Assembly (NCBI GenBank): GCA_016788115.1
Contig: JAEURR010000006.1
Coordinates: 1 to 64,000 of the forward strand
Direction of reading: 5' to 3'
Length of the DNA: 64,000 nucleotides
Source: Chthonomonas sp.
GTDB lineage: Bacteria > Armatimonadota > Fimbriimonadia > Fimbriimonadales > Fimbriimonadaceae
Shown here piece by piece: positions 1 to 64,000 of the stretch (positions are counted from its first letter, which is position 1; each line of letters begins with the position of its first letter). The translations under genes were made by a program, and so were the position numbers. Below the pieces are notes generated by a model, which saw only the letters and a program-made list of their open reading frames with translations, was not told the DNA's origin and made no database searches.

Positions 1-1
1 C

Positions 2-1051
2 ACGATCAGCTACACATGGCGCGATAACGGCCAGGCGAATACGCGCACGGAGCCGGGCAGCGTCGTGACGACGTTTGGCTATGACAGCTATGGCCGTCCG
101 GTGCAGATCGCGCGGAGCGAAAGTGGCGGTTGGAACGATACAACGGACTACACATACGATTCATCGGGACGCATCAACAAACAAACCTTTGGCAACGGGA
201 CGTATGAACAATACGGCTACGATTCGCGGTCTCGTCTGTATTCAGTGACGCTGAAGAACAGCTCGAACACGACTCTTCGCTCGCAGACGATGAACTATGA
301 TCCTGTGGGGAATTTGAGTTCCAAGTCGGTGGATTCGGTGACAACCTCGTATGCTTATGACGACATCGACCAATTGCTGAGCGAGACCCGTTCCGGATGG
401 AGCCAGGAGTACACCTACGATTGGAACGGGAACCGATTAACCAAAAAGCTGAACGGCACCACGGTGCAGAACTTCAGCTACGATTCATCGGACAAGCTGG
501 TTGCGAATGCGTATGGCACCATTACCTATGATGCGGCGGGTCGTCCGACGGCGTATCCGACGGCATCGGGCACGAGGACGTTCCAATGGGATTACGATTC
601 GCGCCTGACCGGGATGAGCGCTCCAGGTTCAGCGACCATTACGACGACCCATAGCTACAACGGCATGGGCGCGAGGGTCGGTACCTCGACTTCTTCTTGG
701 TCGCGAACGGATTTGCGTAGCGGGACTTCGGTGCTGGCGCCGGTGGTGTCCTCTTCTTCGGGGAGTTCCTCCCAAGCGGCGAAGTATGTCCCCGGTGTTG
801 CGGAACGAAGGAACGGCGTGGATCGTTGGAACCATGCAGGGCTGTCGAACACAGATTCGCAAACCGGGTCTTCGCAGAGTTTGGCGGCAACACGGGAGTA
901 TGATGCCTATGGGAACATCGTGAACAGTAGCGGAACCTTCAATGGGCCATTTGGCTATGCGGGCAAGTTCGGATACGATTCGGGCGAAGGATCGCTGCAG
1001 CTCGTCGGCCACCGTTGGTACATCCACGAAGTCGGGCGGTTTGTTACCTAG
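2..1051 (+). CDS. RHS/YD-repeat protein, 3' part (5' end outside window)
   Basis: The frame is open from the first bases of the window, so only the last ~349 residues are present. They contain many YD-type repeats (Y-D-x-x-G-R/N and Y-x-Y-D patterns) and end at G-H-R-W-Y-x-x-E-V-G-R-F-V-T, the position where RHS cores normally continue with a [R/Q]-D-P motif. A TAG follows directly and then GAC (Asp), so the expected Gln or Arg codon may have mutated to a stop. RHS proteins are large secreted or cell-surface shells that usually carry a variable C-terminal toxin; none is intact here. Family assignment is confident; function and expression of this truncated copy are not. Confidence 0.8.
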   Translation, partial: TISYTWRDNGQANTRTEPGSVVTTFGYDSYGRPVQIARSESGGWNDTTDYTYDSSGRINKQTFGNGTYEQYGYDSRSRLYSVTLKNSSNTTLRSQTMNYDPVGNLSSKSVDSVTTSYAYDDIDQLLSETRSGWSQEYTYDWNGNRLTKKLNGTTVQNFSYDSSDKLVANAYGTITYDAAGRPTAYPTASGTRTFQWDYDSRLTGMSAPGSATITTTHSYNGMGARVGTSTSSWSRTDLRSGTSVLAPVVSSSSGSSSQAAKYVPGVAERRNGVDRWNHAGLSNTDSQTGSSQSLAATREYDAYGNIVNSSGTFNGPFGYAGKFGYDSGEGSLQLVGHRWYIHEVGRFVT

Positions 1052-1729
1052 GACGCTAGTTCCAAGATCATGGGTCACACACTGAACGGGGTGACGCCGG
1101 CCCACAGATAGGCTGTAGCGGGCCCGTTGGTTTCCAAGTCACGTCCTGGCTATGCAGCGACTTACACCTACGTCGGCAACAATAACTGCTTGACCCAGAC
1201 GATGAACCGAACCACAGAATCCTACATCTACGACGATGGAGACAAGCTCCTCAACGTTTCGGTCGGTGGGTACGTGTTGAAGAGCTACGGCTACGACGTA
1301 GCGGGAAGCGCGACTTCGATTGTCTCCTCTGCGGGGACTACTGCCCTGGCCTACGACTTTGAAAGCCGGGCCACCTCAATCGCTAGGCCGGGGGTTTCGC
1401 AAACCACCTGCTACAACGAGCTAGACACCAGAGTGGGCTCGGCAACAAACGCCGCCTTTCGCAGGGAGGTACCGAAGGGCCGGGAGGGTGACAAAAGTGA
1501 GTCTCGCCCGACAGGGCGAGTTCGCCGGTGGCGGAGGCAAGGCGCGGATGAGCTCCGATTGCTATTTGAGACGAGCTGGCATGCGGGTAGCGACGGGCGT
1601 CTCGCTCCTCGGAGAAGTAACCCTGACGGACGGGTACTTATGCTGGAAGAAGCGAAGGTAAGTCACTGGACTGGTTCCAAGGCACACCAGAACAAGCAGG
1701 ATGAGCATCGATTTCGAAGCTTCTGGTGA
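1052..1729 (+). pseudogene. Decayed RHS/YD-repeat remnant
   Basis: This stretch continues in the same reading frame as the RHS gene, interrupted by in-frame TAG codons at 1049-1051 and 1109-1111. After the second stop the frame again encodes YD-repeat sequence (T-Y-T-Y-V-G-N-N-N, S-Y-I-Y-D-D-G-D-K-L, Y-G-Y-D-V-A-G) up to about 1440. It then turns into basic sequence without recognisable similarity that overlaps the 3' end of the opposing M56 gene. The shared frame and repeats point to decay of one RHS locus, or of a displaced orphan RHS tip, rather than to a separate gene. An alternative GTG start near 1127 could in principle produce a ~200-residue protein. Confidence 0.6.
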
Positions 1730-2494
1730 GGCAGCCGAGAAGAGGTGTTTTACCCTTCTGCGAATCAACCTACCTGCGCTGGAAAGTTGAAGTGTTAAAG
1801 CTGGTCCATGGCTGGACGACTTCAAAATTTGGTCAGCCAGCAGCTTCTTCTGCTCCGGCGCTCCGTCCACAGCCTCTTCATCGGCCCGGACCTCGTGCCA
1901 AAACTGTAACTCCCGGTGAAGCAACACAATGGCAGGGTTCCACCATAGTGCCGAACACGCCAAAGACATTGAGGCATTCCATGCAGTGTCACCGTGCTGG
2001 ACGTGAGAGAGTTCGTGCCGCACCTCTAACTCGCTCCAGCCCTCGGCGGGAACCAATATCGACTTGCGCCATGCAACGGGTCCCGGTAAGCCAGATATTG
2101 CCCCGACGGCTACTCCAGTTGCGGTATCTTGGCCCGGTTTCGCCAGCTTGGCAAAGAGCTCGCCTTGACGCCAAGCAAGAGCCCACCGCGTCACTCCGGC
2201 CGCTCCGATGAGTGCTGCACAATGCACGGACCCCACTAGCCATAGTACTGGAACCCTGTCGATCCACTGCTCCACCGTGCGTGCAGGAACGGAGTTTCCC
2301 GCTCCAACAAGAGCAAGCGGGAGATCAACGATCGTAGCCTTGGCAAGCATGAGCCGCAAAAAGAGAACCCTTTGGGGAGCCGACAGACGGACGATGCGGA
2401 CCATGCACCAGACCACCGCGGCTGACGGCACCGTAAGAAAGAGAAACCAGACGGCACGCTCAGCCACCACTTGATAGAGGTCGAGCAGACTCAC
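1562..2494 (-). CDS. M56-family (BlaR1/MecR1-like) membrane metallopeptidase
   Basis: A 310-residue protein with hydrophobic N-terminal segments (about residues 12-32, 45-65, 83-108) and a zinc-protease motif H-E-L-S-H at 160-164 in the context R-H-E-L-S-H-V-Q-H-G-D. A further hydrophobic segment lies near 265-285. M56 peptidases sense an extracellular signal and cleave a BlaI/MecI-type repressor. This copy ends soon after its last membrane segment, so it lacks the penicillin-binding sensor domain of true BlaR1, and its signal is unknown. Its ATG overlaps the stop of the upstream BlaI-type gene by 4 bases (ATGA), which supports translational coupling. The last ~170 bases run antiparallel to the RHS remnant. 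Confidence 0.85.
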   Translation of the reverse strand: MSLLDLYQVVAERAVWFLFLTVPSAAVVWCMVRIVRLSAPQRVLFLRLMLAKATIVDLPLALVGAGNSVPARTVEQWIDRVPVLWLVGSVHCAALIGAAGVTRWALAWRQGELFAKLAKPGQDTATGVAVGAISGLPGPVAWRKSILVPAEGWSELEVRHELSHVQHGDTAWNASMSLACSALWWNPAIVLLHRELQFWHEVRADEEAVDGAPEQKKLLADQILKSSSHGPALTLQLSSAGRLIRRRVKHLFSAASPEASKSMLILLVLVCLGTSPVTYLRFFQHKYPSVRVTSPRSETPVATRMPARLK

Positions 2495-2871
2495 TGGTCA
2501 GCGCCCCCGGACAACTTTTGCACGAGAGATTTGAGCTCGGCGAGATCACGCTGATTGATTGCGGCACCACCAGAAAGAAACTGCACAAGAGGACGGGTAT
2601 CGCCGCCAAACGCAGACTGAACAAATTCTTGGACGCGCTCCTGTTCTAGTTCGGCCCGACTGCGTTTGCTTCGATAGTGCCACAAGTTGCCAACCTCTTC
2701 CCTCTCGGCAAACCCCTTCGCCATCAGTCGATCCAACGTCTTGAGAACGCTTGTACGGCCCACCTGGCGGGGTAAGCCGAATTCCTGGAACAAGATGCGT
2801 GTCGGTAGCGGCCCACTATCCGCGAGATAGAGAAGCAGTTCCAGTTCGAAGGTCCCGATTTTTTGATTCAT
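2491..2871 (-). CDS. BlaI/MecI/CopY-family transcriptional repressor
   Basis: A 126-residue winged-helix protein. Residues ~10-70 carry the family pattern: an N-terminal helix, then R-T-S-V-L-K-T-L-D-R-L-M-A-K-G-F as recognition helix and start of the wing, then W-H-Y-R. The C-terminal half is the expected dimerisation and cleavage region. Members bind dyads upstream of their own operon and are inactivated by the partner M56 protease, encoded immediately downstream with a 4-base overlap. The likely operator is the tandem dyad at 3672-3702, upstream of the exported-protein gene, which would put three genes under one switch. The regulated stress is unknown; no beta-lactamase gene is adjacent. 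Confidence 0.87.
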   Translation of the reverse strand: MNQKIGTFELELLLYLADSGPLPTRILFQEFGLPRQVGRTSVLKTLDRLMAKGFAEREEVGNLWHYRSKRSRAELEQERVQEFVQSAFGGDTRPLVQFLSGGAAINQRDLAELKSLVQKLSGGADQ

Positions 2872-2884
2872 GGTGGCTGTTAGT

Positions 2885-2911
2885 TGGGGGGTGCTTTCGC
2901 ACGCCCCCTTC
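2885..2911 (-). other. GC-rich hairpin between exported-protein gene and blaI-like gene
   Basis: GGGGGGTGC and GCACGCCCCC around a TTTC loop form a strong stem with one bulged base in the 55-base gap. It lacks a T-tract on the transcribed (minus) strand, so it is not a standard terminator. It could reduce read-through or stabilise the upstream mRNA end. Confidence 0.4.
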
Positions 2912-2926
2912 AGTGTGTATTAGAGG

Positions 2927-3610
2927 CTAATGAGAATATCGCTTATAGACGTCCATGACTGCGTCCCATTCGGCCTGCTGCTCGTTCGTGAGAAGATGGT
3001 AGGTACGGTTCATCTCGCTCTCCCAGAGAGAATCCACCCATGCCCGGAATTGTCGCTCTTTGGTAGCTGCCGGTCGAGACCGAGCATGGGCTTGGCGGTC
3101 TGCATGATCCGGGCTCAATAAGCGATCCCAGACACGTTTGATCGAGGCATTGGCGGACTGGTCCACCTCAGGACTGACTTTTATCAGCGCCTTCACAAGC
3201 GACTTTGTCTGCTCGATCTCGCGCCATACGGATTTGTCTGGCGCAAATGCTTCCACCTGAATTAGCCGCCGTTGATCCTCGTGGTTCTCCTCAGGGAGCA
3301 AAGCGAAAATGGCTCTGTTGCACGCCTGAATCACCTTTTCCTTTTGAGCTTCGGTATCGGCGTACTCGATATCAGAGTTCTGCCGTGAGACGATCGCTTG
3401 GTTGAGAAGCATCAGGACCGAGTTAACCGCCGGTGCCTTCGACTTCCTCGCAGCAACTGGGCCAGTGACCCGACCCTTGGCCGCTACTGGCGAGCCGCCA
3501 GCATTTCCTGCTTCTTGACGTGCGATTGCTTGTGTAGCAAGCGCGGTTGACCCGAGGATCGCCATACCCAGGGCCGAACTCCACATGAGGCTTGTTTTTG
3601 ATAGGTTCAT
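2927..3610 (-). CDS. Exported hypothetical protein in BlaI/M56 locus
   Basis: A 227-residue protein with a clear signal peptide: basic start M-N-L-S-K, hydrophobic core to about residue 25, A-T-Q-A cleavage region. It is followed by an Ala/Pro/Gly-rich linker and a charged, helical C-terminal domain that includes L-L-T-N-E-Q-Q-A-E-W-D near 208-218. That segment resembles the L-T-x-E-Q-Q pattern of Spy/CpxP-like periplasmic helical proteins, but the resemblance is short and not decisive. A good ribosome-binding site (GGAGGAAC) precedes the ATG. It lies just upstream of, and in line with, the repressor-protease pair and just downstream of the candidate operator, so it is probably co-regulated. 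I do not recognise a specific family. Confidence 0.65.
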   Translation of the reverse strand: MNLSKTSLMWSSALGMAILGSTALATQAIARQEAGNAGGSPVAAKGRVTGPVAARKSKAPAVNSVLMLLNQAIVSRQNSDIEYADTEAQKEKVIQACNRAIFALLPEENHEDQRRLIQVEAFAPDKSVWREIEQTKSLVKALIKVSPEVDQSANASIKRVWDRLLSPDHADRQAHARSRPAATKERQFRAWVDSLWESEMNRTYHLLTNEQQAEWDAVMDVYKRYSH

Positions 3611-3671
3611 AGTTCCTCCAGGGCCCGGGGTGGACGGCCGTTCCGCCCGCGAGCCTTTTGACGACGACCGC

Positions 3672-3702
3672 CGTCATACTAAGTATGACGACATTTGTCG
3701 TC
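3672..3702 (-). promoter_or_regulatory. Tandem dyads, candidate BlaI-type operator
   Basis: Two overlapping perfect dyads: CGTCATACT-A-AGTATGACG (3672-3690) and GACGACA-TT-TGTCGTC (3687-3702). The second has an ACA..TGT core like known bla/mec operators (ACATATGT core). They sit about 60-90 bases upstream of the exported-protein start, where the minus-strand promoter should be. Assignment to the neighbouring BlaI-type repressor is inference from position and symmetry. Confidence 0.5.
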
Positions 3703-3717
3703 ATACGTTACAGATCG

Positions 3718-3960
3718 CTACGAAAAATAATCAAAAAACTCGCCTCCCACCCGGGGCCAATACCACCCCAGGACCCCGACGCTGCGCTTCGCCAGGTGTT
3801 CCGCCCGGCGAGACTTGCGAGTGAGATTCTCGATCTCGATTCCGAGCTCTTCCGCAGGGAGCACACTACCGTCCGCGCTCACAAGCCAGTCGGAAAAGTC
3901 GGTTTCTCGGTTCCAGACTTGGCGATCATCCTGAGCTCGTTTCCGTTTCCCAATCAGCAT
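3718..3960 (-). pseudogene. Short remnant resembling N-terminus of DUF4268-type proteins
   Basis: An 80-codon frame beginning M-L-I-G-K-R-K-R and containing D-R-Q-V-W-N-R-E-T-D-F-S-D-W-L followed by L-G-I-E-I-E. This order (I-G-K..., R-x-V/I-W-x-x-E-x-x-D-F-[TS]-x-W-L..., L-G-x-x-L/I-E) matches the start of DUF4268-containing proteins often found near restriction systems. After about residue 50 the similarity stops and the sequence becomes unrelated. It lies outside the left boundary of element A and is probably scar material from an earlier insertion. Recognition is from memory of the motif only. Confidence 0.35.
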
Positions 3961-4070
3961 CGAAACAAGCCCTCGATAAGTACGGAGCGGTTTCCGGGAA
4001 GTCGAGAATGACCGCTTCGACGTTACTTTCTGCCGCCAAACCAGCGTAAGGACGTCATTCTGACGACAAA
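3961..4070. other. Intergenic sequence left of the att scar
   Basis: Together with the remnant and the operator this fills the ~690 bases between the exported-protein gene and the element A integrase. I see no coding signal here. GACGTCATTC-TGACGAC just before the terminator is a partial dyad similar in sequence to the operator dyads at 3672-3702. Confidence 0.3.
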
Positions 4071-4092
4071 AATCCCGCTCGGAAGCGGGATT
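4071..4092 (-). terminator. Hairpin terminator beside leftmost tRNA-Lys 3' fragment
   Basis: AATCCCGCT-CGGA-AGCGGGATT forms a 9-bp perfect stem with a 4-base loop, 13 bases beyond the CCA end of the tRNA fragment. On the minus strand it is the natural position of the tRNA-Lys terminator. This copy probably represents the terminator originally attached to the chromosomal tRNA-Lys gene before the islands inserted. Confidence 0.65.
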
Positions 4093-4105
4093 CTGAACCT
4101 AGATC

Positions 4106-4151
<46 letters not shown>

Positions 4152-4257
4152 AATCAGAATGTCAAATCCAGTGGCGTGCAGAATCGTCCGCTCAGGTTCA
4201 GCTTTTGAACCTAGAAAGTCTACCGAAGACCACTTTTGACCACTCTTTTCCGCTCCG

Positions 4258-4300
4258 TAAACTGCGGATAAACTGCAGATCGCTTTAGGATAAACTGCAG
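4258..4300 (+). repeat. Candidate integrase arm-type sites, left end of element A
   Basis: Three direct copies of TAAACTGC[G/A]G occur at 4258-4267, 4269-4278 and 4291-4300, ending three bases before the integrase ATG. The first two, in the same order and spacing, recur at 29480-29500 at the other end of the element. Arm-binding by the integrase N-terminal domain is inferred. Their position over the int promoter would also let integrase or excisionase autoregulate. Confidence 0.7.
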
Positions 4301-4302
4301 AA

Positions 4303-5436
4303 ATGCCCCGTACAGGAAGACGAGAGAAGGGATCAGGAAGCATCTTCAAGCGCGGCAAGAAGTACGTCGCACAAGTGCAGGATGGCTTCACGGATCAGGG
4401 TCGCCCGAAGTATCGCCAGGTGAGCTGCCGAACGCAAGCCGAAGCGGTGAAGGCGCTCAATGAGCTGAATGCCCTGCTCGTCGCTGGAAGGAGCATTCCT
4501 GACCGTCGCGGCCACACGGTCTCCTCTTGGCTCGACGTCTGGCTGGAGGAGCACGTCAAGCCGAACCGAGAGATCAAGACATACGAGTTCTACCGGCTCA
4601 TGTGCGAACGGCGAATCAAGCCCTACCTCGGGCGGATGGAGCTCCAGCGAGTGACGCCGATGGACGTCACAAGGCTCTTTAAGACCATCGAAGATGACGG
4701 CGCGACAGCGAACACCATCGCGGCGGTACGGCGCACCCTACGGGCCGCGTACGGCGTTGCGATGAAGTTTGGAGAAGCTCACGACAATCCAGTGTCCAAG
4801 ACGTTCGCCCCGAAGGTGAAGCGGAATGCAAAGGTCTACTTCGACGCCGAGCAGGTTCAGAAGCTCCTGACTGCGCTGGAGGACTCACCCATAGAGAACC
4901 TAGTCAAGTTCACCTTGGCTACCGGAATGCGAATTGGAGAGGTCACCGGACTCACATGGGACGGCGTGGACCTCAAGCAGAAGACCATTCTCGTCTCTTC
5001 GCAGCTTCAGCGAATGGGCAAGAAGCTCGTGCTGAAGCCGCTAAAGACCGAGAAGAGCATGCGAACCATGCCCCTCGTCGGCCACTCGCTCGACGTGGTT
5101 CGGTCGGAGCGAAACCGTCAGGAAGATGAGGGTTATGAGAACGAGCTTGATCTCGTATTCCTGAATCCGTGGGGGCGCCCCTTCGATCCGAAGTACGTCA
5201 ACGACTACCTGCACATCGCCTTGGAAAAGGCGGGACTTCCCCGCACCGGCATGCATTCACTTCGCCACTCTGCGGCCACGTTCATGCTGATGGCAGGTTT
5301 GAACCTCCACCAGGTCAGCCGCTACCTCGGGCACTCGCAGATCGCGCTCACGTCAAATCTATACGGGCATGTCTTGGATGGGGCGATGAGGGATGCGGCA
5401 GAGCGACTACAACAGAGCTATCAGGTTAAGCGATGA
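4303..5436 (+). CDS. int: Tyrosine recombinase/integrase of element A
   Basis: A 377-residue phage-type integrase. It has an N-terminal three-stranded arm-binding-like domain (~10-60, G-S-G-S-I-F-K-R-G-K-K-Y-V-A), a SAM-like core-binding domain (~72-165) and a catalytic domain (~175-370). The catalytic set is visible: R210 in A-T-G-M-R-I-G-E, H318-x-x-R321 in H-S-L-R-H, H344 in L-G-H-S, and the nucleophile Y354. It catalyses site-specific insertion and excision at the tRNA-Lys 3' end. It sits 150 bases from the left attachment copy and is preceded by candidate arm sites. It converges on the DUF2130 gene. It is clearly distinct in sequence from the element B integrase, consistent with different arm-site motifs. 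Confidence 0.95.
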   Translation: MPRTGRREKGSGSIFKRGKKYVAQVQDGFTDQGRPKYRQVSCRTQAEAVKALNELNALLVAGRSIPDRRGHTVSSWLDVWLEEHVKPNREIKTYEFYRLMCERRIKPYLGRMELQRVTPMDVTRLFKTIEDDGATANTIAAVRRTLRAAYGVAMKFGEAHDNPVSKTFAPKVKRNAKVYFDAEQVQKLLTALEDSPIENLVKFTLATGMRIGEVTGLTWDGVDLKQKTILVSSQLQRMGKKLVLKPLKTEKSMRTMPLVGHSLDVVRSERNRQEDEGYENELDLVFLNPWGRPFDPKYVNDYLHIALEKAGLPRTGMHSLRHSAATFMLMAGLNLHQVSRYLGHSQIALTSNLYGHVLDGAMRDAAERLQQSYQVKR

Positions 5437-5474
5437 TTTCGGGAGGCTCTACAAAGATTCAGGCCCCTCAAGAG

Positions 5475-6917
5475 TCACTCTTGAGTAGATTCGGTGCTGC
5501 TTTCCTCGCCGATCCCTGGCAATGACTTTCTCTGGCTAGCTTCTTCAAACTTGGCTGCCATTGTAGGGTTCTTGCGAACAAGCTTCTTTACCGTAACCTC
5601 TTGTGCCTTGTCGTTTGCGAGCCGGAGATTTCGGTCAGTCCCCAGAAGTGCATCCTTTGTCTTCTGCAGGTGGTCGATGGATTTGTCAATCTCTTCAATG
5701 GCTGTCTTGAAGCGCTTTGAAGCCAAATCATAGTTGCGCCCGAAGGCACTCTTGAACTCCTCCAAATCCCTCTCAAAGTTCGTCACATCGATATTTTGTG
5801 ACTTTATCAACGCCAACTCAGACTTGTACTGCACGGCGTTCATTGCGGAGTTCCTCAACAGCGTGATCATTGGAATGAAGAACTGTGGCCGAATTACGTA
5901 CATCTTGGGAGAACGGTGTGAAACGTCCACGATTCCAGCGTTGTACAGCTCGCTTTCCGGTTCCAGAAGCGAAACGAGGACCGCATATTCGCAGTTCTTC
6001 TCATTCCGATCCTTGTCTAGCTCCTTCAGGAAGTCTTCGTTCTTTTGCTTAGTTGCCGTGCCATCACTCTCATTCTTCATCTCGAACATGATCGAGACGA
6101 TCTCGATTCCGTCCGCGTCAAAGTCACGGAAGATGAAGTCGCCCTTGCTTCCGGTACGGGCATCGGTGTCTTTCTCGAAATAGGCACGCTGAAAAGCAGT
6201 TGCTCGGATTCGATTGAACTCAATCTCGCAGTGCTGCTCTAAAGTCTCTCCGACCATCTTCGTGGAGAGTTTTGCCTTCAGGTCTTTTAGCCGCTCAATA
6301 GCCTGATCACGATCCTTAATCTGCGTCTCGTACTTCTCTTTAAGTGACTGCTCCCCCAGCTTGCGTTCAGATTCGGCTTGCTGCAACTTGCTTTTCAGTT
6401 CGTCACGCTCCTTCTCAACGGTTCCCACAGCCTCAGTCACGGCCAACTGCTTCTCCAGTCCGTGGCTGTCTAACTTTGCCCTCAATTCCTGAAGTTCCGA
6501 CTCCTTCGCAGTGATTGCCGCCACGGCCTCCCGTTCCAACTGAGCCTTCTGCAGTTCAAGCGCTGATTGCTGCTCAAGCTTCTTTAGTTCAAGTTCTTGC
6601 TTCAGCGCATCCCGCTCTCGCTCAATCGCCCCAACAGATTGTTCAAGCGCCAGACTCTTCGCGACATCAGCAGCTGCCAATTCAGCCTTGAGCCGTTCAA
6701 TCTCAGCGTCCTTAGAAGACGCCTCGGCTCTCAGAGCGTTAGTAACCTCCGCTTCTTTCAAAGCAAGTGCTGCCTGTTTCTCTTTCTCAGCCTGTTCTAG
6801 CCGCTCGTGAAGCTCCTGGTTGAACTCGCTGTTCCTGACCTGCCTCAAAATGTCGGCATATCCGGCCTCATCAATCTTGAAGGCTTTACCACAGTGGGGG
6901 CAGATGATCTCTTTCAT
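5475..6917 (-). CDS. DUF2130 coiled-coil protein with N-terminal Cys motif
   Basis: A 480-residue protein starting [13 protein letters not shown] (half zinc-knuckle C-P-H-C), followed by a long charged heptad-like coiled coil (~35-225, rich in E, K, A, L, Q) and a conserved globular domain with [12 protein letters not shown] and [10 protein letters not shown]. This is the DUF2130 layout, a PD-(D/E)XK-like fold in some annotations, biochemical role unknown. I chose the ATG at 6917 because GGAGA lies about 8 bases upstream and the Cys motif starts there; the longer open frame has no family similarity. It is the last gene of the helicase-Mod-Res-OLD operon, 37 bases after OLD, so a defence role is likely but inferred. 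Confidence 0.85.
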
Positions 6918-6954
6918 AAGTTCTCCGTTAACTCTGATTACCGTCCTTTCTACT

Positions 6955-8640
6955 TCAGTTGGTGGCAAGATCGCAGAACTCTTGCTTGATCGCATCGACG
7001 GAGGTCGATGATATGCTGCCAATTTCAAGATTATAGAGTATGTATTGGGGCTTCCTATGCGATTCAGATCTCGGCAGGGGGGTGATGCCAAGTTGGGTCT
7101 CTAGATCTTGCGGGATACGAGTAATTCTCTTCGTGTATGAAGTCTTTGCGGTATTGATGGCAGCCGTTACTTCGGTGTCGTGCGAGTTTCCGCTATCACC
7201 ATCGTACAAAATCGAATGGTCAATCCCAAACGCACTCAGAATTGAAACGAAACGATGGATGTTGTACTTTCCCATGCAGTCGATGACCGCTAAGCCATTC
7301 GCAGGCGGGTCCATCAATGCTCGCGTAATCAAGTAGCGATACAGTGCCACTTCGCTGGGGCCTTCGACGAGGATCACTCTTTGGGCAAAAAAGGCAGTGG
7401 AACGACTTGCCTGCATCCATAACTCGGTCTTTAACGAGGCCATCAACGCAGCCTTGTTATAATCGGCAGGAGTTGTTCCAATGGGAGTAATCGTATCGTC
7501 CGCGACCAACGCATCTTGAAAGAGCGTGTCCAGTTCAATCTGGCTGAGTTGAAATGACGAAGTCACGCCATTATCCCTTCGAACTCGAATCAGCCGAGTC
7601 AAGTCATTCATCGAACGACTTACGAAGCGCGGGCTGTGCGTAGTTAGCAGAACCTGCGTAGATTCATCGCTAGCCAACTTTAGTAGACTGTCCTGGAGGA
7701 CTTCCTCTTGAGACGGATGTAAAAACGCCTCCGGCTCCTCAAACAGAATCCACGTCAAATTTGGACTGAATTCTTTCTTTGAAGTAGCTGATGCCTTTGG
7801 TGCGTTTGTATGCTTTGCTGCAAGCTTGATCAATGTGTAGACCAGATGCCGCTGAAAGCCCGCTCCAAAGCGTGACTGATCTACCTCACCCCCGTGTGAT
7901 TCATCGATTAGCTGAGGCTTAATAATTGTCTTGAGCATTTCCTCAGGCTGTATTGTCTGAACGGCAAGAGAGAATGTTGTTGACCACCCTTGAATTTCTT
8001 TAGAAACTTCCAGCTCTAATGCTTCGATTGATTGACCGTCAGGGCTGGTCTGCGTCTTAATCGTGCCTTCGAACGTTTGAAAAGCCTCAGTCAATGCCTC
8101 ATATGCTTCACTTCCTGCAACCACCTTGTTCAACACAGTGGCGACCAGCTCACGAAGTGCCGATGGCCCGGAGAGCTTCGTAGTATCGTCAATCTTGCTG
8201 ACAGCTGGAATGTATACGATGTGCCCTACTTTGCCTGAACCAACGTTTTTCGCGCCGTAGAACAGATTCTCTGAGAGGCTCCCGCCTTCATAAGCATAGT
8301 AGCCGGATCTCTGCTTGCCGTCTGGTCCGGTTGACGGGCTGACATAATTCCTAACTCTGAACGTATCATTTGAAGACTTGTACTCGTCTTTGAGTTGTGA
8401 TAGTTCATCTGCGCTTGGCTTGAATTCAATCTCGACCCACGACTCCGTATCTTCGGGAGTAACTTTGGGCAGATCTCGATTACTGTCCCATTTGATTTCT
8501 CCATAGAACAGCCTAATAGCGTCAATGATGTTGCTCTTGCCTGCGTTATTTGCTCCCGCAATCAGAGATAGCGATTCAAGTCGAATCACTGCATGGTGAA
8601 TACTGCGGAAGTTATGAATTGTGACTTCTAGTGCGTGCAT
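6955..8640 (-). CDS. OLD-family ATP-dependent nuclease (AAA + TOPRIM)
   Basis: A 561-residue protein. The N-terminus is a RecF/SMC-like ATPase: M-H-A-L-E-V-x-I-H-N-F-R-S-I, then Walker A G-A-N-N-A-G-K-S at 29-36. A signature/Walker B region reads [12 protein letters not shown], followed by a T-T-H-S-P-R-F switch His. The C-terminal TOPRIM nuclease domain has V-E-G-P-S-E and D-G-D-S-G-N. OLD nucleases (P2 Old, GajA) degrade DNA and act in phage exclusion; class 2 members pair with UvrD-like helicases. Here there is no UvrD partner; instead the gene starts at a TAATG junction with the type III-like res gene (1-base overlap), implying translational coupling. An upstream GTG at 8652 is possible but lies inside res. 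Confidence 0.88.
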
Positions 8641-11627
8641 TATATGTTCCACCTTCCCGGCACTGATCGTCCGTAGCCCTCTAACGTCTCAGAACCTTCG
8701 ACCCCAATCGCGGCGAAATGCTTCTTCGCTGACCTCATCTTTGCAACTTCGGTCGGGCGGAGTTTGGAATCATCCAGGGTGCTCTTGGTCTCCCGGATCA
8801 TATAGATTCGATCCTGGCCGTCCTCATGCTTGATGATCGCCCAGTCCGGATTGTACGGCCCGACGGGAGTTGGTATCTGGAACTTCGCGGGCAGCTTCAT
8901 GAAGAGTTTGATGTCCGGCATTCCATCCAGAATCTCGGCGAACTGCCGCTCGACGTCCGAGTCGTAGACAACATAGTCGAAGTCAGTCTTCTGTCCATTC
9001 TGGACCTTGTACAACTGATCGAGGAATCGTTCCTTCTCTTCCTCGCCATCCTTCTGAAGTTCGCGCAGCTCATAGACGTAGCCAGCGATCTTCTCGTACT
9101 GAATCCCCTCAACCACGAGCTTGGCAAGCTCATCCTGGAGCTTCCGCTTCGCTAGTGCGATGAAGTCGTTTGGATTTCCGAGGAACCAATCAAGTTTCTC
9201 GCTTTGGATCAGGATGTCGATGATCGTGGCCCTCGTGAGGGAGGTGGCTTCCTGAAGCTCGGTCACGATGTCAGGCAGATCGTAGCTGCCCTTCAAGTCC
9301 TTCGATCCCTCTCGAACGACAGAGCCCTTCGCGCCGCCACGTAGAACCTTCACTCCAGCATAGGTGGCGACAATCCGCAGCGGGTCTATCGGCGGTGAAG
9401 ACTGAATCGCCTTCACTGCATTCTCGATGATCTGCTCTCTCTGCACCGAGACTCGATAAGTGGTCTTGCGGCTGATCGTCTCCCAGAATGCCTCAAATTC
9501 AGGTGTTCGATACAGCTCCTTATTGAGCCGACGAACCTGCCGCTTGCTGGCGGGCTTGACGTACTTCTCGATGCTCGCCCGGCTCACCAGGCTGATGATC
9601 TCGGCCTCGTACGGAAGAAACTTTTCAGGGAGGCTCAGATCAAACCCGAGCGTATCGGGAAGAAACTTGGAAGTGATCTTGCCTTCCTTGATGAAGCCCT
9701 TGGCATCCAGGTGATTCCAGATTTCGACGGATTGGTTGTATCCGAGCAGGTCATCAGTAACCGCGCCATTCGCATCGACAGCGGCGATCTTGGCAAACTC
9801 GGTCTTCCGAACTTGCCCAATCTCAACGCCCGCATCCTTGTATTCCTTCTGGAGGCTTTTGGCAAAGGACTGGTAAGACTCGTTCGCCACAACCGTCAGC
9901 GTCGCAATGCTTCGCTCTCCTACTCGAACGAAGCCCTGTGGTGTTTTCGTGACCGGCAATCGAAGTCCGCGGCCAATTGTCTGCCGACGCTCAACGTCGG
10001 CTCCCATCTCGCGGAGAGTGCAGATTTGGAACACGTTTGGGTTGTCCCAGCCCTCGCGCAAAGCCGAGTGGCTGAAGATGAATCGAACCGGCTCCTCTTC
10101 GTCGAGAAGTCGCTCCTTGTCCTGCATGATCAGCTCGTAGGCGTCGTCGTCGGCCTTCGTGGCCCCGGTTGAATCCTGGAATGTCGTCTTGCCCTTGGCT
10201 TTGAGTTGCGAGAAGTACGCTCGGCGCACCTCTGAAGGATCGTGCGGAATCAACTCTTGCCAACGTTGGGACTTCGCCCGCTCTTCCACGAATACTTCGT
10301 CGAACCACTTCACGAACTCGCCGTTCGCGTCGTCATTGTTCACGCCGTCCCCAAGGTAGCTCGCGACTTTGTCCACGAAGAAGAGACTCAGCACCTTGAT
10401 GCCTTTATCGCGAAGCATGGAATCCTTTCGGAAATGCTCCTTGACCGTCTCACGGATCATTTCCTTATAGATCGCGCCGGAAGCGCCTCCGATGCTCTCG
10501 CCGACATCGAGGATGCCATGCTTCGTGAGCTCGATTTGAGGCGGCTCGATGCTCATCTCCATGACCCGCCAGCCTTCGTAGACTGGGTTGTCGGTGAGTC
10601 GAGGATCAGACAGCTCCTGGTTCTGGCGCACGCTCACAACCTTACGTTCGAGCGTGCCGTCAGCTTTTCGGCAAGCTAGTTCGAGACGCGCAACCCACGG
10701 ATCACGCTTCACCTCAACGAGTTTGATATGCGGGGTCGCATCAGAACCCTCCTGGTGAATATCAGTGACAACGATTTGCTTGACCAGCTCCAGGTCATGA
10801 GCGTCCACCGGATCAAGGCGATACGCCACGTTCCGTTGCTTTCGGTGCGTCGCGCTATACCTGAGAGTACAAGTCGGGGCAAGTTCACTGACCGAAGACT
10901 GCGAAAGCAGCGACTCCATGTTTTGAGGCTCATCCATGATCACAAACGGCCGGGTGGCCTTTAGGTAGTCAATGGGGCGTAAACCATTCAGCTTGTCTCG
11001 GGTCTGATGGATGATTCGATTGTTCTTGTCGCCCCGAATCGAGGCAATGGTCATGATAAGGATCTGGAGGTTCGTTGAAGTCGCAAAGGACTGCACCTCC
11101 TCCGCTGAATCACCTCGGTAGATGGTGGCGTCGAATGGAAGATCCGGATAGAGATTACGGAAGTGCTCCCGCATCAACCGGATGCTTGTATTCACTCCCT
11201 CGCGGATAGCCACGCTCGGTACGAGAATGATGAACTTACTGAAGTTGTAGTTCCGAGCAAGCTCGAACATCGTGCGGAGGTACACATAGGTCTTTCCTGT
11301 TCCCGTTTCCATCTCGATGTCGAAGTCGAGAGCGTTGTCGAAGAGCTTCGGAATGACTTCCAGACCATTGCGGTCTTGAACCCGCTGGAGGTTGGCTAAG
11401 ATGACCTCGTGGTCTAAGACGAGATTGTTGCCGATTGCCCCGATTTCCTCGGAGTAGTCCATGTCGAGCCGGAGGTTCTGAACGTCATCCGAAGGATTCG
11501 CAGTCTTCAGCGTGGTCTTGAGCCTCTCGACGTCCTTCGGCTGCCCATCGAAAAGCTCCACGACGCTCTGAATCGCGTCGAGCTGATACTGTTGCTTCGG
11601 ATCAAACTGAAAACCGGAAGTGCTCAT
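8640..11627 (-). CDS. Type III restriction enzyme, Res subunit (element A)
   Basis: A 995-residue SF2 helicase-nuclease. Motif I is E-T-G-T-G-K-T at 107-113 and motif II D-E-P-Q at 232-235. Motif III lies near S-A-T-H. Motif VI is Q-T-I-G-R-G-L-R-L-P. A C-terminal PD-(D/E)XK-like nuclease is marked by N-P-D-W-A-I and R-E-T-K-S. Res subunits translocate or slide on DNA and cut between head-to-head unmethylated sites together with Mod. The start was set to the ATG at 11627 (M-S-T-S-G-F-Q-F-D), 4 bases after the Mod stop; the longer frame would run into mod. Its 3' end overlaps the OLD start by one base. Confidence 0.92.
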   Translation of the reverse strand: MSTSGFQFDPKQQYQLDAIQSVVELFDGQPKDVERLKTTLKTANPSDDVQNLRLDMDYSEEIGAIGNNLVLDHEVILANLQRVQDRNGLEVIPKLFDNALDFDIEMETGTGKTYVYLRTMFELARNYNFSKFIILVPSVAIREGVNTSIRLMREHFRNLYPDLPFDATIYRGDSAEEVQSFATSTNLQILIMTIASIRGDKNNRIIHQTRDKLNGLRPIDYLKATRPFVIMDEPQNMESLLSQSSVSELAPTCTLRYSATHRKQRNVAYRLDPVDAHDLELVKQIVVTDIHQEGSDATPHIKLVEVKRDPWVARLELACRKADGTLERKVVSVRQNQELSDPRLTDNPVYEGWRVMEMSIEPPQIELTKHGILDVGESIGGASGAIYKEMIRETVKEHFRKDSMLRDKGIKVLSLFFVDKVASYLGDGVNNDDANGEFVKWFDEVFVEERAKSQRWQELIPHDPSEVRRAYFSQLKAKGKTTFQDSTGATKADDDAYELIMQDKERLLDEEEPVRFIFSHSALREGWDNPNVFQICTLREMGADVERRQTIGRGLRLPVTKTPQGFVRVGERSIATLTVVANESYQSFAKSLQKEYKDAGVEIGQVRKTEFAKIAAVDANGAVTDDLLGYNQSVEIWNHLDAKGFIKEGKITSKFLPDTLGFDLSLPEKFLPYEAEIISLVSRASIEKYVKPASKRQVRRLNKELYRTPEFEAFWETISRKTTYRVSVQREQIIENAVKAIQSSPPIDPLRIVATYAGVKVLRGGAKGSVVREGSKDLKGSYDLPDIVTELQEATSLTRATIIDILIQSEKLDWFLGNPNDFIALAKRKLQDELAKLVVEGIQYEKIAGYVYELRELQKDGEEEKERFLDQLYKVQNGQKTDFDYVVYDSDVERQFAEILDGMPDIKLFMKLPAKFQIPTPVGPYNPDWAIIKHEDGQDRIYMIRETKSTLDDSKLRPTEVAKMRSAKKHFAAIGVEGSETLEGYGRSVPGRWNI

Positions 11628-11631
11628 GTTC

Positions 11632-13581
11632 TTACGCCGTCCAGAGCTCGATGCCCTTGCTCTTGCACAGCTGGGCGAGGTTCGTTTTGAGTTCGTCGTC
11701 ACCTTGGAAGGCGTCTTCGAGCATGATGATCCGCGCTGGAGCCTCATCAACAATGGCTCGAACTTGGTCGAGGGTTGGCTTGACTGACTCAGTTAGGTAG
11801 GCGATGACGAGGTTGTCTCCTACGATTCGCACGTCGAGGCCAGCTATATTCGATTCGGTGATCTTCTCAGTGAGCGAGTAGCCCTGCTTAAGTAAGATTT
11901 CAGCGAGCAAGTCGTCAGGCTTTGTGTCGTCTCTTGCAGTTTCAAGGAGACTAAAGAGGTGCTGCTCGAGAGCCGTGCGGTCGATGCCACTCGAGACGCG
12001 CCACTTGGAGAAGTTTGTGTCGACGAGCTTGTAGCACCTGAATCCGACGTCGAGATTGTGTGATTCCAGCCCCATCGACTGCGCAAGCTTCTCGCCCGCA
12101 AGTGTGATTCTCGACCTTGCAATCTCGGAAATGGTTTCGAAGCCTAGCTGGAACGCCTCTGAGTCGTCTGGGGTTGGCTCTGGTAGCTGCACCTGGATAA
12201 AACGCCGCGTACCCCCATCCTTGGCGTTCAGTGCCATTACCGCGTGAGCGGTGGTTGCTGAGCCAGCGAAGAAGTCAAGAATGATTGCATCATCATCGTT
12301 CACAAGCTTGATCAAGAATTCCAAAAGCCCTACAGGCTTAGCAAATGCGAAAGGCACTCCTAGGGCCTTGAGCTCCTTTGTCCCCTGAGAGTTTGGAAAG
12401 TCATAAATCACGTCCTCAGGGTGCAACGTCGCATGTTGATCCTCGTCATGATAAACCTTTGGGTATATGTTCCATTTTGATTGATTACCGTTCTCGTCAA
12501 GAAGCGGATTTTTGGAGGACGCTTTCGTGAATATAAGCCGATCTTTTTGGGCAAGATAAGTCTCTACTGACCACCGCCACACCTTATCAGAATTTGACTT
12601 TGGCTTGACTTTCTCTGCATCAGCCCTCTTTTCTGGAAAAACGGTTCCAGGTGGGATGATCAAGCTGCCGTCCGGTGCCTCTATGTAATAGCGCTGGTTC
12701 GGTCTTGCATCCAAAGACGGTTGATACAATGATGCGCCACTTTGCTTGTATTTTCTGCCATCTTTTTCTTCCAGTGGGTAATTATCAGGGTTAGCATCTT
12801 TGGCAATTCCAAACTCTTGCAGATAATCCACCCTGCGTGCATATGCGAGAACATAATCTTTCGTTGGTCGAAAGAATGTTCCTTTATCTGAAGTTCGTTT
12901 TGCAATTCTAGGAACCACTCCAATTTGATTTACCTCTCCGAACACCTCATCGCAAAGTTTCTTTAAGTTGGCTTGCTCGTCGTCACCGATAGAAATGAGG
13001 ATGATTCCATCGTCGGCCAGCAGATTTCGAGCGAGTTTCAGTCGCGGATACATCATGTTCAGCCAATTCGAGTGGTAGCGGCCCTCGCTCTCACTGTTGG
13101 TCGAGACCTTCTTTCCCTCCTCGTTCACCTGCCGAGTCCACTCCAGATACGTCTCCAGGCCCTCCTTGTAGTTGTCCGGATAGACGAAGTCCTTGCCTGT
13201 GTTGTATGGTGGATCGATGTAGATCAACTTGATCTTGTTGTGGTAGTGCTTCTGGAGAATCTTGAGCACTTCGAGGTTGTCGCCCTCAATGAAGACGTTC
13301 TTGGTGGTGTCCCAGTCCTTGCTGTTCGCCTTGTCGGGCCGCAGAGTGGCCGTGGTGGGTTCTTGGGCGGCCCGCAATGCTCGCTTCTTACCGGGCCAGA
13401 ACAACCCGAATCGCTCTGTGTCGCTCCCCACGTCCTCGCCGAGAAGCTCCCGTAACTTGATCACGTCGATCTTCCCATCAGCAACCACCTCCGGCATCAG
13501 TTCGGCAAGCTGAGCGGCAAGCTCAGTTTTGAAGTCCGGCGTGGAGCCTGGGGTTTCGTGAATCAATTCGTTATCGTTCAT
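11632..13581 (-). CDS. Type III DNA adenine methyltransferase, Mod subunit (element A)
   Basis: A 649-residue beta-class amino-methyltransferase: catalytic D-P-P-Y-N-T-G at 123-129 precedes the AdoMet-binding D-F-F-A-G-S-A-T-T-A near 430. The N-terminal ~90 residues (D-F-K-T-E-L-A-A-Q-L-A-E-L-x-P-E...) match the usual Mod start. It presumably modifies one strand of an asymmetric site and provides specificity for the downstream Res, with which it forms the restriction complex. The middle (~200-400) is the expected variable target-recognition region and is more AT-rich by eye than the ends, typical for shuffled specificity domains. It lies 57 bases after the SNF2-helicase gene and 4 bases before res. 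Confidence 0.93.
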   Translation of the reverse strand: MNDNELIHETPGSTPDFKTELAAQLAELMPEVVADGKIDVIKLRELLGEDVGSDTERFGLFWPGKKRALRAAQEPTTATLRPDKANSKDWDTTKNVFIEGDNLEVLKILQKHYHNKIKLIYIDPPYNTGKDFVYPDNYKEGLETYLEWTRQVNEEGKKVSTNSESEGRYHSNWLNMMYPRLKLARNLLADDGIILISIGDDEQANLKKLCDEVFGEVNQIGVVPRIAKRTSDKGTFFRPTKDYVLAYARRVDYLQEFGIAKDANPDNYPLEEKDGRKYKQSGASLYQPSLDARPNQRYYIEAPDGSLIIPPGTVFPEKRADAEKVKPKSNSDKVWRWSVETYLAQKDRLIFTKASSKNPLLDENGNQSKWNIYPKVYHDEDQHATLHPEDVIYDFPNSQGTKELKALGVPFAFAKPVGLLEFLIKLVNDDDAIILDFFAGSATTAHAVMALNAKDGGTRRFIQVQLPEPTPDDSEAFQLGFETISEIARSRITLAGEKLAQSMGLESHNLDVGFRCYKLVDTNFSKWRVSSGIDRTALEQHLFSLLETARDDTKPDDLLAEILLKQGYSLTEKITESNIAGLDVRIVGDNLVIAYLTESVKPTLDQVRAIVDEAPARIIMLEDAFQGDDELKTNLAQLCKSKGIELWTA

Positions 13582-13638
13582 TTTTCTTGTCTTAAACTTG
13601 ACTTGAGTCTATCAGGTAAGGAGTGCTGGCGAAAGGCG

Positions 13639-16494
13639 TCAGGCCGTCACCCTCCATCGAATTGAGAACAGGTGCTCGATCTCTTGAGTCCCTTTGAGAG
13701 ATTGTTCGATCAGCTCCAGGAAACGGTCAGCCTCCTCACGTAGCTTCTTCTTCGTTTCTCGGAACTCTTCATCGGCTTCTTCGGCCCGCTGTTCCCACTT
13801 TCGAGCCTCCTTCTTGTACTTGAGCTGTTCCATCGGATCGTCCGTTTGCTTGGCAAGGCGGCGAGCCTCCTTTTCCTTCGCACGATACTCTCGGATCGCT
13901 CCCTCGTGTTCTGCTTTGCGATCCTGCTGGTTTCGGTAAAGCAGCTCTTCTTGCTGATCGTAATAGCGCGAGTTTCGGCCCTGAACCTCCTTTTCAAGGT
14001 CTAGGTTCCGTGCTTTGAGGTGTGCTTCGAACTTGCTCTCGTCGACGGCAGTGGTAGAAGTTGTTGCAGTGCAAGTCAGCTCCAGCATGTCTGAGACGTA
14101 CTCTTCATCGAGCCACTCACCAGTGTCTGAAAGTGCTCCTGCGAGCATATAGGACTCACTGATGTCATCGTCCTTCGCTCGCATGGTGAAGGTGACTTGC
14201 TTGACGACCATTTCGCCGCTCTTGCCCGCGAGGCTTTTGATCGCAGTGCTCGCCCGTTCACTTGCCTGAAGGCTGAACACAAGCTCTTCAGAGGGGGTCT
14301 CGCTGGACTTTGAAGCAGCTACAACGTGCTGAGCGAGTGGACTCGCGTACCGATACTGGTGGGCGTTCTCGAGAGGTTGAGACTTGAAGTAGTAACGCCC
14401 AACCGGCGCATCCTTGACGGGCGCATCGTGAAGAACGAAGTGTCTCCCGTCACCCTCAAACGTGGCTCGCCCCTGGAGTTCATGCTTGGTGACGGCGAGC
14501 AGGAGCCGCTCGAACTTGTTGAGAACCTCACCACTCTGGGCATCATAGGCTTTGAGGCGATCTTGAACGTGTGGATCGAGATTATCGAAGACCTTTGCCT
14601 TGGCGTTCGCCATCTCGCTTGAGATCTCGGTGGCGTACTGTTGTTCGAGTTCTTTGAAGGCCTGATCGATCTCGTCGGAGGTCTTGCATCGACTGAGAAT
14701 GTTGCTGATGGCCTTCTCGAAGTCAAGCCCGTCCTCAATTGCTCCTAGCACCTCATCCGAAGCCCCGAACACGCTCTCAAAGAGGTGGAACTTCTCGCTC
14801 AATAATTGGAGGATGCGTTGCTCGGCGAGATTGCCTTGGTTGCTGAAATTGACGACCACGACATTGTGTTGCTGGCCGAAGCGATGAGCACGACCGATCC
14901 TCTGCTCGACCCGCTGGGGGTTCCAGGGCAGGTCATAGTTGACCACCATGCTGCAGAACTGGAGATTGATTCCCTCTGCGGCGGCTTCGGTGGCGATCAT
15001 GATCGTGCCTTCATCGCGGAAGTAGTCAACGAGGGCTTTCCGACGGTCGGCAGCGAGAATCCCGGTGATCAGATCACTGTCCTTGTTCTCTTCAAGCCAC
15101 GCCCGATAGATTGCCGTGGCTTCGGGGCCGTCGTTCGAACCGTTGAAGAGAAGGATGCCCTCGCCCCTTCCTGTTTTCTTGAGGTGTCGAGCGATGTACT
15201 CCTGAGTGACCGTGCTCTCAGTGAAGATGATCGCCTTCTGCGGCGCACCGATCTCAGCCAATCGAGCAAAGCCTTGATCTAGGGCGTCGTTGAGTCTGAG
15301 CGCCTTTTGGTTGACGGTAATGGAGCGTGCAAGGGCGGCGTACTCACGAAGTTCCTCGACTTCAGCCTTGATGCTGTCGTGCAGTGTCTTGTCGCTGAAG
15401 TTGAGGTTTGGCTGGATCGTCTCGACTTCATCGATCTCTTCGAGCTCCTCGCTGGTCAGATCTTCGTCAACCACGAGTCCGCCGCGATTATCTCGACGCT
15501 GGCCGCTCGTCAGTTCCTCGTTCAATCGGAAGGCGATTCTCTCTAACGTGCTCGCGACTGCGAACGTTGAGGACCCGAGTCTCTTGCGAATGATGAGGTC
15601 GCTCAGGTGGCGCTGGGTCGGCGCGAATGCATGGACTTCTTCGCGTTGGAGGTACGCGTTCACGAGATCGTAGAGCCTGATCTCATCATCGCTCGGCATG
15701 AACTCGACCGTGAGTGGGAGTCGCTTCGTGAAGCGGATGTACTTGTCCGCGTCACGCCGGAGGGTTCGCTTCGAGATTTCAGCAACCCGATCCGTAAGGT
15801 CGTCGCCACCGAGTTCACGATTCTTGATGTAGCGCTCACGAAAGGCATCGAGCGAGTAGAAGTAGTCGGGGGCAAAAACACTGACGAGGCCGTAGAGCTC
15901 CTCCAGTCGGTTTTGAAGCGGCGTTGCGGTGAGCAGAATAGTCTTGCTGGCGTTACCGACAATTTGGGAAACGGCGTTGGCGGCGCGATTCTTCCCATTC
16001 CAGTGGTTGCGGAGGCGGTGGGCTTCATCGCAGATCACGAGGTCCCACGCTCGAAGCAGGCTCGCCTCGTGCCGGGTTGCGAACTCATAGGAGCAGATGA
16101 GAACCTCTGTGCTTGACTTGGCGAGGACGCTATCCTTGTTCTTTGAGTCAACCAAGGTTGAGGGAATCAGAAACTTCTCCTGAAGCTCTTGCCTCCACTG
16201 CTGTCGAAGGCTCGATGGGGCGATGATCAGGATGCTTCGCTTGCGTTCAGCCCAGTACTGCGTGAGGACGATTCCTGCCTCGATGGTCTTGCCGAGTCCA
16301 ACCTCATCGGCAAGGATCACTCCGGGGAGATAGGGAGTCTGAAGTGCGAAGAGAGCGGCGTCGATCTGGTGCGGCTTGGGTTCAACCTGAGCATCAAAGA
16401 GAAGGCCCGCAAGCTTGCCGACATGATCGTTGGCATAGCTTCGCTGGAGCTCGTACGCGAAGTACTTGGCCTGAGGGTTGGTTAGCTGGCTCAT
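13639..16494 (-). CDS. SNF2-type SF2 helicase, first gene of defence operon
   Basis: A 951-residue Swi2/Snf2-like ATPase. Residues 61-70 contain L-A-D-E-V-G-L-G-K-T (motif I) and 156-159 D-E-A-H. L-T-A-T-P-L-Q-N-R is motif III. Motifs V-VI read A-T-E-A-A-A-E-G-I-N-L-Q, then Q-R-I-G-R-A-H-R-F-G-Q. The C-terminal ~110 residues are a highly charged coiled coil. RapA-like translocases remodel protein-DNA complexes. This type is commonly seen beside restriction-modification genes, including DISARM (DrmD), but no DrmA/DrmB is present here. It heads a leftward operon with mod, res, OLD and DUF2130. Its promoter should lie in the 206-base gap it shares with the divergent DprA-like gene. Confidence 0.9.
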   Translation of the reverse strand: MSQLTNPQAKYFAYELQRSYANDHVGKLAGLLFDAQVEPKPHQIDAALFALQTPYLPGVILADEVGLGKTIEAGIVLTQYWAERKRSILIIAPSSLRQQWRQELQEKFLIPSTLVDSKNKDSVLAKSSTEVLICSYEFATRHEASLLRAWDLVICDEAHRLRNHWNGKNRAANAVSQIVGNASKTILLTATPLQNRLEELYGLVSVFAPDYFYSLDAFRERYIKNRELGGDDLTDRVAEISKRTLRRDADKYIRFTKRLPLTVEFMPSDDEIRLYDLVNAYLQREEVHAFAPTQRHLSDLIIRKRLGSSTFAVASTLERIAFRLNEELTSGQRRDNRGGLVVDEDLTSEELEEIDEVETIQPNLNFSDKTLHDSIKAEVEELREYAALARSITVNQKALRLNDALDQGFARLAEIGAPQKAIIFTESTVTQEYIARHLKKTGRGEGILLFNGSNDGPEATAIYRAWLEENKDSDLITGILAADRRKALVDYFRDEGTIMIATEAAAEGINLQFCSMVVNYDLPWNPQRVEQRIGRAHRFGQQHNVVVVNFSNQGNLAEQRILQLLSEKFHLFESVFGASDEVLGAIEDGLDFEKAISNILSRCKTSDEIDQAFKELEQQYATEISSEMANAKAKVFDNLDPHVQDRLKAYDAQSGEVLNKFERLLLAVTKHELQGRATFEGDGRHFVLHDAPVKDAPVGRYYFKSQPLENAHQYRYASPLAQHVVAASKSSETPSEELVFSLQASERASTAIKSLAGKSGEMVVKQVTFTMRAKDDDISESYMLAGALSDTGEWLDEEYVSDMLELTCTATTSTTAVDESKFEAHLKARNLDLEKEVQGRNSRYYDQQEELLYRNQQDRKAEHEGAIREYRAKEKEARRLAKQTDDPMEQLKYKKEARKWEQRAEEADEEFRETKKKLREEADRFLELIEQSLKGTQEIEHLFSIRWRVTA

Positions 16495-16700
16495 ACGCGG
16501 TCAGATCAAATTCACTAATCAAGATTCAGGTTAGCGCAGCAAGGGACTCGATGCAATTGAGCTCTACAGCACCGTGCGCCCACTTGTTTATCTGCGCCCC
16601 TCTTCACTCCAAACTATGACGGCTGACCTCATTTACATGGTGCGTTTGCGTGGACGAGCCAGTCTTTGCCTCATGAGGGGTGGCTTGAGACCTTGGGCGC
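16495..16700. promoter_or_regulatory. Divergent intergenic region between SNF2 helicase and DprA-like genes
   Basis: A 206-base gap between oppositely oriented genes must contain both 5' control regions. I do not see a strong dyad or a clear -35/-10 pair that I would assign. Confidence 0.35.
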
Positions 16701-17228
16701 ATGGCTACTCGCCTCGCACCTGAACCACCTCGTCGTTCTGCTCCCTTTGACTCTGAACCCGGCTTCTATCCTGACGCTGGACTCTGGCTGTACGGCAATG
16801 CTCGTCTGCTCGGGACATCTTTGGCTTCAATCTCCAGAGCGTTCGGCCAACCTCACCACACTCCGAATGACATGGAGCTGATTGAGCAGGAGGCCGAACG
16901 AGCAGTTTTGGAGGGAAGAATCATCGTCGCCGGTATTCACAGTCCTGCCCACCAGCGAGCGGCCATCGTGCCGCTCCGCTGGGGAGCTCCTCGTATCCTC
17001 GTGTTCTCGGGAGGATTTCATCACCACCTCGGGCCTGATCTGAAGGAAGAGCCATTCAGGGCGGCTCGGTTGTGGCGATACCAGTTCGACGCGAAGACCG
17101 ATCTGGTGATCTCCCGCCGTGCGCCGGACAAGCTGCCCACCTTCGCCCAGTTCAACCCAACGGTTGATCGTCTCATCGAGCGGATCACGGCTCGACTCGT
17201 TCCAGGCATCCTCTTTGAACCGAGGTAG
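16701..17228 (+). CDS. DprA/LOG-like Rossmann-fold protein
   Basis: A 175-residue protein whose centre reads I-I-V-A-G-I-H-S-P-A-H-Q-R-A-A followed by P-R-I-L-V-F-S-G-G-F. This resembles the nucleotide-binding core of DprA/Smf (S-G-x-A-x-G-I-D-x-x-A-H...G-x-x-x-x-V-L). The usual catalytic-like or ssDNA-binding residues are only partly recognisable and the protein is shorter than full DprA. Short DprA-like proteins are found in phages and defence islands, where they may sense nucleotides or ssDNA. It is transcribed away from the helicase operon. Function is unproven. Confidence 0.5.
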   Translation: MATRLAPEPPRRSAPFDSEPGFYPDAGLWLYGNARLLGTSLASISRAFGQPHHTPNDMELIEQEAERAVLEGRIIVAGIHSPAHQRAAIVPLRWGAPRILVFSGGFHHHLGPDLKEEPFRAARLWRYQFDAKTDLVISRRAPDKLPTFAQFNPTVDRLIERITARLVPGILFEPR

Positions 17229-17315
17229 CCACCGTCTTGCAGTCCGAACTTCGGGCTGCTTTTTCATTGGACAAGAAAAATCCTCACGGGTGAATCCGTG
17301 AGGCTGGGATTGGGC

Positions 17316-18182
17316 TCAAGTCGCATACTCGACGCCCCGGATGAGGTCAGCGGCTCGCTGAGCCTGAGCTGCGGCAATGACAACGGCTTTCGGGTCTGCT
17401 TTGAGGACGCTGAGCCATCCGTCAATGTAAGAGGCCGCGTCACCTAGTAGGCGATCATCGAGCGAGACGGTCGCAGCGCAGAACGCTGAAGCGAGTTCGG
17501 CAACCAACTCCTCCTTGCTGTACTCGCCTGATCCGAAGCGAATCTGTCCCATTACCCCTGACCGGTTGAGCCTGGACTCGTGCCCGGTAGCGTGGCCGAG
17601 CTCGTGAAAGAGGGTGGCGTAGTAGGCGTCGGGTGTTCTGAACCGCTTGAGCTCAGGAATCTGGACGTGATCTTCGCTGGGGCGATACCACGCAGTGTCA
17701 CCACCTTCCCGGATCGTTGGTGGGCTAGGCATATGCTGAACCAAAAGTTCGGCTCGCTCGATTCGCTCGTGCTCCTTGTACTCCTCTGAGATATGAAGTT
17801 CAGCGAGTGACAGACCAACGCACTGCTCGGCATTGAACACCTTGAAGTAGCGAAGGAGCGGAACCTCTTTGGTCACGCCTGGCTCTTGCTCGTCGTCAGG
17901 CACGTTTGGCTTCCAACGCTTCCAGAAGACCACGGTCGTTGCCTTCTCTCCCGGCTTCACCGCTCCACCGAGTTCGTTAGCTTGCTTCAGCGTGAGCCAG
18001 CGGTGGTCGGTGTACGGGTGGATCGAGAGCAGAAACGTGTTCACCCCTCGGTACGGCCGGTTCGTGGTCGCGTTCGTCGGGACGGATTGGAGCTGATGCC
18101 ACGGCTTCTTCCAGGGCACAACACCTCGCTCAAGGGCTTCGATGATCGTCTTGGTGACGTTCTCGTAGATGGCGGTGCTCAC
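17316..18182 (-). CDS. ardC: ArdC-like antirestriction protein (ssDNA-binding + zincin)
   Basis: A 288-residue protein with the two ArdC modules. The N-terminal ssDNA-binding domain (~5-130) has P-W-K-K-P-W, N-R-P-Y-R-G-V-N and the hydrophobic W-L-T-L-K-Q-A region. The C-terminal metallopeptidase-like domain has H-E-L-G-H at 193-197 plus H201 (H-E-L-G-H-A-T-G-H), and E-L-V-A-E-L-A-S-A-F. ArdC proteins protect incoming plasmid DNA from host restriction during establishment. Finding one in an element that itself carries type III restriction fits a mobile element that must survive resident systems such as the one in element B. It is monocistronic or weakly linked to neighbours. Confidence 0.88.
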   Translation of the reverse strand: MSTAIYENVTKTIIEALERGVVPWKKPWHQLQSVPTNATTNRPYRGVNTFLLSIHPYTDHRWLTLKQANELGGAVKPGEKATTVVFWKRWKPNVPDDEQEPGVTKEVPLLRYFKVFNAEQCVGLSLAELHISEEYKEHERIERAELLVQHMPSPPTIREGGDTAWYRPSEDHVQIPELKRFRTPDAYYATLFHELGHATGHESRLNRSGVMGQIRFGSGEYSKEELVAELASAFCAATVSLDDRLLGDAASYIDGWLSVLKADPKAVVIAAAQAQRAADLIRGVEYAT

Positions 18183-18349
18183 GAGAGCACCTCATGTAGT
18201 TTCAAGTTCATGATGATCCTCGGCGATCAACTCGCCTGGATCACGATCTCAACTTCCTCAGGTTCCCTCATGAACGAAGGGCTCGACGCAAGCGTTGCAT
18301 GGATGTTGTGGGATTTTTGAATGTGGCCCAACTCAGCGAAACTCGATGC

Positions 18350-18610
18350 ATGGCCAACTGCTACGTCTGCGGGAGACCGCTCAACGAATCCCGGTATCGG
18401 TTGCGTCGCCGCGTCAAGACCGGTGAGTGGGTTCGCCGTGACTACCGGTCCGGGAAGCCCTCGTCGGTTCAGAATCGGTACGGTTCACGGATCGTCTGCC
18501 AGGGCTGTGCGAAATGGATTGACGCGCGGGATCTGCGAAGTGCACGGTGGCAGTGGATTCAGTTGGCCATCGCACTGTCTTTGCTAGCTGGCTTCTTGTT
18601 TGTGAAATAG
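18350..18610 (+). CDS. Small zinc-binding membrane protein
   Basis: An 86-residue protein from the ATG at 18350: M-A-N-C-Y-V-C-G-R-P-L at the start, a second pair C-Q-G-C near 55-58, and a C-terminal hydrophobic segment (L-A-I-A-L-S-L-L-A-G-F-L-F). The two CxxC pairs suggest one structural zinc site on the cytoplasmic side of a single membrane helix. The last 52 bases overlap the 3' end of the opposing serine recombinase gene. No family was recognised. A start at 18299 is possible but adds no motif. Confidence 0.5.
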   Translation: MANCYVCGRPLNESRYRLRRRVKTGEWVRRDYRSGKPSSVQNRYGSRIVCQGCAKWIDARDLRSARWQWIQLAIALSLLAGFLFVK

Positions 18611-20139
18611 GTGGAAGAGAATCGAGCTTGAAGCTCATTCAACCAACTGGTGAGAGAGTTCCAAAACTCATCACTTGGGTCCACCACAGTAGACTTTTCA
18701 CCCTTTAACCGGTCATTTGCTTCTTCTAGGAGCGGAATACTCGGGGTTCCAAAACCAGCATCAGGATCGAACAAGACCCCTTTCGGGAACATAAACCGCA
18801 AGAGGTCTCTTTTTTGTTTCAGAGACATTGAGGGCCAAGACTTTCCAAGTGACAGGAGAAAGGTTTGGGCGAACTCGACAACCGTCTTCGAAGCGGTTGG
18901 CTTAGGCTCATCAGCTTCGAGCTTGCTTCTGACCTCAAGGATTTCGTTCCCGATCCGGTCTAGCTCTGCTTTGGCTACATCATCGGGAATCACGCCGTTT
19001 GCGTTCTTGACGACAATGGCACTGCGGAGTGCTTGGAGCTCGGCAATCTTCTTCGTTTGTTCAGCCCTGCGCTCGCTGAAGTCACTTCTTGAGGCTTCTT
19101 CGAGCCGGGTCAGCTCGGCCACGAGAGCTGGCCAGTCCACCTCGTTGTGCTCCCACTTTTCTAGGAACACTGTAAACGCTTCTTCGATCTTCGCCATGCT
19201 GTAGTTCTTGCCGCCACACCGAGGACAACGGAAGTAGCCGAAACGTGCTCCAGTCTTCCCCCGCGACCAGCTTGCGGTGAACTTCACCCCGCACGGGCAC
19301 AACGCGGTTCCTCGGAGCGGAAAGTCGGGATGCTCGGCTTGGTACTGTTGCGGACTTCTCGACGGTCGGAGGGCGGCTTTCGCCTTGTACGCGGTGAGTT
19401 CATCCACGAGCGGGACAAAGGGCGGCTTTCCCTCATAGACCCCACCGAATGATTCGATGCGACCGAGGTACACCGGGTTTTCGATGAGTCGGTACAAGTA
19501 GCCTCGGTTTATCGGGAGGCCCATCTCAGCGAGTCGTCGTCGTATCGTTGGGAGACTCTGGTGTCCTTTGGAGAGCTGCTCAAAGATGTATTGCACTTTG
19601 GGAGCTGTCACCGGATCTGGCTCAATCGTCCCCTGTCCGTTGATCCGCACGTTTCGGTAACCAAGCGGAGCCTTCCACACCCAGCGTCCGTCTCGCGCCG
19701 CATCCTCCATCCCTCCTCGACTCCGCTCTGAACGCATCTCGTTGTCGAACTGCGCGACTGAAGCAAAGATCGTCTCGGTAAATCTTCCGGCTGGTGTGTC
19801 CTCGATGCGCTCCGATATCGACTCAATCCGCACGCCGTACTTGTGGAGTCGCAACTTGATGTTCGAGTAGTCCATGACATTCCGGGCAAGCCTGTCGATC
19901 TTCGGAATGATCACCACCTTCACGTCAGATTTCTTCATTGAGCAGTGCTTCAGCATTTGGAGCAGAACGGGCCGGCGGTCAGTCTTGGCGCTCTGTCCTT
20001 CTTCCCGGAAGATGTGGACCAACTTGAAGCCGTGGCTCTGGGCATATGCCTTCACTTGCTTCTCTTGGCTCTCAAGCGAATTCCCCTCTTCGACTTGCTT
20101 CTGGGATGAGACGCGGATGTAGGCTACTGCTGTTTCCAT
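18559..20139 (-). CDS. Large serine recombinase
   Basis: A 526-residue recombinase. The N-terminal resolvase/invertase catalytic domain has Y-I-R-V-S with nucleophile S11 and the conserved D-R-L-A-R-N and R-S-E-R-S-R-G motifs. A recombinase domain (~160-270) is followed by a zinc ribbon (C-P-C-G ... C-P-R-C) near 285-320 and a coiled-coil segment (~345-415). Such enzymes integrate phages and mobile elements unidirectionally between short attP/attB sites. Element A already has a tyrosine integrase for tRNA-Lys, so this is either a nested element, an accessory switch or a remnant of a second integration system. A 62-codon gene overlaps its start by 16 bases. Confidence 0.93.
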   Translation of the reverse strand: METAVAYIRVSSQKQVEEGNSLESQEKQVKAYAQSHGFKLVHIFREEGQSAKTDRRPVLLQMLKHCSMKKSDVKVVIIPKIDRLARNVMDYSNIKLRLHKYGVRIESISERIEDTPAGRFTETIFASVAQFDNEMRSERSRGGMEDAARDGRWVWKAPLGYRNVRINGQGTIEPDPVTAPKVQYIFEQLSKGHQSLPTIRRRLAEMGLPINRGYLYRLIENPVYLGRIESFGGVYEGKPPFVPLVDELTAYKAKAALRPSRSPQQYQAEHPDFPLRGTALCPCGVKFTASWSRGKTGARFGYFRCPRCGGKNYSMAKIEEAFTVFLEKWEHNEVDWPALVAELTRLEEASRSDFSERRAEQTKKIAELQALRSAIVVKNANGVIPDDVAKAELDRIGNEILEVRSKLEADEPKPTASKTVVEFAQTFLLSLGKSWPSMSLKQKRDLLRFMFPKGVLFDPDAGFGTPSIPLLEEANDRLKGEKSTVVDPSDEFWNSLTSWLNELQARFSSTYFTNKKPASKDSAMAN

Positions 20140-20312
20140 TCCTTGTAGGCGTTATAGATAAGCTGGGCAATGGCTCGAGTTTCCTCGCGTTTAATTTCGC
20201 GAATTTCCTCCTCGTTGGCAAGCTCCTGACGAACTTTGAACGAGCTTCTTTCCATGTCACCTCGGAAGGTGAAGATCTGGAGCGGCGTGCTTGGGATGGG
20301 TGGCTTGGGCAT
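20124..20312 (-). CDS. Small hypothetical protein upstream of serine recombinase
   Basis: A 62-residue protein beginning M-P-K-P-P-I-P-S-T-P-L-Q-I-F-T-F-R-G with a charged helical C-terminus (E-E-I-R-E-I-K-R-E-E-T-R-A-I-A). It overlaps the serine recombinase start by 16 bases, which suggests coupling and perhaps a regulatory or accessory role such as a recombination directionality factor. Similarity was not recognised. The open frame extends upstream, but that part is antisense to the Xre gene and looks spurious. Confidence 0.5.
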   Translation of the reverse strand: MPKPPIPSTPLQIFTFRGDMERSSFKVRQELANEEEIREIKREETRAIAQLIYNAYKEWKQQ

Positions 20313-20426
20313 GTGCTCAAGCCTAAATTGGCTCGCTAAGACCGAAAAATGGTTCCAGAGCGCTGCACGCCGTGCATCGACGCACAAGGACTTGTCGGCT
20401 TTTGTTCGGTTTGGTGCAATGGCTGC

Positions 20427-20861
20427 ATGACACATCCACCCCCTACCCAGGCCTTCGGGCCGGTCATTAATCGGGTCGCCGATCTGATGATTCACACAAC
20501 CCGCTACGCCTTCCACGGCGTCTCTCGCCTGGCCGCGGATGCCAAGGTGAGTCCCTCGTCGGTCTCCCGGCTGATCAATGGAAAAATGAATCCGAGCTTC
20601 GCCATGGTCGCGCGGATCACCACCGCTCTTGAGCAAACCCTCGGCTACCGCATTGATCCCAGAGACCTCGTGGCTGAGCTCGGAAGATTTTTGACACCGC
20701 ATACCTGCGATCTAGCCGGTTGCCGGGGGTGCCTCCCGGAGAATGCAACCGATGAGTTCGGAGACCTCAAGCCTGCCTTCGACGGAGTGAAACCAGGTCG
20801 CTGGGTGACCTCACGCCACCCGAAGGGATACATCGAATCAAAGAAAGGAGGATCGAAATGA
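20427..20861 (+). CDS. Xre-family HTH regulator
   Basis: A 144-residue protein with a Cro/CI-type helix-turn-helix at about 30-65 (G-V-S-R-L-A-A-D-A-K-V-S-P-S-S-V-S-R-L-I, then N-P-S-F and A-R-I-T-T-A-L-E). The C-terminal part has C-x5-C-x2-C spacing (C-D-L-A-G-C-R-G-C) that may bind a metal. It starts a rightward run with the Mrr-like gene and replication-like genes, overlapping the next start by 4 bases (ATGA). It is divergent from the serine recombinase cassette and likely controls one or both sides. Confidence 0.75.
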   Translation: MTHPPPTQAFGPVINRVADLMIHTTRYAFHGVSRLAADAKVSPSSVSRLINGKMNPSFAMVARITTALEQTLGYRIDPRDLVAELGRFLTPHTCDLAGCRGCLPENATDEFGDLKPAFDGVKPGRWVTSRHPKGYIESKKGGSK

Positions 20862-21364
20862 CCAACCAAGCCATGCTCTACACGCTGCAGAACAGTTCTC
20901 TGCACACCCTCCTGCTGCTGACCGCAAAGGTTCTTTCTCGCACCGGATTCGGTGAAGTACAAATTCTAGATCGCAGGGAAACGCGTCAAAAGTCTCGCTT
21001 CGGTGGCCATGAGCTGATGTGCGAGAGCTCGTTCGGATCGCTTCCCCTGAAGGTGATTGTCAAGGTGATCAATGACGGCATCCGAGTCCGCATGCTCGAT
21101 GAGCTGGCCGGGGCGGTAATCCGAACCAAAGCTGATCTCGGGATCATCGTCTCTCCTCGCCACGTTACCGCGACGGCTCGGAAGCTGCAACCCCACTACC
21201 AAGCGGCCCGCGTGAACATCATCGACGGGGCCGAGCTCGTGGATCAGCTCCAGCGGCTCGGGATCGCTATTCGGCCAAGTGGAGAGCCGGACTACAGCTT
21301 CTTCGGAGCGATGGAGGAAGTTGGTCGCCGGGTCAACGCCTTCATGCGATTGGAGGTTGTATGA
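20858..21364 (+). CDS. Mrr-like restriction-endonuclease-fold protein
   Basis: A 168-residue protein whose C-terminal half (G-I-I-V-S-P-R-H-V-T-A-T-A-R-K then V-N-I-I-D-G-A-E-L-V-D-Q-L) matches the end of Mrr-type PD-(D/E)XK domains (G-I-I-x-T...A...x-I-x-L-I-D-G-x-x-L). The catalytic E-x-K/Q-x-K strand should lie near E-S-S-F-G-S-L-P-L-K-V-I-V-K but is not textbook, so cleavage activity is doubtful. ATGA overlaps link it to the Xre gene upstream and to the next gene downstream, so it belongs to the element's replication/regulation operon. Confidence 0.55.
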   Translation: MTNQAMLYTLQNSSLHTLLLLTAKVLSRTGFGEVQILDRRETRQKSRFGGHELMCESSFGSLPLKVIVKVINDGIRVRMLDELAGAVIRTKADLGIIVSPRHVTATARKLQPHYQAARVNIIDGAELVDQLQRLGIAIRPSGEPDYSFFGAMEEVGRRVNAFMRLEVV

Positions 21365-21771
21365 GCCTGGATCGCAAGACTCGCCTCGCCGTCGAACTCT
21401 ACAAGCTCGGGGTCTCAAAAGATGGTGTCGTAGAGCTCCTCTCGCAGTACAGCGAAGACGAAATCGAGCAGCAGCTGATCTACCTGCCCTACCGCAAAGC
21501 AAAGCGCCAAGAGGCGTTCATCGTGAACGCAATCCGCAAGAGCTACTCACCTCCTAAGGAATACTTCCATGCCCAGACTAAAGCTGACCTTGCCGCCGCC
21601 TTCGACGCCGTGGACCAAGGTTCCCAACGTACTCTTCGACAAAGTGATCCCACACCTCAAGGACACGGAGCTCCGGATTCTCCTGATCCTGATCAGGCAA
21701 ACCTCGGGCTGGCATCGGGACAACCAGACGATTATGCTGACCTACCGAACTTTGATGGCTCGATCCGGTAG
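21361..21771 (+). CDS. Hypothetical protein, overlaps next gene in another frame
   Basis: A 136-residue frame starting with ATGA overlap to the Mrr-like stop. The first ~70 residues are well behaved (L-Y-K-L-G-V-S-K-D-G-V-V-E-L-L) and end with P-P-K-E-Y-F, just where the next gene starts. From there to 21771 the frame runs 203 bases inside the next gene and reads as low-complexity D/P/G/Q-rich sequence, typical of an overprinted frame. Either a true overlap or a slightly long readthrough of a ~70-residue functional protein is possible. Function unknown. Confidence 0.55.
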   Translation: MSLDRKTRLAVELYKLGVSKDGVVELLSQYSEDEIEQQLIYLPYRKAKRQEAFIVNAIRKSYSPPKEYFHAQTKADLAAAFDAVDQGSQRTLRQSDPTPQGHGAPDSPDPDQANLGLASGQPDDYADLPNFDGSIR

Positions 21772-21919
21772 GGGGCATGATGCCGTCTCCAGAGCTCTGA
21801 GGACGCTGCGAGACCTCGGACTTATCCACAAGCGACGATCATCCGCGCAACTGACAGCGGCAAACTCGGAACTGCGACTGGATGGAAATCGGACAGCAAC
21901 AATAGACAGAAAGAATTGA
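21569..21919 (+). CDS. Replication-protein-like winged helix protein
   Basis: A 116-residue protein. V-P-N-V-L-F-D-K-V-I-P-H-L-K-D-T-E-L-R-I then R-Q-T-S-G-W-H and D-A-V-S-R-A-L-R-T-L-R-D-L-G-L-I resemble the N-terminal helix-turn-helix of phage/plasmid replisome organisers and RepA-like initiators. AAGGA lies about 10 bases before the ATG, which makes this start convincing even though it lies inside the preceding frame. The product is short, lacking a helicase-loader C-terminus, so initiator function is tentative. The iteron-like repeats downstream support a replication module. Confidence 0.6.
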   Translation: MPRLKLTLPPPSTPWTKVPNVLFDKVIPHLKDTELRILLILIRQTSGWHRDNQTIMLTYRTLMARSGRGHDAVSRALRTLRDLGLIHKRRSSAQLTAANSELRLDGNRTATIDRKN

Positions 21920-22160
21920 AAAGACAGCGGCCCTCGCACGACTTGTCCACACGATGCGACGAACATCCACAAACCTGACAACAGGGCTGGGTTGGGTGGG
22001 AACACATTTACAATGATTTCCAAGAAGAAACTAGCCTCCGGCTACTACGAAGGTCAAAGGATGAGAATGGATCAGCACACCGAAGGTGTGCGTCTCACGG
22101 CACGGTCGTGCCCGCCCCGCCGGGCCCGAGTGTTTGAAGTTTGTCTCTGAGTTTGAGCGA

Positions 22161-22195
22161 TGAGTGAGGGAGTGAACGGCTGAGTGAGGGAGTGA
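22161..22195 (+). repeat. Iteron-like direct repeats
   Basis: Two identical 15-mers TGAGTGAGGGAGTGA start at 22161 and 22181, giving a 20-base period (two helical turns), flanked by partial copies (GTTTGAGCGA, GAGCGAAGAACGA). Such spacing is typical for iterons bound by a replication initiator, but only two full copies are present. Confidence 0.4.
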
Positions 22196-22273
22196 GCGAA
22201 GAACGAGAACGAAGAGAACAAGCTGAGAACAGGAGGGTTGAGATTTCCATTGAACCTGAGCCAGGTTCAAGTA

Positions 22274-22299
22274 CCCCGGCCTGGATTGGTCGGGGTTTT
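22274..22299 (+). terminator. Hairpin with T-run downstream of replication module
   Basis: CCCCGGCC-TGGATT-GGTCGGGG (one G-U pair) is followed by TTTT on the plus strand. It is placed to end transcription of the Xre-Mrr-Rep run before the next rightward gene. Confidence 0.5.
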
Positions 22300-22368
22300 G
22301 GTTGGGGTGTTGGTTCGGGTTCTGGTTGGGATCGGATTCGCCACGGCTCCCTCCGGTAACATTTCGCC

Positions 22369-23187
22369 ATGGCCGAGATCACCGTAGTGCAACCAAAGGC
22401 GCTCCCATCTGCCTGGGAAACAGATCTGTTCCGGAAGAAGGAGCGTCTGCAGTGGTATCGGCCTGATCCTGAAAGGCCCCTACGGTTGAGCCGAGTCACC
22501 ATCAACTTTCCCATGATGGTTCGAAAAGAGCATGAATCTGAGCTTGAAGGTCGCCAAGCTGCTCTCGATGCTTGGTACGACTACTGCGATCTTGCTCATA
22601 TTGCCGAGTTGCACGGCCAAGTCGTCCAGTATGTGCGAACCATTACAGCATCTGGGCCGGACGCGAGAAAAAACACGTCTGGTGATGAGATTATCGATAC
22701 AGGAACGCAGACACATGCCTTTTCTATCACGTGGAGGAAGTTGTTCGAAGGAGTTTTCAGTGGATTAGAGATGCAGAGCCTGCAGGGTTATCTTGTAAAT
22801 CCGAAAGGATCAGACGCACAGAATCTTAAGCTTGCACTGTGCCACCCGCAGTACATGACGCATGGAACGCCTGTTGCCGTACAGACGCTTCTCGACTCAA
22901 TCCGGTCTGCACGTCAACCTGACGGATCAGTGAGGGACCTCTTCGATTCTCCAATCATCGCCACACTATGGGTTAACCCCACTCGAAAGCACAGTGATCA
23001 GCCTCGTGATGGGTCATCACGGTCGTATGGAGGTGACGAGTTCGTTGGAAACCTTGTCATTCGACCGATAGTGAAGGGTCACACCCCACTGATCTTGAGT
23101 CGGGCTGCTTTGTACGTATCGCATCAGGTTGTCGACGGGGTAAAGGAAGTGTTCATCCGAGAGTTCGACAGTCGAAGACGGGGCTAG
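22369..23187 (+). CDS. Hypothetical protein (element A)
   Basis: A 272-residue protein with no recognised motif. It is moderately charged, apparently soluble, with no signal peptide or membrane segment. The central part (T-H-A-F-S-I-T-W-R-K-L-F-E-G-V) and the end (R-E-F-D-S-R-R-R-G) give no family clue. It converges on an equally unrecognised minus-strand gene that ends 4 bases away. It could be accessory cargo. Confidence 0.6.
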   Translation: MAEITVVQPKALPSAWETDLFRKKERLQWYRPDPERPLRLSRVTINFPMMVRKEHESELEGRQAALDAWYDYCDLAHIAELHGQVVQYVRTITASGPDARKNTSGDEIIDTGTQTHAFSITWRKLFEGVFSGLEMQSLQGYLVNPKGSDAQNLKLALCHPQYMTHGTPVAVQTLLDSIRSARQPDGSVRDLFDSPIIATLWVNPTRKHSDQPRDGSSRSYGGDEFVGNLVIRPIVKGHTPLILSRAALYVSHQVVDGVKEVFIREFDSRRRG

Positions 23188-23191
23188 GGAG

Positions 23192-24139
23192 TCACGCTCC
23201 CGGCTCATTCAGAGTTTGCAGGACGTTCTGTGGCTCTTCCTTAAGTTCACTCAGGAAACTAATCTGGATTTCAAAGCATGACGCTCGGGGCAACTGAAGG
23301 AATCCCGATTTACCAGACCGATCCACGGTGTAACAGAAAGCAGCCATGCGGTCCGGATCGCTCAGCTGAAACGCAACGAAGGGAATCATTGTTGACGCCC
23401 TCTTACTGTGAATCACCCGCAGGATGTTCCCTTCCACAAGGCGATCAAAGTTCGTCTCCAGCGTTCGCCTGTTTGGTGAATTGGCGTTTGCGAATCGACT
23501 CCTCATTACTCTGAGAAGGACGTCTGCCTCCTTCTCAGCACTCTCAGTTGATGGAAGGCAAATGGTCACCTTCAGGGGCTCCAAGTCTGTTTGGCGCTTT
23601 CCCAACCCGAGGCGGTCAAAGCAGTGATTCAACACCTTGTCTGCGCGAAGTTCAAACTCGTCGTGGGAAGCTGGCCGGGCAATGAGAATCTCCGTGGAGT
23701 CCTCCAGAAATTGCGTGACAGCGTGGGCCTGCGAACCACCGAGCTTTGCTTCCCGCTCCGCAGCGTGCTGCTCTGAAAGCGCCGCGTTTACTCGGGTAAT
23801 CCAACTCTCTGCCTCCACAACTCGGTCAGGTCCAAGGCGATTACGTATACATACAGCAATGAGTTCGCGCAACGAGGTCGGGCAGGGCTTTACGCCTCCG
23901 AGCACCATGTTCAAGAAGTTCCCGGCTTGTTTGGGTCTGTTGAAGTAGCGATTTGAGTTTCGGCCAGGGTCATTCAGCAAAACGGCGACCGTCGTCTCAT
24001 GTGGATGAGGCGCGATCTGGGCGATCTGTCGCCCCAAGTCCAGAGCGTTCTTGAACAAGGGCGACCCGTCGCTTGTGGGGATTCGGGTTAAGAGTTCCCT
24101 TGCTGAGGTTGCCACGAAAGGCAATGATACCCCTTTCAC
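23192..24139 (-). CDS. Hypothetical protein (element A), convergent partner
   Basis: A 315-residue predicted cytoplasmic protein. One region (N-R-Y-F-N-R-P-K-Q-A-G-N-F-L-N-M-V-L-G-G) could be a DNA-binding or degraded HTH-like segment, but I cannot assign it. The C-terminus has beta-rich character. Its 5' side faces an AT-rich intergenic region shared with the GNAT-like gene. No homology recognised. Confidence 0.6.
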   Translation of the reverse strand: MKGVSLPFVATSARELLTRIPTSDGSPLFKNALDLGRQIAQIAPHPHETTVAVLLNDPGRNSNRYFNRPKQAGNFLNMVLGGVKPCPTSLRELIAVCIRNRLGPDRVVEAESWITRVNAALSEQHAAEREAKLGGSQAHAVTQFLEDSTEILIARPASHDEFELRADKVLNHCFDRLGLGKRQTDLEPLKVTICLPSTESAEKEADVLLRVMRSRFANANSPNRRTLETNFDRLVEGNILRVIHSKRASTMIPFVAFQLSDPDRMAAFCYTVDRSGKSGFLQLPRASCFEIQISFLSELKEEPQNVLQTLNEPGA

Positions 24140-24223
24140 TTCAAATTTCCTTACCCGTCGAATTTTTCATTTTCTTACCTTTTTCGGTGCAACATCTGTC
24201 ACTCTTTACCCGTCATAATGAAA

Positions 24224-24254
24224 GCACCCCCTCGGTCGAGACCGAGAAGGGTGC
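24224..24254 (+). promoter_or_regulatory. Nested inverted repeat in leader of GNAT-like gene
   Basis: GCACCC...GGGTGC encloses CTCGGTC-GA-GACCGAG. The inner 7-base arms are perfect. It lies 45 bases upstream of the 24299 ATG, within the divergent gap, and could be an operator or a leader hairpin. Confidence 0.4.
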
Positions 24255-24298
24255 GGGACTCACAACGACGGTTGGCCCCGTCGAGGGAGAAATGCCAG

Positions 24299-24928
24299 AT
24301 GAACGTTGAACTTAAATCCGGCGGGATCACGCTACCATACCAGCAGACGCTTGTCAACTACTGCGGTCGCATCGCATGCCTTGCCGCCACGACTCTCTAC
24401 ACGCCCGCGTCTCAGTTCGCCCGTGCGTTGGGGCTAAGAGGGCACAAGCCGTTCAATCTCTTCGAGCTTTCGCCGTGCTTGAATTGTGCCCGCACGTTTC
24501 GCCTGCACGTGGCGTCGGCCAAGGCTTCTCACGGTCCATTTGGCGCTTGCCTGCACCTCTATGAAGCGCATGAATACCGACAGATGCGCCTGTTCACGGA
24601 CGAAGAAGGCTTGGCAGGGTTCGCGCTCCATGGGAGAGAGATCGTCTCGGTCTTCAGTCACGCCATTCGGAAGCAAACGAGAGCTCTGCCAACACTGATT
24701 GCGCTAGCTGTGCAGCTTGGTGGTGTTCACCTGACCTGCTTTGACACAAACCTCACGGCGATGTACCGTCGCTCTGGCTTTGAGGAAACGCGTCGAGAGA
24801 GCTGGAACGATGAACTCGCACCCAGCGATTGGAACTACGCCGCTCTTTCGCACTTCTCCAATGGAAGGCCCGATGTTGTCAGCATGGTCGGCGGACCGGG
24901 AACCACCTGCTTCGAGGTGGTGAACTGA
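24299..24928 (+). CDS. Possible GNAT-fold protein upstream of TraG/HerA-like ATPase
   Basis: A 209-residue protein. The late segment L-T-A-M-Y-R-R-S-G-F-E-E-T-R-R resembles the end of GNAT acetyltransferases (A-x-x-x-Y-x-x-x-G-F), and the middle A-L-P-T-L-I-A-L-A-V-Q-L-G fits the acetyl-CoA binding helix only loosely. GAGGGAGA lies about 10 bases before the chosen ATG at 24299. Its TGA overlaps the next ATG by one base (TGATG), so it is co-translated with the ATPase. Role in the element is unknown. Confidence 0.5.
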   Translation: MNVELKSGGITLPYQQTLVNYCGRIACLAATTLYTPASQFARALGLRGHKPFNLFELSPCLNCARTFRLHVASAKASHGPFGACLHLYEAHEYRQMRLFTDEEGLAGFALHGREIVSVFSHAIRKQTRALPTLIALAVQLGGVHLTCFDTNLTAMYRRSGFEETRRESWNDELAPSDWNYAALSHFSNGRPDVVSMVGGPGTTCFEVVN

Positions 24929-26274
24929 TGGTCGTTCGACAGTCAAAACCCGAACCTTTCTGGATCGGCGCACGGAAAGACTGGAAGGTTCGCCAGAGCC
25001 TGAAGGTTAGTGCACTCGTCGCAGTCACCGCAAGAGAGATGGCGACCCACATGATCTTGCTGGGAAGTACAGGATCTGGAAAGAGCACGGCCATGGTCCA
25101 CTTCATCGCCCAGGCCATAGGGCAGGAAATCTCCTTCATCATCATTGACCTTCGCGGAGACCTGGCCAGCGCAGCATTCCAACTGGTCTGCCTAAGAATC
25201 CCGGCATCGAAGATTGCTCTCCTTGACCTGAGGGAAAAGGTGCCACTCACTGGCTTCAATCCACTTGCCGGATCGGGCGAGATTTACTTCCGCGTACTGA
25301 ACCTTCTAGACGCCATCGCGGAAGAGCATGATCTTGGAGTTCAGACCGTTGAATACATGCGGTTTGCGTTCCTGCTCCTAGCGGAGACAAAGCAACCGAT
25401 CACCAAACTCGAACACATCTTCTTCGATTCCAGCTACCGATCAGACTTGCTCGCTCGATCAACGGATGAACCGATGCGAGAGTTCTGGTCACGGTATGAC
25501 CAGCTCACGAAGGAGAAGCAACAGGCCATTGCCAGCCCGGTTCTGAACAAGGTGAGCCTGCTGTTCGCCACTGATGGGCTCCGCAAGCTATTCTCCCATC
25601 CTCAACCCCTTGATCTCGGAGAGCACCTCAACACGCCTGGAACTGCACTGATCGTGTCGTTGGCCGCTGATGAACTGAGTGGAGCGGGAAGGATGGTCGG
25701 AAACATTGTGCTCAACGCAATCCGACGCGAAATCTTTGCGCGAGTCACGATCCCCGAGAATCAGCGAGTTCCCGTTCAACTGTTCGTCGATGAGTTTGAA
25801 CACTTTGATTCAAGGGTTTTTGAGGAGTTTCTTGCCGAAGCAAGGAAATATCGTCTTTCGCTCATCCTCGCCCACCAAACACTGGCACAAGTTTCTCCAA
25901 GGTTCCGCTCGCTCGTGCTCAATGGCGTCGGCGTGAAGATGTTCTTCCGCACGGGTCGTGAGGATGGTGCCCTTCTCAGCAAGGATTTGACGGGCGATTC
26001 CAAAGCGATTGACTTCAACAATGTGCCGGTCGGCGAGGCTTACCTCTGGAAGGTCGAGAAGGGATATGAGCACATCCTGGTCAACGCGCCCCTTCTCAAG
26101 CCCTCACTAGTTCGAACGCTCGCTTCGTTTCTCGTGAAAGATCGGATGCGGCGTGAAGCTCGCGTGGTCTTCGATGCTGGCCCCGGAGGAGATGGGCCAA
26201 GAGCGACTCCATCTCCTCACAGTCCGAAGGATCCGAGGCCATCTGCACCAACGAGTTTGGAGGAGTGGCTATGA
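24928..26274 (+). CDS. TraG/VirD4/HerA-like DNA-translocase ATPase
   Basis: A 448-residue P-loop ATPase: Walker A G-S-T-G-S-G-K-S-T at 46-54, Walker B F-V-D-E-F at 286-290, then E-A-R-K-Y-R-L-S-L-I-L-A-H-Q-T-L-A-Q, the typical sensor region with Gln of coupling proteins and HerA/FtsK. The C-terminus is Pro/Ser-rich and disordered. No N-terminal membrane helices are visible, unlike classical VirD4. It may pump or couple element DNA for transfer. ATG at 24928 overlaps the previous stop; ATGA overlap links it to the Replic_Relax gene after it. No relaxase or secretion channel genes are in the window. Confidence 0.85.
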   Translation: MVVRQSKPEPFWIGARKDWKVRQSLKVSALVAVTAREMATHMILLGSTGSGKSTAMVHFIAQAIGQEISFIIIDLRGDLASAAFQLVCLRIPASKIALLDLREKVPLTGFNPLAGSGEIYFRVLNLLDAIAEEHDLGVQTVEYMRFAFLLLAETKQPITKLEHIFFDSSYRSDLLARSTDEPMREFWSRYDQLTKEKQQAIASPVLNKVSLLFATDGLRKLFSHPQPLDLGEHLNTPGTALIVSLAADELSGAGRMVGNIVLNAIRREIFARVTIPENQRVPVQLFVDEFEHFDSRVFEEFLAEARKYRLSLILAHQTLAQVSPRFRSLVLNGVGVKMFFRTGREDGALLSKDLTGDSKAIDFNNVPVGEAYLWKVEKGYEHILVNAPLLKPSLVRTLASFLVKDRMRREARVVFDAGPGGDGPRATPSPHSPKDPRPSAPTSLEEWL

Positions 26275-26942
26275 GGTTCACCGAGCGAGACGTTAGGTTG
26301 ATCCGTGATATCGCCCTCAGCCACGTTGTTAGTCGAGACCAAGTGATTCGACTGGGATACTTCGATTCAGTCACTCGATGCAATACGCGTCTGCGTGAGC
26401 TTACTGCGGTGAGCGCGGTGCGTCAGATCAGTACTCCGTTCAATGCTCAGTCCCTGTACATTGCTGGCTCCCTAGCTGGAGAGCTCTGTGGGGAGCGCAT
26501 CGAACGGTTATTGGCAGACCGGATCGGGTCGCCCAGATTCGTGCGCCACGCCCTCTCTTCCACTAACGTTCGGATCGCTCTCCAGAAGCGCGGCGGGACC
26601 GGATGGCGATTCGAACAGCAGCTATGGCGAACCGTTAGCAAGCACGAGGTTCGACCAGATGGCCTGATCGTCCTCAAGGGTAACCCAACGTTCATCGAGG
26701 TTGATCTCGGCCACGTTTCCGGCCCCAAGTTCACAGAAAAGCTGAAGGGCTACTCGCTCCTAGCTAGCGGCACTACCTGCGCTGACCTCTACGGCTTTGC
26801 CACCGGTCGGCTTCTCATTGTCACGACTTCTCCCCGAAGAGTCCGTCACCTGCGGGCTCTCACTTCAGACCACACGCGGCTGGAATGCCTCGTCACGACC
26901 TTTGACGAGCTCGGAGCCCCACCTGTTGGGTGCTGGAGCTAA
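26271..26942 (+). CDS. Replication-relaxation (Replic_Relax) family protein
   Basis: A 223-residue protein beginning M-R-F-T-E-R-D-V-R-L-I-R-D-I-A with a winged-helix N-terminus (R-D-Q-V-I-R-L-G-Y-F, C-N-T-R-L-R-E-L). A nuclease-like second half (R-P-D-G-L-I-V...F-I-E-V-D-L-G) has D..E-x-D residues reminiscent of PD-(D/E)XK folds. Members occur in plasmids and integrative elements next to TraG/FtsK-like ATPases and are thought to act in DNA processing for replication or transfer. GGAGGAG directly before the ATG at 26271 and the 4-base overlap with the ATPase support the start and the pairing. Confidence 0.75.
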   Translation: MRFTERDVRLIRDIALSHVVSRDQVIRLGYFDSVTRCNTRLRELTAVSAVRQISTPFNAQSLYIAGSLAGELCGERIERLLADRIGSPRFVRHALSSTNVRIALQKRGGTGWRFEQQLWRTVSKHEVRPDGLIVLKGNPTFIEVDLGHVSGPKFTEKLKGYSLLASGTTCADLYGFATGRLLIVTTSPRRVRHLRALTSDHTRLECLVTTFDELGAPPVGCWS

Positions 26943-26954
26943 AGGAGACAAACC

Positions 26955-27320
26955 ATGAACAATGAACTCAAATCATTACCTGATGGCCTTTTAGACGAGA
27001 TTAGGCAGATCACGGACCAACTGGTCCCGACCGAGCTTGCTGGGAAGCAGGAGCTTTCCCGGAAGTTACCCGTCAAGGGAGTTTCAGGAGCGATGGCAGA
27101 CATCGCTCAAACTTCGCCAGAGCTCTTTGCCGCAATCCTACTTGCCTCCCTAGGGATTGAAGGCGTCACAGTCGTTGAAACTCACACAACGACCGAACAT
27201 CGAGTCGTTGAACTCAGGAACATACATGGAAAGCGCACGGAAGTGCAACCGATGAAGTCGATCAGGGAGACGAGCCGGGAGGTCCGTTTGAACCGACCTG
27301 GAAGGGAGCGCCAAACATGA
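26955..27320 (+). CDS. Small hypothetical protein in transfer/excision operon
   Basis: A 121-residue soluble, charged protein. The second half (V-E-T-H-T-T-T-E-H-R-V-V-E-L) is beta-like, the end is very basic. It sits 12 bases after the Replic_Relax gene and overlaps the next HTH gene by 4 bases, so it belongs to the same transcript. No family recognised. Confidence 0.6.
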   Translation: MNNELKSLPDGLLDEIRQITDQLVPTELAGKQELSRKLPVKGVSGAMADIAQTSPELFAAILLASLGIEGVTVVETHTTTEHRVVELRNIHGKRTEVQPMKSIRETSREVRLNRPGRERQT

Positions 27321-27532
27321 GTAACCCATCCAGCCGGCCACCAGTACAAAGGCTCGCTTACACCGTTCAGGAAGCGGCAGCCCTTCTCTCGCTCTCTCGA
27401 TCCCTCGTCTACGAGCTCATCAATGCTGGAAAGATCGATACAATCAAGATTGGTCGCGCCCGTAGGATCACTAGCAATCAGTTGGAGAAGTATCTCCAAG
27501 AATGCGAGCACCTAGCTCCTGGTCACCACTAG
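27317..27532 (+). CDS. Excisionase-like HTH_17 (MerR-type) protein of element A
   Basis: A 71-residue DNA-binding protein with the helix-turn-helix Y-T-V-Q-E-A-A-A-L-L-S-L-S-R-S-L-V-Y followed by the wing K-I-G-R-A-R-R-I. Small proteins of this type act as recombination directionality factors for tyrosine integrases, bending the arm region to favour excision. It is at the opposite end of element A from the integrase, which is unusual but possible because attL and attR are joined on excision. ATGA overlap with the preceding gene. Confidence 0.75.
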   Translation: MSNPSSRPPVQRLAYTVQEAAALLSLSRSLVYELINAGKIDTIKIGRARRITSNQLEKYLQECEHLAPGHH

Positions 27533-27549
27533 ATGAGGCCGAGAAAAAT

Positions 27550-27575
27550 GGGCATGGAGGCAATGCTCCATGCCC
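27550..27575. terminator. Bidirectional hairpin terminator
   Basis: GGGCATGGAG-GCAATG-CTCCATGCCC is a 10-bp perfect stem with A-rich sequence on the left and TTAAAAT on the right. It separates the rightward excisionase gene from the leftward deaminase cassette. Confidence 0.75.
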
Positions 27576-27593
27576 TTAAAATATGTGAGGAAC

Positions 27594-27782
27594 CTAGCAG
27601 CTTTGTTTAGGCTCCTCAGATGGCGTTCGTCGAGTGTCCTGATTCTGCTCAACGACATTTTGTGGACTCGTTGACGCAAGCACTGCCTGCTCCCGCCTCT
27701 CTCTGATTTCATCGACAGCTCTATCAAGTCTGTCCCAGTAGCTCTTGCTTTCCGCTGTTCCGTAGTTTCTCTCGAATCTCAT
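27594..27782 (-). CDS. Small protein coupled to AvcD-like deaminase
   Basis: A 62-residue charged protein (M-R-F-E-R-N-Y-G-T-A-E-S-K-S-Y-W-D-R-L...). The ATG overlaps the deaminase stop by 4 bases (ATGA), which is good evidence for a genuine, co-translated gene. The C-terminus is Gln/Thr/Pro-rich and likely disordered. No family is recognised. It might be an accessory or regulatory partner of the deaminase. Confidence 0.6.
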   Translation of the reverse strand: MRFERNYGTAESKSYWDRLDRAVDEIRERREQAVLASTSPQNVVEQNQDTRRTPSEEPKQSC

Positions 27783-29407
27783 GGTCTGTTCCCTGTGTTG
27801 CCCTTTGGAAACACCTCACTGTACTTTTCTAGCACAGGTGCTTCCAGTTGTAAAACTGCTTTTGTGTCAAATGGAAATCTAAACTGGTGTGGAGTAGATG
27901 AGTCTTTCGTTAATGCTCGCTCACCATCTTTCCGCTCATGCCTTATACCTGTCTGGGTCCACATTGCAAATAGAGAATCATATCTCCTTGGTGCAATTCC
28001 TATTAATGGAACAATGTCAACCTTATTCTCCAGTCCACGAAGGATGTTATCGTCGATGTCCTTCTGGGGAGGAATGTCCAAGTACTCACTTTTCAGTGCG
28101 TCTCCATGAAGTTTCAACGCATGGCTCTTTGGATAAGGCTGGACGTATACAACCCGATCAATACCTGCTGCAATAATGTGCCTCGCACACGTGTGGCAAG
28201 GAAACGTAGTTGTGTATAAAGTCGATTCAGCAACCGAAAACCCTTTTGAGGCAGCGGAAATGATTGCATCCATCTCAGCATGAACTGATCTGCCAAACTC
28301 AATAATATCCTTCACTGGTGAAGCGGCAAGTGCAGATTGTATTTGAGCGGAACACACCACTTCAACGTCGATTTTAGCCTCGATTATTTCGTGAATGCCC
28401 TTAAGTGTTTCTACCACTCGCTTTGCAGCCTCATCAACCAATCCTTGTCGAAACCTTTGGCCAGGATCGTACTTCAACGCATAGTCAGAAACATCGTGAG
28501 ATTGACCAACCTGGTACAGTCCACCTCCCGGCATGGGAGCATCATTTCTACCAACAGCAATCATCCGACCTTTTTTATCGAACAACGCTGCACCAACCTG
28601 ACGAGATAAATCTCCCGATCGGAATGAAGCATTGTAGGCTACCTGCATACCGAATTCATCGTGTCGCGGAACCTCATTGAAGTGAGAGGTGCATAGCCTC
28701 AAAATTCTCTCAAGGTCATTCTTCCAAGTTAGGCTGCCATTTTCTTGTTGGGTCTTCGAAATAAAGGCATCACAAAGCTCAAAAAGGTCTCTGGTGTTCT
28801 GGCCTGAGTCGTCACTTTCAAATGCATCATGAGTGATCAAATCTTGAGCGTTATCTTCACTCTTACACTTCGCTTTCAGACGCTCTTTACGATCCTGAAA
28901 AGACTCATGAACACCAATCAGAAAAAAGGAGTCGCCGTAAACCTCTCTGAGTAAGCGAGCTTCATCAGGGTGTTTTAAAGATCGAATTTGCGTCACTCGG
29001 AGTTTATCTGCGTTTGCTTTCCTGTTTTCAGATATTTCAAAAACGCAGTGATGTGAGAGTACGGAATCCAGTTCCGTGCTCGACCTTAACAAGTTACCGG
29101 CTTGTTGGCGTGCTCTTGTCTTTGCGTGATAATCTATGGAATCAAAGTCCCGGAGAACGTCTTCAGACGGGGTTAGATTCTTGATCGCTTCGACAACTTT
29201 GATAGTGTGGTGGAAGGCATCTCCGCCAAAAAAGGACCTAACACGCTTCATTGGAGAATCCGCTTCTCCCTCACAATCCAACTCCACGCCAATCGGAGCG
29301 ACCCACCCAATAATGAAGTCCCTTCCTTGCTCACCTGAAGATTTTGACGCGGAAGCCATACTTAGTAGACAGACGTCTGCTTCGCCTGAAAAGTTTCGGT
29401 TTTCCAT
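27779..29407 (-). CDS. AvcD-like antiphage dCTP/dCMP deaminase
   Basis: A 542-residue two-domain protein. The N-terminal P-loop-like region starts I-I-G-W-V-A-P-I-G-V-E-L-D (residues ~32-44). The C-terminal zinc deaminase domain has H-A-E at 376-378 and P-C-H-T-C at 403-407 in the order expected for CDA-fold dCMP deaminases. This arrangement is that of AvcD antiphage deaminases, which deplete dCTP/dCMP during infection and are held inactive by a small RNA (AvcI) in Vibrio. I saw no clear AvcI-like RNA, but only ~70 bases separate the start from the element end. The region is noticeably AT-richer than its neighbours, suggesting a separate origin. Start at 29407 is uncertain; 29467 or 29359 are alternatives. 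Confidence 0.82.
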   Translation of the reverse strand: MENRNFSGEADVCLLSMASASKSSGEQGRDFIIGWVAPIGVELDCEGEADSPMKRVRSFFGGDAFHHTIKVVEAIKNLTPSEDVLRDFDSIDYHAKTRARQQAGNLLRSSTELDSVLSHHCVFEISENRKANADKLRVTQIRSLKHPDEARLLREVYGDSFFLIGVHESFQDRKERLKAKCKSEDNAQDLITHDAFESDDSGQNTRDLFELCDAFISKTQQENGSLTWKNDLERILRLCTSHFNEVPRHDEFGMQVAYNASFRSGDLSRQVGAALFDKKGRMIAVGRNDAPMPGGGLYQVGQSHDVSDYALKYDPGQRFRQGLVDEAAKRVVETLKGIHEIIEAKIDVEVVCSAQIQSALAASPVKDIIEFGRSVHAEMDAIISAASKGFSVAESTLYTTTFPCHTCARHIIAAGIDRVVYVQPYPKSHALKLHGDALKSEYLDIPPQKDIDDNILRGLENKVDIVPLIGIAPRRYDSLFAMWTQTGIRHERKDGERALTKDSSTPHQFRFPFDTKAVLQLEAPVLEKYSEVFPKGNTGNRP

Positions 29408-29479
29408 GCTACCGCAAAAGAATCCTTTACCGCATGAGACGGAGGAGGGCAATAACTTGACGCGCATCTTCGAGGAAAA

Positions 29480-29500
29480 TAAACTGCGGATAAACTGCAG
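29480..29500 (+). repeat. Candidate integrase arm-type sites, right end of element A
   Basis: TAAACTGCGG (29480-29489) and TAAACTGCAG (29491-29500) repeat the first two units at 4258-4278 exactly, same orientation and spacing. The match at the opposite boundary of the element is what makes both sets convincing arm sites. Confidence 0.7.
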
Positions 29501-29506
29501 AAACGA

Positions 29507-29535
29507 AAAACGCCCTCCGATCTGGAGGGCGTTTT
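29507..29535. terminator. Hairpin terminator beside tRNA-Lys fragment 2
   Basis: AAAACGCCCTCC-GATCT-GGAGGGCGTTTT, a 12-bp perfect stem with T-runs on both strands, 22 bases from the CCA end of the tRNA fragment. Its sequence differs from the terminators beside the other two copies, so it arrived with an element rather than by duplication of the host terminator. Confidence 0.8.
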
Positions 29536-29556
29536 CTTCATTCTTGAACCCAAATC

Positions 29557-29603
<47 letters not shown>

Positions 29604-29691
29604 TCTCTGGAACGGTGTCCGCGCTCCTCCGTATTTGTGTGTTTGGAACCTGAATATCAATGTATAATGTTCGTGAGGGTTCGTCAATGTG

Positions 29692-29730
29692 TGGTGTCAA
29701 ACGCCCTCTCTGGTGTCAAAAGTGGTGTCA
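29692..29730 (+). repeat. Candidate integrase arm-type sites, left end of element B
   Basis: Three direct copies of TGGTGTCA start at 29692, 29711 and 29723. The last two form TGGTGTCAAAAGTGGTGTCA, which recurs exactly at 47814-47833. The set is 33 bases upstream of the integrase ATG. Confidence 0.7.
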
Positions 29731-29762
29731 ACTTTTGAAGCCGACGACGGACAAGCAGAAGC

Positions 29763-30893
29763 ATGGCAAGACAGCGCAGAAACGCCGGTTACACCGTCTC
29801 AAAGCGGTCCGATGGACGATGGATGGCCAGGGTGTTCCTGGGCTACGAGAACGGCAAGCAGAAGCGACACACGATCTATGGCAAGACCGAGATTGAGGTG
29901 AATCGTGCCGCTCAAGACTTCCGCGTCAAGAACGAAGAAGGCGCGTTCGCGCCAACTTCGAAAGACTGCAAGGTAAGCGAGTACCTCGACAAGTGGCTCG
30001 AAGTCTACGTCACTTGCCCACCGCTTGCGCCCAAGACGGTGAAGTCGTACAAGGAGCAAACCAAGAATCACCTGATCCCATCCTTAGGGGCGATCCCGCT
30101 GAGGAAGCTCGCGCCCCAACAGGTTCAGAACATGATGAAGGAGAAGATCGCGTCCGGGCTCTCACCTACATCCGTCAACGGCCTGCATCGTGTCCTTCGA
30201 GCGGCCCTTTCGCAAGCGGTCAAGGATCGAATGATCGCCGAGAATGTGGCAAAGCTGGTGAAACCGCCTAAGGTCGCGAGTCGAGCGGAGAAGCACTTTA
30301 CTCAACCCGACTTACAAAAGCTCTTCGCCGCATGCCGTGGCCATCATCTCGAATACCTGTTCCGCTTGGCACCATATGTCGGCCTTCGCTTAGGTGAGAT
30401 CACAGGTTTACGGTGGGTTGATGTGGACTTCGAAGATCAGACCATCCGCGTGAGGAATCAACTCCAATGGGTTGATGGCAAGCCAACTCTCCGCGAACCC
30501 AAGAGCGCAAACAGCAAGCGCATTCTGCCCATCGGAGATTTGGTGGACATGCTCCAACTCCAAAAGTCGATGATTCTCGTGAACGGTTGGGAGAACAAAA
30601 TGAATCTTGTCTTCGTCAGCTCGACGGGTAATCCGCTTGATCCGAAGCTCGTGAACAAGTACCTCAAGATTCTCTGCGGGCAAGCCAAGATCAGCGAACT
30701 CAGCTTCCACAGCTTCCGACACACGGCGGCCACTTTGCTTCTTGCCGCTGGAGAAGAAGCCACCGAAGTAATGAATATGCTCGGGCACAGCCAGATTTCG
30801 CTCACTGTCAATACCTACGGAGGGGTAACGAGGGAGGCTCAAAGGCGAGCGGCACAGAAGTTGAGGAAGGCCATTGACGAAGGCATTAAGTGA
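29763..30893 (+). CDS. int: Tyrosine recombinase/integrase of element B
   Basis: A 376-residue integrase with N-terminal arm-binding-like beta domain (~8-60), core-binding domain (~68-165) and catalytic domain. Visible catalytic residues are R209 (V-G-L-R-L-G-E), H316-x-x-R319 (H-S-F-R-H), H342 (L-G-H-S) and the nucleophile Y352 (V-N-T-Y-G-G). It shares fold and target with the element A integrase but differs in sequence throughout. It lies 160 bases inside attachment copy 2. Confidence 0.95.
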   Translation: MARQRRNAGYTVSKRSDGRWMARVFLGYENGKQKRHTIYGKTEIEVNRAAQDFRVKNEEGAFAPTSKDCKVSEYLDKWLEVYVTCPPLAPKTVKSYKEQTKNHLIPSLGAIPLRKLAPQQVQNMMKEKIASGLSPTSVNGLHRVLRAALSQAVKDRMIAENVAKLVKPPKVASRAEKHFTQPDLQKLFAACRGHHLEYLFRLAPYVGLRLGEITGLRWVDVDFEDQTIRVRNQLQWVDGKPTLREPKSANSKRILPIGDLVDMLQLQKSMILVNGWENKMNLVFVSSTGNPLDPKLVNKYLKILCGQAKISELSFHSFRHTAATLLLAAGEEATEVMNMLGHSQISLTVNTYGGVTREAQRRAAQKLRKAIDEGIK

Positions 30894-31291
30894 TTCGAAG
30901 CGAATCCGCCAGACCGCCTGAAAAAATTGCAAAAATTGGCCCATTCGAACCTACGGGCAATTGCTTGAGCGTCCGGAATGCGACCAATTTTCAACCGATT
31001 GAGATCGATTTCAACGCTAACATTAGTGCATTGGCACCGATCTAAACAAAACGCCCGGTGCCTACAATTCCCTAACCGGACGCCCAACCACTTCCCGATC
31101 CACTTGCCACCTGATCGCCGAAGCTAATTCGGAACCTCCAGACCGCCTGAAAAAATGCGAAAAGTCCCTCCCTTGACACCGAAACCGGCTCCTATAGATG
31201 AGCAAATCTGTATCCAAGAGAGTGCGAAAGTAGCAAATCCGGTCCCACGCGCTAAGTAACACTTCATTTCTCGTGCGATCAAAGGCTCAGT
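30894..31291. other. Intergenic region with 19-bp direct repeats
   Basis: About 400 bases without a convincing gene. CCAGACCGCCTGAAAAAAT occurs at 30909-30927 and again at 31138-31156. Between them lies an inverted repeat GGCACCG (31033-31039)/CGGTGCC (31056-31062). The repeats could be regulatory, replication-related or a deletion/insertion scar. Confidence 0.5.
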
Positions 31292-32365
31292 TCACCTCAG
31301 CCCAGTCTCTAGTGCTTGGACAGCTCGACTCAGTCCGTCTCTGCCGTAGCGATCCTCATATTGCCTGAGAAGGCTATGCACGCCAGAGTTCTTTATTCTG
31401 TCCGCAGATCGCTGCAATTTTTCCATAGCTCGGCGAAACGCCTCATCTTCGGGATAGTTGCCCCGTAACGTTAAGCAGCTCTTGCAGAAGATCGGATTTG
31501 GGCCTCTCGCCCCAACTTGGACGTCGGCATTGCACCATCGGCAAAGAGCGATCCCTCGAACAAGACTTCTCGCAAGAAGTTCGTGCCGCTCGCCCAGGAG
31601 TAAGTAAAGGAAGCCGAGCAGGCAGTTTGCCGAGAGTCTTGCCGTACCATTTTCAAATTCGTAAAGGACAGTCGTCTCTTGCGCCATCCTTAAAATTAGA
31701 GAGCGGCAAAACTTTATGCAGCCCGGTGCCCCCGAATCAATCAAGTCTCGGACGGACGGATCGTCTGTGCCGAGGTCGTTGGCTTCGTGAGTGAGCCTAT
31801 AGACCTTGTGCCTTTTATGTCCTTGCAAGATAGTTTCTATGCGGGTTCGGATAGATTTCGCAGATCGGCTGGAATTGGCAAGACTCATCAAGATCGAGAC
31901 CGCATCCATTCGTTCACGGTGCCAAAGCCAACTACTATATGGCTCCCCAACCAACCGAAGCACTCTAGCCGAATCCATCCAGAACTGTGCTTCAGGGTAC
32001 AGGCCGAGTAAGCCGAACCGTTGAGCGAATGACTCAGCAACCTCCGTGGAATCGATTTTGAGAAACTCGTCCAAAGCCTCATGTCCCACCTGGGCGGCAT
32101 TCGTGTTGATCGCCGAAAACCTGGAACGCAAGAGTCCGGGGCTGGAATCCCTCATATCCTTGCTCTCAAATCCAATCAGCTCGACTACCGGAGCATTCAG
32201 CGGTGGATCACCTCCCCTATGAATCGAAGCGAAGCCATCGAACTCCCGCATCTGAATCGGCCCTCCCGCTACCCGAGAGAAACGCCCCGACCAGATTTTG
32301 AACAACGGCCCTGTCACAGCCGGATATGTCGTCAAATACCATGAGTTTACGGAGGGTTTCTGCAT
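31292..32365 (-). CDS. Hypothetical zinc-finger protein (element B)
   Basis: A 357-residue protein with a C-terminal zinc site C-R-W-C ... C-K-S-C (about residues 280-300), the only clear motif. The arrangement, a long helical body then a CxxC-x(n)-CxxC finger, resembles CGNR/ABATE-type regulators only vaguely. The ATG at 32365 was preferred; a GTG at 32380 is also possible. It is divergent from the excisionase-like gene with a ~70-base shared promoter gap. Function unknown. Confidence 0.6.
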   Translation of the reverse strand: MQKPSVNSWYLTTYPAVTGPLFKIWSGRFSRVAGGPIQMREFDGFASIHRGGDPPLNAPVVELIGFESKDMRDSSPGLLRSRFSAINTNAAQVGHEALDEFLKIDSTEVAESFAQRFGLLGLYPEAQFWMDSARVLRLVGEPYSSWLWHRERMDAVSILMSLANSSRSAKSIRTRIETILQGHKRHKVYRLTHEANDLGTDDPSVRDLIDSGAPGCIKFCRSLILRMAQETTVLYEFENGTARLSANCLLGFLYLLLGERHELLARSLVRGIALCRWCNADVQVGARGPNPIFCKSCLTLRGNYPEDEAFRRAMEKLQRSADRIKNSGVHSLLRQYEDRYGRDGLSRAVQALETGLR

Positions 32366-32435
32366 GATTTGAGCATACACTCCCCGCCATCATTCTCGAA
32401 CGACCTCGATTCAATGCGAGGCGAGGAGAATATCT

Positions 32436-32627
32436 ATGGAATCAACCAAAGGCAAATACCTCTACACCATCAGCGAGGCAGCCGAGCTCCTGGGAGTCGG
32501 ACGCACAACCATGTACGAGCTACTCAATTCGGGCAAGCTCAAGATCACGAGAATCGGTACGCGAGGCATCCGAATTTCGGATGATGAGCTCAAGCGATTC
32601 ATCGCCGAAAACTCCGAAGCTCGGTAG
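32436..32627 (+). CDS. Excisionase-like HTH_17 protein of element B
   Basis: A 63-residue protein: Y-T-I-S-E-A-A-E-L-L-G-V-G-R-T-T-M-Y-E-L, L-N-S-G-K-L, then the wing I-G-T-R-G-I-R-I and a last helix. It is the counterpart of the element A protein at 27317 and a likely recombination directionality factor. Here it lies on the integrase side and overlaps the start region of the next gene. Confidence 0.75.
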   Translation: MESTKGKYLYTISEAAELLGVGRTTMYELLNSGKLKITRIGTRGIRISDDELKRFIAENSEAR

Positions 32628-32656
32628 TGGACGTAGGAAGGGGCCACTATGTCCTG

Positions 32657-33823
32657 ATGGGTTTTGACACGGTCGCGATTGGCGGCGTTACCGCTGCTCC
32701 AATTCTGTTGCTCAAGTCCGAAGGGTGGGGTAAGCGAACCAGGCAGTACCAGACAGCAGAGCGAGGCGGAATATCGCTGTTTGTCTCCCAATTCTGGGGA
32801 TTTCACTACGTGAGGCTGCAAACTTCATTACCGCACCTCGTCTATGGGCATAACTTTGAGCCCGTCCCCGTGCGCAATCTACAGCGGGCACTAGAATTGT
32901 TCCTGGCTGAAGCTCGTCACTGGTTCCCCGAGCTAAGCGACGTCCCGCTAGAGATGTTTGCAGTACGACGAACCGACATAGCTTTTGATCTGCCCGTTGA
33001 CGCTTCGCCATCGATGGAGAGGGCACTTAATGACTGCCATCTTAGTAACCGCCTCCCAGGATTTACTTTTGAAGGACCGGCTTCTAATTCGCGTTACTCG
33101 AAGGATTGGAGAGGAAAACGGGCGAATACGTACCGTTCCATGATTGCCTACGCAAAGCGGCACCTTCCCACCGGAGGCAAAGGTCTTCGTTTCGAATCTC
33201 GCTTCGGATCGGCATATCTGCGTAGAAAATTCAAGGGGAGGATGACCCTCGAAAGCCTCGTCACCCATGGTCAAGAGATTCTTCTCTGTGCCTGGGAATA
33301 CATTGATAACGAGTTTAGCCTACTAAGACCTCACAACGAACGCTCCTTACGTCTAGCTATCCAAAACGCACCAACGGCTCAACGCGAATTCCTCTCCGAC
33401 TTCGGCTACTTGGCTCGTGAAGTGCCGCTCAAGCAAGTGTGGCGGCTGCTTTGCGGAACCAAGAAAATCGACACTCGAATCTTGAAACAATATGGAGTCG
33501 GTTTCGGTGACGCGGAGATTCCGGAGCTAAAGTTGTTCGCCGAAATCCGTGAAGCAATAACTTCGTGGCTATCGTGCCCTTATAAGAAAGAGGTCGAGAG
33601 GCGCGACACAGATATAAACGAATCCCTACTCCAAAGCACTCAGCAAGAGATCGACCGGGCTGACTCCGAGCGCACCTGCAATTGCAATCAGCTCAATGAC
33701 CGCCACGCCTCGCTCACCGCGCTCAATTTTCCCCACCGTCATCGGGTGCCAACCCAACCTGGTCGAAAGTTGCCGTTGCGAAAGTCCCTGCTCGCCCCGC
33801 AACCGAGAAATCGCTCCCCGTAG
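32657..33823 (+). CDS. Replication-initiator-like protein (phage gene II/X-like)
   Basis: Up to 388 residues. The region F-A-V-R-R-T-D-I-A-F-D-L-P-V-D (~residues 98-112) resembles the V-x-R-x-D-x-x-x-D motif of filamentous-phage gpII/X and related replication initiators, and the downstream domain is of similar size. A rolling-circle Tyr could not be assigned with confidence. AGGAAGGGG precedes the ATG at 32657; a GTG at 32627 that overlaps the previous stop is an alternative. The last ~65 codons are Pro/Arg/His-rich, run antisense to the Xre gene and may not matter for function. Confidence 0.5.
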   Translation: MGFDTVAIGGVTAAPILLLKSEGWGKRTRQYQTAERGGISLFVSQFWGFHYVRLQTSLPHLVYGHNFEPVPVRNLQRALELFLAEARHWFPELSDVPLEMFAVRRTDIAFDLPVDASPSMERALNDCHLSNRLPGFTFEGPASNSRYSKDWRGKRANTYRSMIAYAKRHLPTGGKGLRFESRFGSAYLRRKFKGRMTLESLVTHGQEILLCAWEYIDNEFSLLRPHNERSLRLAIQNAPTAQREFLSDFGYLAREVPLKQVWRLLCGTKKIDTRILKQYGVGFGDAEIPELKLFAEIREAITSWLSCPYKKEVERRDTDINESLLQSTQQEIDRADSERTCNCNQLNDRHASLTALNFPHRHRVPTQPGRKLPLRKSLLAPQPRNRSP

Positions 33824-33871
33824 GCGATGCTCCTCCTCATGTAGCGGCTGACGACGATGTTGACCCGGCAC
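33626..33871 (-). CDS. Xre-family HTH regulator of element B
   Basis: An 81-residue protein with a clear Cro/CI helix-turn-helix (G-L-S-Q-R-Q-L-S-T-R-L-G-W-H-P-M-T-V then I-E-R-G-E-R-G, and A-L-G-V-S-P-V-D-L-L). It overlaps about 200 bases of the 3' end of the rep-like gene on the opposite strand, so each transcript is antisense to the other there. Likely regulator of element maintenance genes. Confidence 0.75.
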   Translation of the reverse strand: MPGQHRRQPLHEEEHRLRGAISRLRGEQGLSQRQLSTRLGWHPMTVGKIERGERGVAVIELIAIAGALGVSPVDLLLSALE

Positions 33872-33933
33872 TGTCTACCAGATTGAATCCTCGTATGATC
33901 ATATTTCGTGATCATTTTGGGTAGGCTGAGAAC

Positions 33934-34230
33934 ATGGCACTGGAGACATGCAAGGCATGCGGTCATTTGATCTCGCCTCAAGCTCGCGAATGCCCAAATT
34001 GCGGTCATCCTAATCCGAAAACAAACCCCAATTCACGGGCAAACCAAATGACCAGGGGGACGATTTCTGCCATCGTAGGCTTGATAAGCTTCATATTCGC
34101 ACAAGCAGTGAAGAATGGGCCGGATGCTAGAGAGCAAATCAACACGATCATCTTGTGCACGACCTTCGGCATCCTCGCAGGGATCGGCGGGCTACTGCTC
34201 CTGGTCTGGGGCTTCTTTTCGTTTGACTAA
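33934..34230 (+). CDS. Zinc-ribbon double-TM protein
   Basis: A 98-residue protein: zinc ribbon C-K-A-C-G-H...C-P-N-C-G-H at residues 6-24, a polar linker, then two hydrophobic segments (~43-60 and ~70-95). Common small membrane protein of unknown role, possibly a sensor or regulator. It precedes the HD-domain gene by 20 bases and may be cotranscribed with it. Confidence 0.7.
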   Translation: MALETCKACGHLISPQARECPNCGHPNPKTNPNSRANQMTRGTISAIVGLISFIFAQAVKNGPDAREQINTIILCTTFGILAGIGGLLLLVWGFFSFD

Positions 34231-34250
34231 GTGCGGTGGATATCTTGCAC

Positions 34251-34838
34251 ATGAACATAGAACAGGCACGATTTTGCTCGGCTCTACATTTCGCGATGGC
34301 CGCTCATGGGGATCAGGTACGGAAAGGTACGACGATCCCTTATATTTCACACTTGCTTCAAGTAGCCGGTCTGGTTTTAGAGCTCGGAGGCGATGAGGAC
34401 GAAGCTATCGGAGGCTTGCTTCACGACTCCGCCGAAGACGGCGGTGGTGAATCCGTGCTGACGGCAATTCGAGATCAGTTCGGCGAAAAGGTCGAACAAA
34501 TCGTCCGTGAGAATTCGGACTCGATCACCGAGTCAAAGGACGTCAAAGCTCCGTGGCGAGAACGTAAGGAGAAATACATCGCCGGAATCGCGACGAAGTC
34601 TGCATCAGCGCTTCTGGTTTCGATCTGCGACAAAATCCACAACGCGCGGTCACTCAATGCAGATTCATGGTTCTTGGGGGAAGCCCACTGGGATCGCTTC
34701 AATGCCTCGAAGGAAGACTCGATTTGGTATTACCAATCGTTGATAAAAGCCTTTCAACTCCGAGAGTCCGATGATTCAAGACTTACGTCCGCGCTAGCCT
34801 CGCTGAAGCTCGAAGTTGAATCCTTTACGTCTAAGTGA
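34251..34838 (+). CDS. HD-domain phosphohydrolase (small RelA/SpoT-hydrolase-like)
   Basis: A 195-residue protein with the order H-x-x-x-x-x-G (A-M-A-A-H-G-D-Q-V-R-K-G-T), Y-I-S-H-L-L-Q-V, and L-L-H-D-S-A-E-D. These are the metal and catalytic motifs of the (p)ppGpp hydrolase domain of SpoT/MESH1-like enzymes, with C-D-K-I-H-N-A-R later in the chain. No synthetase domain is present. It might hydrolyse alarmones or related nucleotides, and small alarmone enzymes are known in phage defence, but substrate is unproven. Start at 34251 (ATG) was preferred over GTG at 34236. It converges on the HEPN gene. Confidence 0.75.
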   Translation: MNIEQARFCSALHFAMAAHGDQVRKGTTIPYISHLLQVAGLVLELGGDEDEAIGGLLHDSAEDGGGESVLTAIRDQFGEKVEQIVRENSDSITESKDVKAPWRERKEKYIAGIATKSASALLVSICDKIHNARSLNADSWFLGEAHWDRFNASKEDSIWYYQSLIKAFQLRESDDSRLTSALASLKLEVESFTSK

Positions 34839-34868
34839 TGAGAGAATGACAAGAGTAGAACAGTCGGA

Positions 34869-36215
34869 TTATGAAAACTTCAGCTTCTCAATGGTATCAA
34901 AGAAATCTTTTCTAGTCTTGTACTTTCCGCGAGTTCCGATCAATAATACGAAGAAACGCCAAGCAACCTGAAGAAACTCGACTAAGAGTTCCAATTCCTC
35001 AATTTTCTGGTCATGGTGGACGACGTCTGAGCGCAGGCCGTAAGCTTTGACAATCGTTTTTGAGATTGCCCTTCTATCTTCTCCGTTGTCGCTGATCGTG
35101 AACGCAATTCGCTCCGCGATACTTTGCTGAATAGACTCCGTTTTGTTTTGTAGCAAAAATGAATCTAGCGACCGAAAGACGTACAACAGTCGGTCTTCTG
35201 GTGATTTTTGAAGCGAACTTTTAGAAAAGGTCCAAATACTCCTCCAGAGGTCTTTCTCGAACTCAGTTTGATTCAGACAAATGAACATGTGATGCAATCC
35301 GCCCATTCCGGCCTGCTGAAGCATGTCCATTGTTTCGTCGTTTAGCGAGAAGTATTCAAACGGTTCGTCATCTCCAGTTGCGAAACCGACAACAGCATCA
35401 TCCAGTATTGTGAGAACCTCGCTCCCGTCCACATGGGCTCGACCAAGTGGTCGTATATGAGATGGAATCAACGGGTGGAGAATGCACGGTTGAAATGTCC
35501 GCAGAATTGCCAACGCATTTTCTGTTTCCGCAAGTGCGATCTCCTTTGCACGCATCGGCTCAGCAAGCAACTTAATCGTGCAACTCGCATGCCCTTGGAG
35601 CCGCGTTCTGTAATGCGCGACAAGGGCTTGTGATTGCTCATCCCACACTCCCTTCAACTTCAGTTGCCCCTCCCAAGTCTCAAAAAACTGGGGTCTGAAA
35701 GGATGAACTTCTACTCGACCGAGCTCGAAGTCAAAATCAGTTGTCAATCCATGAACAGGAACCCAGACCCATATGGACCTGACTCGCTCTTCGAATTCGG
35801 CAAGCAGGTACTCACAAAGTGGTGCAGTAATCGTTTGCTGGTGGGAACCGACTGCCCAATCAAAAACAGTATCCTCCACCGCCTTCTGGCTAACACGTTC
35901 CCGAAATCCTTCTGTTCTTTGAATATTCTCCGATAGAATTCGGACGGTGCGGTAGGCGTCTTCTCCAACTCCTATGCGACCTTCGCCAATCTGACGATGC
36001 TTCGTGAGGATCGTACCGACGACATCAACCTTCATCTCCGTGAAGTTTTTGATCTCCTCTAAGCTGAGGGAAGCGACAGGAATAAATCCTCCTTCTGCCT
36101 TCGTAGATGCCTGTTTGATAATCGGAGCGACTTCGATTAAGGCAAGCAGTGCTTGTCCCTCGGCATTAAATCCCTGAACTGCATTTGGGTGCAGGTAAAC
36201 CTTTGGACCGCTCAA
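34869..36215 (-). CDS. Large protein with C-terminal ApeA-like HEPN domain
   Basis: A 448-residue protein. The C-terminal ~140 residues are helical and contain R395-S-D-V-V-H400, an R-x4-H motif typical of HEPN RNases, in the context A-Y-G-L-R-S-D-V-V-H-H seen in ApeA-like HEPN domains. The N-terminal ~300 residues are mixed alpha/beta, could be the sensor part, and are unrecognised. HEPN proteins often act as toxic RNases or scaffold effectors in abortive infection. It is the last gene of the leftward operon, 46 bases after the TIR gene. Confidence 0.7.
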   Translation of the reverse strand: MSGPKVYLHPNAVQGFNAEGQALLALIEVAPIIKQASTKAEGGFIPVASLSLEEIKNFTEMKVDVVGTILTKHRQIGEGRIGVGEDAYRTVRILSENIQRTEGFRERVSQKAVEDTVFDWAVGSHQQTITAPLCEYLLAEFEERVRSIWVWVPVHGLTTDFDFELGRVEVHPFRPQFFETWEGQLKLKGVWDEQSQALVAHYRTRLQGHASCTIKLLAEPMRAKEIALAETENALAILRTFQPCILHPLIPSHIRPLGRAHVDGSEVLTILDDAVVGFATGDDEPFEYFSLNDETMDMLQQAGMGGLHHMFICLNQTEFEKDLWRSIWTFSKSSLQKSPEDRLLYVFRSLDSFLLQNKTESIQQSIAERIAFTISDNGEDRRAISKTIVKAYGLRSDVVHHDQKIEELELLVEFLQVAWRFFVLLIGTRGKYKTRKDFFDTIEKLKFS

Positions 36216-36261
36216 GCGATTGCTTCACCTCGTATACGTCTCGTTCGCTGGGATAAATTGC

Positions 36262-36888
36262 TTACCAAGGTACTTCACCGCCATCGGACCATCTGCACTC
36301 CGGGCATTCGACCCCGGCATACATGTCGTCTCGCTTCGGGTCTGGCGCAGACCATTGCTTGAGCTGGTCCGCTGGTAAACCACACTTCGGGCAACAGACA
36401 TAGACCCCTGCCCCGTGAAACTCACGAAACGGAAGTAGAGTGCTCTCAATGACTTCCTGAATTGCTTTCCTAAATTCAGCGTCGGTCTCGACTCCAAGCA
36501 GTACTCGCGCCACTCTAAAGTGATCCTCGTCCTTTGCATCAATGTAATGGATCGGCGCAAGTATTGTTGGAACGGGCGTATCGTCGAGAAGCACGGGCAC
36601 AAACCGGTAATGTTGTTCCTTAGTCCACCGAGTAATGGCCGCGTTCATCTCGTTCCTGACCCAGTTTGATCCTTCGGCCCCCTTCGACCAAACGAGAACG
36701 AAAGTGTCGAAACCGGATAGCCCGGCGTCAATGGCTGACGGGATTGAGTCGCCAGGACGAATCCGCCATTTATCCAACCAGACCTGAGCGCCGGTCAAGG
36801 TCAGGGCTGCCGCCAAACTCCGGACGAACTCTGAGCTTTCAGAGTTGTAAGAGATGAAAAGTCGCGAATCCTGGTCAACCTGTCTCAC
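36262..36888 (-). CDS. TIR-domain protein with C-terminal zinc ribbon
   Basis: A 208-residue protein. The N-terminal TIR domain (1-135) has R-L-F-I-S-Y-N-S at 9-16, V-W-L-D-K-W at 36-41, and S-N-W-V-R-N-E at 74-80 with E80 at the catalytic position of NAD-hydrolysing TIRs. The last ~45 residues hold C-C-P-K-C ... C-P-E-C, a zinc ribbon that could bind nucleic acid or a partner. TIR effectors deplete NAD or make signalling nucleotides. The start lies 3 bases after the Mod stop, so it is co-translated with Mod. Confidence 0.9.
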   Translation of the reverse strand: MRQVDQDSRLFISYNSESSEFVRSLAAALTLTGAQVWLDKWRIRPGDSIPSAIDAGLSGFDTFVLVWSKGAEGSNWVRNEMNAAITRWTKEQHYRFVPVLLDDTPVPTILAPIHYIDAKDEDHFRVARVLLGVETDAEFRKAIQEVIESTLLPFREFHGAGVYVCCPKCGLPADQLKQWSAPDPKRDDMYAGVECPECRWSDGGEVPW

Positions 36889-36891
36889 GGA

Positions 36892-39756
36892 TTAAGTCAC
36901 CTCGTAGACCTTCAGCACTTCGTCGCCGTAGTGGTTGATCACTTTGACTGCGATCTTGCCCGTCGATGGCTTGGCAAACGGCTGACTCTTCGTCGAATAG
37001 AGCGCCGACCAAGCCGCCTCGTTGATTTCGGCCCGCAGCGCTCGTTTCAGCTTGTCGTACGGTTCGTCGCCGCCCAGGAAGTAGGCGTGCCGCACGAAGA
37101 AGCTTTCGCCGTTATAGTTTGTGTCAATGAACCAGACGGCAAGGTCGTCGGTCGATCCGCTCCGAATCTGGCCCGTGGTCGGGTCGTAGACGTCCAAACC
37201 ACGAACCTCGACCGTGACCTTTCCTTCTTCTTGGGCAAGCACCACGTCAGGTTCTCCAAAGACCATGAAGAGATTGCCCGCGCCGGTCTTCTTCAGCAGT
37301 TCGTCGCCCATGCTCAGGTCATTGTTCATGCGAACCGGAAGCACGGTCAGCGATCCAAACTGTTTTGCCTCTTCGCTGGCGTAACCGTCGAAGCTGAATC
37401 CGCATACGATCAGCAGATCGAACCCGACGCCCTTCACCGCTTCTTTGGCGGCTTCCTTGATCCAATCTGGGCCAACCGTGCCGAACTCGGGTCCGATACT
37501 GACCGCGACGGTCTTCGATCCTCCGTCGGCGTCGGTGTAGCTCCCCCTGGCGTGAACCCACGCCCCGGCGAACGGTTCGAGCGCATCGAACTTCAGCCGC
37601 TCGCCCTTGCGAGTGTTCTGAACGCCCGCCTTTCGTAGGTTGTCGAGGATCATGCTTTCAAACCGCTTGCCGCCGGTCTCGGTGTGGGCCTGCTGTTCGC
37701 TCTGAGGCGCGTCGGGGTTCGTCTCAAGAACGCGGTGAGGGGCAAGGCTTTCGACCGTGAACGGCCCAGTGACGCGCACCCGGCTCTTGTCCTCGTACGG
37801 TTGATCGTAGAGAAGCTCCGTTTCGGCGTGCCTCAGAATCGCTTTGTCAATCTCCTCGCGCCGGGCGTCCATTAGCTTCCAATAGTAAGAGTAGGCTACA
37901 TAGTGGCGATGCTTCTCTTCGCCTTGGTGCAACATGTAGACCAAGTCTTCAAGGGACCGAATATGATCAATATCAGGTTGTCCGGGTGCCCATTCTAGTC
38001 CCCAGTTCAACTCGTCCACTGTTTCCTGAGTCCGGGGAACAGTACCGACGATCCAATCCTTTTCCGAATAGGTCCGAATCGTTTCGACACATCTTTCGAG
38101 CAAAGGGTCATACGTTGCCGCGATGCCGTCGATGGCCGGGTTGTTCGCTATGCTACCAAGGGTCACATGAGGAACCCGCTCGTACACGAAGCCCTTCCGC
38201 ACGTCTTCTTCGGTCGGATAGCTTGGCGGCACTTTGCCCGTGATCTCCCCTTCTTTTTGAACACCCTCGGGCGAATCGGCTAGGAGATAATAAGGGAATC
38301 GTCCCGCGATGATTCGGGTACGCGCGAGGGTCATGGCGACACGACTCGTATCGAGCGTGATCCACCGTCGGCCCCACTGTTCAGCGACGTAAGCGGTCGT
38401 ACCACTTCCACAGGTTGGATCGAGCACAAGGTCACCGGGGTCGGTGGTCATCAACAGGCATCGCTCCACCGTCTTCGTTCCCGTTTGAACGACATAGACC
38501 TTGTCTTCTGTGAAGCTACCGGTAGCAGTGTCAGTCCAGAGCTTCGTGATTGGAATGCATGGGAAGTCGCTTAGATAGCGAACGTATTGAAGACTATTCT
38601 CTGCAACATGAAGCCGCCCAGCGTGTCCGAGCCGACGAAGGCCGTCAACCGTTGTCTTCCAGGTCTGTTTGTAGCACTTACCCTTCCAGCTGAATTCAAC
38701 AAGTGGATTGCCCTGGGACGTGATATTGTCAGGCTTATAGATTCGGACGTCGTTCGGGATCAGGTTCGGATTCTGTCTTTCGTCGGCCTTCATACTCCTG
38801 CGACTTCCATTGGGAAGCTCAACCCAGGAGTAGTTAGACGCGGTTCCTTCGTCAAAGCTCTTTTCAAGATAAATGCTTCGAAACTTGACATGTTCAATGT
38901 CTTTGGCAAACCACAGCAGTTGATCGCATCGGTTTGGAAGAAGCTTGCTCCCGAGGCCCGAAGTCTTGACAAATGTGATTACTCCGCAAAGGTTTTCAGC
39001 CCCAAATACTTCGTCGAGCAAGCATCGTACAACATGCGCGTTTTCCTCGCCGATCTGAACGAACACGCTTCCTGACTCCGTGAGGAGCTCTCGTGCCACG
39101 ACAAGCCGGTCACGGAGATAGCTTAGGTACGAGTGAATGCCAAGCTTCCACGTATCCCGGAACGCACGGACCTGTTCCGGTTGGCGCGTCGCGTCTTCGG
39201 CTTTGTCCCCGACTTGCCGCTTGCGCGTGCTGACCTGCCAGTTCGACCCGAACTTGATTCCGTACGGCGGGTCGAAGTAGATCATCTGAACCTTGCCCTT
39301 CAGCCCTTCCTTCTCGGCCAGTGAGTTCATCACAAGCAGTGAATCACCCAGGATCATCCGGTTCGTCCAATGGCCCTCATGGTGATAGAAGTCCACTTTT
39401 TTGTCGAACTCCTCGATCCCGTTGAAGTCTCCAAAAAGGTCGAGCTGGTCGCTCGCTCCTTCGACCGCCGCGCCCGGATTGGCGCGAATGTTCTCGATGA
39501 TGGCCGAAGGGTGAATCTTTTCCTGAATGTAGATCGGCACGGTCGGAACGGCAAGGTCTTCCTGGTCCTGCTCATCCTTGCCCTTCCAGACAAGCTGAGG
39601 ATCGAGCGAGGGATCACGCGGATACAGCGCCCGCGCCTCGCGCACCTCGTCTTGAGCCACAAAGTCCTTCAGCTCCTGAGTCGGAATATTGACCCGGCTA
39701 TCCTGGTGCTTCGTGTACTCGATCTTCGTGCCGTCGTTCTTAGGTTTCCTTGCCAT
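36892..39756 (-). CDS. Type III-like DNA methyltransferase, Mod (element B)
   Basis: A 954-residue adenine methyltransferase with D-P-P-Y-G-I at ~162-167 and the AdoMet motif V-L-D-P-T-C-G-S-G-T-T downstream (beta-class order). The start A-R-K-P-K-N-D-G-T-K-I-E-Y-T-K-H is typical for the Mod partner of BPTD_3080-family Res enzymes. The extra C-terminal ~350 residues, beyond ordinary Mod, are characteristic of this subtype. The cognate res is five genes upstream at 44567, with DUF262, SIR2 and pAgo inserted between. 12 bases separate it from DUF262. Confidence 0.92.
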   Translation of the reverse strand: MARKPKNDGTKIEYTKHQDSRVNIPTQELKDFVAQDEVREARALYPRDPSLDPQLVWKGKDEQDQEDLAVPTVPIYIQEKIHPSAIIENIRANPGAAVEGASDQLDLFGDFNGIEEFDKKVDFYHHEGHWTNRMILGDSLLVMNSLAEKEGLKGKVQMIYFDPPYGIKFGSNWQVSTRKRQVGDKAEDATRQPEQVRAFRDTWKLGIHSYLSYLRDRLVVARELLTESGSVFVQIGEENAHVVRCLLDEVFGAENLCGVITFVKTSGLGSKLLPNRCDQLLWFAKDIEHVKFRSIYLEKSFDEGTASNYSWVELPNGSRRSMKADERQNPNLIPNDVRIYKPDNITSQGNPLVEFSWKGKCYKQTWKTTVDGLRRLGHAGRLHVAENSLQYVRYLSDFPCIPITKLWTDTATGSFTEDKVYVVQTGTKTVERCLLMTTDPGDLVLDPTCGSGTTAYVAEQWGRRWITLDTSRVAMTLARTRIIAGRFPYYLLADSPEGVQKEGEITGKVPPSYPTEEDVRKGFVYERVPHVTLGSIANNPAIDGIAATYDPLLERCVETIRTYSEKDWIVGTVPRTQETVDELNWGLEWAPGQPDIDHIRSLEDLVYMLHQGEEKHRHYVAYSYYWKLMDARREEIDKAILRHAETELLYDQPYEDKSRVRVTGPFTVESLAPHRVLETNPDAPQSEQQAHTETGGKRFESMILDNLRKAGVQNTRKGERLKFDALEPFAGAWVHARGSYTDADGGSKTVAVSIGPEFGTVGPDWIKEAAKEAVKGVGFDLLIVCGFSFDGYASEEAKQFGSLTVLPVRMNNDLSMGDELLKKTGAGNLFMVFGEPDVVLAQEEGKVTVEVRGLDVYDPTTGQIRSGSTDDLAVWFIDTNYNGESFFVRHAYFLGGDEPYDKLKRALRAEINEAAWSALYSTKSQPFAKPSTGKIAVKVINHYGDEVLKVYEVT

Positions 39757-39768
39757 GATTTTCCCGTT

Positions 39769-41523
39769 CTATCTCGCTTCCAGCGCCGGTGCCAATAGCT
39801 TCCGCAGGTGCCCTTCCAACAGCTTCGAGCGTTCATCCATGAATTGTTCAAACCGATCTACCGAGTACAGTGTCGCGTCATTCGGGATGAAATTCCTCTC
39901 CAAGAAGCTTGGGTCACGGGTCGTGATCCACTCTTCAAACGAAGTCGCTGACTTCTCTTGGTTCTCAGCCGCACTCAGCAAACAGAGGTTCGAAGTCTTG
40001 TTCAGCGGGCTGTTCCACCAAAACATCTGCTTGTCGTAATCATCGCTCGGCAATCGCGTGGACTTGGGGAAAATGTGGTCGATATGAAGGTCCGCCGCTC
40101 CCTGAGCACCCGAATAGAACAGCGAAAGTACAGCCCGAATGTGGGAACTGCTGTAAGAAAGGTCCATTGTCTCTGAGATGATTCCGTTCAAAAGCTCTGC
40201 CGAGCCACCGTCTTCCGACTCGGCGATCAGTCCTAGAAGAGGGAACGGTTTATTTCCTTCGACAGCCTTGCGAATCACATCACGCGCCTTTGACAGGGCA
40301 GAGTCTGCACTACTCCGGAACTGACCCCGTAGCAAGGCAAGGACAAGCCAAGCGTGGATCGACTTGGCATTCAGCACATCGTCGATGGAGGTCCCGTCTG
40401 GACGTAGATCGCGTCGCTTCGAGTAGAAGTAAACGATGGGGATCAGTGCGTTCGTGCTTGTCAGTGTGTCGCCGGTAATGCCATACGCGCTGAGAAGATC
40501 GACTGCCTTTCCAATCGCCTTCTTCGACTCAGTCCAATTCTCTTTGATCTTGAGTAGATTGGTATCAGTAAAATTCTGTACACGGTACTTGATAGGGAGA
40601 TCGTTGATGACGAGGCTGGCCTTCATTACAAAGTCCTTGTCGATCTCAGAGCGCCTTGGAAGGGAACGGTTGAGGCGATCAACCAGCGATTGAATTTCGT
40701 GTCGGGCGTCTACATTGCCCCAGCTTGCGGTAATCGTGCTCATAAGGAGGTCTGACTTGCTCAGCTTGGTTCCGCCAGAATTCGCCCGAACGAATACGTC
40801 AAGAACGCGGTCGTAATCCTGCTCGCGCTCCACGTAATATGCGATGACGTCGTCTTTGTGGATCGCCCTGTACAGGCGGTCCAAATTCATCCTAGCAGCG
40901 CGACGTTGTTCCTTCGTCGTGCTCTCATCGATGGACTCGACAAATTCGTCCCTGTACTCGTCGAACTCTCGGTCTGACTTGAACGAAAGAATCTTCCCAA
41001 CCTCGAACCAACGGCTATCCCCGTTCGCCTTGCCGCCCTTTCCCTTGTCTCGAAACTCGAACCGGAAGAAAATGTCTTCGTAGTTCGGATCAACCAGGGT
41101 TAGCGGGTCATGGAGAATATCGAGAAACAGAGTTCGCCTGCTCCATGCGTCGGGGTTGTCCTTTCGACCGTATTTCTTTTTGACCGTGTAGGTTCCGCGC
41201 AAGCCAATGTTCAGAGACGTGAGCCGTTGCTGTCCATCTAAGATGAGGTGAAGATCACTAACGGCGCTGAGATTCGCCTCGGGATTATGGATGCCACCAT
41301 CCTTCCCGTCGATCAAGAACTGATAGGCGCGCCACTTCTCGTAATTCTCAGACTCAATAGACCAGAAAAGGAACGAACTGATCGGGTAGCCACGGAGAAT
41401 TGAGTCGAACAACTGGATAATCTGCGAAGAGTCCCAGACAAATTCCCGTTGGATTGCTGGCAAATAGAAGTTGGTGTTCAGCCTTGCAATAGTGCTTGCG
41501 ATAGTTTCAGTTTTGTAACTCAT
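39769..41523 (-). CDS. DUF262/DUF1524 (GmrSD-like) nuclease
   Basis: A 584-residue protein. The DUF262 (ParB-like, GmrS) N-terminal domain shows L-P-A-I-Q-R-E-F-V-W at 21-30, G-Y-P-I-S-S-F-L-F-W, and L-D-G-Q-Q-R-L at 95-101. The C-terminal HNH/DUF1524 (GmrD) part has D-H-I-F-P-K at 482-487 with a downstream N. GmrSD enzymes are NTP-dependent type IV nucleases against modified phage DNA; DUF262 is also the Dz10/Ssp-like DNA-sensing module in other systems. ATG at 41523 overlaps the SIR2 stop (ATGA). It is the innermost nested gene, adjacent to Mod. Confidence 0.88.
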   Translation of the reverse strand: MSYKTETIASTIARLNTNFYLPAIQREFVWDSSQIIQLFDSILRGYPISSFLFWSIESENYEKWRAYQFLIDGKDGGIHNPEANLSAVSDLHLILDGQQRLTSLNIGLRGTYTVKKKYGRKDNPDAWSRRTLFLDILHDPLTLVDPNYEDIFFRFEFRDKGKGGKANGDSRWFEVGKILSFKSDREFDEYRDEFVESIDESTTKEQRRAARMNLDRLYRAIHKDDVIAYYVEREQDYDRVLDVFVRANSGGTKLSKSDLLMSTITASWGNVDARHEIQSLVDRLNRSLPRRSEIDKDFVMKASLVINDLPIKYRVQNFTDTNLLKIKENWTESKKAIGKAVDLLSAYGITGDTLTSTNALIPIVYFYSKRRDLRPDGTSIDDVLNAKSIHAWLVLALLRGQFRSSADSALSKARDVIRKAVEGNKPFPLLGLIAESEDGGSAELLNGIISETMDLSYSSSHIRAVLSLFYSGAQGAADLHIDHIFPKSTRLPSDDYDKQMFWWNSPLNKTSNLCLLSAAENQEKSATSFEEWITTRDPSFLERNFIPNDATLYSVDRFEQFMDERSKLLEGHLRKLLAPALEAR

Positions 41524-42674
41524 GCTTGTACTCCCGCACAATCCCCGTTGTCGATATTCTCCTCACTGCTAACCTCTGCCTCTAGGAACGGTTGCGCATC
41601 TTGTGGTATCAAGTTTTTGATGAAGGAACCAATGTCCTCTTTTGTAAAAAGCTCAGAGGCTCGATAAGGCAAAACCACGCAAGGATTAATTTCTTCACAA
41701 TTCAGGTCAAGCAGAGTCGCAATCCGATCCTGTTCTGAATCGACGTCTTCCTGTCTGCAGTTGCTTGCAATGCAAAGTCGCGGACCATTCGGTTCCCGTA
41801 TGGCTTGTGTCAGGAGTTTGTTGATGTGGTGATCCGCGAAGCCGTATCCGACTGTCAGGATTGTCCGAGCTTCCGATGTCAAACGGCGGAATTCGTAAGT
41901 GTAGAAGAGGTATGGGTCACCCGCTTCCAATTTGAATTCACGACCGAAAATAAGCTCCATTGCACGAGCGTTCACGTTCTGAATCTGATCTACTTGATAG
42001 AGCCGCCCAGACGTATCGCGCTTCCAGTTAATGGAACCATGAAGCTTGTAGAGGTATAGCTCTGGAAAGGGATCGCCCGAAGTTTCTATTTCTGCAAATC
42101 GCTGTGGGTCCCAAGGGTTGTTCGGACCTTCGCCTGCAAAGCCAGTTTCAACCCTAAATTCGTTCGCCCGTAATGATTCGACGCATAGATCGTAGTTGAG
42201 TGAGAAGACTCTTAGCGAATAGTTGAGGTCTTGTTGTAAGTTCCTTAAGCCCGAGTAGTAGCCTCGTCTTCCAGGGTCTTCAGGGCACATCCACCCCTTC
42301 AACCTTTCCAGAATCTTCTCTCGGAACTTCTGTATCTCGCAAAAATCCTTGCCAGCAAGGTCCAGAAACCGGGAATTCCACGATGCGATGAAGGGATAAA
42401 TCGGATGCTCTTCATTTCGTTCTAATTCCAGAAGTGTGTTTACTAACGTCTCAATGTTGTAAACCACTTGGTCACCAAAACGTCCTCGAAGACCTGCGCT
42501 GTAATGAATCGCGCTACGAACGTGTTCGTATAGTCGCCTGAATGGCATCCAGTCAGGATCATTTCTGAGCAGTTCCTCAATCTGCGTGATCATAGCGGCT
42601 GATGTTGGAATGCCCGCATCTGCGCTGGCACCAGCACCAAGCAGTATTAAGAGATCACGGGATCGGTTACTCAT
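41520..42674 (-). CDS. SIR2-family NADase-like protein, pAgo partner
   Basis: A 384-residue protein with SIR2-like motifs: G-A-G-A-S-A-D-A-G-I-P at 13-23, S-L-N-Y-D at 158-162, L-H-G-S-I-N-W with H212, and V-G-Y-G-F-A-D at 275-281. SIR2 effectors linked to Argonautes hydrolyse NAD on guide-directed target recognition. In short-pAgo SPARSA systems SIR2 is fused to an APAZ domain; this protein is too short and shows none. The stop-to-start gap to pAgo is 6 bases and it overlaps DUF262 by 4 bases. An arrangement with a larger inactive pAgo plus a stand-alone SIR2 is known for long-B pAgos. Confidence 0.88.
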   Translation of the reverse strand: MSNRSRDLLILLGAGASADAGIPTSAAMITQIEELLRNDPDWMPFRRLYEHVRSAIHYSAGLRGRFGDQVVYNIETLVNTLLELERNEEHPIYPFIASWNSRFLDLAGKDFCEIQKFREKILERLKGWMCPEDPGRRGYYSGLRNLQQDLNYSLRVFSLNYDLCVESLRANEFRVETGFAGEGPNNPWDPQRFAEIETSGDPFPELYLYKLHGSINWKRDTSGRLYQVDQIQNVNARAMELIFGREFKLEAGDPYLFYTYEFRRLTSEARTILTVGYGFADHHINKLLTQAIREPNGPRLCIASNCRQEDVDSEQDRIATLLDLNCEEINPCVVLPYRASELFTKEDIGSFIKNLIPQDAQPFLEAEVSSEENIDNGDCAGVQA

Positions 42675-42680
42675 GGCAAT

Positions 42681-44570
42681 TCACAGGAACCACGGCTTTA
42701 GGTTCTCCACGGCAGGTAGTGGCAGTCCACGCGCTTGGAAGTCGTGAACGAGTTCTGCAACCAGGTGACAGTAATAGACCGATACTGGGGCATTTCGAGC
42801 GTTGAAGCCTCTCCAATTAGCCCCTGAGAGGTTGATCAGGTCTTGGAGCAGTTCCTCATCTGAAAGGGCACCTTCCGAGGACTCCCAGAGCTTCTGGACA
42901 TGGGTTGGGCCTGGGAAGGCTTTCGTCACCGTAGTTCTGCCCCTCGAAATGCCCTCGAACCAGAGCAAGAACTCGTTTCCACCGAGACGCACACCTGTTG
43001 CGCCGTATGGCACAAGGCTGTTCGCCTCTGGGTTGATGGCGAAGAACCGAGTTTGCTGGTTGATTTTCAGGACTGCGAAGTTATGTGTCGCCTGATCTGC
43101 GGCAGCAGCCTCAACTGTATCCTGTATTGAAGCCATCTCGTCTCTACGCAATCGAAACGATGCATGAAGGACAACATTCCGATATGATTCCGCCGCAGTT
43201 CCTAACTCCTCTGCCAGCTTCGATTTCAGTTCAGCAATGTATTGATCGTGATTCGCCGTCTCCGAGAGAACCCGAATCTTCTGGAACGCCCCGCTACTAT
43301 CGGTAAGGACCGCAAACGCAAAGAAACGCTCAATACCGCCTTCTGGGTTAAGTTTGTGACTCTGACTCACTCCAACGATCAAGGTATCGGTCTTAAGTGC
43401 CTTAACGTGCCAAGGCTGTCCACCCATCTTGCAGAACATTTGGAGCGCAATGTTCGCGATAGACCATTTGAGTTCGTCATCGGATGATAGAAGCGCGACA
43501 GTGCATCCTTGACTAGGTAACCCCGCGTTTGAGAAGGCGGACTTGATTGCGAGATACCTCGATTCGTCTTTGTCAGGCAAGATGAATACCGGCAATGGAG
43601 CGGGATCGTCGGCTTGTGCGCGAAGCAACACACGCTCGATTTCTGTTGCTGTGAATTCGCTTATTATGACCGGCTTCGTGTCCACCTGGACGGCGGTTCT
43701 GAAAAGGGCTTCAAATCCAGGAAAGCTACCAACTGACTTCTTGCCAGAGATAGCGTTGGCAAGACGAACAGCCGCCTGACGATCTTCCGCTCTGAAAGCA
43801 AATAGGAGCTTCGGGTTTGTCGGCGGTAGGGAATGAGGTCCGATGTCACGAACGCCCGGATACTGTGCTTCGCCAGTCTTTCCACCGGCGAAGGTGTACA
43901 CGCGCGGGCTCATTTCGAAGCCATCGACGGGCACAAAGTTGCGGTCAAGCTTTAGGGCCTCAATGCATCCAGATAGCTTCAAATCGGACAATAGGGTTTC
44001 GGCTCGGGCAACATAACTTTGGATTCGATCAAGCTTGTCTTTGTGGAAATCGACGTTGCGCCGGTAGTTTCTATCCAGTGACAGAGAGCGTTGCTGGATT
44101 CTGCGGCTAAATGGAACATCTGGGTTCTTCCTAAAGTGAAAGTCGGCTATGAGTCCATATTGATGTTTGACCTTCAGAAAATAGGGTTCCAAGACGAACA
44201 TGTCGGTGCCTTCCGTGTACGTATCCATTGGAAGTTCCAACTGATCGTGAAACCCAGGTTCGTAACTGAACTCGGAAGAATGCCTTTGTGCCGATTCCAG
44301 CAAAGCTCGTAGAAGTGCCCACCGACCCAGGTGGACATTGTCGTCTGGCTCAACGGAAAACTCATCGAATCCTTCGAGAGATTGGCTGGAAATCCAATAG
44401 GATCTCCTCTCGTCCCCACTTCGTGAGACAGGGAGAGTAAACCTGCGAACTCCGTCGACCGGCTTGGACTCACCCTCCTGCAAGATGCACTTTCGCCAAA
44501 CCGAAAAGGATGGAAGACCTTGCAGAATCGGCAGGAAGTTGAGCTTAAGTTGATATCTATTTTCGTTCAA
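42681..44570 (-). CDS. Prokaryotic Argonaute, apparently catalytically inactive
   Basis: A 629-residue protein. The C-terminal ~380 residues read as MID-PIWI. MID (~250-385) has V-F-I-L-P-D-K, R-Y-L-A-I-K, P-S-Q-G-C-T and F-C-K-M-G-G-Q-P-W, the 5'-end binding signature. PIWI (~390-625) includes T-L-I-V-G-V-S-Q-S-H, V-V-L-H-A-S-F, and a final L-I-N-L-S-G-A-N-W-R-G-F-N. The catalytic Asp expected after G-[IV] is Ser402, and other DEDX positions are also not evident, so slicing is unlikely. The N-terminal ~250 residues contain Q-Y-G-L-I-A-D-F-H-F and S-R-R-I-Q-Q-R-S-L-S-L-D, seen in long-type N/L regions, but a PAZ is not apparent. Likely guide-dependent sensor that triggers SIR2. It overlaps res by 4 bases. 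Confidence 0.87.
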   Translation of the reverse strand: MNENRYQLKLNFLPILQGLPSFSVWRKCILQEGESKPVDGVRRFTLPVSRSGDERRSYWISSQSLEGFDEFSVEPDDNVHLGRWALLRALLESAQRHSSEFSYEPGFHDQLELPMDTYTEGTDMFVLEPYFLKVKHQYGLIADFHFRKNPDVPFSRRIQQRSLSLDRNYRRNVDFHKDKLDRIQSYVARAETLLSDLKLSGCIEALKLDRNFVPVDGFEMSPRVYTFAGGKTGEAQYPGVRDIGPHSLPPTNPKLLFAFRAEDRQAAVRLANAISGKKSVGSFPGFEALFRTAVQVDTKPVIISEFTATEIERVLLRAQADDPAPLPVFILPDKDESRYLAIKSAFSNAGLPSQGCTVALLSSDDELKWSIANIALQMFCKMGGQPWHVKALKTDTLIVGVSQSHKLNPEGGIERFFAFAVLTDSSGAFQKIRVLSETANHDQYIAELKSKLAEELGTAAESYRNVVLHASFRLRRDEMASIQDTVEAAAADQATHNFAVLKINQQTRFFAINPEANSLVPYGATGVRLGGNEFLLWFEGISRGRTTVTKAFPGPTHVQKLWESSEGALSDEELLQDLINLSGANWRGFNARNAPVSVYYCHLVAELVHDFQARGLPLPAVENLKPWFL

Positions 44571-47500
44571 GGCACTTTGCCCCCGGCAAAATAAGGCGTC
44601 ACAGCGACCCGATCAAGATGAGCCCGAATCGCACCTGCCGCGTCCCAAGGGTCGGTGATTTCGATGAAAGCCCATCGGCCCAAACCACCGTGATTGTTCA
44701 CGGCAGGAACCCAGAGCGTTTCAGCGGTCGTGACTTTGGATTCTTTGTCCCGCTTCTGTGCCCCCGAAACTTCTACGATCAGGTTCAGTGGGTCGCCGTG
44801 ATCGACTCCGTCGTCGATCACGGCGATGAAGTCGGGAATATAGTTCCGCTGTTCGCCCTGGATCACATACGGGATGAGGAAGTTCAGACCCTGATTCTTC
44901 ACGTAGCGGATCACTTCGGGCATGTCCTCTAGAACCTGTTCGACCTTGAATTCCCAGTTCGAATCCGCGACGACATGCGACACGTGGCACTTGTCGGTCC
45001 GAGTCGCCATGACCGGCTTCGTCGTGTCGAAGTCCACATACCGGGTCGAACCGCAAGTGTCGTATGGGCGAAGGATCGGCTTGAGGGTACGTTTGGTCTC
45101 GGAAGCCCGCACAATGGCTTTATAAATGCGGTCAGCGGCTTCATAGGCAGTCTCCGTCAGCAAGAGAAGCTGAGGAAACGTGTCGTCTTTGCACGTGACG
45201 CATCGGGCAAGCCATTGCTTCGTGATCGAGAGTAGTTCGGGGAATCGCCAAGCTTGCACGTCCTGAACTCGGCCCGGTTCGGCGTCTTCGCCTTCGGGGG
45301 GTTCTTGCCTAAAGTAGCGTTCCAGAACGATCTTCGCCAAGAGGAACGCAACTTCGCTTTCACGCTTGCCGCGAAGGTCGTCAAGCGTGTGAATGCTGGA
45401 TTCGCCGACGATTGGCGCATTCTCGGTCTTGGTCGGAATATCGAGCGTGCTGAGGGTCAGATTCGAAGAGTCGGTGAAGTCGGCAGTCAGTCGTTCGGAT
45501 CGAATCTCGAACCGGTACCCGGTCAGCCTTGGGAACGTGATCTCGCACTCCATCCGGCTTTCAAGCGCTCGAACCCGGGTCGGGATCGGCCCCGGCTTTG
45601 GCCCTCCGGTGGAACCCGAACAAGGAATAAATGAGAACGGGACGCCGTAGACTTCGGCGTACTCCGGCTCGAATGCTTCGATCTCGACCGGTCCGGAGGG
45701 CCGTTCGAGCGTTCGCGTGGTTGCCGCATAGGACATGCGTCGGAGCCCGCGTCCGACCACCTGCTCACACAATAGCTGAGTGCCGAAAGCCCGAACTCCC
45801 AGAATGTGAGTGACCGTATTCGCGTCCCAGCCTTCGGTAAGCATGGACACGCTGACGACACATCGGATGTGTTCGCCAAGCTTGCCCGCCTTACCGACCG
45901 TGTTCATTACCTCTCTCAGGCAGTCTTCGTCGGTGATGTCGTCGGGGTTTCGACCGGGGAACCGTTGGACGTATTCAGCCTTGAACCGCTCGATTTCCTC
46001 ATGAGCGATCTTCTTGAAGTCGGCTGACATGGCGTCCCCTGAATCGAGTTGTTCGGAGTCAATCAGGATCGAGAAGGGACGGTGCCCCCATGCTCCGTCA
46101 CGCTCGTTCGAGAACAGCGGCAAGTTTCCGGGAACGACGATAGAATCGCCGTTTGAAAGCTCCTTCTCCCAACCCGAAACCCAGTCGTAAACAAGCTTCG
46201 AAACATTGGTGTTCGAGCAAACGACGATGAAGACCGGCGGGGTTATGCCCTTGGCGCGCGCTTCTTCGTTGGACTCCCAGAGCTTGAAATAGGTCTCGTA
46301 GTTGGCGTACAGGCTTCGCAGTGCGCCTTCGAGTTCTACTGGAAGCTTCGGTTCACCCGACACGGCGTCGGTCTTGCGTCCCTTCTTAGGAAGCGCGTCT
46401 TTGATGGAGACCCAGAGGTTCCGATAGGTCGGCTGTTCGCCGATCCCGGCGTTGTCTTGCACCGGCACGCGGGGCACTTTGACGATTCCGGATTCAATCG
46501 CATCAATCAGCGAGAAGTCGGAGACAACCCAGGGGAACAGAGTTCCTTCTGGCCAACCCGAACCACGAAGGAAGAACGGAGTCGCCGACAAATCGTAGAT
46601 CGCGCGAACTCCGATCTTATTCTTGACAGCTTCGATCCCTCGAAGCCAAATCCGGGCAAGTTCGTTCCGCTTCTTGGCCTCTTGGCCGTCTTCGCCGCTT
46701 AGCTTTTCCTCTTGTTCGCCGGGCTTGCGAACGTAGCAGTGATGCGCCTCATCTGAGAGAACGACGATGTTCTTCTTGTTGCCGAACTCTCTACACACCC
46801 GTCGAACCATTTCGTCGGGCGTCTCGGTGAACAGACCGGCTTCACCGTTGCCAAGAACCGACTTCGTCAGCTTTGGGGCTTCGATCTTCTCACGAAGCTT
46901 GAATGCGTGATAGTTCGTCACGATCATCTTGGCCCGGTGAAGCTGTTCCATCATGTCCGACGGCATTAGGTCAAGGGCACGGTAAATCGTATGCGGGTCG
47001 CTTGGTAAGAGAACCCGAAGTCGGTCCTTGATCGTGATGCCGGGAGTGATGATTAGGAATGTGTCGGAGAATCGTGCGTCTTGAGGGTTTGCTAGCTTGT
47101 TCAGAGCATGCCAAGCAATCAGCATTCCCATTACGGCGGTCTTGCCCGTACCCGTTGCCAGCTTCGACGCGATCCTGAAGAGACCTGGATTCGAAGAGTC
47201 GTTTGCTTCTCGCACCGAATTTTCGATCCAACCGTCGCCAAACTTCTTAGCCGCCTCGGTGATGTAAATGACCGTTTCGACAGCCTCAATTTGACAGAAG
47301 AACAGCCGTCTTGTGCGTTCAGAGTTCGTCCAATGTTCAAGTAACCGTGCGGTCGTTGTCGTGACGCCCGCATACCCGCCGTCGCGCCAAATTCGAACAC
47401 GCTCACGAATCCGGTTGATCGTTGTGTTCTCTTCAATCCGATCCGCAGTCCATTCGGTCTCAAAGACGAGCTGGCCACCTTTTTTCTTGACTTGAGCAAT

Positions 47501-47635
47501 GGGGATGAAGTACGAACTCGGTCGTCGAGATTCGAGAACCTCGTTCGTGATCCCATCAGACGCAAACTTGAAGTGGCGCGACGGAGCGACAAACGGCGAA
47601 TTTAGAATTGGATTTTCTATCGTGCTGTCGCTCAT
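44567..47635 (-). CDS. Type III-like restriction endonuclease Res, BPTD_3080 family
   Basis: A 1022-residue SF2 helicase-nuclease. Start E-N-P-I-L-N-S-P-F and R-R-P-S-S-Y-F-I-P-I are signatures of the BPTD_3080 family. Motif I is A-T-G-T-G-K-T near 170, motif II D-E-A-H-H, motif III S-A-T-P-F-F, and motif VI G-R-G-L-R-R. A PD-(D/E)XK-like C-terminus is marked by Y-I-P-D-F and V-E-V-S. It is the first gene of the operon, so the promoter must be in 47636-47890 next to the right end of element B. The stop overlaps the pAgo start by 4 bases. Confidence 0.92.
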   Translation of the reverse strand: MSDSTIENPILNSPFVAPSRHFKFASDGITNEVLESRRPSSYFIPIAQVKKKGGQLVFETEWTADRIEENTTINRIRERVRIWRDGGYAGVTTTTARLLEHWTNSERTRRLFFCQIEAVETVIYITEAAKKFGDGWIENSVREANDSSNPGLFRIASKLATGTGKTAVMGMLIAWHALNKLANPQDARFSDTFLIITPGITIKDRLRVLLPSDPHTIYRALDLMPSDMMEQLHRAKMIVTNYHAFKLREKIEAPKLTKSVLGNGEAGLFTETPDEMVRRVCREFGNKKNIVVLSDEAHHCYVRKPGEQEEKLSGEDGQEAKKRNELARIWLRGIEAVKNKIGVRAIYDLSATPFFLRGSGWPEGTLFPWVVSDFSLIDAIESGIVKVPRVPVQDNAGIGEQPTYRNLWVSIKDALPKKGRKTDAVSGEPKLPVELEGALRSLYANYETYFKLWESNEEARAKGITPPVFIVVCSNTNVSKLVYDWVSGWEKELSNGDSIVVPGNLPLFSNERDGAWGHRPFSILIDSEQLDSGDAMSADFKKIAHEEIERFKAEYVQRFPGRNPDDITDEDCLREVMNTVGKAGKLGEHIRCVVSVSMLTEGWDANTVTHILGVRAFGTQLLCEQVVGRGLRRMSYAATTRTLERPSGPVEIEAFEPEYAEVYGVPFSFIPCSGSTGGPKPGPIPTRVRALESRMECEITFPRLTGYRFEIRSERLTADFTDSSNLTLSTLDIPTKTENAPIVGESSIHTLDDLRGKRESEVAFLLAKIVLERYFRQEPPEGEDAEPGRVQDVQAWRFPELLSITKQWLARCVTCKDDTFPQLLLLTETAYEAADRIYKAIVRASETKRTLKPILRPYDTCGSTRYVDFDTTKPVMATRTDKCHVSHVVADSNWEFKVEQVLEDMPEVIRYVKNQGLNFLIPYVIQGEQRNYIPDFIAVIDDGVDHGDPLNLIVEVSGAQKRDKESKVTTAETLWVPAVNNHGGLGRWAFIEITDPWDAAGAIRAHLDRVAVTPYFAGGKVP

Positions 47636-47813
47636 GTGTCAATCCCGCCTCTCAAGGCATGGCAGTAATTTTAGCATGATCCGCCAAGATTCGTAGACGC
47701 AGTTCTGGTACCACAATTGCTCGCGGACACTCATGATTTGCGAGAAATCGAGCGCAGATCAATAGCCCGAATTGGATGGGATACTAAGCCGACAGAGCCA
47801 ACACTGCGCCACA

Positions 47814-47833
47814 TGGTGTCAAAAGTGGTGTCA
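47814..47833 (+). repeat. Candidate integrase arm-type sites, right end of element B
   Basis: TGGTGTCAAAAGTGGTGTCA is identical and in the same orientation to 29711-29730 at the left end of element B, 18.1 kb away. It is strong internal evidence that these are the two ends of one element. Confidence 0.7.
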
Positions 47834-47852
47834 TATCCGACCTCTAGAAACA

Positions 47853-47878
47853 AAAAAGCCCCTTGGGAGGGGCTTTTT
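47853..47878. terminator. Hairpin terminator of tRNA-Lys(CTT)
   Basis: AAAAAGCCCCT-TGGG-AGGGGCTTTTT lies 12 bases beyond the CCA end of the intact tRNA gene and has T-runs on both strands. It belongs to the right end of element B. Confidence 0.85.
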
Positions 47879-47889
47879 GAACCTAAATT

Positions 47890-47966
<77 letters not shown>

Positions 47967-48222
47967 ACGTGCTCGAACAGAAGATACCACACGGCGCGGG
48001 CGGTTGCAAGTCCTGCGGCTTCTGGCCAGCCCAATGGGCATGCCTTGCGTCGGTGCGCTGGTCGGCGGAGCCAGGAAACTCGCACACCAGGCTCGTGGAG
48101 CCCACCCAAAAAGAGAGCCTCACGACGGCACTGCAGGCCGTGAAGGAACTGCGCGGGCGGGCGCTCAGCGAACGGGAGGCCCAGCGAAAGAGCCACCGCC
48201 CGTCGAACCCAGCGTCGAGCTC
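47967..48222. other. GC-rich intergenic spacer at the right chromosomal junction
   Basis: 256 bases between tRNA-Lys and the peroxiredoxin gene. Open frames are present on both strands because of the GC content, but none has a convincing start or family signal. It should contain the tRNA-Lys promoter. Confidence 0.4.
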
Positions 48223-48702
48223 CTACCCCAGTTCAGCCAGCGCCGCGCGAACCGCATCGAAGTTCGGCAAATCCACAGGCGTCGGGGTCTCCTCGGCGTA
48301 GCGGATGACGCCTTGTTTGTCCACCACGAACGCCGCGCGTTTGGCCGCGGGGCCGTGCCCGGCCAGATCCGGAAGCACCACGTCGTACGCCTGTGAAGTC
48401 TTTTTGGAGTAGTCGCTCAGCAGCGAGACTTTGATGCCGTTCTGCTCCGCCCAAGCAGCCTGTGCAAAGGCGGTGTCGCCACTGATGCCGTACACCACCG
48501 CGTCGGCGTCACCAAATGCGCCCAGCCCGTTCGTCACGTCGCACATCTCTTGGGTGCACACCCCGGTGAAGGCGGCAGGAAAGAACAGGAGCACCACGTT
48601 CGATTGACCACGGTGGCTCGAAAGGGTCCGATCTTCAAGCTCTCCGGTGGAGAGCGATCGAAGGGTGAAATCCGGGGCGATAGTTCCTACTGTGAGTGCC
48701 AT
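48223..48702 (-). CDS. Peroxiredoxin (AhpE/Bcp-like)
   Basis: A 159-residue thioredoxin-fold peroxidase with the motif F-F-P-A-A-F-T-G-V-C-T-Q-E-M-C. C49 is the peroxidatic Cys in the T-x-x-C context and C54 is a possible resolving Cys; a conserved R-A-A-F-V-V-D appears later. Reduces hydroperoxides in the cytoplasm. AhpE-like one-Cys and Bcp-like classes cannot be separated by eye. First chromosomal gene right of the islands. Confidence 0.9.
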   Translation of the reverse strand: MALTVGTIAPDFTLRSLSTGELEDRTLSSHRGQSNVVLLFFPAAFTGVCTQEMCDVTNGLGAFGDADAVVYGISGDTAFAQAAWAEQNGIKVSLLSDYSKKTSQAYDVVLPDLAGHGPAAKRAAFVVDKQGVIRYAEETPTPVDLPNFDAVRAALAELG

Positions 48703-48785
48703 GTCCCGTATTCTACGGGGGAGAGGCGCAGGTTTGCAGCGGCTGCCGAAGCAATTCGCTCGGAACTTCGGCAGCCGCGCGACAC

Positions 48786-49322
48786 CTAGTGTTCGGGTTG
48801 GAGGAGACCGTATTTTCCGTCCTTTCGGCGGTAAAGCACTTCCACTCGATTTGTATCCTCATTCTTGAAGATGAAGAAGGGGTGGTCCACCATCTCAAGC
48901 TGCAGCGCTGCCTCTTCGATCGACATCGGTTTGACGGTGAACTGCTTGTGTTCGACCAGATCGTAAGCGTGGTGGTCGTGATCAGCCGCATCCGGCTCAC
49001 TGAGTGCCGGTGGCAGATGGTGTCCTCGGCGATGGTAGCTGTCGCTCATTCGCCTCTTCAGCCGACGCAATCGCTGGTCCAGTTTCTCACTCACCAAGTC
49101 GATCGCCGCGCAAACGTTTTGGTCCATCTCTTCCCCACGTACGGTAAAGCCGTCCGCGAAGACCGTGACCTCCACACGATGGCCGTTCTTCATTTCGCGG
49201 TGGACTATCTCGACCCTGCTCGCGCGATTAAAGAAACGATCGAGACGTCCCAATTTCTCAGCCGCGTACTGTCGATCCTTGTCGCTGAGGTTGCCTTCCG
49301 CATTTCGGACTAGAACTTCCAT
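48786..49322 (-). CDS. hpf: Ribosome hibernation promoting factor, long form
   Basis: A 178-residue protein. The N-terminal ~100 residues form the HPF/YfiA fold (L-x-R-N-A-E-G-N-L-S, Y-A-A-E-K-L-G-R-L-D-R-F-F, A-I-D-L-V-S-E-K-L-D-Q-R-L-R-R). A charged His/Asp-rich linker follows, then a C-terminal dimerisation domain (F-T-V-K-P-M-S-I-E-E-A-A-L-Q-L-E-M-V-D-H-P-F-F-I-F). Long HPF makes 100S ribosome dimers in stationary phase. It lies 10 bases after the ispDF gene on the same strand. Confidence 0.95.
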   Translation of the reverse strand: MEVLVRNAEGNLSDKDRQYAAEKLGRLDRFFNRASRVEIVHREMKNGHRVEVTVFADGFTVRGEEMDQNVCAAIDLVSEKLDQRLRRLKRRMSDSYHRRGHHLPPALSEPDAADHDHHAYDLVEHKQFTVKPMSIEEAALQLEMVDHPFFIFKNEDTNRVEVLYRRKDGKYGLLQPEH

Positions 49323-49332
49323 GAGTGCCTCC

Positions 49333-50445
49333 TTAGGTGTCGTGACGCTTCACGGTGGCGACAGCGAAGGCTGCAATGCCTTCACTCCGCCCGATTGCGC
49401 CAAGTCGTTCATTGGTCGTGGCCTTCAGGCTCACGCGCTCGGGAGAGATCCCGGCTGCAGCGGCCATGGTGCGACAGACTTCGTCGCGTTTGGGGAGTAC
49501 CTTCGGTCTTTCGGCCACCACTGTACTATCAATATTCACTATTTCCCACCCCAATTCCTTCAGCCTTACTGCGGTTTCTTTCAGAAACGTCACTGAAGGT
49601 TGGTCTTTCCACCGTGGGTCCGTGTTCGGATAATGCAGCCCGATATCGCCCAGGTTCACCGCCCCGAGCAGAGCATCGACAACGGCGTGAATCAATGCAT
49701 CCGCGTCGGAGTGCCCATCAAGCCCAGGTCGATCGTCGAACTCCACTCCTCCCAGCATCATCTTGCGGTCCGGGTCAGCGCTGAAGCTGTGGATATCGTA
49801 ACCAAGTCCCGTGCGAGTTTCCATAGGGATGCGTGCGAGGTCGTCTGCGTTCGTTAGTTTGACGTTTTTCCGGTCTCCATTTACTCGATCGGCGCGAATT
49901 CCGATCTGCATCAGGGCACCGATGTCGTCCGTCGTCCCGGCCGACGACGCGGCATACGCACGCAGAAGATCCTCCCGGTCCGCCGCCTGCGGTGTCTGCA
50001 CTCTGTACAGGCCGTCTCGGTCGAGCGTCGTATCCGCCTCGGCATCGACTCGGCGAATTGTGTCGGTCACCGGTATTGCCGGATACGCAGCCCCGGACTC
50101 CTTTGCAGCCGCAATGACGCGGGTGATCACGTCTGCGCTCACAAAGGGGCGTGCGCCATCGTGGACCAGTACAAGTCCAGCCGCAGCGGCAGTGACTCCT
50201 GCGCGCGCGCTCTCTTGGCGAGTCGCGCCCCCGGCGACCACAAAACTTGCTTCCGGAGCGTCGGTTCGCATACGCTCCAGCGCATCCGCCGACACCACAA
50301 GCCCAACCTGGTCCACCAGCGGATGAGAGAGAAAGGCATCGAACGAGCGACGCCAAACCGGAATCCCGGCCAGCAGCACCTCCATCTTGTTTCCGCCGAA
50401 TCGCTGGCCCGCACCTGCCGCTAGAATGATCGCCGTAACGGTCAT
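49333..50445 (-). CDS. ispDF: Bifunctional IspD/IspF (MEP pathway)
   Basis: A 370-residue fusion. IspD part: nucleotide-binding loop I-L-A-A-G-A-G-Q-R-F-G-G at 7-18, H-D-G-A-R-P at 95-100, Q-T-P-Q at 150-153. The IspF part starts near residue 209 with R-T-G-L-G-Y-D-I-H, metal ligands D217 and H219, and contains H-S-D-A-D-A-L-x-H-A and K-A-T-T-N-E. It makes 4-diphosphocytidyl-methylerythritol and the cyclodiphosphate, so the host makes isoprenoids by the MEP route. ATG overlaps the PIN-TRAM stop by 4 bases. Confidence 0.96.
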   Translation of the reverse strand: MTVTAIILAAGAGQRFGGNKMEVLLAGIPVWRRSFDAFLSHPLVDQVGLVVSADALERMRTDAPEASFVVAGGATRQESARAGVTAAAAGLVLVHDGARPFVSADVITRVIAAAKESGAAYPAIPVTDTIRRVDAEADTTLDRDGLYRVQTPQAADREDLLRAYAASSAGTTDDIGALMQIGIRADRVNGDRKNVKLTNADDLARIPMETRTGLGYDIHSFSADPDRKMMLGGVEFDDRPGLDGHSDADALIHAVVDALLGAVNLGDIGLHYPNTDPRWKDQPSVTFLKETAVRLKELGWEIVNIDSTVVAERPKVLPKRDEVCRTMAAAAGISPERVSLKATTNERLGAIGRSEGIAAFAVATVKRHDT

Positions 50446-51608
50446 GAGTTCTCGGGGCTACGAGTTCGTCGCTTTTGACCGGCCGCAGAGTCCCCTGGAC
50501 CGGCGACCTCACCAAAGATCATCTTGCCGCGCTCGGTCTGAATCACCTGGGTGACCACCACCGCAACGCTCTCGCCGAGGTGCTGACGTGCGTTCTCCAC
50601 GACGACCATAGTTCCATCGTCCAAGTATCCCACGCCTTGGCCGTGCTGGCTTCCCTCCCGCGAGATGACGAGGTCCATGCGCTCCCGTGGCAAGATGTTG
50701 GGCTTGAGCGCCATGGCGAGGTCATTCAAGTTCAGGACCTTCACGTTCTGTAGGCTCGCAACCCGGTTCAGGTTGACATCGTTGGTGACCAATTCTGCAC
50801 CTAACGCTTTCGTGAGCGTAACCAGTCGCGAATCGACTTCGTCATCTTCGTCCGGCGCAACGCGGTCGTAGGTGCCTACTTGAATTTCGAAGTCCCCCTG
50901 CATGAGGCGCAAAATGTCCAACCCGCGGCGACCTCGCTGACGCCGTAATGGATCGGGCGAATCGGCGATGTACTGCAGCTCGTCAAGCACGAATTGAGGG
51001 ATGTAGAATCGGCCTTCGAGGAAGCCGGTGCGCGCGACATCGTAGATGCGACCATCAATGATGACGTTCGTGTCCAAGACCTTGAAGCCCGTCTTCTTGG
51101 GCTTGCTCGCTGCGCCGTACCACGGCAAGACCTCGCCCATCGAGCGCAATGCAAACACCCCGAGCGCGCTGAGGCCGATGATAAATCCGAAGGTCGCAAC
51201 CGGCGGAATCCAGATGTAATTCGGCGCAAGCATCGCCTGCAGAAGCGCATAGACGGGCAGTGAGGCGAGAATCCCCACGAAGATGCCAAGGAACAAGTTG
51301 ACCTTGTCGCCGGCGGCCATCCGGTCCCAAGAGGTGCCCGCGAGGCTGCCGTATTTCGCCAACTGCGCCCCGAGGCTTGCCCCGAGAACCATCCCGATGA
51401 TGGCCACCGAGATGTTGCTGATGAGGTTGAGCTTCGAACGATAAAGCTCAATGTCGATCCCAGTCTTCAGATACTGGTTGCAGAACGCGATGACCGAGAG
51501 CTGAATGCTCTCGGCGTAGATGCCCGCCAAAACGGCTCCGATAACGCCAAGCAGTGCAATACAGACAGCTCGGAACGACTTCAACCTCTCCCCCCTGCAG
51601 CTTGCCAC
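50442..51608 (-). CDS. PIN-TRAM membrane protein (YacL-like)
   Basis: A 388-residue protein: four hydrophobic segments (~12-30, ~63-85, ~103-125, ~130-152), a PIN ribonuclease domain starting V-L-D-T-N-V-I-I-D-G-R (catalytic Asp) with D-E-L-Q, and A-E-L-V-T-N-D-V-N-L. The C-terminal TRAM domain has G-Q-G-V-G-Y-L-D-D-G-T-M-V-V-V. This protein lies upstream of ispD in many bacteria. Possible RNA-processing role at the membrane. The start is uncertain: it overlaps the transglutaminase gene by 28 bases. Confidence 0.93.
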   Translation of the reverse strand: MASCRGERLKSFRAVCIALLGVIGAVLAGIYAESIQLSVIAFCNQYLKTGIDIELYRSKLNLISNISVAIIGMVLGASLGAQLAKYGSLAGTSWDRMAAGDKVNLFLGIFVGILASLPVYALLQAMLAPNYIWIPPVATFGFIIGLSALGVFALRSMGEVLPWYGAASKPKKTGFKVLDTNVIIDGRIYDVARTGFLEGRFYIPQFVLDELQYIADSPDPLRRQRGRRGLDILRLMQGDFEIQVGTYDRVAPDEDDEVDSRLVTLTKALGAELVTNDVNLNRVASLQNVKVLNLNDLAMALKPNILPRERMDLVISREGSQHGQGVGYLDDGTMVVVENARQHLGESVAVVVTQVIQTERGKMIFGEVAGPGDSAAGQKRRTRSPENS

Positions 51609-53068
51609 TTCACGTCGGTCACCACCATCTTTGCACCCGAGATCACACGGAAGAGAAACGCCTCCTCGACATTTCCTTGCGCAATTTTTAGGTGCCCCGC
51701 TGAGATCGGTGTTTCCGGTCTGGTCGAGTCAAATCCAATCCATTGCGAACCTGACCAAGCCTCGACCCAGGCGTGGAAGTAGAAAGCTCCGTCCTGATAT
51801 ACCAGTCCGCTGACCAGACGTGCCGGGACACCCGCAGACCGCATCAGAGCCGCGCAAAGAATTGCATGGTCACGGCAGAGCCCCTCCGAGGTGCGCAGCA
51901 CTTCCCTTGCATCGCGGAGAACCCCGATGCCCGTGTTCGGCCGCATCTGGTCATACACGCCACGACGGATGTTCTCCGCGATCTTCAGTACGTCGGTTTC
52001 GCTCTTGGCAAGTTCCTTGGCTCGCGCAGTCAACTCCGAGTCGTCGATGGGAATAAGCATGGAGCCCTTCAGGAAGTCGGGCTGCAACTTTGCGGCTTCG
52101 GCGCGCGTGCTCCCGGTTGCCTGCCGAACCGGATGCAACTGCACCATCCACCCGTCCTTCCCCTGGGTGATGGTCTGATGTGGATCGGAAGGGAGCGCGG
52201 ATAAATCCATGCCCTTGGCGATAAGCGTGATTGAGTCCGTCTGATCGGGGTTCACGATCGCGGGCGTCACCGTGATCCGTGTCGCTTCTGCGAGATCGAT
52301 GGTTCCGCGATTCTTCGAGAAGTCCATTGCCTGCGCGCGTGCCTCAGGGAACATTTCGATACCGAGGGGACCTTCGATCTTAATGAGGTCACCCTTCCCC
52401 GAGTAGAAAATTCGGTTGCTTGCCCGAGGGTCGCGCACCTCCACGAGCGTCGCCGCGAACTCGTCCTTGCCGATCCGCACCTTCGACGGCCCTTTGCTGA
52501 CGATCTCGTTGACCACCAGATCTACAGTCACGGGGTCGAAAATCACGACCTTCGCAGACTGACCCAGCCCCTTCACCATCGAACTGGCAGAGGATTCGCT
52601 CGGGTCGAGCACGAGTTCCAACCCCTCCGGTATCTCCAACACCTTGGTAGAAATCGCACCGTTGTTGTCGGCGCGCACCTCAACCTTGCGCCCCTTCACC
52701 AGCGCGCTCACGGTCTGGCGGCGTCCTTGGCTGGAACTCGCTGAGTCCATGCGCACGATTTTCCCCGTGCTGTCCGTCCAGGCGCTGGTCTGCAAGTTCA
52801 TTTCCATGGACGAACCGATCATCTCGGTCTTGAGGACATTGATCGACCAGTACTTCGTCGCTGGCTTGCCGTCGAGCTTGTCTGCCTTGGCGACCGAGCC
52901 GGCATAGCCGATCTTGACTCCCTGCATGTACATGCCTAGCCAAGACTCCTCGGCGCGAGCGAGCGCACTCGACAGCAGCGTGAGCACCACCACCGAGCTA
53001 CGTGTTGTGGACGACCATGGCCCCCGCCCGAACTTGGCGGCGAGACGTTGAGCGAGAGCGTTCTTCAT
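51581..53068 (-). CDS. Exported transglutaminase-like protein
   Basis: About 495 residues with a signal peptide (hydrophobic S-S-V-V-V-L-T-L-L-S-S-A-L-A-R-A). The C-terminal transglutaminase-like triad is C398 (G-L-C-R-D-H-A), H432 (F-Y-F-H-A-W-V-E) and D447 (G-F-D-S-T-R-P). The N-terminal ~300 residues are beta-rich, of unknown fold. Periplasmic peptidase or amide-cleaving role is likely. ATG at 53068 was chosen because of an AGAAGAAG upstream; longer starts (53083, 53101) exist. Confidence 0.83.
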   Translation of the reverse strand: MKNALAQRLAAKFGRGPWSSTTRSSVVVLTLLSSALARAEESWLGMYMQGVKIGYAGSVAKADKLDGKPATKYWSINVLKTEMIGSSMEMNLQTSAWTDSTGKIVRMDSASSSQGRRQTVSALVKGRKVEVRADNNGAISTKVLEIPEGLELVLDPSESSASSMVKGLGQSAKVVIFDPVTVDLVVNEIVSKGPSKVRIGKDEFAATLVEVRDPRASNRIFYSGKGDLIKIEGPLGIEMFPEARAQAMDFSKNRGTIDLAEATRITVTPAIVNPDQTDSITLIAKGMDLSALPSDPHQTITQGKDGWMVQLHPVRQATGSTRAEAAKLQPDFLKGSMLIPIDDSELTARAKELAKSETDVLKIAENIRRGVYDQMRPNTGIGVLRDAREVLRTSEGLCRDHAILCAALMRSAGVPARLVSGLVYQDGAFYFHAWVEAWSGSQWIGFDSTRPETPISAGHLKIAQGNVEEAFLFRVISGAKMVVTDVKWQAAGGRG

Positions 53069-53253
53069 GCTTCTTCTAAACATAACGGTTCGCACTCGCA
53101 CGTTGGCTCCTGCATCTGCAGTCTTTTGCGCAGAATTCCGTCTTTCTGCCCGGCCTCCCGAACCTTATGGCCGCCGAAACCGTTGTAAATCCTGTCCGGC
53201 GCTGCCGTTGGAGTAGCATAAGGGCGCACTTTACGGAAGAAGTCACTACCCTC

Positions 53254-55917
53254 ATGTCCAAACTTGTCATCGTCGAATCCCCTGCAAAAGCACGCACCAT
53301 CAGCCAGTTCCTCGGCAAGGAGTACGAGGTCTTGGCAAGCTTCGGACACGTGCGCGATCTTCCCAATAGCGCAGACGACATCCCTGCCGAATACAAAAAG
53401 CAGAAGTGGGCCAAGCTAGGGGTGAATGTCGAGAACGATTTCGAGCCCCTCTATATTGTCCCGGACGACAAACGCCGCCACGTCGATTCGCTCAAGAAAG
53501 CCAGCAAGGGTGCAACCGAACTCCTACTCGCGACGGATGAAGACCGCGAGGGCGAAAGCATTTCTTGGCACATCCTGCAGCTACTGAAGCCCAAGAAGGG
53601 GATCCCCGTCCGCCGCATTGTTTTTCACGAGATCACCCCGGAGGCAATCCGCGAAGCGCTTCGATCCCCGCGTTCCGTCGATGAGAATCTAGTTCGCGCT
53701 CAGGAAACTCGCCGCATTCTGGACCGACTGTATGGCTATTCCCTCTCTCCGCTGCTTTGGAAGAAAGTTGCACCGAAACTCAGTGCCGGTCGAGTTCAAA
53801 GCGTCGCAGTCCGTCTCACCGTCGAGCGTGAACGAGAGCGAATGCGGTTTATGGCAGCCACGTATTGGGACTTGGAGGCGACGCTCGGTGCAACCGACGG
53901 CCAGTTCGATGCCCGCCTCACCCACCTCGATGGTAAGCGCGTTGCTTCAGGTCGAAACTTTGATCCCGAGTCGGGCAAGCTGGTGGACAACGTCATGCTT
54001 GTCAGCGAAGAGCTTGCGGGCAAACTGGCGGATCAGGCCAAGGCGAGCAAGGAGTGGGTCGTCACCGCGGTCGAAACTACTCCGGGCCAAGAGAAGCCGC
54101 CGATGCCGTTCATGACCTCGACCTTGCAGCAAGAGGGGAACCGCAAACTACGCTTCCCGTCCAAGCGGACGATGCAGATTGCCCAGCAATTATACGAGGG
54201 CATCGCCGTTGGGGGCCAGACGGTCGGTCTGATCACCTACATGCGTACCGACAGTTTGAACCTTGCCGATCGCGCCCTCACGGAAGCGCGCGAGGTCATC
54301 AAGAATCTATATGGCGACGAGTATCTGCCCGCCAAGCCGGTGAAGTACAAGACTAAGTCGAAGGGCGCGCAAGAGGCCCACGAAGCGATCCGCCCTACCG
54401 ACCTAAGCCGCCGCCCGCAGGACATTAAGAAGTATCTGAACAGCGAGCAATTCGCCCTGTACGAACTCATCTGGAAGCGAACGATCGCATGCCAGATGCA
54501 GCCGGCAAAGGTGAATCGCACCTCCGTGACCGTCCGCACCGAAGTCCCATCGGGAGCGCTCGACTTTGCCGCCAGCGGCAAGACCATCGTCTTCCCTGGC
54601 TTCCTCCGCGCCTATGTCGAAGGGACCGACGATCCGGAGGCGGAGATTGAGGGCCAAGAGCGGACGCTGCCCGCGGTCAAGCAGGGTCAGCATGTGAACC
54701 TCATCGAACTGGATACGCAAAGCCATACCACCCGGCCTCCGGCGCGCTACACCGAAGCGAGCCTCGTCAAGAAACTTGAGGAAGAAGGCGTTGGCCGCCC
54801 ATCCACCTACGCCAGCATCATCTCGACCGTCCAAGATCGCGGTTACGTCGTGAAGAAGGGGAACGAGTTGATTCCAACGTTCACGGCTTTTGCAGTAACC
54901 ACGTTGCTCGAAGACCACTTCGATGAGCTGGTTGACACTCGGTTCACCGCCACGATGGAAGAGAACTTGGACGAGATCGCTGACGGCAAGCGATCCTGGG
55001 TGGCCGAGCTCAAAGAGTTCTATCTCGGCACCCCAGAGCACCCTGGCCTCGATGCCCAGATCACAGCCAAGCAAGCCGATATCCCGTTTCCAAATGTCGA
55101 GCTGGGAACGGATCCGTCCGGTCAACCGGTGGTCGTGCGCGTGGGCCGGTACGGAACGTTCGTCCAACGTGGCGAAGGCGGCGCGGGCAACACCGCCAAC
55201 GTGCCGCTCGACATCGCCCCCGCTGACCTTTCGCTGGAGCAAGCGCTTGCGATGATCGATAACAAGGCCGCGGGCCCAGCACCGATCGGTACCGATCCGG
55301 AGTCCGGGCAAAGCGTCTACAAGCGGTCCGGACGGTTCGGCGATTATCTAGAAGTTGCGCTCACCGAGGAAGAAGAAAAAGCGGGCGTGAAGCCTCGCCG
55401 AGTGACCCTTCCCAAAGAGCTCGTCAGTGCAGAGCTGGACAATGAAGAACTCACATTGCTGCTCCGCTTCCCACGCGTGGTTGGCCGCGATCCGGACACC
55501 GGCTCGGAAGTGACTGCGCTCATAGGACAGTACGGCCCGTACGTCAAGAGCGGCACCGAATCGCGCAATATCCCCGACTGGCGCGAGGCCGCGGAGATTG
55601 ATCTCGAGACCGCGTTGCAGCTCTTGGCAGCCCCCAAGATTACGCGCGGGGGTAAGACGATGGCCGCGCCTCGGGCGGCGCTGAAGGAGTTCAGTTCGGT
55701 CGATGGATATGCCACTCCAATCCGGGTGATGGAAGGTCGATACGGCCCGTACGTCACTGACGGAACTGTGAACGCGACCCTGCCGCGCGGCACCAGCCCC
55801 GAAACGCTGACACCGGAAATGGCCGCTGAGCTTCTCAAAGCAAAAGCTGCTGCTGGGCCCGCCAAAAAGAAGTCCTTCGCCCGGCGCGGGACAACGAAAA
55901 CCAAGCGCAAGGCGTAG
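53254..55917 (+). CDS. topA: DNA topoisomerase I, zinc-free C-terminal repeat type
   Basis: An 887-residue type IA topoisomerase. TOPRIM domain: S-K-L-V-I-V-E-S-P-A-K-A at 2-13 and D-E-D-R-E-G-E at 95-101. The active-site Tyr is Y328 in G-L-I-T-Y-M-R-T-D-S. The C-terminus has at least four ~60-residue repeats with the R-Y-G-x-[FY]-V motif (G-R-Y-G-T-F-V, G-R-F-G-D-Y-L, G-Q-Y-G-P-Y-V, G-R-Y-G-P-Y-V) and a Lys/Arg tail. There are no Cys4 zinc ribbons. Relaxes negative supercoils. The start at 53254 is the family start; an upstream ATG adds unrelated residues. Confidence 0.97.
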   Translation: MSKLVIVESPAKARTISQFLGKEYEVLASFGHVRDLPNSADDIPAEYKKQKWAKLGVNVENDFEPLYIVPDDKRRHVDSLKKASKGATELLLATDEDREGESISWHILQLLKPKKGIPVRRIVFHEITPEAIREALRSPRSVDENLVRAQETRRILDRLYGYSLSPLLWKKVAPKLSAGRVQSVAVRLTVERERERMRFMAATYWDLEATLGATDGQFDARLTHLDGKRVASGRNFDPESGKLVDNVMLVSEELAGKLADQAKASKEWVVTAVETTPGQEKPPMPFMTSTLQQEGNRKLRFPSKRTMQIAQQLYEGIAVGGQTVGLITYMRTDSLNLADRALTEAREVIKNLYGDEYLPAKPVKYKTKSKGAQEAHEAIRPTDLSRRPQDIKKYLNSEQFALYELIWKRTIACQMQPAKVNRTSVTVRTEVPSGALDFAASGKTIVFPGFLRAYVEGTDDPEAEIEGQERTLPAVKQGQHVNLIELDTQSHTTRPPARYTEASLVKKLEEEGVGRPSTYASIISTVQDRGYVVKKGNELIPTFTAFAVTTLLEDHFDELVDTRFTATMEENLDEIADGKRSWVAELKEFYLGTPEHPGLDAQITAKQADIPFPNVELGTDPSGQPVVVRVGRYGTFVQRGEGGAGNTANVPLDIAPADLSLEQALAMIDNKAAGPAPIGTDPESGQSVYKRSGRFGDYLEVALTEEEEKAGVKPRRVTLPKELVSAELDNEELTLLLRFPRVVGRDPDTGSEVTALIGQYGPYVKSGTESRNIPDWREAAEIDLETALQLLAAPKITRGGKTMAAPRAALKEFSSVDGYATPIRVMEGRYGPYVTDGTVNATLPRGTSPETLTPEMAAELLKAKAAAGPAKKKSFARRGTTKTKRKA

Positions 55918-55927
55918 ACACTCAAGG

Positions 55928-56503
55928 ATGCGAACCCCGATCATGATCAGCACTCTCCTCTCCCTATTCAGCCTCGGATGTACGGGCACCCTCGACCCAG
56001 CCCAAGCTCCCAAGGCAGAGAACATTTACGCTTTCAAGATGAAAGACATCGAAGGCAAGGAGGTTTCGCTGGACAAGTACAAGGGCAAGGTCCTGCTGGT
56101 GGTGAACACAGCGAGCAAGTGCGGCCTGACCCCGCAGTACGAAGCGCTCGAGACTCTTTACAAGACGCGTAGCAAGGATGGCCTGGTGTTGCTCGGCTTC
56201 CCCGCGAACAACTTCATGGGCCAAGAGCCGGGGACGGACGCCGAGATCAGGGAGTTCTGCACTACGAAGTACTCGGTCACCTTCCCGATGTTCAGCAAGA
56301 TCTCGGTCAAGGGCGACGACATTCACGAGCTTTATAAGTGGCTGATCGCTCACAGCGATCGGCACGATGAGATTGAGTGGAACTTTGCCAAGTTCCTTGT
56401 TGGACGCGATGGGAAGGTCATTGCCCGCTTCGGTCCGAGGGTCAAACCCGACGCCGCCGAATTCACGGCCGCGATCGATCTCGCCCTCAAGTCGAGTTCC
56501 TGA
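55928..56503 (+). CDS. Glutathione peroxidase-family thiol peroxidase, exported
   Basis: A 191-residue protein with a hydrophobic N-terminus ending S-L-G-C (lipobox-like), so likely a lipoprotein. The Gpx core has V-N-T-A-S-K-C-G-L-T-P-Q-Y with Cys instead of Sec, F-P-A-N-N-F at the second signature, and W-N-F-A-K-F-L. Reduces peroxides, probably with thioredoxin, at the cell envelope. It is 10 bases after topA and probably co-transcribed. Confidence 0.9.
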   Translation: MRTPIMISTLLSLFSLGCTGTLDPAQAPKAENIYAFKMKDIEGKEVSLDKYKGKVLLVVNTASKCGLTPQYEALETLYKTRSKDGLVLLGFPANNFMGQEPGTDAEIREFCTTKYSVTFPMFSKISVKGDDIHELYKWLIAHSDRHDEIEWNFAKFLVGRDGKVIARFGPRVKPDAAEFTAAIDLALKSSS

Positions 56504-56509
56504 GCGATT

Positions 56510-56547
56510 GTTAAGTCGGCGTTAATATGAAAACCCATCGGTATACT
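56510..56547 (+). promoter_or_regulatory. Candidate Pho-type promoter of pstS
   Basis: Direct repeats GTTAAG (56510) and GTTAAT (56521) have 11-base spacing, as in PhoP/PhoB boxes, and overlap the -35 position of a good -10 TATACT at 56542-56547. Position before the phosphate-uptake genes supports phosphate control. The exact box consensus for this lineage is unknown. Confidence 0.4.
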
Positions 56548-56584
56548 TTTGTCACACCGGCGAGCCCGGACCAAAGGTACCTGT

Positions 56585-57679
56585 ATGGCAAATTTCCGCA
56601 CAATTCGAACCACTAGCTTCGCCCTCTTGGCGACCTCGCTCCTCCTCGCAGGTTGTTCCGGCGACGCCTCCAAGACCGCTGAGGCAGGCGGCAAAACGGT
56701 CGAGACTTCAAACGAAACGACCATGGCGATCAATGCCAAGGGCAGCTCGTTCGTGAAGCCCTTCATGGAGAATGTCCTCGAAGCTTACAAGGGTAAGTCA
56801 GGCACCTCAATCAACTACCAGGGCGGCGGATCGGGCGCGGGAATTTCCGCTCTCATCGACGGGACCGTCCCGTTTGCGTGCAGCGACGCTCCGATGAGCG
56901 ACGAAGAAATGACCGAAGCCGAGACGAAGCTAGGCTCGAAGGCGATGAATTTGCCGATCGTCCTCGGTGCTATCTCGATCGCCTACAACGCTCCTGGTGT
57001 CACGGACCTGAAGATGGACGGCGAGACCCTCGCTGGCGTCTTCATGCGCTCGATCACCAAGTGGAACGACCCCAAAATTGCAGCTCTTAACCCAGGCACT
57101 ACGCTCCCCGATGCCGATATTCGGGTGATCGTCCGCGGTGACGGTTCTGGCTCGACCTACGTCCTCAGCGACTACCTCAGCGCCGTCTCCACTGAGTGGA
57201 AGGAGAAGATGGGCCGCAGCAAGAAGCTGAACTGGCCGCAGGGTGTGACCGCGATGCAGCAATCAGACGGCGTCACCAAGGCTACGAAGGACACTCCAGG
57301 CAGCATCACTTACACCGAAGTCAGCTACGCCCTGCAGTCCGGACTCGGCATGGCCATGGTCAAGAACGCTAGCGGCGAGTTTGTTAAGCCCGAAGGCGCA
57401 GCGGTGACCGCCGCGGCTGCCGGTGCATCCCTCCCCGACGACTTCCGCGGCTCGATCGTCAATTCGCCGGGCAAGGGCGCATACCCGATCAGCAGCTTCG
57501 TCTTCGCGCTCCTGCCGACTGACATGTCCAAGAACCCAAGCGGCCAGGCGATCGTCGATGCAATGAACTACATCCTCACCGAGGGTCAGATGAAAGCGGG
57601 CGAACTGCACTACGCTCCGGTGCCCGAGTCGGTCGCCACCAAGGTGATCGAGCAGCTCAAATCGATCAAGGTAAAGTAG
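56585..57679 (+). CDS. pstS: Phosphate-binding lipoprotein PstS
   Basis: A 364-residue lipoprotein: signal with lipobox L-L-L-A-G-C near residue 22, then the PstS core N-A-K-G-S-S-F-V-K-P-F, Q-G-G-G-S-G-A-G-I, C-S-D-A-P-M and R-G-D-G-S-G-S-T-Y, which line the phosphate pocket. Captures phosphate outside the inner membrane and delivers it to PstCA. It starts the pst operon 5 bases before pstC. Confidence 0.95.
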   Translation: MANFRTIRTTSFALLATSLLLAGCSGDASKTAEAGGKTVETSNETTMAINAKGSSFVKPFMENVLEAYKGKSGTSINYQGGGSGAGISALIDGTVPFACSDAPMSDEEMTEAETKLGSKAMNLPIVLGAISIAYNAPGVTDLKMDGETLAGVFMRSITKWNDPKIAALNPGTTLPDADIRVIVRGDGSGSTYVLSDYLSAVSTEWKEKMGRSKKLNWPQGVTAMQQSDGVTKATKDTPGSITYTEVSYALQSGLGMAMVKNASGEFVKPEGAAVTAAAAGASLPDDFRGSIVNSPGKGAYPISSFVFALLPTDMSKNPSGQAIVDAMNYILTEGQMKAGELHYAPVPESVATKVIEQLKSIKVK

Positions 57680-57683
57680 ACGC

Positions 57684-58655
57684 GTGGCCGCCGTTGGTGA
57701 GACCCGTCAGGAGATCGCTCCCAGCCGTCGGAAGCGTCGGCTGGGAGACTTGACCTTCCGAGGGGTTGCCACCGCCGGTGGCTTAGTTCTGCTCCTGATC
57801 GTCGTGCTCGCGCTCCAGCAGCTCTTTAGTGGTAGCCGCGAAGCGCTCGCCCAGCAAGGCGGCCAGTTCTTCTACGGGTCAGAGTGGGACTCCATGAACA
57901 AGCGCTACGGGGCGCTCCCGCTCATCTGGGGCACCTTTGTCAGCGCCTTCATTGCGCTGCTGGTCGGCGGTGTCACCGGCGTCACGATCTCTGCATTCCT
58001 GGTGGAGCTCGCTCCCAAGTGGCTCTACAAACCGGTCTCGTTCCTGGTTGACCTGCTCGCCGCCATCCCATCGATCATCTTCGGCCTTTGGGGCATGGAA
58101 GTCCTGATTCCTTGGCTGCGCGACCACCTGTACCCGCAGCTGACTTCGACGCTCGGATGGACCGGCCTTTTCGGGACATCATCCGGTTTTGCGAGCACGG
58201 GTTACAGTTTGCTCACTGCCGGGATCGTGCTCGGGGTGATGATCATCCCGACCGTCGCCGCGATTACGCGCGAAATGCTCCTCGTCGTCCCCAAGAACAT
58301 GCGCGATGGTGCCTTGGCCCTGGGAGCAAATCGCACTGAAGCGCTGAAGGGGGTCATGATCCCCTTTGCGCTCGGCGGAATCCTGGGAGGCTTGATTCTC
58401 GGACTTGGGCGTGCGCTCGGCGAGACCATGGCCGTGACGATGATCATCGGCAACACCGCCACCATCAACAAAGACTTGCTGCAACCTGCGGCGACGCTGT
58501 CTAGCCAAATTGCCACGAACTTCGGAGAGGCGGATGGCAGCCTGCGACCGGCGCTCATCGGCCTCGGGTTCTTACTCTTCCTCGTGACCCTTAGCATCAA
58601 CATGCTGGCCCGGTGGCTCGTCATGCGAATGCGCCGCAGGAGCGGGATGATCTAG
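57684..58655 (+). CDS. pstC: Phosphate ABC transporter permease PstC
   Basis: A 323-residue inner-membrane protein with about six TM helices and the characteristic L-A-A-I-P-S-I-I-F-G-L-W-G region and E-A-L-K-G-V-M-I-P coupling (EAA) loop. It begins with GTG, 4 bases after pstS. It forms the channel with PstA. Confidence 0.94.
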   Translation: MAAVGETRQEIAPSRRKRRLGDLTFRGVATAGGLVLLLIVVLALQQLFSGSREALAQQGGQFFYGSEWDSMNKRYGALPLIWGTFVSAFIALLVGGVTGVTISAFLVELAPKWLYKPVSFLVDLLAAIPSIIFGLWGMEVLIPWLRDHLYPQLTSTLGWTGLFGTSSGFASTGYSLLTAGIVLGVMIIPTVAAITREMLLVVPKNMRDGALALGANRTEALKGVMIPFALGGILGGLILGLGRALGETMAVTMIIGNTATINKDLLQPAATLSSQIATNFGEADGSLRPALIGLGFLLFLVTLSINMLARWLVMRMRRRSGMI

Positions 58656-59585
58656 ATGATTGCGACCCTCCTCATCGGCTCACTCGTTACCGTCGCGGTC
58701 TATCAGATCGGACTGCGACTCCTGCCTTGGGCGACCCAGCGCAAGGTGCGCCATCTCACCACCTATGGCATGGGTTATCTGGGCTCACTGCTTGCAATCA
58801 TCCCGCTCGTCCTGCTCGTCGCCTATCTCGTGAAAGCGGGTGGTCCTGGTCTCAACTGGACGTTCCTGACTGCCGCTGAGAAACCGGTGGGTCAGCCAGG
58901 CGGAGGTTTTGCGAACGCAATCGTGGGTTCGGGAATCATTATTCTTCTCGCCTCGCTGGTAGGCGTCCCGATCGGACTCCTCGCGGGGATTTACTTGGCC
59001 GAGGTCGGCAAAGGCTGGTTCGCGGCGACCATCCGGTTCCTCGCAGAAGTTCTCACCGGATTGCCCAGTATTATTGCGGGCATTCTCGCCTACACATTGT
59101 TCGTCATGCACCTCAGGAACGTGCCTGGCTGGAGCAACTTTAACGGTGTTGCGGGCGCACTCGCGCTGTGCTTCTTGATGATCCCGGTCATCACGCGCGT
59201 CACCGAGGAAGCCATCCGCATGGTACCGAACCACCTGCGCGAAGCTAGTATGGGCCTCGGGGTCGGTCAATGGCGCACGGTGTGGCACGTTGTGCTGCCC
59301 GCCGCTCGCAGCGGCATCTTGACCGGCGTCGTCCTGGCCATCGCCCGTGTCGGGGGTGAAACTGCTCCGCTCCTCTTCACCACTTTGGGGACCCGCGAGA
59401 TCGTTTCCGACCCTCGCCAAGCGATGGGCGCGCTGCCGCTCAGCATCTACTTCGGCGCAGGCTCTCCGTCAGACCTAAACGTTCAGCTCGCGATCACGGG
59501 TGCACTGTTCCTCGTAATCTGGATCGCGCTGGTCAACATCGGTATCCGATGGTTGAGCATTCTGACTCAGCCCAGACTAGGCTAA
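58656..59585 (+). CDS. pstA: Phosphate ABC transporter permease PstA
   Basis: A 309-residue permease with six TM segments, L-T-G-L-P-S-I-I-A-G and the EAA-like R-E-A-S-M-G-L-G-V-G-Q-W-R-T-V-W. It follows pstC without a gap. No pstB or phoU follows; the strand switches after a terminator, so the ATPase must be encoded elsewhere. Confidence 0.94.
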   Translation: MIATLLIGSLVTVAVYQIGLRLLPWATQRKVRHLTTYGMGYLGSLLAIIPLVLLVAYLVKAGGPGLNWTFLTAAEKPVGQPGGGFANAIVGSGIIILLASLVGVPIGLLAGIYLAEVGKGWFAATIRFLAEVLTGLPSIIAGILAYTLFVMHLRNVPGWSNFNGVAGALALCFLMIPVITRVTEEAIRMVPNHLREASMGLGVGQWRTVWHVVLPAARSGILTGVVLAIARVGGETAPLLFTTLGTREIVSDPRQAMGALPLSIYFGAGSPSDLNVQLAITGALFLVIWIALVNIGIRWLSILTQPRLG

Positions 59586-59593
59586 GCAAAGAG

Positions 59594-59623
59594 CGGGGCG
59601 AGCCCACTAGGGAGCTCGCCCCG
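59594..59623. terminator. Hairpin terminator between pstA and BMP gene
   Basis: CGGGGCGAGC-CCACTAGGGA-GCTCGCCCCG, a 10-bp perfect stem between two convergent genes. No strong T-run, so termination may be partial or bidirectional. Confidence 0.65.
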
Positions 59624-59645
59624 TCTACGTTCTAGATGGCGATGA

Positions 59646-60689
59646 TTAGCCAGTAACCATCGCGTCGTACTCTTCCTTGGACTTCGGTACCTTGATCGTG
59701 CCGTCCACGATCTTCTTCTTGATCTCCTCGATCTTCGCCAGGTTGGCCTCGCCGACCTTGTCCTTGGTGAACTTCATCTCGCTCAGGCCCACGCCGTTCG
59801 CCTTCAGGTCGTAAATCGACTCGCCTGCGCTGTACTTACCTTCCACGATGTCCTTGATCGTGCTGTAAACAGCCTCGTCCACGCGCTTCACCATCGAGGT
59901 CAGCACGTTGCCTTCAGCAAGATAGTCTTGGTCGCTGTCGACGCCAATGGCGAACTTACCGGTCTCCTTAGCCGCGGTGATGACACCCTGACCCGCTCGC
60001 CCGGCAGCGTGGTAAACGATGTCCGCCCCCGAGCTGAAGAGAACGGTCGCTGCGGCTTTGCCTTTCTGACTATCGTCCCAGTTGCCCGTGAACTTCGCCG
60101 GAAGCATCTCAACCTGCGGGTTGGCCATCTTTGCGCCCGCCAAGAAGCCGTATTGGAACTTGTGAATGAGAGGGATCTCCATGCCACCCACAAAACCCAG
60201 TTTGTTGGTCTTGGTCATGAGGCCAGCCAGGTAGCCAGCCAGGAAGCTTCCCTCTTCTTCCTTGAACTTAAGCATCCGGACGTTTTTCGCCTCGACGCTA
60301 CCGTCCACAATGGCGAATTTGGAATCCGGAAACTGTGCCGAGACCTTGCGCAATGCGGTCTCTTGGTTGAGGCCAACCGCGATGACCAAATCGGCACCCG
60401 CTTCTGCCAGTGAGCCCTGATTGGCTTCGTAGTCCTTTTCGCTCTTGGACTCGACTGACATCTCCTTGATGTTGAAGTCCTTCTTCGCCCGCTCGATTCC
60501 TGCCCACGCGGAGTCATTGAACGACTTGTCGCCGCGACCACCGCTGTCAAAGACGATCCCGATCGTCAGTTGCTTTCCAGCGGCTGGCGTGGTGCCGTCC
60601 GTCGTCGTCGCCGTATCTTTGCTTCCGCTACATCCGGCCACCATCAGTGCGACGCTGCACGCGGCCAACGCCATCCAAGTCGTTTTCAT
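59646..60689 (-). CDS. BMP-family substrate-binding lipoprotein
   Basis: A 347-residue protein: lipobox V-A-G-C near residue 20, then I-G-I-V-F-D-S-G-G-R-G-D-K-S-F-N-D-S-A, A-D-L-V-I-A-V-G, and F-V-G-G-M-E-I-P-L-I. These are typical for BmpA/Med-like receptors of ABC transporters for nucleosides (purine ribonucleosides in known members). No transporter genes adjacent; ATPase and permeases must lie elsewhere. Confidence 0.93.
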   Translation of the reverse strand: MKTTWMALAACSVALMVAGCSGSKDTATTTDGTTPAAGKQLTIGIVFDSGGRGDKSFNDSAWAGIERAKKDFNIKEMSVESKSEKDYEANQGSLAEAGADLVIAVGLNQETALRKVSAQFPDSKFAIVDGSVEAKNVRMLKFKEEEGSFLAGYLAGLMTKTNKLGFVGGMEIPLIHKFQYGFLAGAKMANPQVEMLPAKFTGNWDDSQKGKAAATVLFSSGADIVYHAAGRAGQGVITAAKETGKFAIGVDSDQDYLAEGNVLTSMVKRVDEAVYSTIKDIVEGKYSAGESIYDLKANGVGLSEMKFTKDKVGEANLAKIEEIKKKIVDGTIKVPKSKEEYDAMVTG

Positions 60690-60784
60690 ATGTTGTTCTC
60701 CTAGCCCGCTCGGGGTAAAATCACTAAATTATGGGCCGCCGTGGCCCCTCGCAGGCAACTGCCCTGCCCCAGGAGACTCACACT

Positions 60785-61423
60785 TTGATCGTCTGTAACC
60801 TCACCAAGCCTGAATCGACCCTTGACCAAGTCAAGAAGACGTTTCCTAAGCTGCCCCAAACCGACGCGGCCCTCGTGGCCACGGCCCTGGTCTTGAGCGG
60901 CCGCTATGCAAAGGTGGAGCACGACGGCGACACGTTTGATTGGACCAAAGACTACCACGAGTTGACCAGCCGATTGCTGCCGATCCTGGAGCAAGTGAAT
61001 CTCGGGATCGAGCCGCCAGCGAAGCGGACCAAGGCGGCCATCGCCGCATCCGAGGAAGAGATCGTCGAATTCAAGATCAACCTCGTCAGCAACTACGCGC
61101 AGGGCGAAACGGTCCTTGGTGAGCGGGAAGATCTGAAGACCCTGCTGGCGGAGATCCTCCAGTCTGGCGTCGAGTACCAATACTCCAGCACCGACATTGG
61201 ATGGCAGTGGGCACTTGACCGCGCAAACTGGTCCACTCTCAGCGGTGGTGATTTGACCCGACGCGTCAAGCTTAAGGCGCTGTTCTCGGGCGACAACGTC
61301 GGCACCGAGATGGGTCAGAACGGCCCCAAGAAACGTGCCAGCAAGCGTGCTGCCGCAGCCGTCGTCGAAGTGGAAATCCCCGAAGTCGCCCCTGAAGGCG
61401 CGATCGTCGAGGAAGAAGCCTAA
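60785..61423 (+). CDS. Hypothetical protein with TTG start
   Basis: A 212-residue protein from TTG at 60785, chosen because AGGAGA lies 8 bases upstream; an ATG at 60731 would lie near the promoter and adds no motif. It is rich in charged residues with an Ala/Lys/Glu-rich acidic-basic C-terminal tail (G-P-K-K-R-A-S-K-R-A-A-A-A-V). No family recognised. Could be nucleoid- or RNA-associated by composition. Confidence 0.6.
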   Translation: MIVCNLTKPESTLDQVKKTFPKLPQTDAALVATALVLSGRYAKVEHDGDTFDWTKDYHELTSRLLPILEQVNLGIEPPAKRTKAAIAASEEEIVEFKINLVSNYAQGETVLGEREDLKTLLAEILQSGVEYQYSSTDIGWQWALDRANWSTLSGGDLTRRVKLKALFSGDNVGTEMGQNGPKKRASKRAAAAVVEVEIPEVAPEGAIVEEEA

Positions 61424-61502
61424 GAAACACTGTGAGGCCGGACCCGAAGCGTAACCCCTTGCGCTCCGTGGTCCGGCCAAGTTGTTTCTGGAAGTGGGCT
61501 TT

Positions 61503-61703
61503 TTACGCTGCGTCGTCGATGTTGACGCTTTTCGCAGGTTCGGCGCTGCTGTAGTCCCAGTTGTCGCAGTCAAGCCGCTTGCAGTAGATCATCTGCTGGG
61601 TCGAGCCGTCGCTGAGTTCCACCTCTGCGCGCTGACCAAACCGACAATCTAGGCAGATCTCCGGCTCAATCAATCGTACTACTCTCAGCTGTCGCTTCCC
61701 CAT
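61503..61703 (-). CDS. Small zinc-binding protein
   Basis: A 66-residue protein beginning M-G-K-R-Q-L-R-V-V with four Cys in C-L-D-C and C-K-R-L-D-C (with a neighbouring D-N-W). Short zinc-ribbon-like protein of unknown role, divergent from kdsA. Longer start at 61763 possible. Confidence 0.6.
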   Translation of the reverse strand: MGKRQLRVVRLIEPEICLDCRFGQRAEVELSDGSTQQMIYCKRLDCDNWDYSSAEPAKSVNIDDAA

Positions 61704-61833
61704 TGTGTTGCCCCAAACGTGTACCTGGGTAACCCTTTCCACCCTGCGCATTCTTGCCGTCATGCAAATGTACGGGGTTCGGCGCGGAAAGCTGCTCCGC
61801 CAACCTGGATGCGACCGGAGCCGAGCCTATGTC

Positions 61834-62676
61834 ATGCTAACCTCAATGCAACCTGTGCACTCCTTCTCCGTGCGTGAACTGACCCTGGGAAGCGGACCGC
61901 TGACGCTCATCGCTGGCCCATGTCTGGCCGAATCCCGAGAGTTGTGTTTTCACGTTGCGGAGACGATGCAGGTCCTGTGTGCCGAACTCGGATTCCAGTA
62001 CATTTTCAAGGCGAGCTTCGACAAGGCGAACCGAACTTCCATCACCACCACGCGCGGTGCGGGCCTCGAATCGGGCCTCGAGATTCTTCGCAACGTCGCG
62101 GCCAATTTCGGGCTGCCGACCACCACCGACGTGCATCTGCCCGACCAGGCCGCCGTAGTGGCGGGCAGCGTCGATCTTCTGCAGATCCCTGCCTTTCTGT
62201 GCCGTCAGACCGACCTACTCCAAGCTGCCGCGGAAACGGGCAAGCCAGTCAACGTCAAGAAGGGACAGTTCCTTGCCCCAGGCGACACGCTGAACATCGT
62301 TGAGAAGCTGCGCACATTCAAGGCGAGCGGCATCATGCTCTGCGAGCGAGGCACCAGCTTCGGTTATAACACGCTCATCGTCGATATGCCCGGGCTGGAA
62401 ATCATGCGATCCTTTGGCGTTCCCGTGTGCTTCGACGCGACGCACTCCGCGCAGCGCCCCGGTGGGGCGGGCACATCGACAGCGGGCAATCGCGAATCAA
62501 TCCCGGCCATGGCCCGAGCGGCGGCAGCGGTGGGGCTCGACGCCCTGTTTTTAGAGGTTCACCCGGACCCAGCAAGGGCCCTCTCGGACTCCGCCACACA
62601 ATGGCCGCTTGATCATGCACGGAGCCTGCTTACGAGCGTCAAGCGGATTCGAGACGCCGCACTCGCGCAGCCCTAA
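61834..62676 (+). CDS. kdsA: 3-deoxy-D-manno-octulosonate 8-phosphate synthase
   Basis: A 280-residue DAHP/KDO8P aldolase: I-A-G-P-C near residue 25, F-K-A-S-F-D-K-A-N-R, D-V-H-L-P-D-Q, V-N-V-K-K-G-Q-F, C-E-R-G-T-S-F-G and D-A-T-H-S-A-Q. It condenses PEP with arabinose-5-phosphate for LPS KDO, so the host has an LPS outer membrane. The C-terminal Cys-containing metal site cannot be settled by eye (metal vs non-metal). ATG 61834 or 61846. Confidence 0.95.
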   Translation: MLTSMQPVHSFSVRELTLGSGPLTLIAGPCLAESRELCFHVAETMQVLCAELGFQYIFKASFDKANRTSITTTRGAGLESGLEILRNVAANFGLPTTTDVHLPDQAAVVAGSVDLLQIPAFLCRQTDLLQAAAETGKPVNVKKGQFLAPGDTLNIVEKLRTFKASGIMLCERGTSFGYNTLIVDMPGLEIMRSFGVPVCFDATHSAQRPGGAGTSTAGNRESIPAMARAAAAVGLDALFLEVHPDPARALSDSATQWPLDHARSLLTSVKRIRDAALAQP

Positions 62677-62881
62677 AGCGAAAGCGCGCCCGTGCGTCGC
62701 GTGCGCACATCCGATGAAGAGAGTTCGCCGGTTAGAGCGATCCGACGCGTCTTGCCGCAAATTCGTCGCTGCAGAGACGGCAAGCTGTCAGCTTGGCTGA
62801 GGGGGATGCAGAGACAGGCCAGCTAGTTGCTGACGTTGCAGATTTCTAATCCAATCAACATGGCACCCTGAATCAAAATGT

Positions 62882-62957
62882 TGGTAGTCCGGACGGGATT
62901 CGAACCCGCGACCTCCGCCGTGAAAGGGCGGCATCCTAACCGCTAGACGACCGGACC
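62882..62957 (-). tRNA. tRNA-Glu(TTC)
   Basis: 76 bases with encoded CCA. The acceptor stem is GGTCCGG/CCGGACT, with anticodon stem CCGCC/GGCGG around the loop CTTTCAC (anticodon TTC). The T arm is GCGGG-TTCGAAT-CCCGT (one G-U pair), and the discriminator is A. Confidence 0.95.
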
Positions 62958-62997
62958 GCGAAGCTAAATTATGGCCCGACTTGAACCTATAAATCAA

Positions 62998-63029
62998 GCG
63001 ACCCCCTGAGATCCATCTCAGGAGGTCGC
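62998..63029 (-). terminator. Hairpin terminator of NlpC/P60 gene
   Basis: GCGACCCCCTGAGAT-CC-ATCTCAGGAGGTCGC forms a long stem with one mismatch, 22 bases after the NlpC/P60 stop on the minus strand and before tRNA-Glu. Confidence 0.65.
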
Positions 63030-63051
63030 GACATTCGCCTTCGTTTCGAAG

Positions 63052-64000
63052 TTACTTGATCACTTCGTCAGCGCCCGGTCGAACCTTAAGCTCTGGTGAG
63101 TCGGCCGGTACGGGAAGCTCTCCCGTCTCCTCAAGAACGCGCCGAACATCCTCGACCGCACGACTCACGTCATCGAAATTTCCAACTCGGCGGCCAGTGA
63201 CGTACCGCGAGCTGTAGTACTTCTCGTTGAGGTAGTTGATCCGGACGCGTCCGCTCCCGCTCGAAGCGTGAATGAACTGTCCCTTCCCGATGAAGATGCC
63301 GACATGGCTGATGCGGCTTCCACGCGTATTGAAGAACACCAGGTCTCCGCGTTGCAGCGATGCCCGCGCAACGAATGTGCCTCGGGTCGCCTGCTCGCTC
63401 GAAGTGCGAGGAAGATTGATGCCTGCCTTGCGCATCACGTAGCCGACGAATCCGCTGCAATCGAAGCCACCGCGCGAAGTACCACCCCAGACGTAGCGGG
63501 TGCCGAGCAACTCCTTGGCGTTGTCGATCAATCGATCGGCACTGCCGCCGCTCTTGACGTTGCGCTTCTTGGGCTCGTCCTTCTTCGGTTCGGGCTTCTT
63601 CTGGGAAGCCTCCTGCGACTTGTTGGAAAGCGCAACCACCTCGGTACTGGTGGAGCGTCGCGCCACTTCCGCTTGAAGTCGAGCGACTTCCGCCGCACTG
63701 ATTCCCTTCACGAGGTCCTTGCGAATCCAGCCTGCGACGTCATTGAACTGTACGTACAACCACTCGCCCTGCTGGCGTAGCACCTTGCCGTAGTCCCTTA
63801 CATCGACGCTTCCCAGCCGCGAAGAGTCCGTTGTGGGGTTCGAGCGGACTCGAACGTCATCCCCGGACACGCGGACGTAGGTGGACTTAAACTTTGCGAC
63901 CGCTTTAGTCATCGTCGATTGACGAACAACTTTTGCCGGTGCCTTGGCGACGGTCTTGGGTGCCGGAACTCGAATCTTGTCGCCGGGACGAATTCGAGTC
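63052..64000 (-). CDS. LysM-SH3-NlpC/P60 cell-wall endopeptidase, 5' truncated by window
   Basis: The frame is open to the window edge. From the right it reads the end of a LysM domain (T-R-I-R-P-G-D-K-I-R-V-P), an Ala/Lys/Pro linker and an SH3b-like domain (V-R-V-R-S-N-P-T-T-D-S...W-L-Y-V-Q-F...G-W-I). A Lys/Glu/Pro linker then precedes the NlpC/P60 domain with catalytic Cys in F-D-C-S-G-F, His in I-S-H-V-G-I-F and a third polar His in F-I-H-A-S. Cuts peptidoglycan stem peptides outside the cell. An internal ATG at 63912 would lose LysM, and upstream sequence shows it is not the true start. Confidence 0.9.
   Translation of the reverse strand, partial: TRIRPGDKIRVPAPKTVAKAPAKVVRQSTMTKAVAKFKSTYVRVSGDDVRVRSNPTTDSSRLGSVDVRDYGKVLRQQGEWLYVQFNDVAGWIRKDLVKGISAAEVARLQAEVARRSTSTEVVALSNKSQEASQKKPEPKKDEPKKRNVKSGGSADRLIDNAKELLGTRYVWGGTSRGGFDCSGFVGYVMRKAGINLPRTSSEQATRGTFVARASLQRGDLVFFNTRGSRISHVGIFIGKGQFIHASSGSGRVRINYLNEKYYSSRYVTGRRVGNFDDVSRAVEDVRRVLEETGELPVPADSPELKVRPGADEVIK

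Follow-up and report, generated by a model that had tools for sequence, protein, structure and literature searches.

A two-gene cargo in a tandem tRNA-Lys element

The stretch of DNA analysed here, referred to as the window, comprises the 64,000 nucleotides at positions 1-64,000 of contig JAEURR010000006.1 from Chthonomonas sp. (GCA_016788115.1). On its minus strand lies a cassette of two overlapping genes. The first (27779-29407) encodes an AvcD-like relative of dCTP deaminases of 542 amino acids, in which an N-terminal kinase-like alpha/beta domain is followed by a C-terminal zinc deaminase; an alternative in-frame ATG at 29467 would give a protein of 562 amino acids. The second (27594-27782) is a gene of 62 codons, the start of which overlaps the deaminase stop in an ATGA at 27779-27782, exactly as the first-pass annotation had described it. 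An intrinsic-terminator-like hairpin (27550-27575, minus strand) is found 3' of the small gene.

The cassette resides in the first of two tandem tRNA-Lys elements, A (4108-29604) and B (29559-47937), each with its own integrase just inside the left att: a putative tyrosine integrase in element A (4303-5436, plus strand), assigned from sequence and position, and an integrase at 29763-30893 in element B. The 3' half of tRNA-Lys(CTT) is present in three copies, at 4108-4153, 29559-29604 and 47892-47937. The second of these (minus strand) is the att at the junction of the two elements and the last lies inside the whole tRNA gene (47891-47966); a hairpin adjoins each copy. Element B contains a TIR/SEFIR-like ORF beside a type III methyltransferase (36262-39756), so that both tandem elements carry defence-type cargo.

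On the left, the cargo slot of element A is limited by an excisionase-like HTH gene (27317-27532, plus strand; TIGR01764, HTH_17). Its outer limit is an arm-type repeat at the right end of the element (29477-29500, no strand assigned), which consists of two ATAAACTGC. This string occurs in the same orientation only at 4268, 4290, 29479 and 29490, i.e. at both ends of element A, and no occurrence was found in the reverse orientation. A terminator hairpin (29507-29535, no strand assigned) separates the arm repeat from att and is conserved in related elements. The cassette adjoins the arm sites and att, and the region is AT-richer than the rest, with a GC content of 46.5% in 27533-29477 versus 54.5% in the remaining element A and 59.7% in the right flank; both properties had been noted in the first-pass annotation. 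A hairpin scan of a 3-kb stretch detected 3 terminator-like hairpins, with 3.1 expected from shuffles, and therefore proves little by itself.

Related elements were traced through the Replic_Relax-type protein adjoining the cassette, homologues of which occur in 40 of the 151 genomes searched (own genome counted). The homologues that were read share 90% and 88% identity in G062, on two contigs, and 60% in G076. The corresponding stretches (L157 and L158 from G062, L160 from G076) have the element end in common, with relaxation protein, excisionase, terminator and att; five other stretches, in which the element end is not shared by blastn, were left out. Excisionase homologues adjoin the slot in all three, and the 24-nt arm string of the window (29477-29500) is identical in L157 and L158. 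Between excisionase and arms none of the three contains a deaminase; the slot holds a 101-aa ORF in L157, a 96-aa ORF in L158 and about 45 bp in L160 instead of the two genes. By eye, the ORFs in L157 (3700-4090) and L158 (203-529) have an N-terminal membrane-like segment. Because three related element copies lack the pair at the same slot, the limits of the cargo can be set at about 27533-29476, a segment with two recognisable genes, one terminator-like hairpin and the 69 nt preceding the deaminase. The pair is a two-gene cargo cassette of a tRNA-Lys integrative element, located in a slot of variable content that is flanked by the excisionase gene and the right arm sites, and the three copies without it support the earlier proposal of late-acquired cargo at the element end.

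The deaminase and the two branches of its family

Residues 31-482 of the deaminase match nearly the full NCBIfam profile NF041025 'anti-phage dCTP deaminase' (362.3 bits, E 3.5e-108), although the score stays below the curated cut-off of 400 bits. The PADLOC dCTPase model matches with 410 bits, and the zinc deaminase family dCMP_cyt_deam_1 of Pfam is matched as well. In an alignment of 21 sequences including that of the window (A3), 21/21 match NF041025 at E<=1e-20. The catalytic residues H376, E378, P403, C404 and C407, which represent the H-A-E and P-C-x-x-C motifs of the C-terminal domain, are intact. The window deaminase retains 69 of the 84 alignment columns that reach at least 85% conservation among 42 further homologues; in the P-loop-like stretch the conserved G37 is replaced by A. 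An AlphaFold model based on the 21 sequences (mean pLDDT 78) displays the AvcD-type two-domain layout that had been claimed, and Foldseek substantiated both domains, matching the N-terminal alpha/beta domain to the adenylate-kinase-related protein 3h0k (TMt 0.72) and the C-terminal domain to dCMP deaminases. With its zinc motifs and N-terminal kinase-like domain, the protein falls within the broad anti-phage dCTP deaminase family. It agrees with NF041025 and PADLOC dCTPase in the extent of the profile match and in the catalytic residues, and it departs from them in its score below the NF041025 cut-off and in the coupled small gene. The cassette is a divergent dCTP-deaminase defence cassette.

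The AvcD proteins of V. parahaemolyticus, ETEC and V. cholerae are reported to form AvcID systems, in which the deaminase is held by the RNA AvcI; the minimum functional length of AvcI is given as about 171 nt and its full transcript as about 280 nt (PMC10511110), and its reported position is upstream of avcD (PMC9455884). The window resembles AvcID in the two-domain dCTP/dCMP deaminase family, in the H-A-E and P-C-x-x-C motifs and in its location on a mobile element. Unlike in AvcID, only 69 nt are available between the deaminase ATG at 29407 and the arm repeat at 29477. Since this is far less than the minimum of about 171 nt, an RNA of the size of AvcI cannot fit upstream of the deaminase, and the antitoxin RNA once suggested at 29408-29480 is unlikely. 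An Rfam scan of positions 26000-31000 gave no match at any family's gathering score. The window further differs from AvcID in that its small gene is located downstream and overlaps the deaminase rather than preceding it, the coupled gene being no part of the AvcI-AvcD pair, as proposed at the outset, and in that its deaminase lacks three cysteines that are invariant in the ETEC-type branch.

These branches emerged from a tree of 44 deaminases, including that of the window, in which the small ORFs on either side of the loci were listed. Near-copies (L107, L111, L136) and short or remote sequences (L073, L080, L082) were left out of the tree, and four remoter relatives from the phylum (G281, G260, G256, G249) were not classed. 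The tree splits with a support of 100/96 into 27 and 17 rows. The larger branch, to which ETEC-type AvcD belongs, is accompanied by family B, by DUF488-like companions or, in one row, by no companion, and the smaller one unites the window with all 10 loci of the companion termed family A and 6 loci without a confident companion. Family A is located directly downstream of the deaminase at 10/16 non-window loci of one branch versus 0/27 of the other (Fisher 4e-6, with related rows that are non-independent). The window deaminase appears to group with the family A branch (support 95/85), on a long end branch, and could also be placed at the stem; moving it to the family B branch costs just 1.56 log units (p-AU 0.20). 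The three cysteines, at positions 266, 308 and 314 in window numbering, are found in 27/27 rows of the family B or ETEC-type branch and in 0/15 of the family A branch, and the window has D, D and a gap at these positions. This marker of the AvcI-associated branch was defined in the present analysis, and the three extra cysteines may form an additional metal or redox site.

On the cysteine branch, a family B ORF is present in the upstream avcI slot of 16 loci, including that of ETEC H10407 p58 (L065). Twelve of these rows trained the HMM, L042 is a near-copy, and the remaining ones have E values of 7e-7 (L112), 0.047 (L032) and only 0.75 (L038). Seven rows bear the label 'B downstream', which was assigned partly by eye. 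Two of them match the HMM of the upstream ORF (L043, E 4.6e-5; L039, 0.0088), L041, L035 and L033 do not match it (E 2-11), and in L048 and L067 the downstream ORF ranked outside the best 34 rows of the search. The avcI-slot ORF, on the plus strand of each locus (L042:3329-3502, L046:3329-3502, L063:2348-2530, L112:705-887, L032:1957-2166, L034:3297-3494, L036:3346-3519, L037:3371-3547), appears to be conserved as a protein with a C-terminal ...A...L.W pattern. Its substitutions fall mainly on codon position 3 (15/19/33 between L063 and L112, 23/17/38 between L032 and L034), and dN/dS amounts to about 0.3-0.45 in diverged pairs. AvcI itself is described as a noncoding RNA.

Three related alphaproteobacterial deaminase loci (L109:4036-4575, L110:4098-4616 and, in L040, after 1245) have yet another, third kind of downstream companion, about 170-180 aa in length, which we take to be DUF488-like. 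Within the family to which the window belongs, the closest homologue is a deaminase relative of G076 that is split across two contigs (L113:3406-5297, L114:315-1484), with a TnpB-like ORF adjoining its C-terminal part. No family A gene was found 3' of this split deaminase, and the locus was not counted as positive.

Family A and the 62-residue protein

Family A, which was defined in the present analysis, has the profile W-L-x-x-Q-L...V-x-x-W-P-x-W. Its members are proteins of about 49-66 aa, encoded at 10 loci on the same strand as the deaminase and starting between -17 and +43 relative to the deaminase stop. The window's phylum contributes the loci of G139, G182, G188 and G240; the others come from G300 and G600, both sampled from the class to which Idiomarina belongs, a Vibrio plasmid, an Azospirillum plasmid and two phage or viral-collection records. 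In a leave-one-out test, members obtained profile scores of 10.4-40.5 bits and the best non-member among 3161 ORFs 9.9 bits; an HMM scan, not inspection by eye, brought up the tenth member (L077/G240). Five of 291 phylum genomes match family A at E<=0.001 (G139, G182, G188, G240 and G184) and four of these matches adjoin a deaminase, the exception being G184, a congener of G182 without a deaminase in the 5.5 kb around its match. Ten further phylum genomes match weakly (E 0.0017-0.05); the weak match in G123, at a contig end, looks genuine. Only G300 matched among 274 gammaproteobacterial genomes, again beside a deaminase (locus L071). This distribution shows family A to be deaminase-linked. 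It evolves as a protein, since dN is 0.19 and dS 1.03 between L116 and L123; the other three pairs are too distant for dS to be computed. Pfam and NCBIfam returned no family of note and PADLOC nothing for family A, and PHROG_38465, of unknown function, matches 6/10 members. A literature search did not find a downstream protein companion of such deaminases, which is no proof of absence.

The 62-residue protein occupies the slot of family A: its 62 codons follow right after the deaminase stop, on the same strand and with the ATGA overlap. It resembles family A also in size and in the combination of helix and polar tail, as its predicted structure consists of one helix (residues 10-36, pLDDT 94-97 in the core) and a low-confidence, disordered polar tail. 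Unlike family A, it has neither the W-P-x-W block nor a significant sequence match, and it is not assignable to the family by sequence. Plain membership, as read from an alignment by eye, did not hold up in profile tests, in which the family A PSSM gave an ungapped score of -7.0 (rank 726/3161) and the family A HMM no score. Gapped alignment to family A members was borderline (z 2.1, p 0.04 from shuffles); this test gave z 3.3 for L106 and 4.1 for L070, the weakest members accepted. In the best alignment, obtained with L076, exactly five residues are skipped, over the W-P-x-W block, a pattern suggestive of a family A member whose signature may have been lost.

Searches with the 62-residue protein gave no significant homologue in viral contigs, plasmids (best E 8), phages (best E 0.9) or 290 other phylum genomes (best E 0.0038). 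Pfam, NCBIfam and PADLOC returned nothing, and PHROGs only phrog_16418 at E 0.1. The expectation that homologues of the small gene would stand beside other deaminases was thus borne out in part: the protein itself has no significant homologue, and a distinct small downstream family recurs on the branch where the window deaminase is placed. Among the six frames of the 62-codon ORF, the forward one has the best codon-usage score. Of 256 genes of at least 250 aa, in a set that is enriched in deaminase loci, 45 precede an ATG ORF of 45-90 codons that begins close to the stop, and in 21 of the 256 the start overlaps; the ORF alone is therefore modest evidence.

Proposed control of the deaminase

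Most likely, the 62-residue protein regulates the deaminase, which it may either inhibit or activate. It would belong to family A and have lost the W-P-x-W block, or be an unrelated protein that has taken over the slot. The reading as a whole, that of a two-gene phage-defence cassette whose deaminase is checked by a small coupled protein, is plausible to a degree just short of probable. Upon infection, by analogy with the AvcD literature, the deaminase would convert dCTP/dCMP to dUTP/dUMP and phage replication would be starved. From the position of the small gene we infer an inhibitory role, as opposed to activation or no effect, in which the helical protein would hold the deaminase in check in uninfected cells and do as a protein what the AvcI RNA does for the other branch. 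Translational coupling would ensure that both products are made in a fixed ratio, and in the simplest form of such regulation the inhibitor would be lost upon infection. Points that weigh against this reading are the lack of a significant family A match of the 62-residue protein, the p-AU of 0.20 for the alternative placement of the deaminase, its long end branch and the 6/16 branch loci without confident family A.

The same architecture could serve activation, with the small protein as a required partner or sensor that aids assembly of the deaminase or switches it on via a phage product. A coupled downstream position and a helix with a tail would suit a subunit no less than an antitoxin, and family A is kept with such enzymes in distant hosts. 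However, the one characterised AvcD partner in the literature found, AvcI, is reported as an inhibitor (PMC10511110), and the partner or sensor role seems unlikely. It is likewise improbable that the 62-codon ORF arose by chance or has decayed and that the deaminase acts alone. This would accommodate the missing homologues in plasmids, phages, viral contigs and 290 other phylum genomes, the similar ORFs after 45/256 genes and the branch loci without a companion, but it is difficult to reconcile with the top codon-usage score, a start that overlaps the stop, a frame that ends just ahead of a terminator-like hairpin and a slot that is recurrent in relatives. A hidden type III system, in which an AvcI-like RNA would be transcribed from the region of the small gene or from the strand opposite the deaminase gene, is quite improbable: the RNA-held AvcD proteins of V. 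parahaemolyticus, ETEC and V. cholerae (PMC10511110) speak for it, but the 69 nt upstream, the Rfam result for 26000-31000 and the missing cysteines, invariant in 27/27 of the other branch, speak against it. The alternative of two functionally unconnected genes, with the small one as cargo in its own right, which unrelated small ORFs in the same slot of related elements might suggest, is very unlikely in view of the ATGA coupling and the recurrent downstream companion of related deaminases.

For the preferred reading of a deaminase under the control of a small protein, a broader version is conceivable, if rather doubtful. Two systems would then exist, the RNA-associated AvcID and a second, undescribed and cysteine-less one that is run by family A, and the window would be an outlying member of the latter with a partner diverged beyond recognition.

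Two deaminase branches with different companions are of wider interest than the window gene alone. In the literature found, the AvcI RNA is the only known means by which dCTP-depleting defence enzymes are silenced in healthy cells. A conserved downstream protein in the second branch, if it holds, would offer a testable alternative control and explain many such genes without avcI, and the cysteines and the companion would provide an annotation marker that separates the two deaminase branches. The small overlapping gene may make the cassette a protein-controlled cousin of an RNA-controlled defence system and would, if this is true, represent a protein-antitoxin version of a system so far known as type III.

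Follow-up and report, generated by a model that had tools for sequence, protein, structure and literature searches.

Self-destructive defence by a slicer-dead Argonaute (pAgo) and a SIR2 NADase is already known. The closest described system is BPAS, represented by GbBPAS (Song et al. 2023, PMC10620215; og_44 of Ryazansky 2018), which has in common with the gene pair analysed here a long-B slicer-dead pAgo, a SIR2_2 protein encoded directly downstream, a catalytic Asn and the PADLOC classes pAgo_II and Aga_SIR2. Guide- and target-triggered NAD+ depletion and the silencing of SIR2 by the pAgo are known only for GbBPAS, and the og_44 operons were described as simple, with 2-3 genes (PMC10620215). 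In contrast to BPAS as described, the pair in the window, that is, the whole stretch of 64,000 nucleotides that was analysed, is nested in a seven-gene restriction-modification (R-M) operon, and its pAgo appears to have no PAZ domain.

The nearest solved MID-PIWI structure is that of fAfAgo (AfAgo-N/AfAgo; PMC10954474), which has the PAZ-less long-B layout and the same 5'-phosphate pocket as the window pAgo; AfAgo, however, consists of two separate chains and has a non-SIR2 partner, Af1317, whereas the window pAgo is a single chain. RsAgo and EcAgo, the latter being the pAgo of BPAN, are long-B proteins that likewise contain an inactive PIWI domain, and RsAgo is the full-length structural match of the window pAgo, but both carry a PAZ* of about 70-105 extra residues, and the partner of EcAgo is a nuclease. 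SPARSA, a short pAgo with SIR2-APAZ, also combines a dead pAgo with a SIR2 NADase; its pAgo, however, belongs to the short clade, and its SIR2 is fused to APAZ and comes from a different lineage than the window SIR2, which is of the SIR2_2/ThsA/HerA-partner type. With respect to genomic setting, PrrC in the prr loci is a toxic effector encoded by a gene nested in an R-M locus. The PADLOC Hma-embedded candidates and the BREX backup effectors (PMC12839542) are further cases in which, as with the window pair, a toxic gene resides inside a DNA-modifying defence operon. Among such nested effectors, the searched papers contain no pAgo-SIR2 pair, and a search of the open-licence literature found no published description of pAgo-SIR2 nested in R-M operons. 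Among the pAgo-operon orthogroups of Ryazansky et al. are HsdS, a methyltransferase and type III endonucleases.

The window pAgo is encoded on the minus strand (42681..44570) by an open frame of 629 codons, with a TTG start that has a 4-nt overlap with the stop of the 1022-aa gene upstream and is backed by the same start position in relatives (MKDYKIELSFL in locus L016, MNENRYQLKLNFL in the window). Piwi is the sole Pfam match (residues 328-610, E=2.6e-21), and PADLOC pAgo_II matches the protein end to end (E=2.3e-185), as PADLOC Aga_SIR2 (class II) matches the SIR2 protein at full length (E=3.2e-117), so that the pairing is not a chance observation. VGVS (399-402) occupies the site of the first catalytic Asp, opposite IGTGATR of the inactive AfAgo in the alignment, VLHAS sits at the expected HRD site, and Asp occurs at 402 or 470/471 in none of the 45 aligned relatives; with S402 in the window protein, the DEDX tetrad is lost. 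The sequence-only reading, which gave no strand, was thus right that this frame encodes a 629-residue pAgo without slicer residues. The putative 5'-phosphate guide pocket, Y339, K343, Q354 and K381, is identical in 45/45 relatives and is of the YK type, typical of long-B; its AfAgo counterparts we take to be Y123, K127, Q137 and K163.

The AF2 model, built from 45 homologues (pLDDT 92, pTM 0.88), divides the protein into N-L1-L2 (about residues 1-213) and MID-PIWI (about residues 214-629). From residue 214, MID-PIWI superimposes on AfAgo with Z 31.5 (397 aligned residues, 3.0 Å, 21% identity), and residues 5-629 match RsAgo with Z 29.9 over 573 residues. The segment preceding MID-PIWI comprises some 213 residues compared with roughly 320 in RsAgo, and in the profile alignment the N-part is 72 residues shorter than in EcAgo-type proteins (72-105 across EcAgo-type proteins and RsAgo). 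The model has just a short helix (156-161) and a loop to connect the last L1 strand (137-148) with the L2 helix (175-189), which, together with the shorter N-part, suggests that PAZ is missing or collapsed; not even a reduced PAZ* is apparent in the model, a feature that varies among long-B pAgos and is not decisive as a criterion. PAZ loss is documented for long-B pAgos, including single-chain ones (PMC10954474; also PMC6299218). The intermediate size that had drawn attention to this protein, longer than short pAgos yet devoid of an obvious PAZ, is therefore the documented long-B layout, N-L1-L2-MID-PIWI minus PAZ. The first 250 residues, where a normal APAZ had been considered, contain the pAgo's own N-L1-L2 (residues 1-213). 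Because APAZ corresponds structurally to N-L1-L2 (PMC10954474), the statement that there is no APAZ means only that this part sits on the pAgo chain and not on SIR2.

The SIR2 gene (41520..42674, minus strand) begins 6 nt past the pAgo stop and, by Pfam, PADLOC and the AF2 model, encodes a stand-alone SIR2_2 effector of the bAgaS type, 384 aa in length. In the model (pLDDT 88), a single SIR2 domain fills residues 1-350 of 384, which leaves no room for APAZ, as had been noticed from the sequence. The best structural match is the SIR2 NADase of SIR2-HerA complexes (Z 25.2), followed by ThsA (Z 16.1) and SPARSA (Z 15.1). The putative NADase residues N160 and H212 are identical in 47/47 SIR2 homologues. 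In two gammaproteobacterial relatives, the equivalent of N160 is Asn 155, the position mutated in the NADase-dead N155A variant of GbbAgaS, itself of gammaproteobacterial source (PMC10620215); the shared numbering is suggestive, although not proof, that the tested GbBPAS lies in the clade of the window pAgo.

We placed the window pAgo in a MID-PIWI tree that comprised AfAgo, RsAgo, EcAgo, five long-A and eight short pAgos, unclassified rows and the SIR2-paired relatives. The protein falls within a clade of SIR2-paired relatives (SH-aLRT 100; 100*) inside long-B (support 87; 98* without the Rubrobacter row), and the short pAgos form a separate clade (97*). Given this placement, the loss of DEDX, the YK pocket and the same-operon SIR2_2 protein with its catalytic Asn and no APAZ, the window pair is a BPAS system (long-B pAgo and Sir2). 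The tree and PADLOC agree with the earlier suggestion that the known match is a long-B pAgo with a separate SIR2, and they dispose of the notion of a distinct clade in the sense of a new one: the clade is well supported but is the one already described as BPAS and as the PADLOC class II pAgo-SIR2 group, with PAZ loss documented in long-B. A SPARSA-like system with a split fusion, APAZ having moved to the pAgo chain, would account for a slicer-dead pAgo adjoining a SIR2 NADase and for the presence on the pAgo of N-L1-L2, the APAZ counterpart (PMC10954474). It is nevertheless highly improbable, and refuted under the tree model, because the pAgo lies outside the short/SPARSA clade and a constraint that groups the SIR2-paired clade with short pAgos costs 43 log units and is rejected (p-AU 4.4e-6); the MID motif is YK, as in long-B, and the anatomy of SIR2 is of the SIR2_2/ThsA/HerA-partner type, with SPARSA reaching just Z 15.

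A genome scan yielded 49 pAgo relatives (27-50% identity by best segment) from many bacterial phyla and one archaeon, many of the loci being metagenome-assembled contigs. At each of the 53 examined loci, SIR2 is encoded directly downstream of the pAgo gene, with a gap of -1 to 19 nt; 11 of the 53 pairs overlap by 4 nt or nearly so and the others are 2-19 nt apart. This invariant order is what is already known for BPAS. Some copies of the pair stand alone and some are on plasmids, with no near-identical copy of the window pair found on plasmids, and the viral contigs contributed one distant relative (L063). The window pair is the sole copy in its genus and is rare in its phylum, which, along with the TTG start and the loss of the slicer residues, would fit a degenerate remnant whose pAgo function is gone and in which only the R-M operon is maintained. 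There is little to recommend this explanation, however, as the frame is open, the fold is predicted with high confidence, all guide-pocket and NADase residues are kept, and the protein is conserved with relatives at 44-54% identity across phyla.

The R-M setting, absent from the sequence-only reading, is the more interesting part of this locus than the class of the pAgo. The minus-strand gene order is R helicase, pAgo, SIR2, GmrSD/DUF262, N6-MTase, TIR protein and a 448-aa protein. The R gene (44567..47635) encodes a BPTD_3080-family restriction helicase/endonuclease of 1022 aa (NF046055, 1168 bits against a cut-off of 800). Overlapping the end of the SIR2 gene is that of a 590-aa GmrSD/DUF262 protein (39769..41541; GmrSD_N, E=4e-33; PADLOC HEC-05, E=1e-180), followed by the M gene (36892..39756) for an N6 DNA methyltransferase of 954 aa (N6_N4_Mtase, E=2.8e-29; PADLOC MTase_III, E=5e-280), a 208-aa TIR_2 domain protein (36262..36888; E=8.7e-27) that starts 3 nt past the M gene and, as the last gene of the putative operon, an uncharacterised 448-aa protein (34869..36215) for which the Pfam search found no significant family. 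With an NF046055 restriction helicase and an N6-MTase in the same operon, the host is an R-M system of the BPTD_3080 type. The pAgo-SIR2 pair is translationally coupled inside this putative operon and, together with DUF262, is cargo that separates the R gene from the M gene of a single R-M system. In 20 same-phylum BPTD_3080 regions, the R-to-M space often holds other genes, including AlbA-like, RhuM-like and AAA genes, labels that were assigned by eye from sequence, and in several of the regions R and M are adjacent. Because this space holds differing genes or none, the window pair fills a variable cargo slot.

The operon in turn is cargo of a genomic island. A 60-bp copy of the tRNA-Lys 3' half (29544..29603, 97%) forms an attachment-site repeat next to a tyrosine integrase gene (29763..30893, plus strand), and the island's other end (47877..47936) lies within the tRNA-Lys gene (47891-47966, minus strand); the repeats and the adjoining integrase define an island of 18.4 kb that carries the R-M operon. 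A third tRNA-Lys 3'-half copy (4094-4151; 97%) lies beside an integrase-like frame (4303-5436), so called by resemblance only. The three copies delimit a tandem of two genomic islands, and each island has a tyrosine integrase of its own. The GC content is 0.50-0.57 in the islands compared with 0.60 in the flank at 48-64 kb. The second island includes DrmD-like helicase, type III Mod and type III Res genes (8640-16494, minus strand), with a gap of about 57 nt between helicase and Mod; this slot is empty here and holds pAgo-SIR2 in Clostridia (L048, L050, L060). An OLD/GajA-like ATPase-nuclease gene (6955-8652, minus strand) adjoins Res, and at the end of the island is an anti-phage dCTP deaminase-like gene (27779-29467, minus strand; NF041025, E=4e-108, under cut-off; PADLOC dCTPase, E=4e-123).

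For the relatives, PADLOC and Pfam served to annotate the neighbouring genes, labels being transferred by phmmer, and embedding was counted only at the 37 loci whose flanks extend 3 kb or more on each side. The pair is flanked on both sides by genes of one R-M-like system in 14 of these 37. Among the relatives, such positions are found between hsdM-hsdS and hsdR of type I systems (L021, L022, L027, L028, L054, L055), between HmaB and HmaC (L042, L051), between a DrmD-like helicase and type III Mod (L047, L048, L050, L060), between Mod and Res of a type III system (L037), and between DrmD/DrmMI-like and DruE-like genes of DISARM/Druantia-like type (L017, L025). R-M contacts on one side occur at L015, L040, L041, L045, L046, L058 and L061, the contact at L015 being the tail of a window-type MTase (63% identity over 41 aa). 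In about half of the relatives, no R-M gene adjoins the pair, which therefore needs no R-M host. The embedded state switches 17 times on the pAgo tree, with at least 11 changes forced by well-supported branches, so that embedding was gained or lost repeatedly. The background rate of sitting inside an R-M operon was assumed to be 0.5-5%. Several embedded loci are close relatives, which inflates the counts, and with this and the assumed rate the binomial p-values overstate significance. A conserved third component was rejected, the upstream and downstream neighbours varying widely, with TIR, integrase, AbiJ, EcoO109I-type, NUDIX and other genes each appearing once or twice. The window's R-M genes were likewise rejected as fixed partners, since their close homologues adjoin the pair only in the window and at L015. 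What seems to be new is BPAS as cargo between R and M genes, a setting that recurs in about a third of relatives.

The reading that we favour, with a probability of roughly 0.78, is that of a BPAS module for abortive infection that occupies, as cargo, the variable slot of a BPTD_3080-type operon on a tRNA-Lys island, with a mechanism of guided suicide. By analogy with GbBPAS, the MID pocket would bind a small 5'-phosphorylated guide, most likely RNA, and the pAgo would keep the SIR2 NADase silent within the complex until the guide pairs in the cleft with its DNA target from a phage or plasmid invader. The dead PIWI being unable to cut, a shape change might then release or oligomerise SIR2, which would deplete NAD+ and bring about a growth stop or cell death. 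For guide loading, DNA target recognition, SIR2 release and NAD+ depletion alike, we extrapolate from the kept residues, GbBPAS and other dead pAgos. As part of the same transcription unit as the R-M genes, the pair could form a second line against invaders that escape restriction; this role, and any functional tie to the R-M system, we infer from the position in the operon.

Passive co-transfer is nearly as likely as such a second-line role, because R-M neighbours are missing from half of the relatives and genes other than the pair also occupy the slot. An ordinary BPAS whose position reflects the clustering of defence genes in islands, with no functional link, has close to an even chance: the BPTD_3080 slot accepts many unrelated genes, the pair lives alone and on plasmids as well, and embedding is evolutionarily labile. 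Random island neighbours, however, would seldom split an operon, and the pair is found between genes of one and the same system, on the same strand and often with 4-nt overlaps, in at least five kinds of system and on both sides in 14/37 loci. At the other extreme, the seven genes could constitute a single multi-subunit system in which helicase and nuclease make guides or targets for the pAgo; the run of overlapping genes in one operon from 47635 to 34869, partners capable of supplying fragments, and the DrmD-type helicase upstream of the pair in Clostridia are compatible with this scheme, but it is improbable given that the partners are wholly different between relatives (HsdS, HmaB, type III Mod, DrmMI) and that half have none. 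Somewhat less doubtful, albeit still unlikely, is a reading in which R-M-type systems are the preferred hosts of BPAS as a plug-in, with a regulatory or physical coupling of the pair to the R-M machinery.

If the pair were so coupled, guides might come from restriction fragments, or the pair might fire when restriction fails or is inhibited, and one operon would combine a cutting layer with a layer of guided suicide. This touches on how slicer-dead pAgos tell invader from self and on the source of their guides. The repeated settling of the pair between M and R genes of unrelated R-M systems leads to the testable idea that it may be supplied or armed by the products, or by the failure, of the R-M system. 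The pair also places a putative guided NADase among the suicide effectors whose genes reside within R-M operons.

In a sister group made up of L003, L011 and L063, the pAgo chain consists of MID-PIWI alone, with a length of about 437-472 aa in L003 and L063 and truncation by the contig end in L011; these are probably split pAgos. SIR2 is downstream in L003 and L063, and L063 also has a coupled 309-aa gene upstream. At L021 (7573-11855), inside a type I R-M locus, the pAgo gene is interrupted by an opposite-strand gene, probably a transposase, which is repeated downstream (8505-9884, 12498-13877), and the SIR2 gene is broken by a stop. At L042, a caspase-like protein (8405-9925) is encoded between HmaB and the pAgo-SIR2 pair, and at L014 a UG19 reverse transcriptase gene, a DRT candidate (3146-5197), immediately follows the SIR2 gene.
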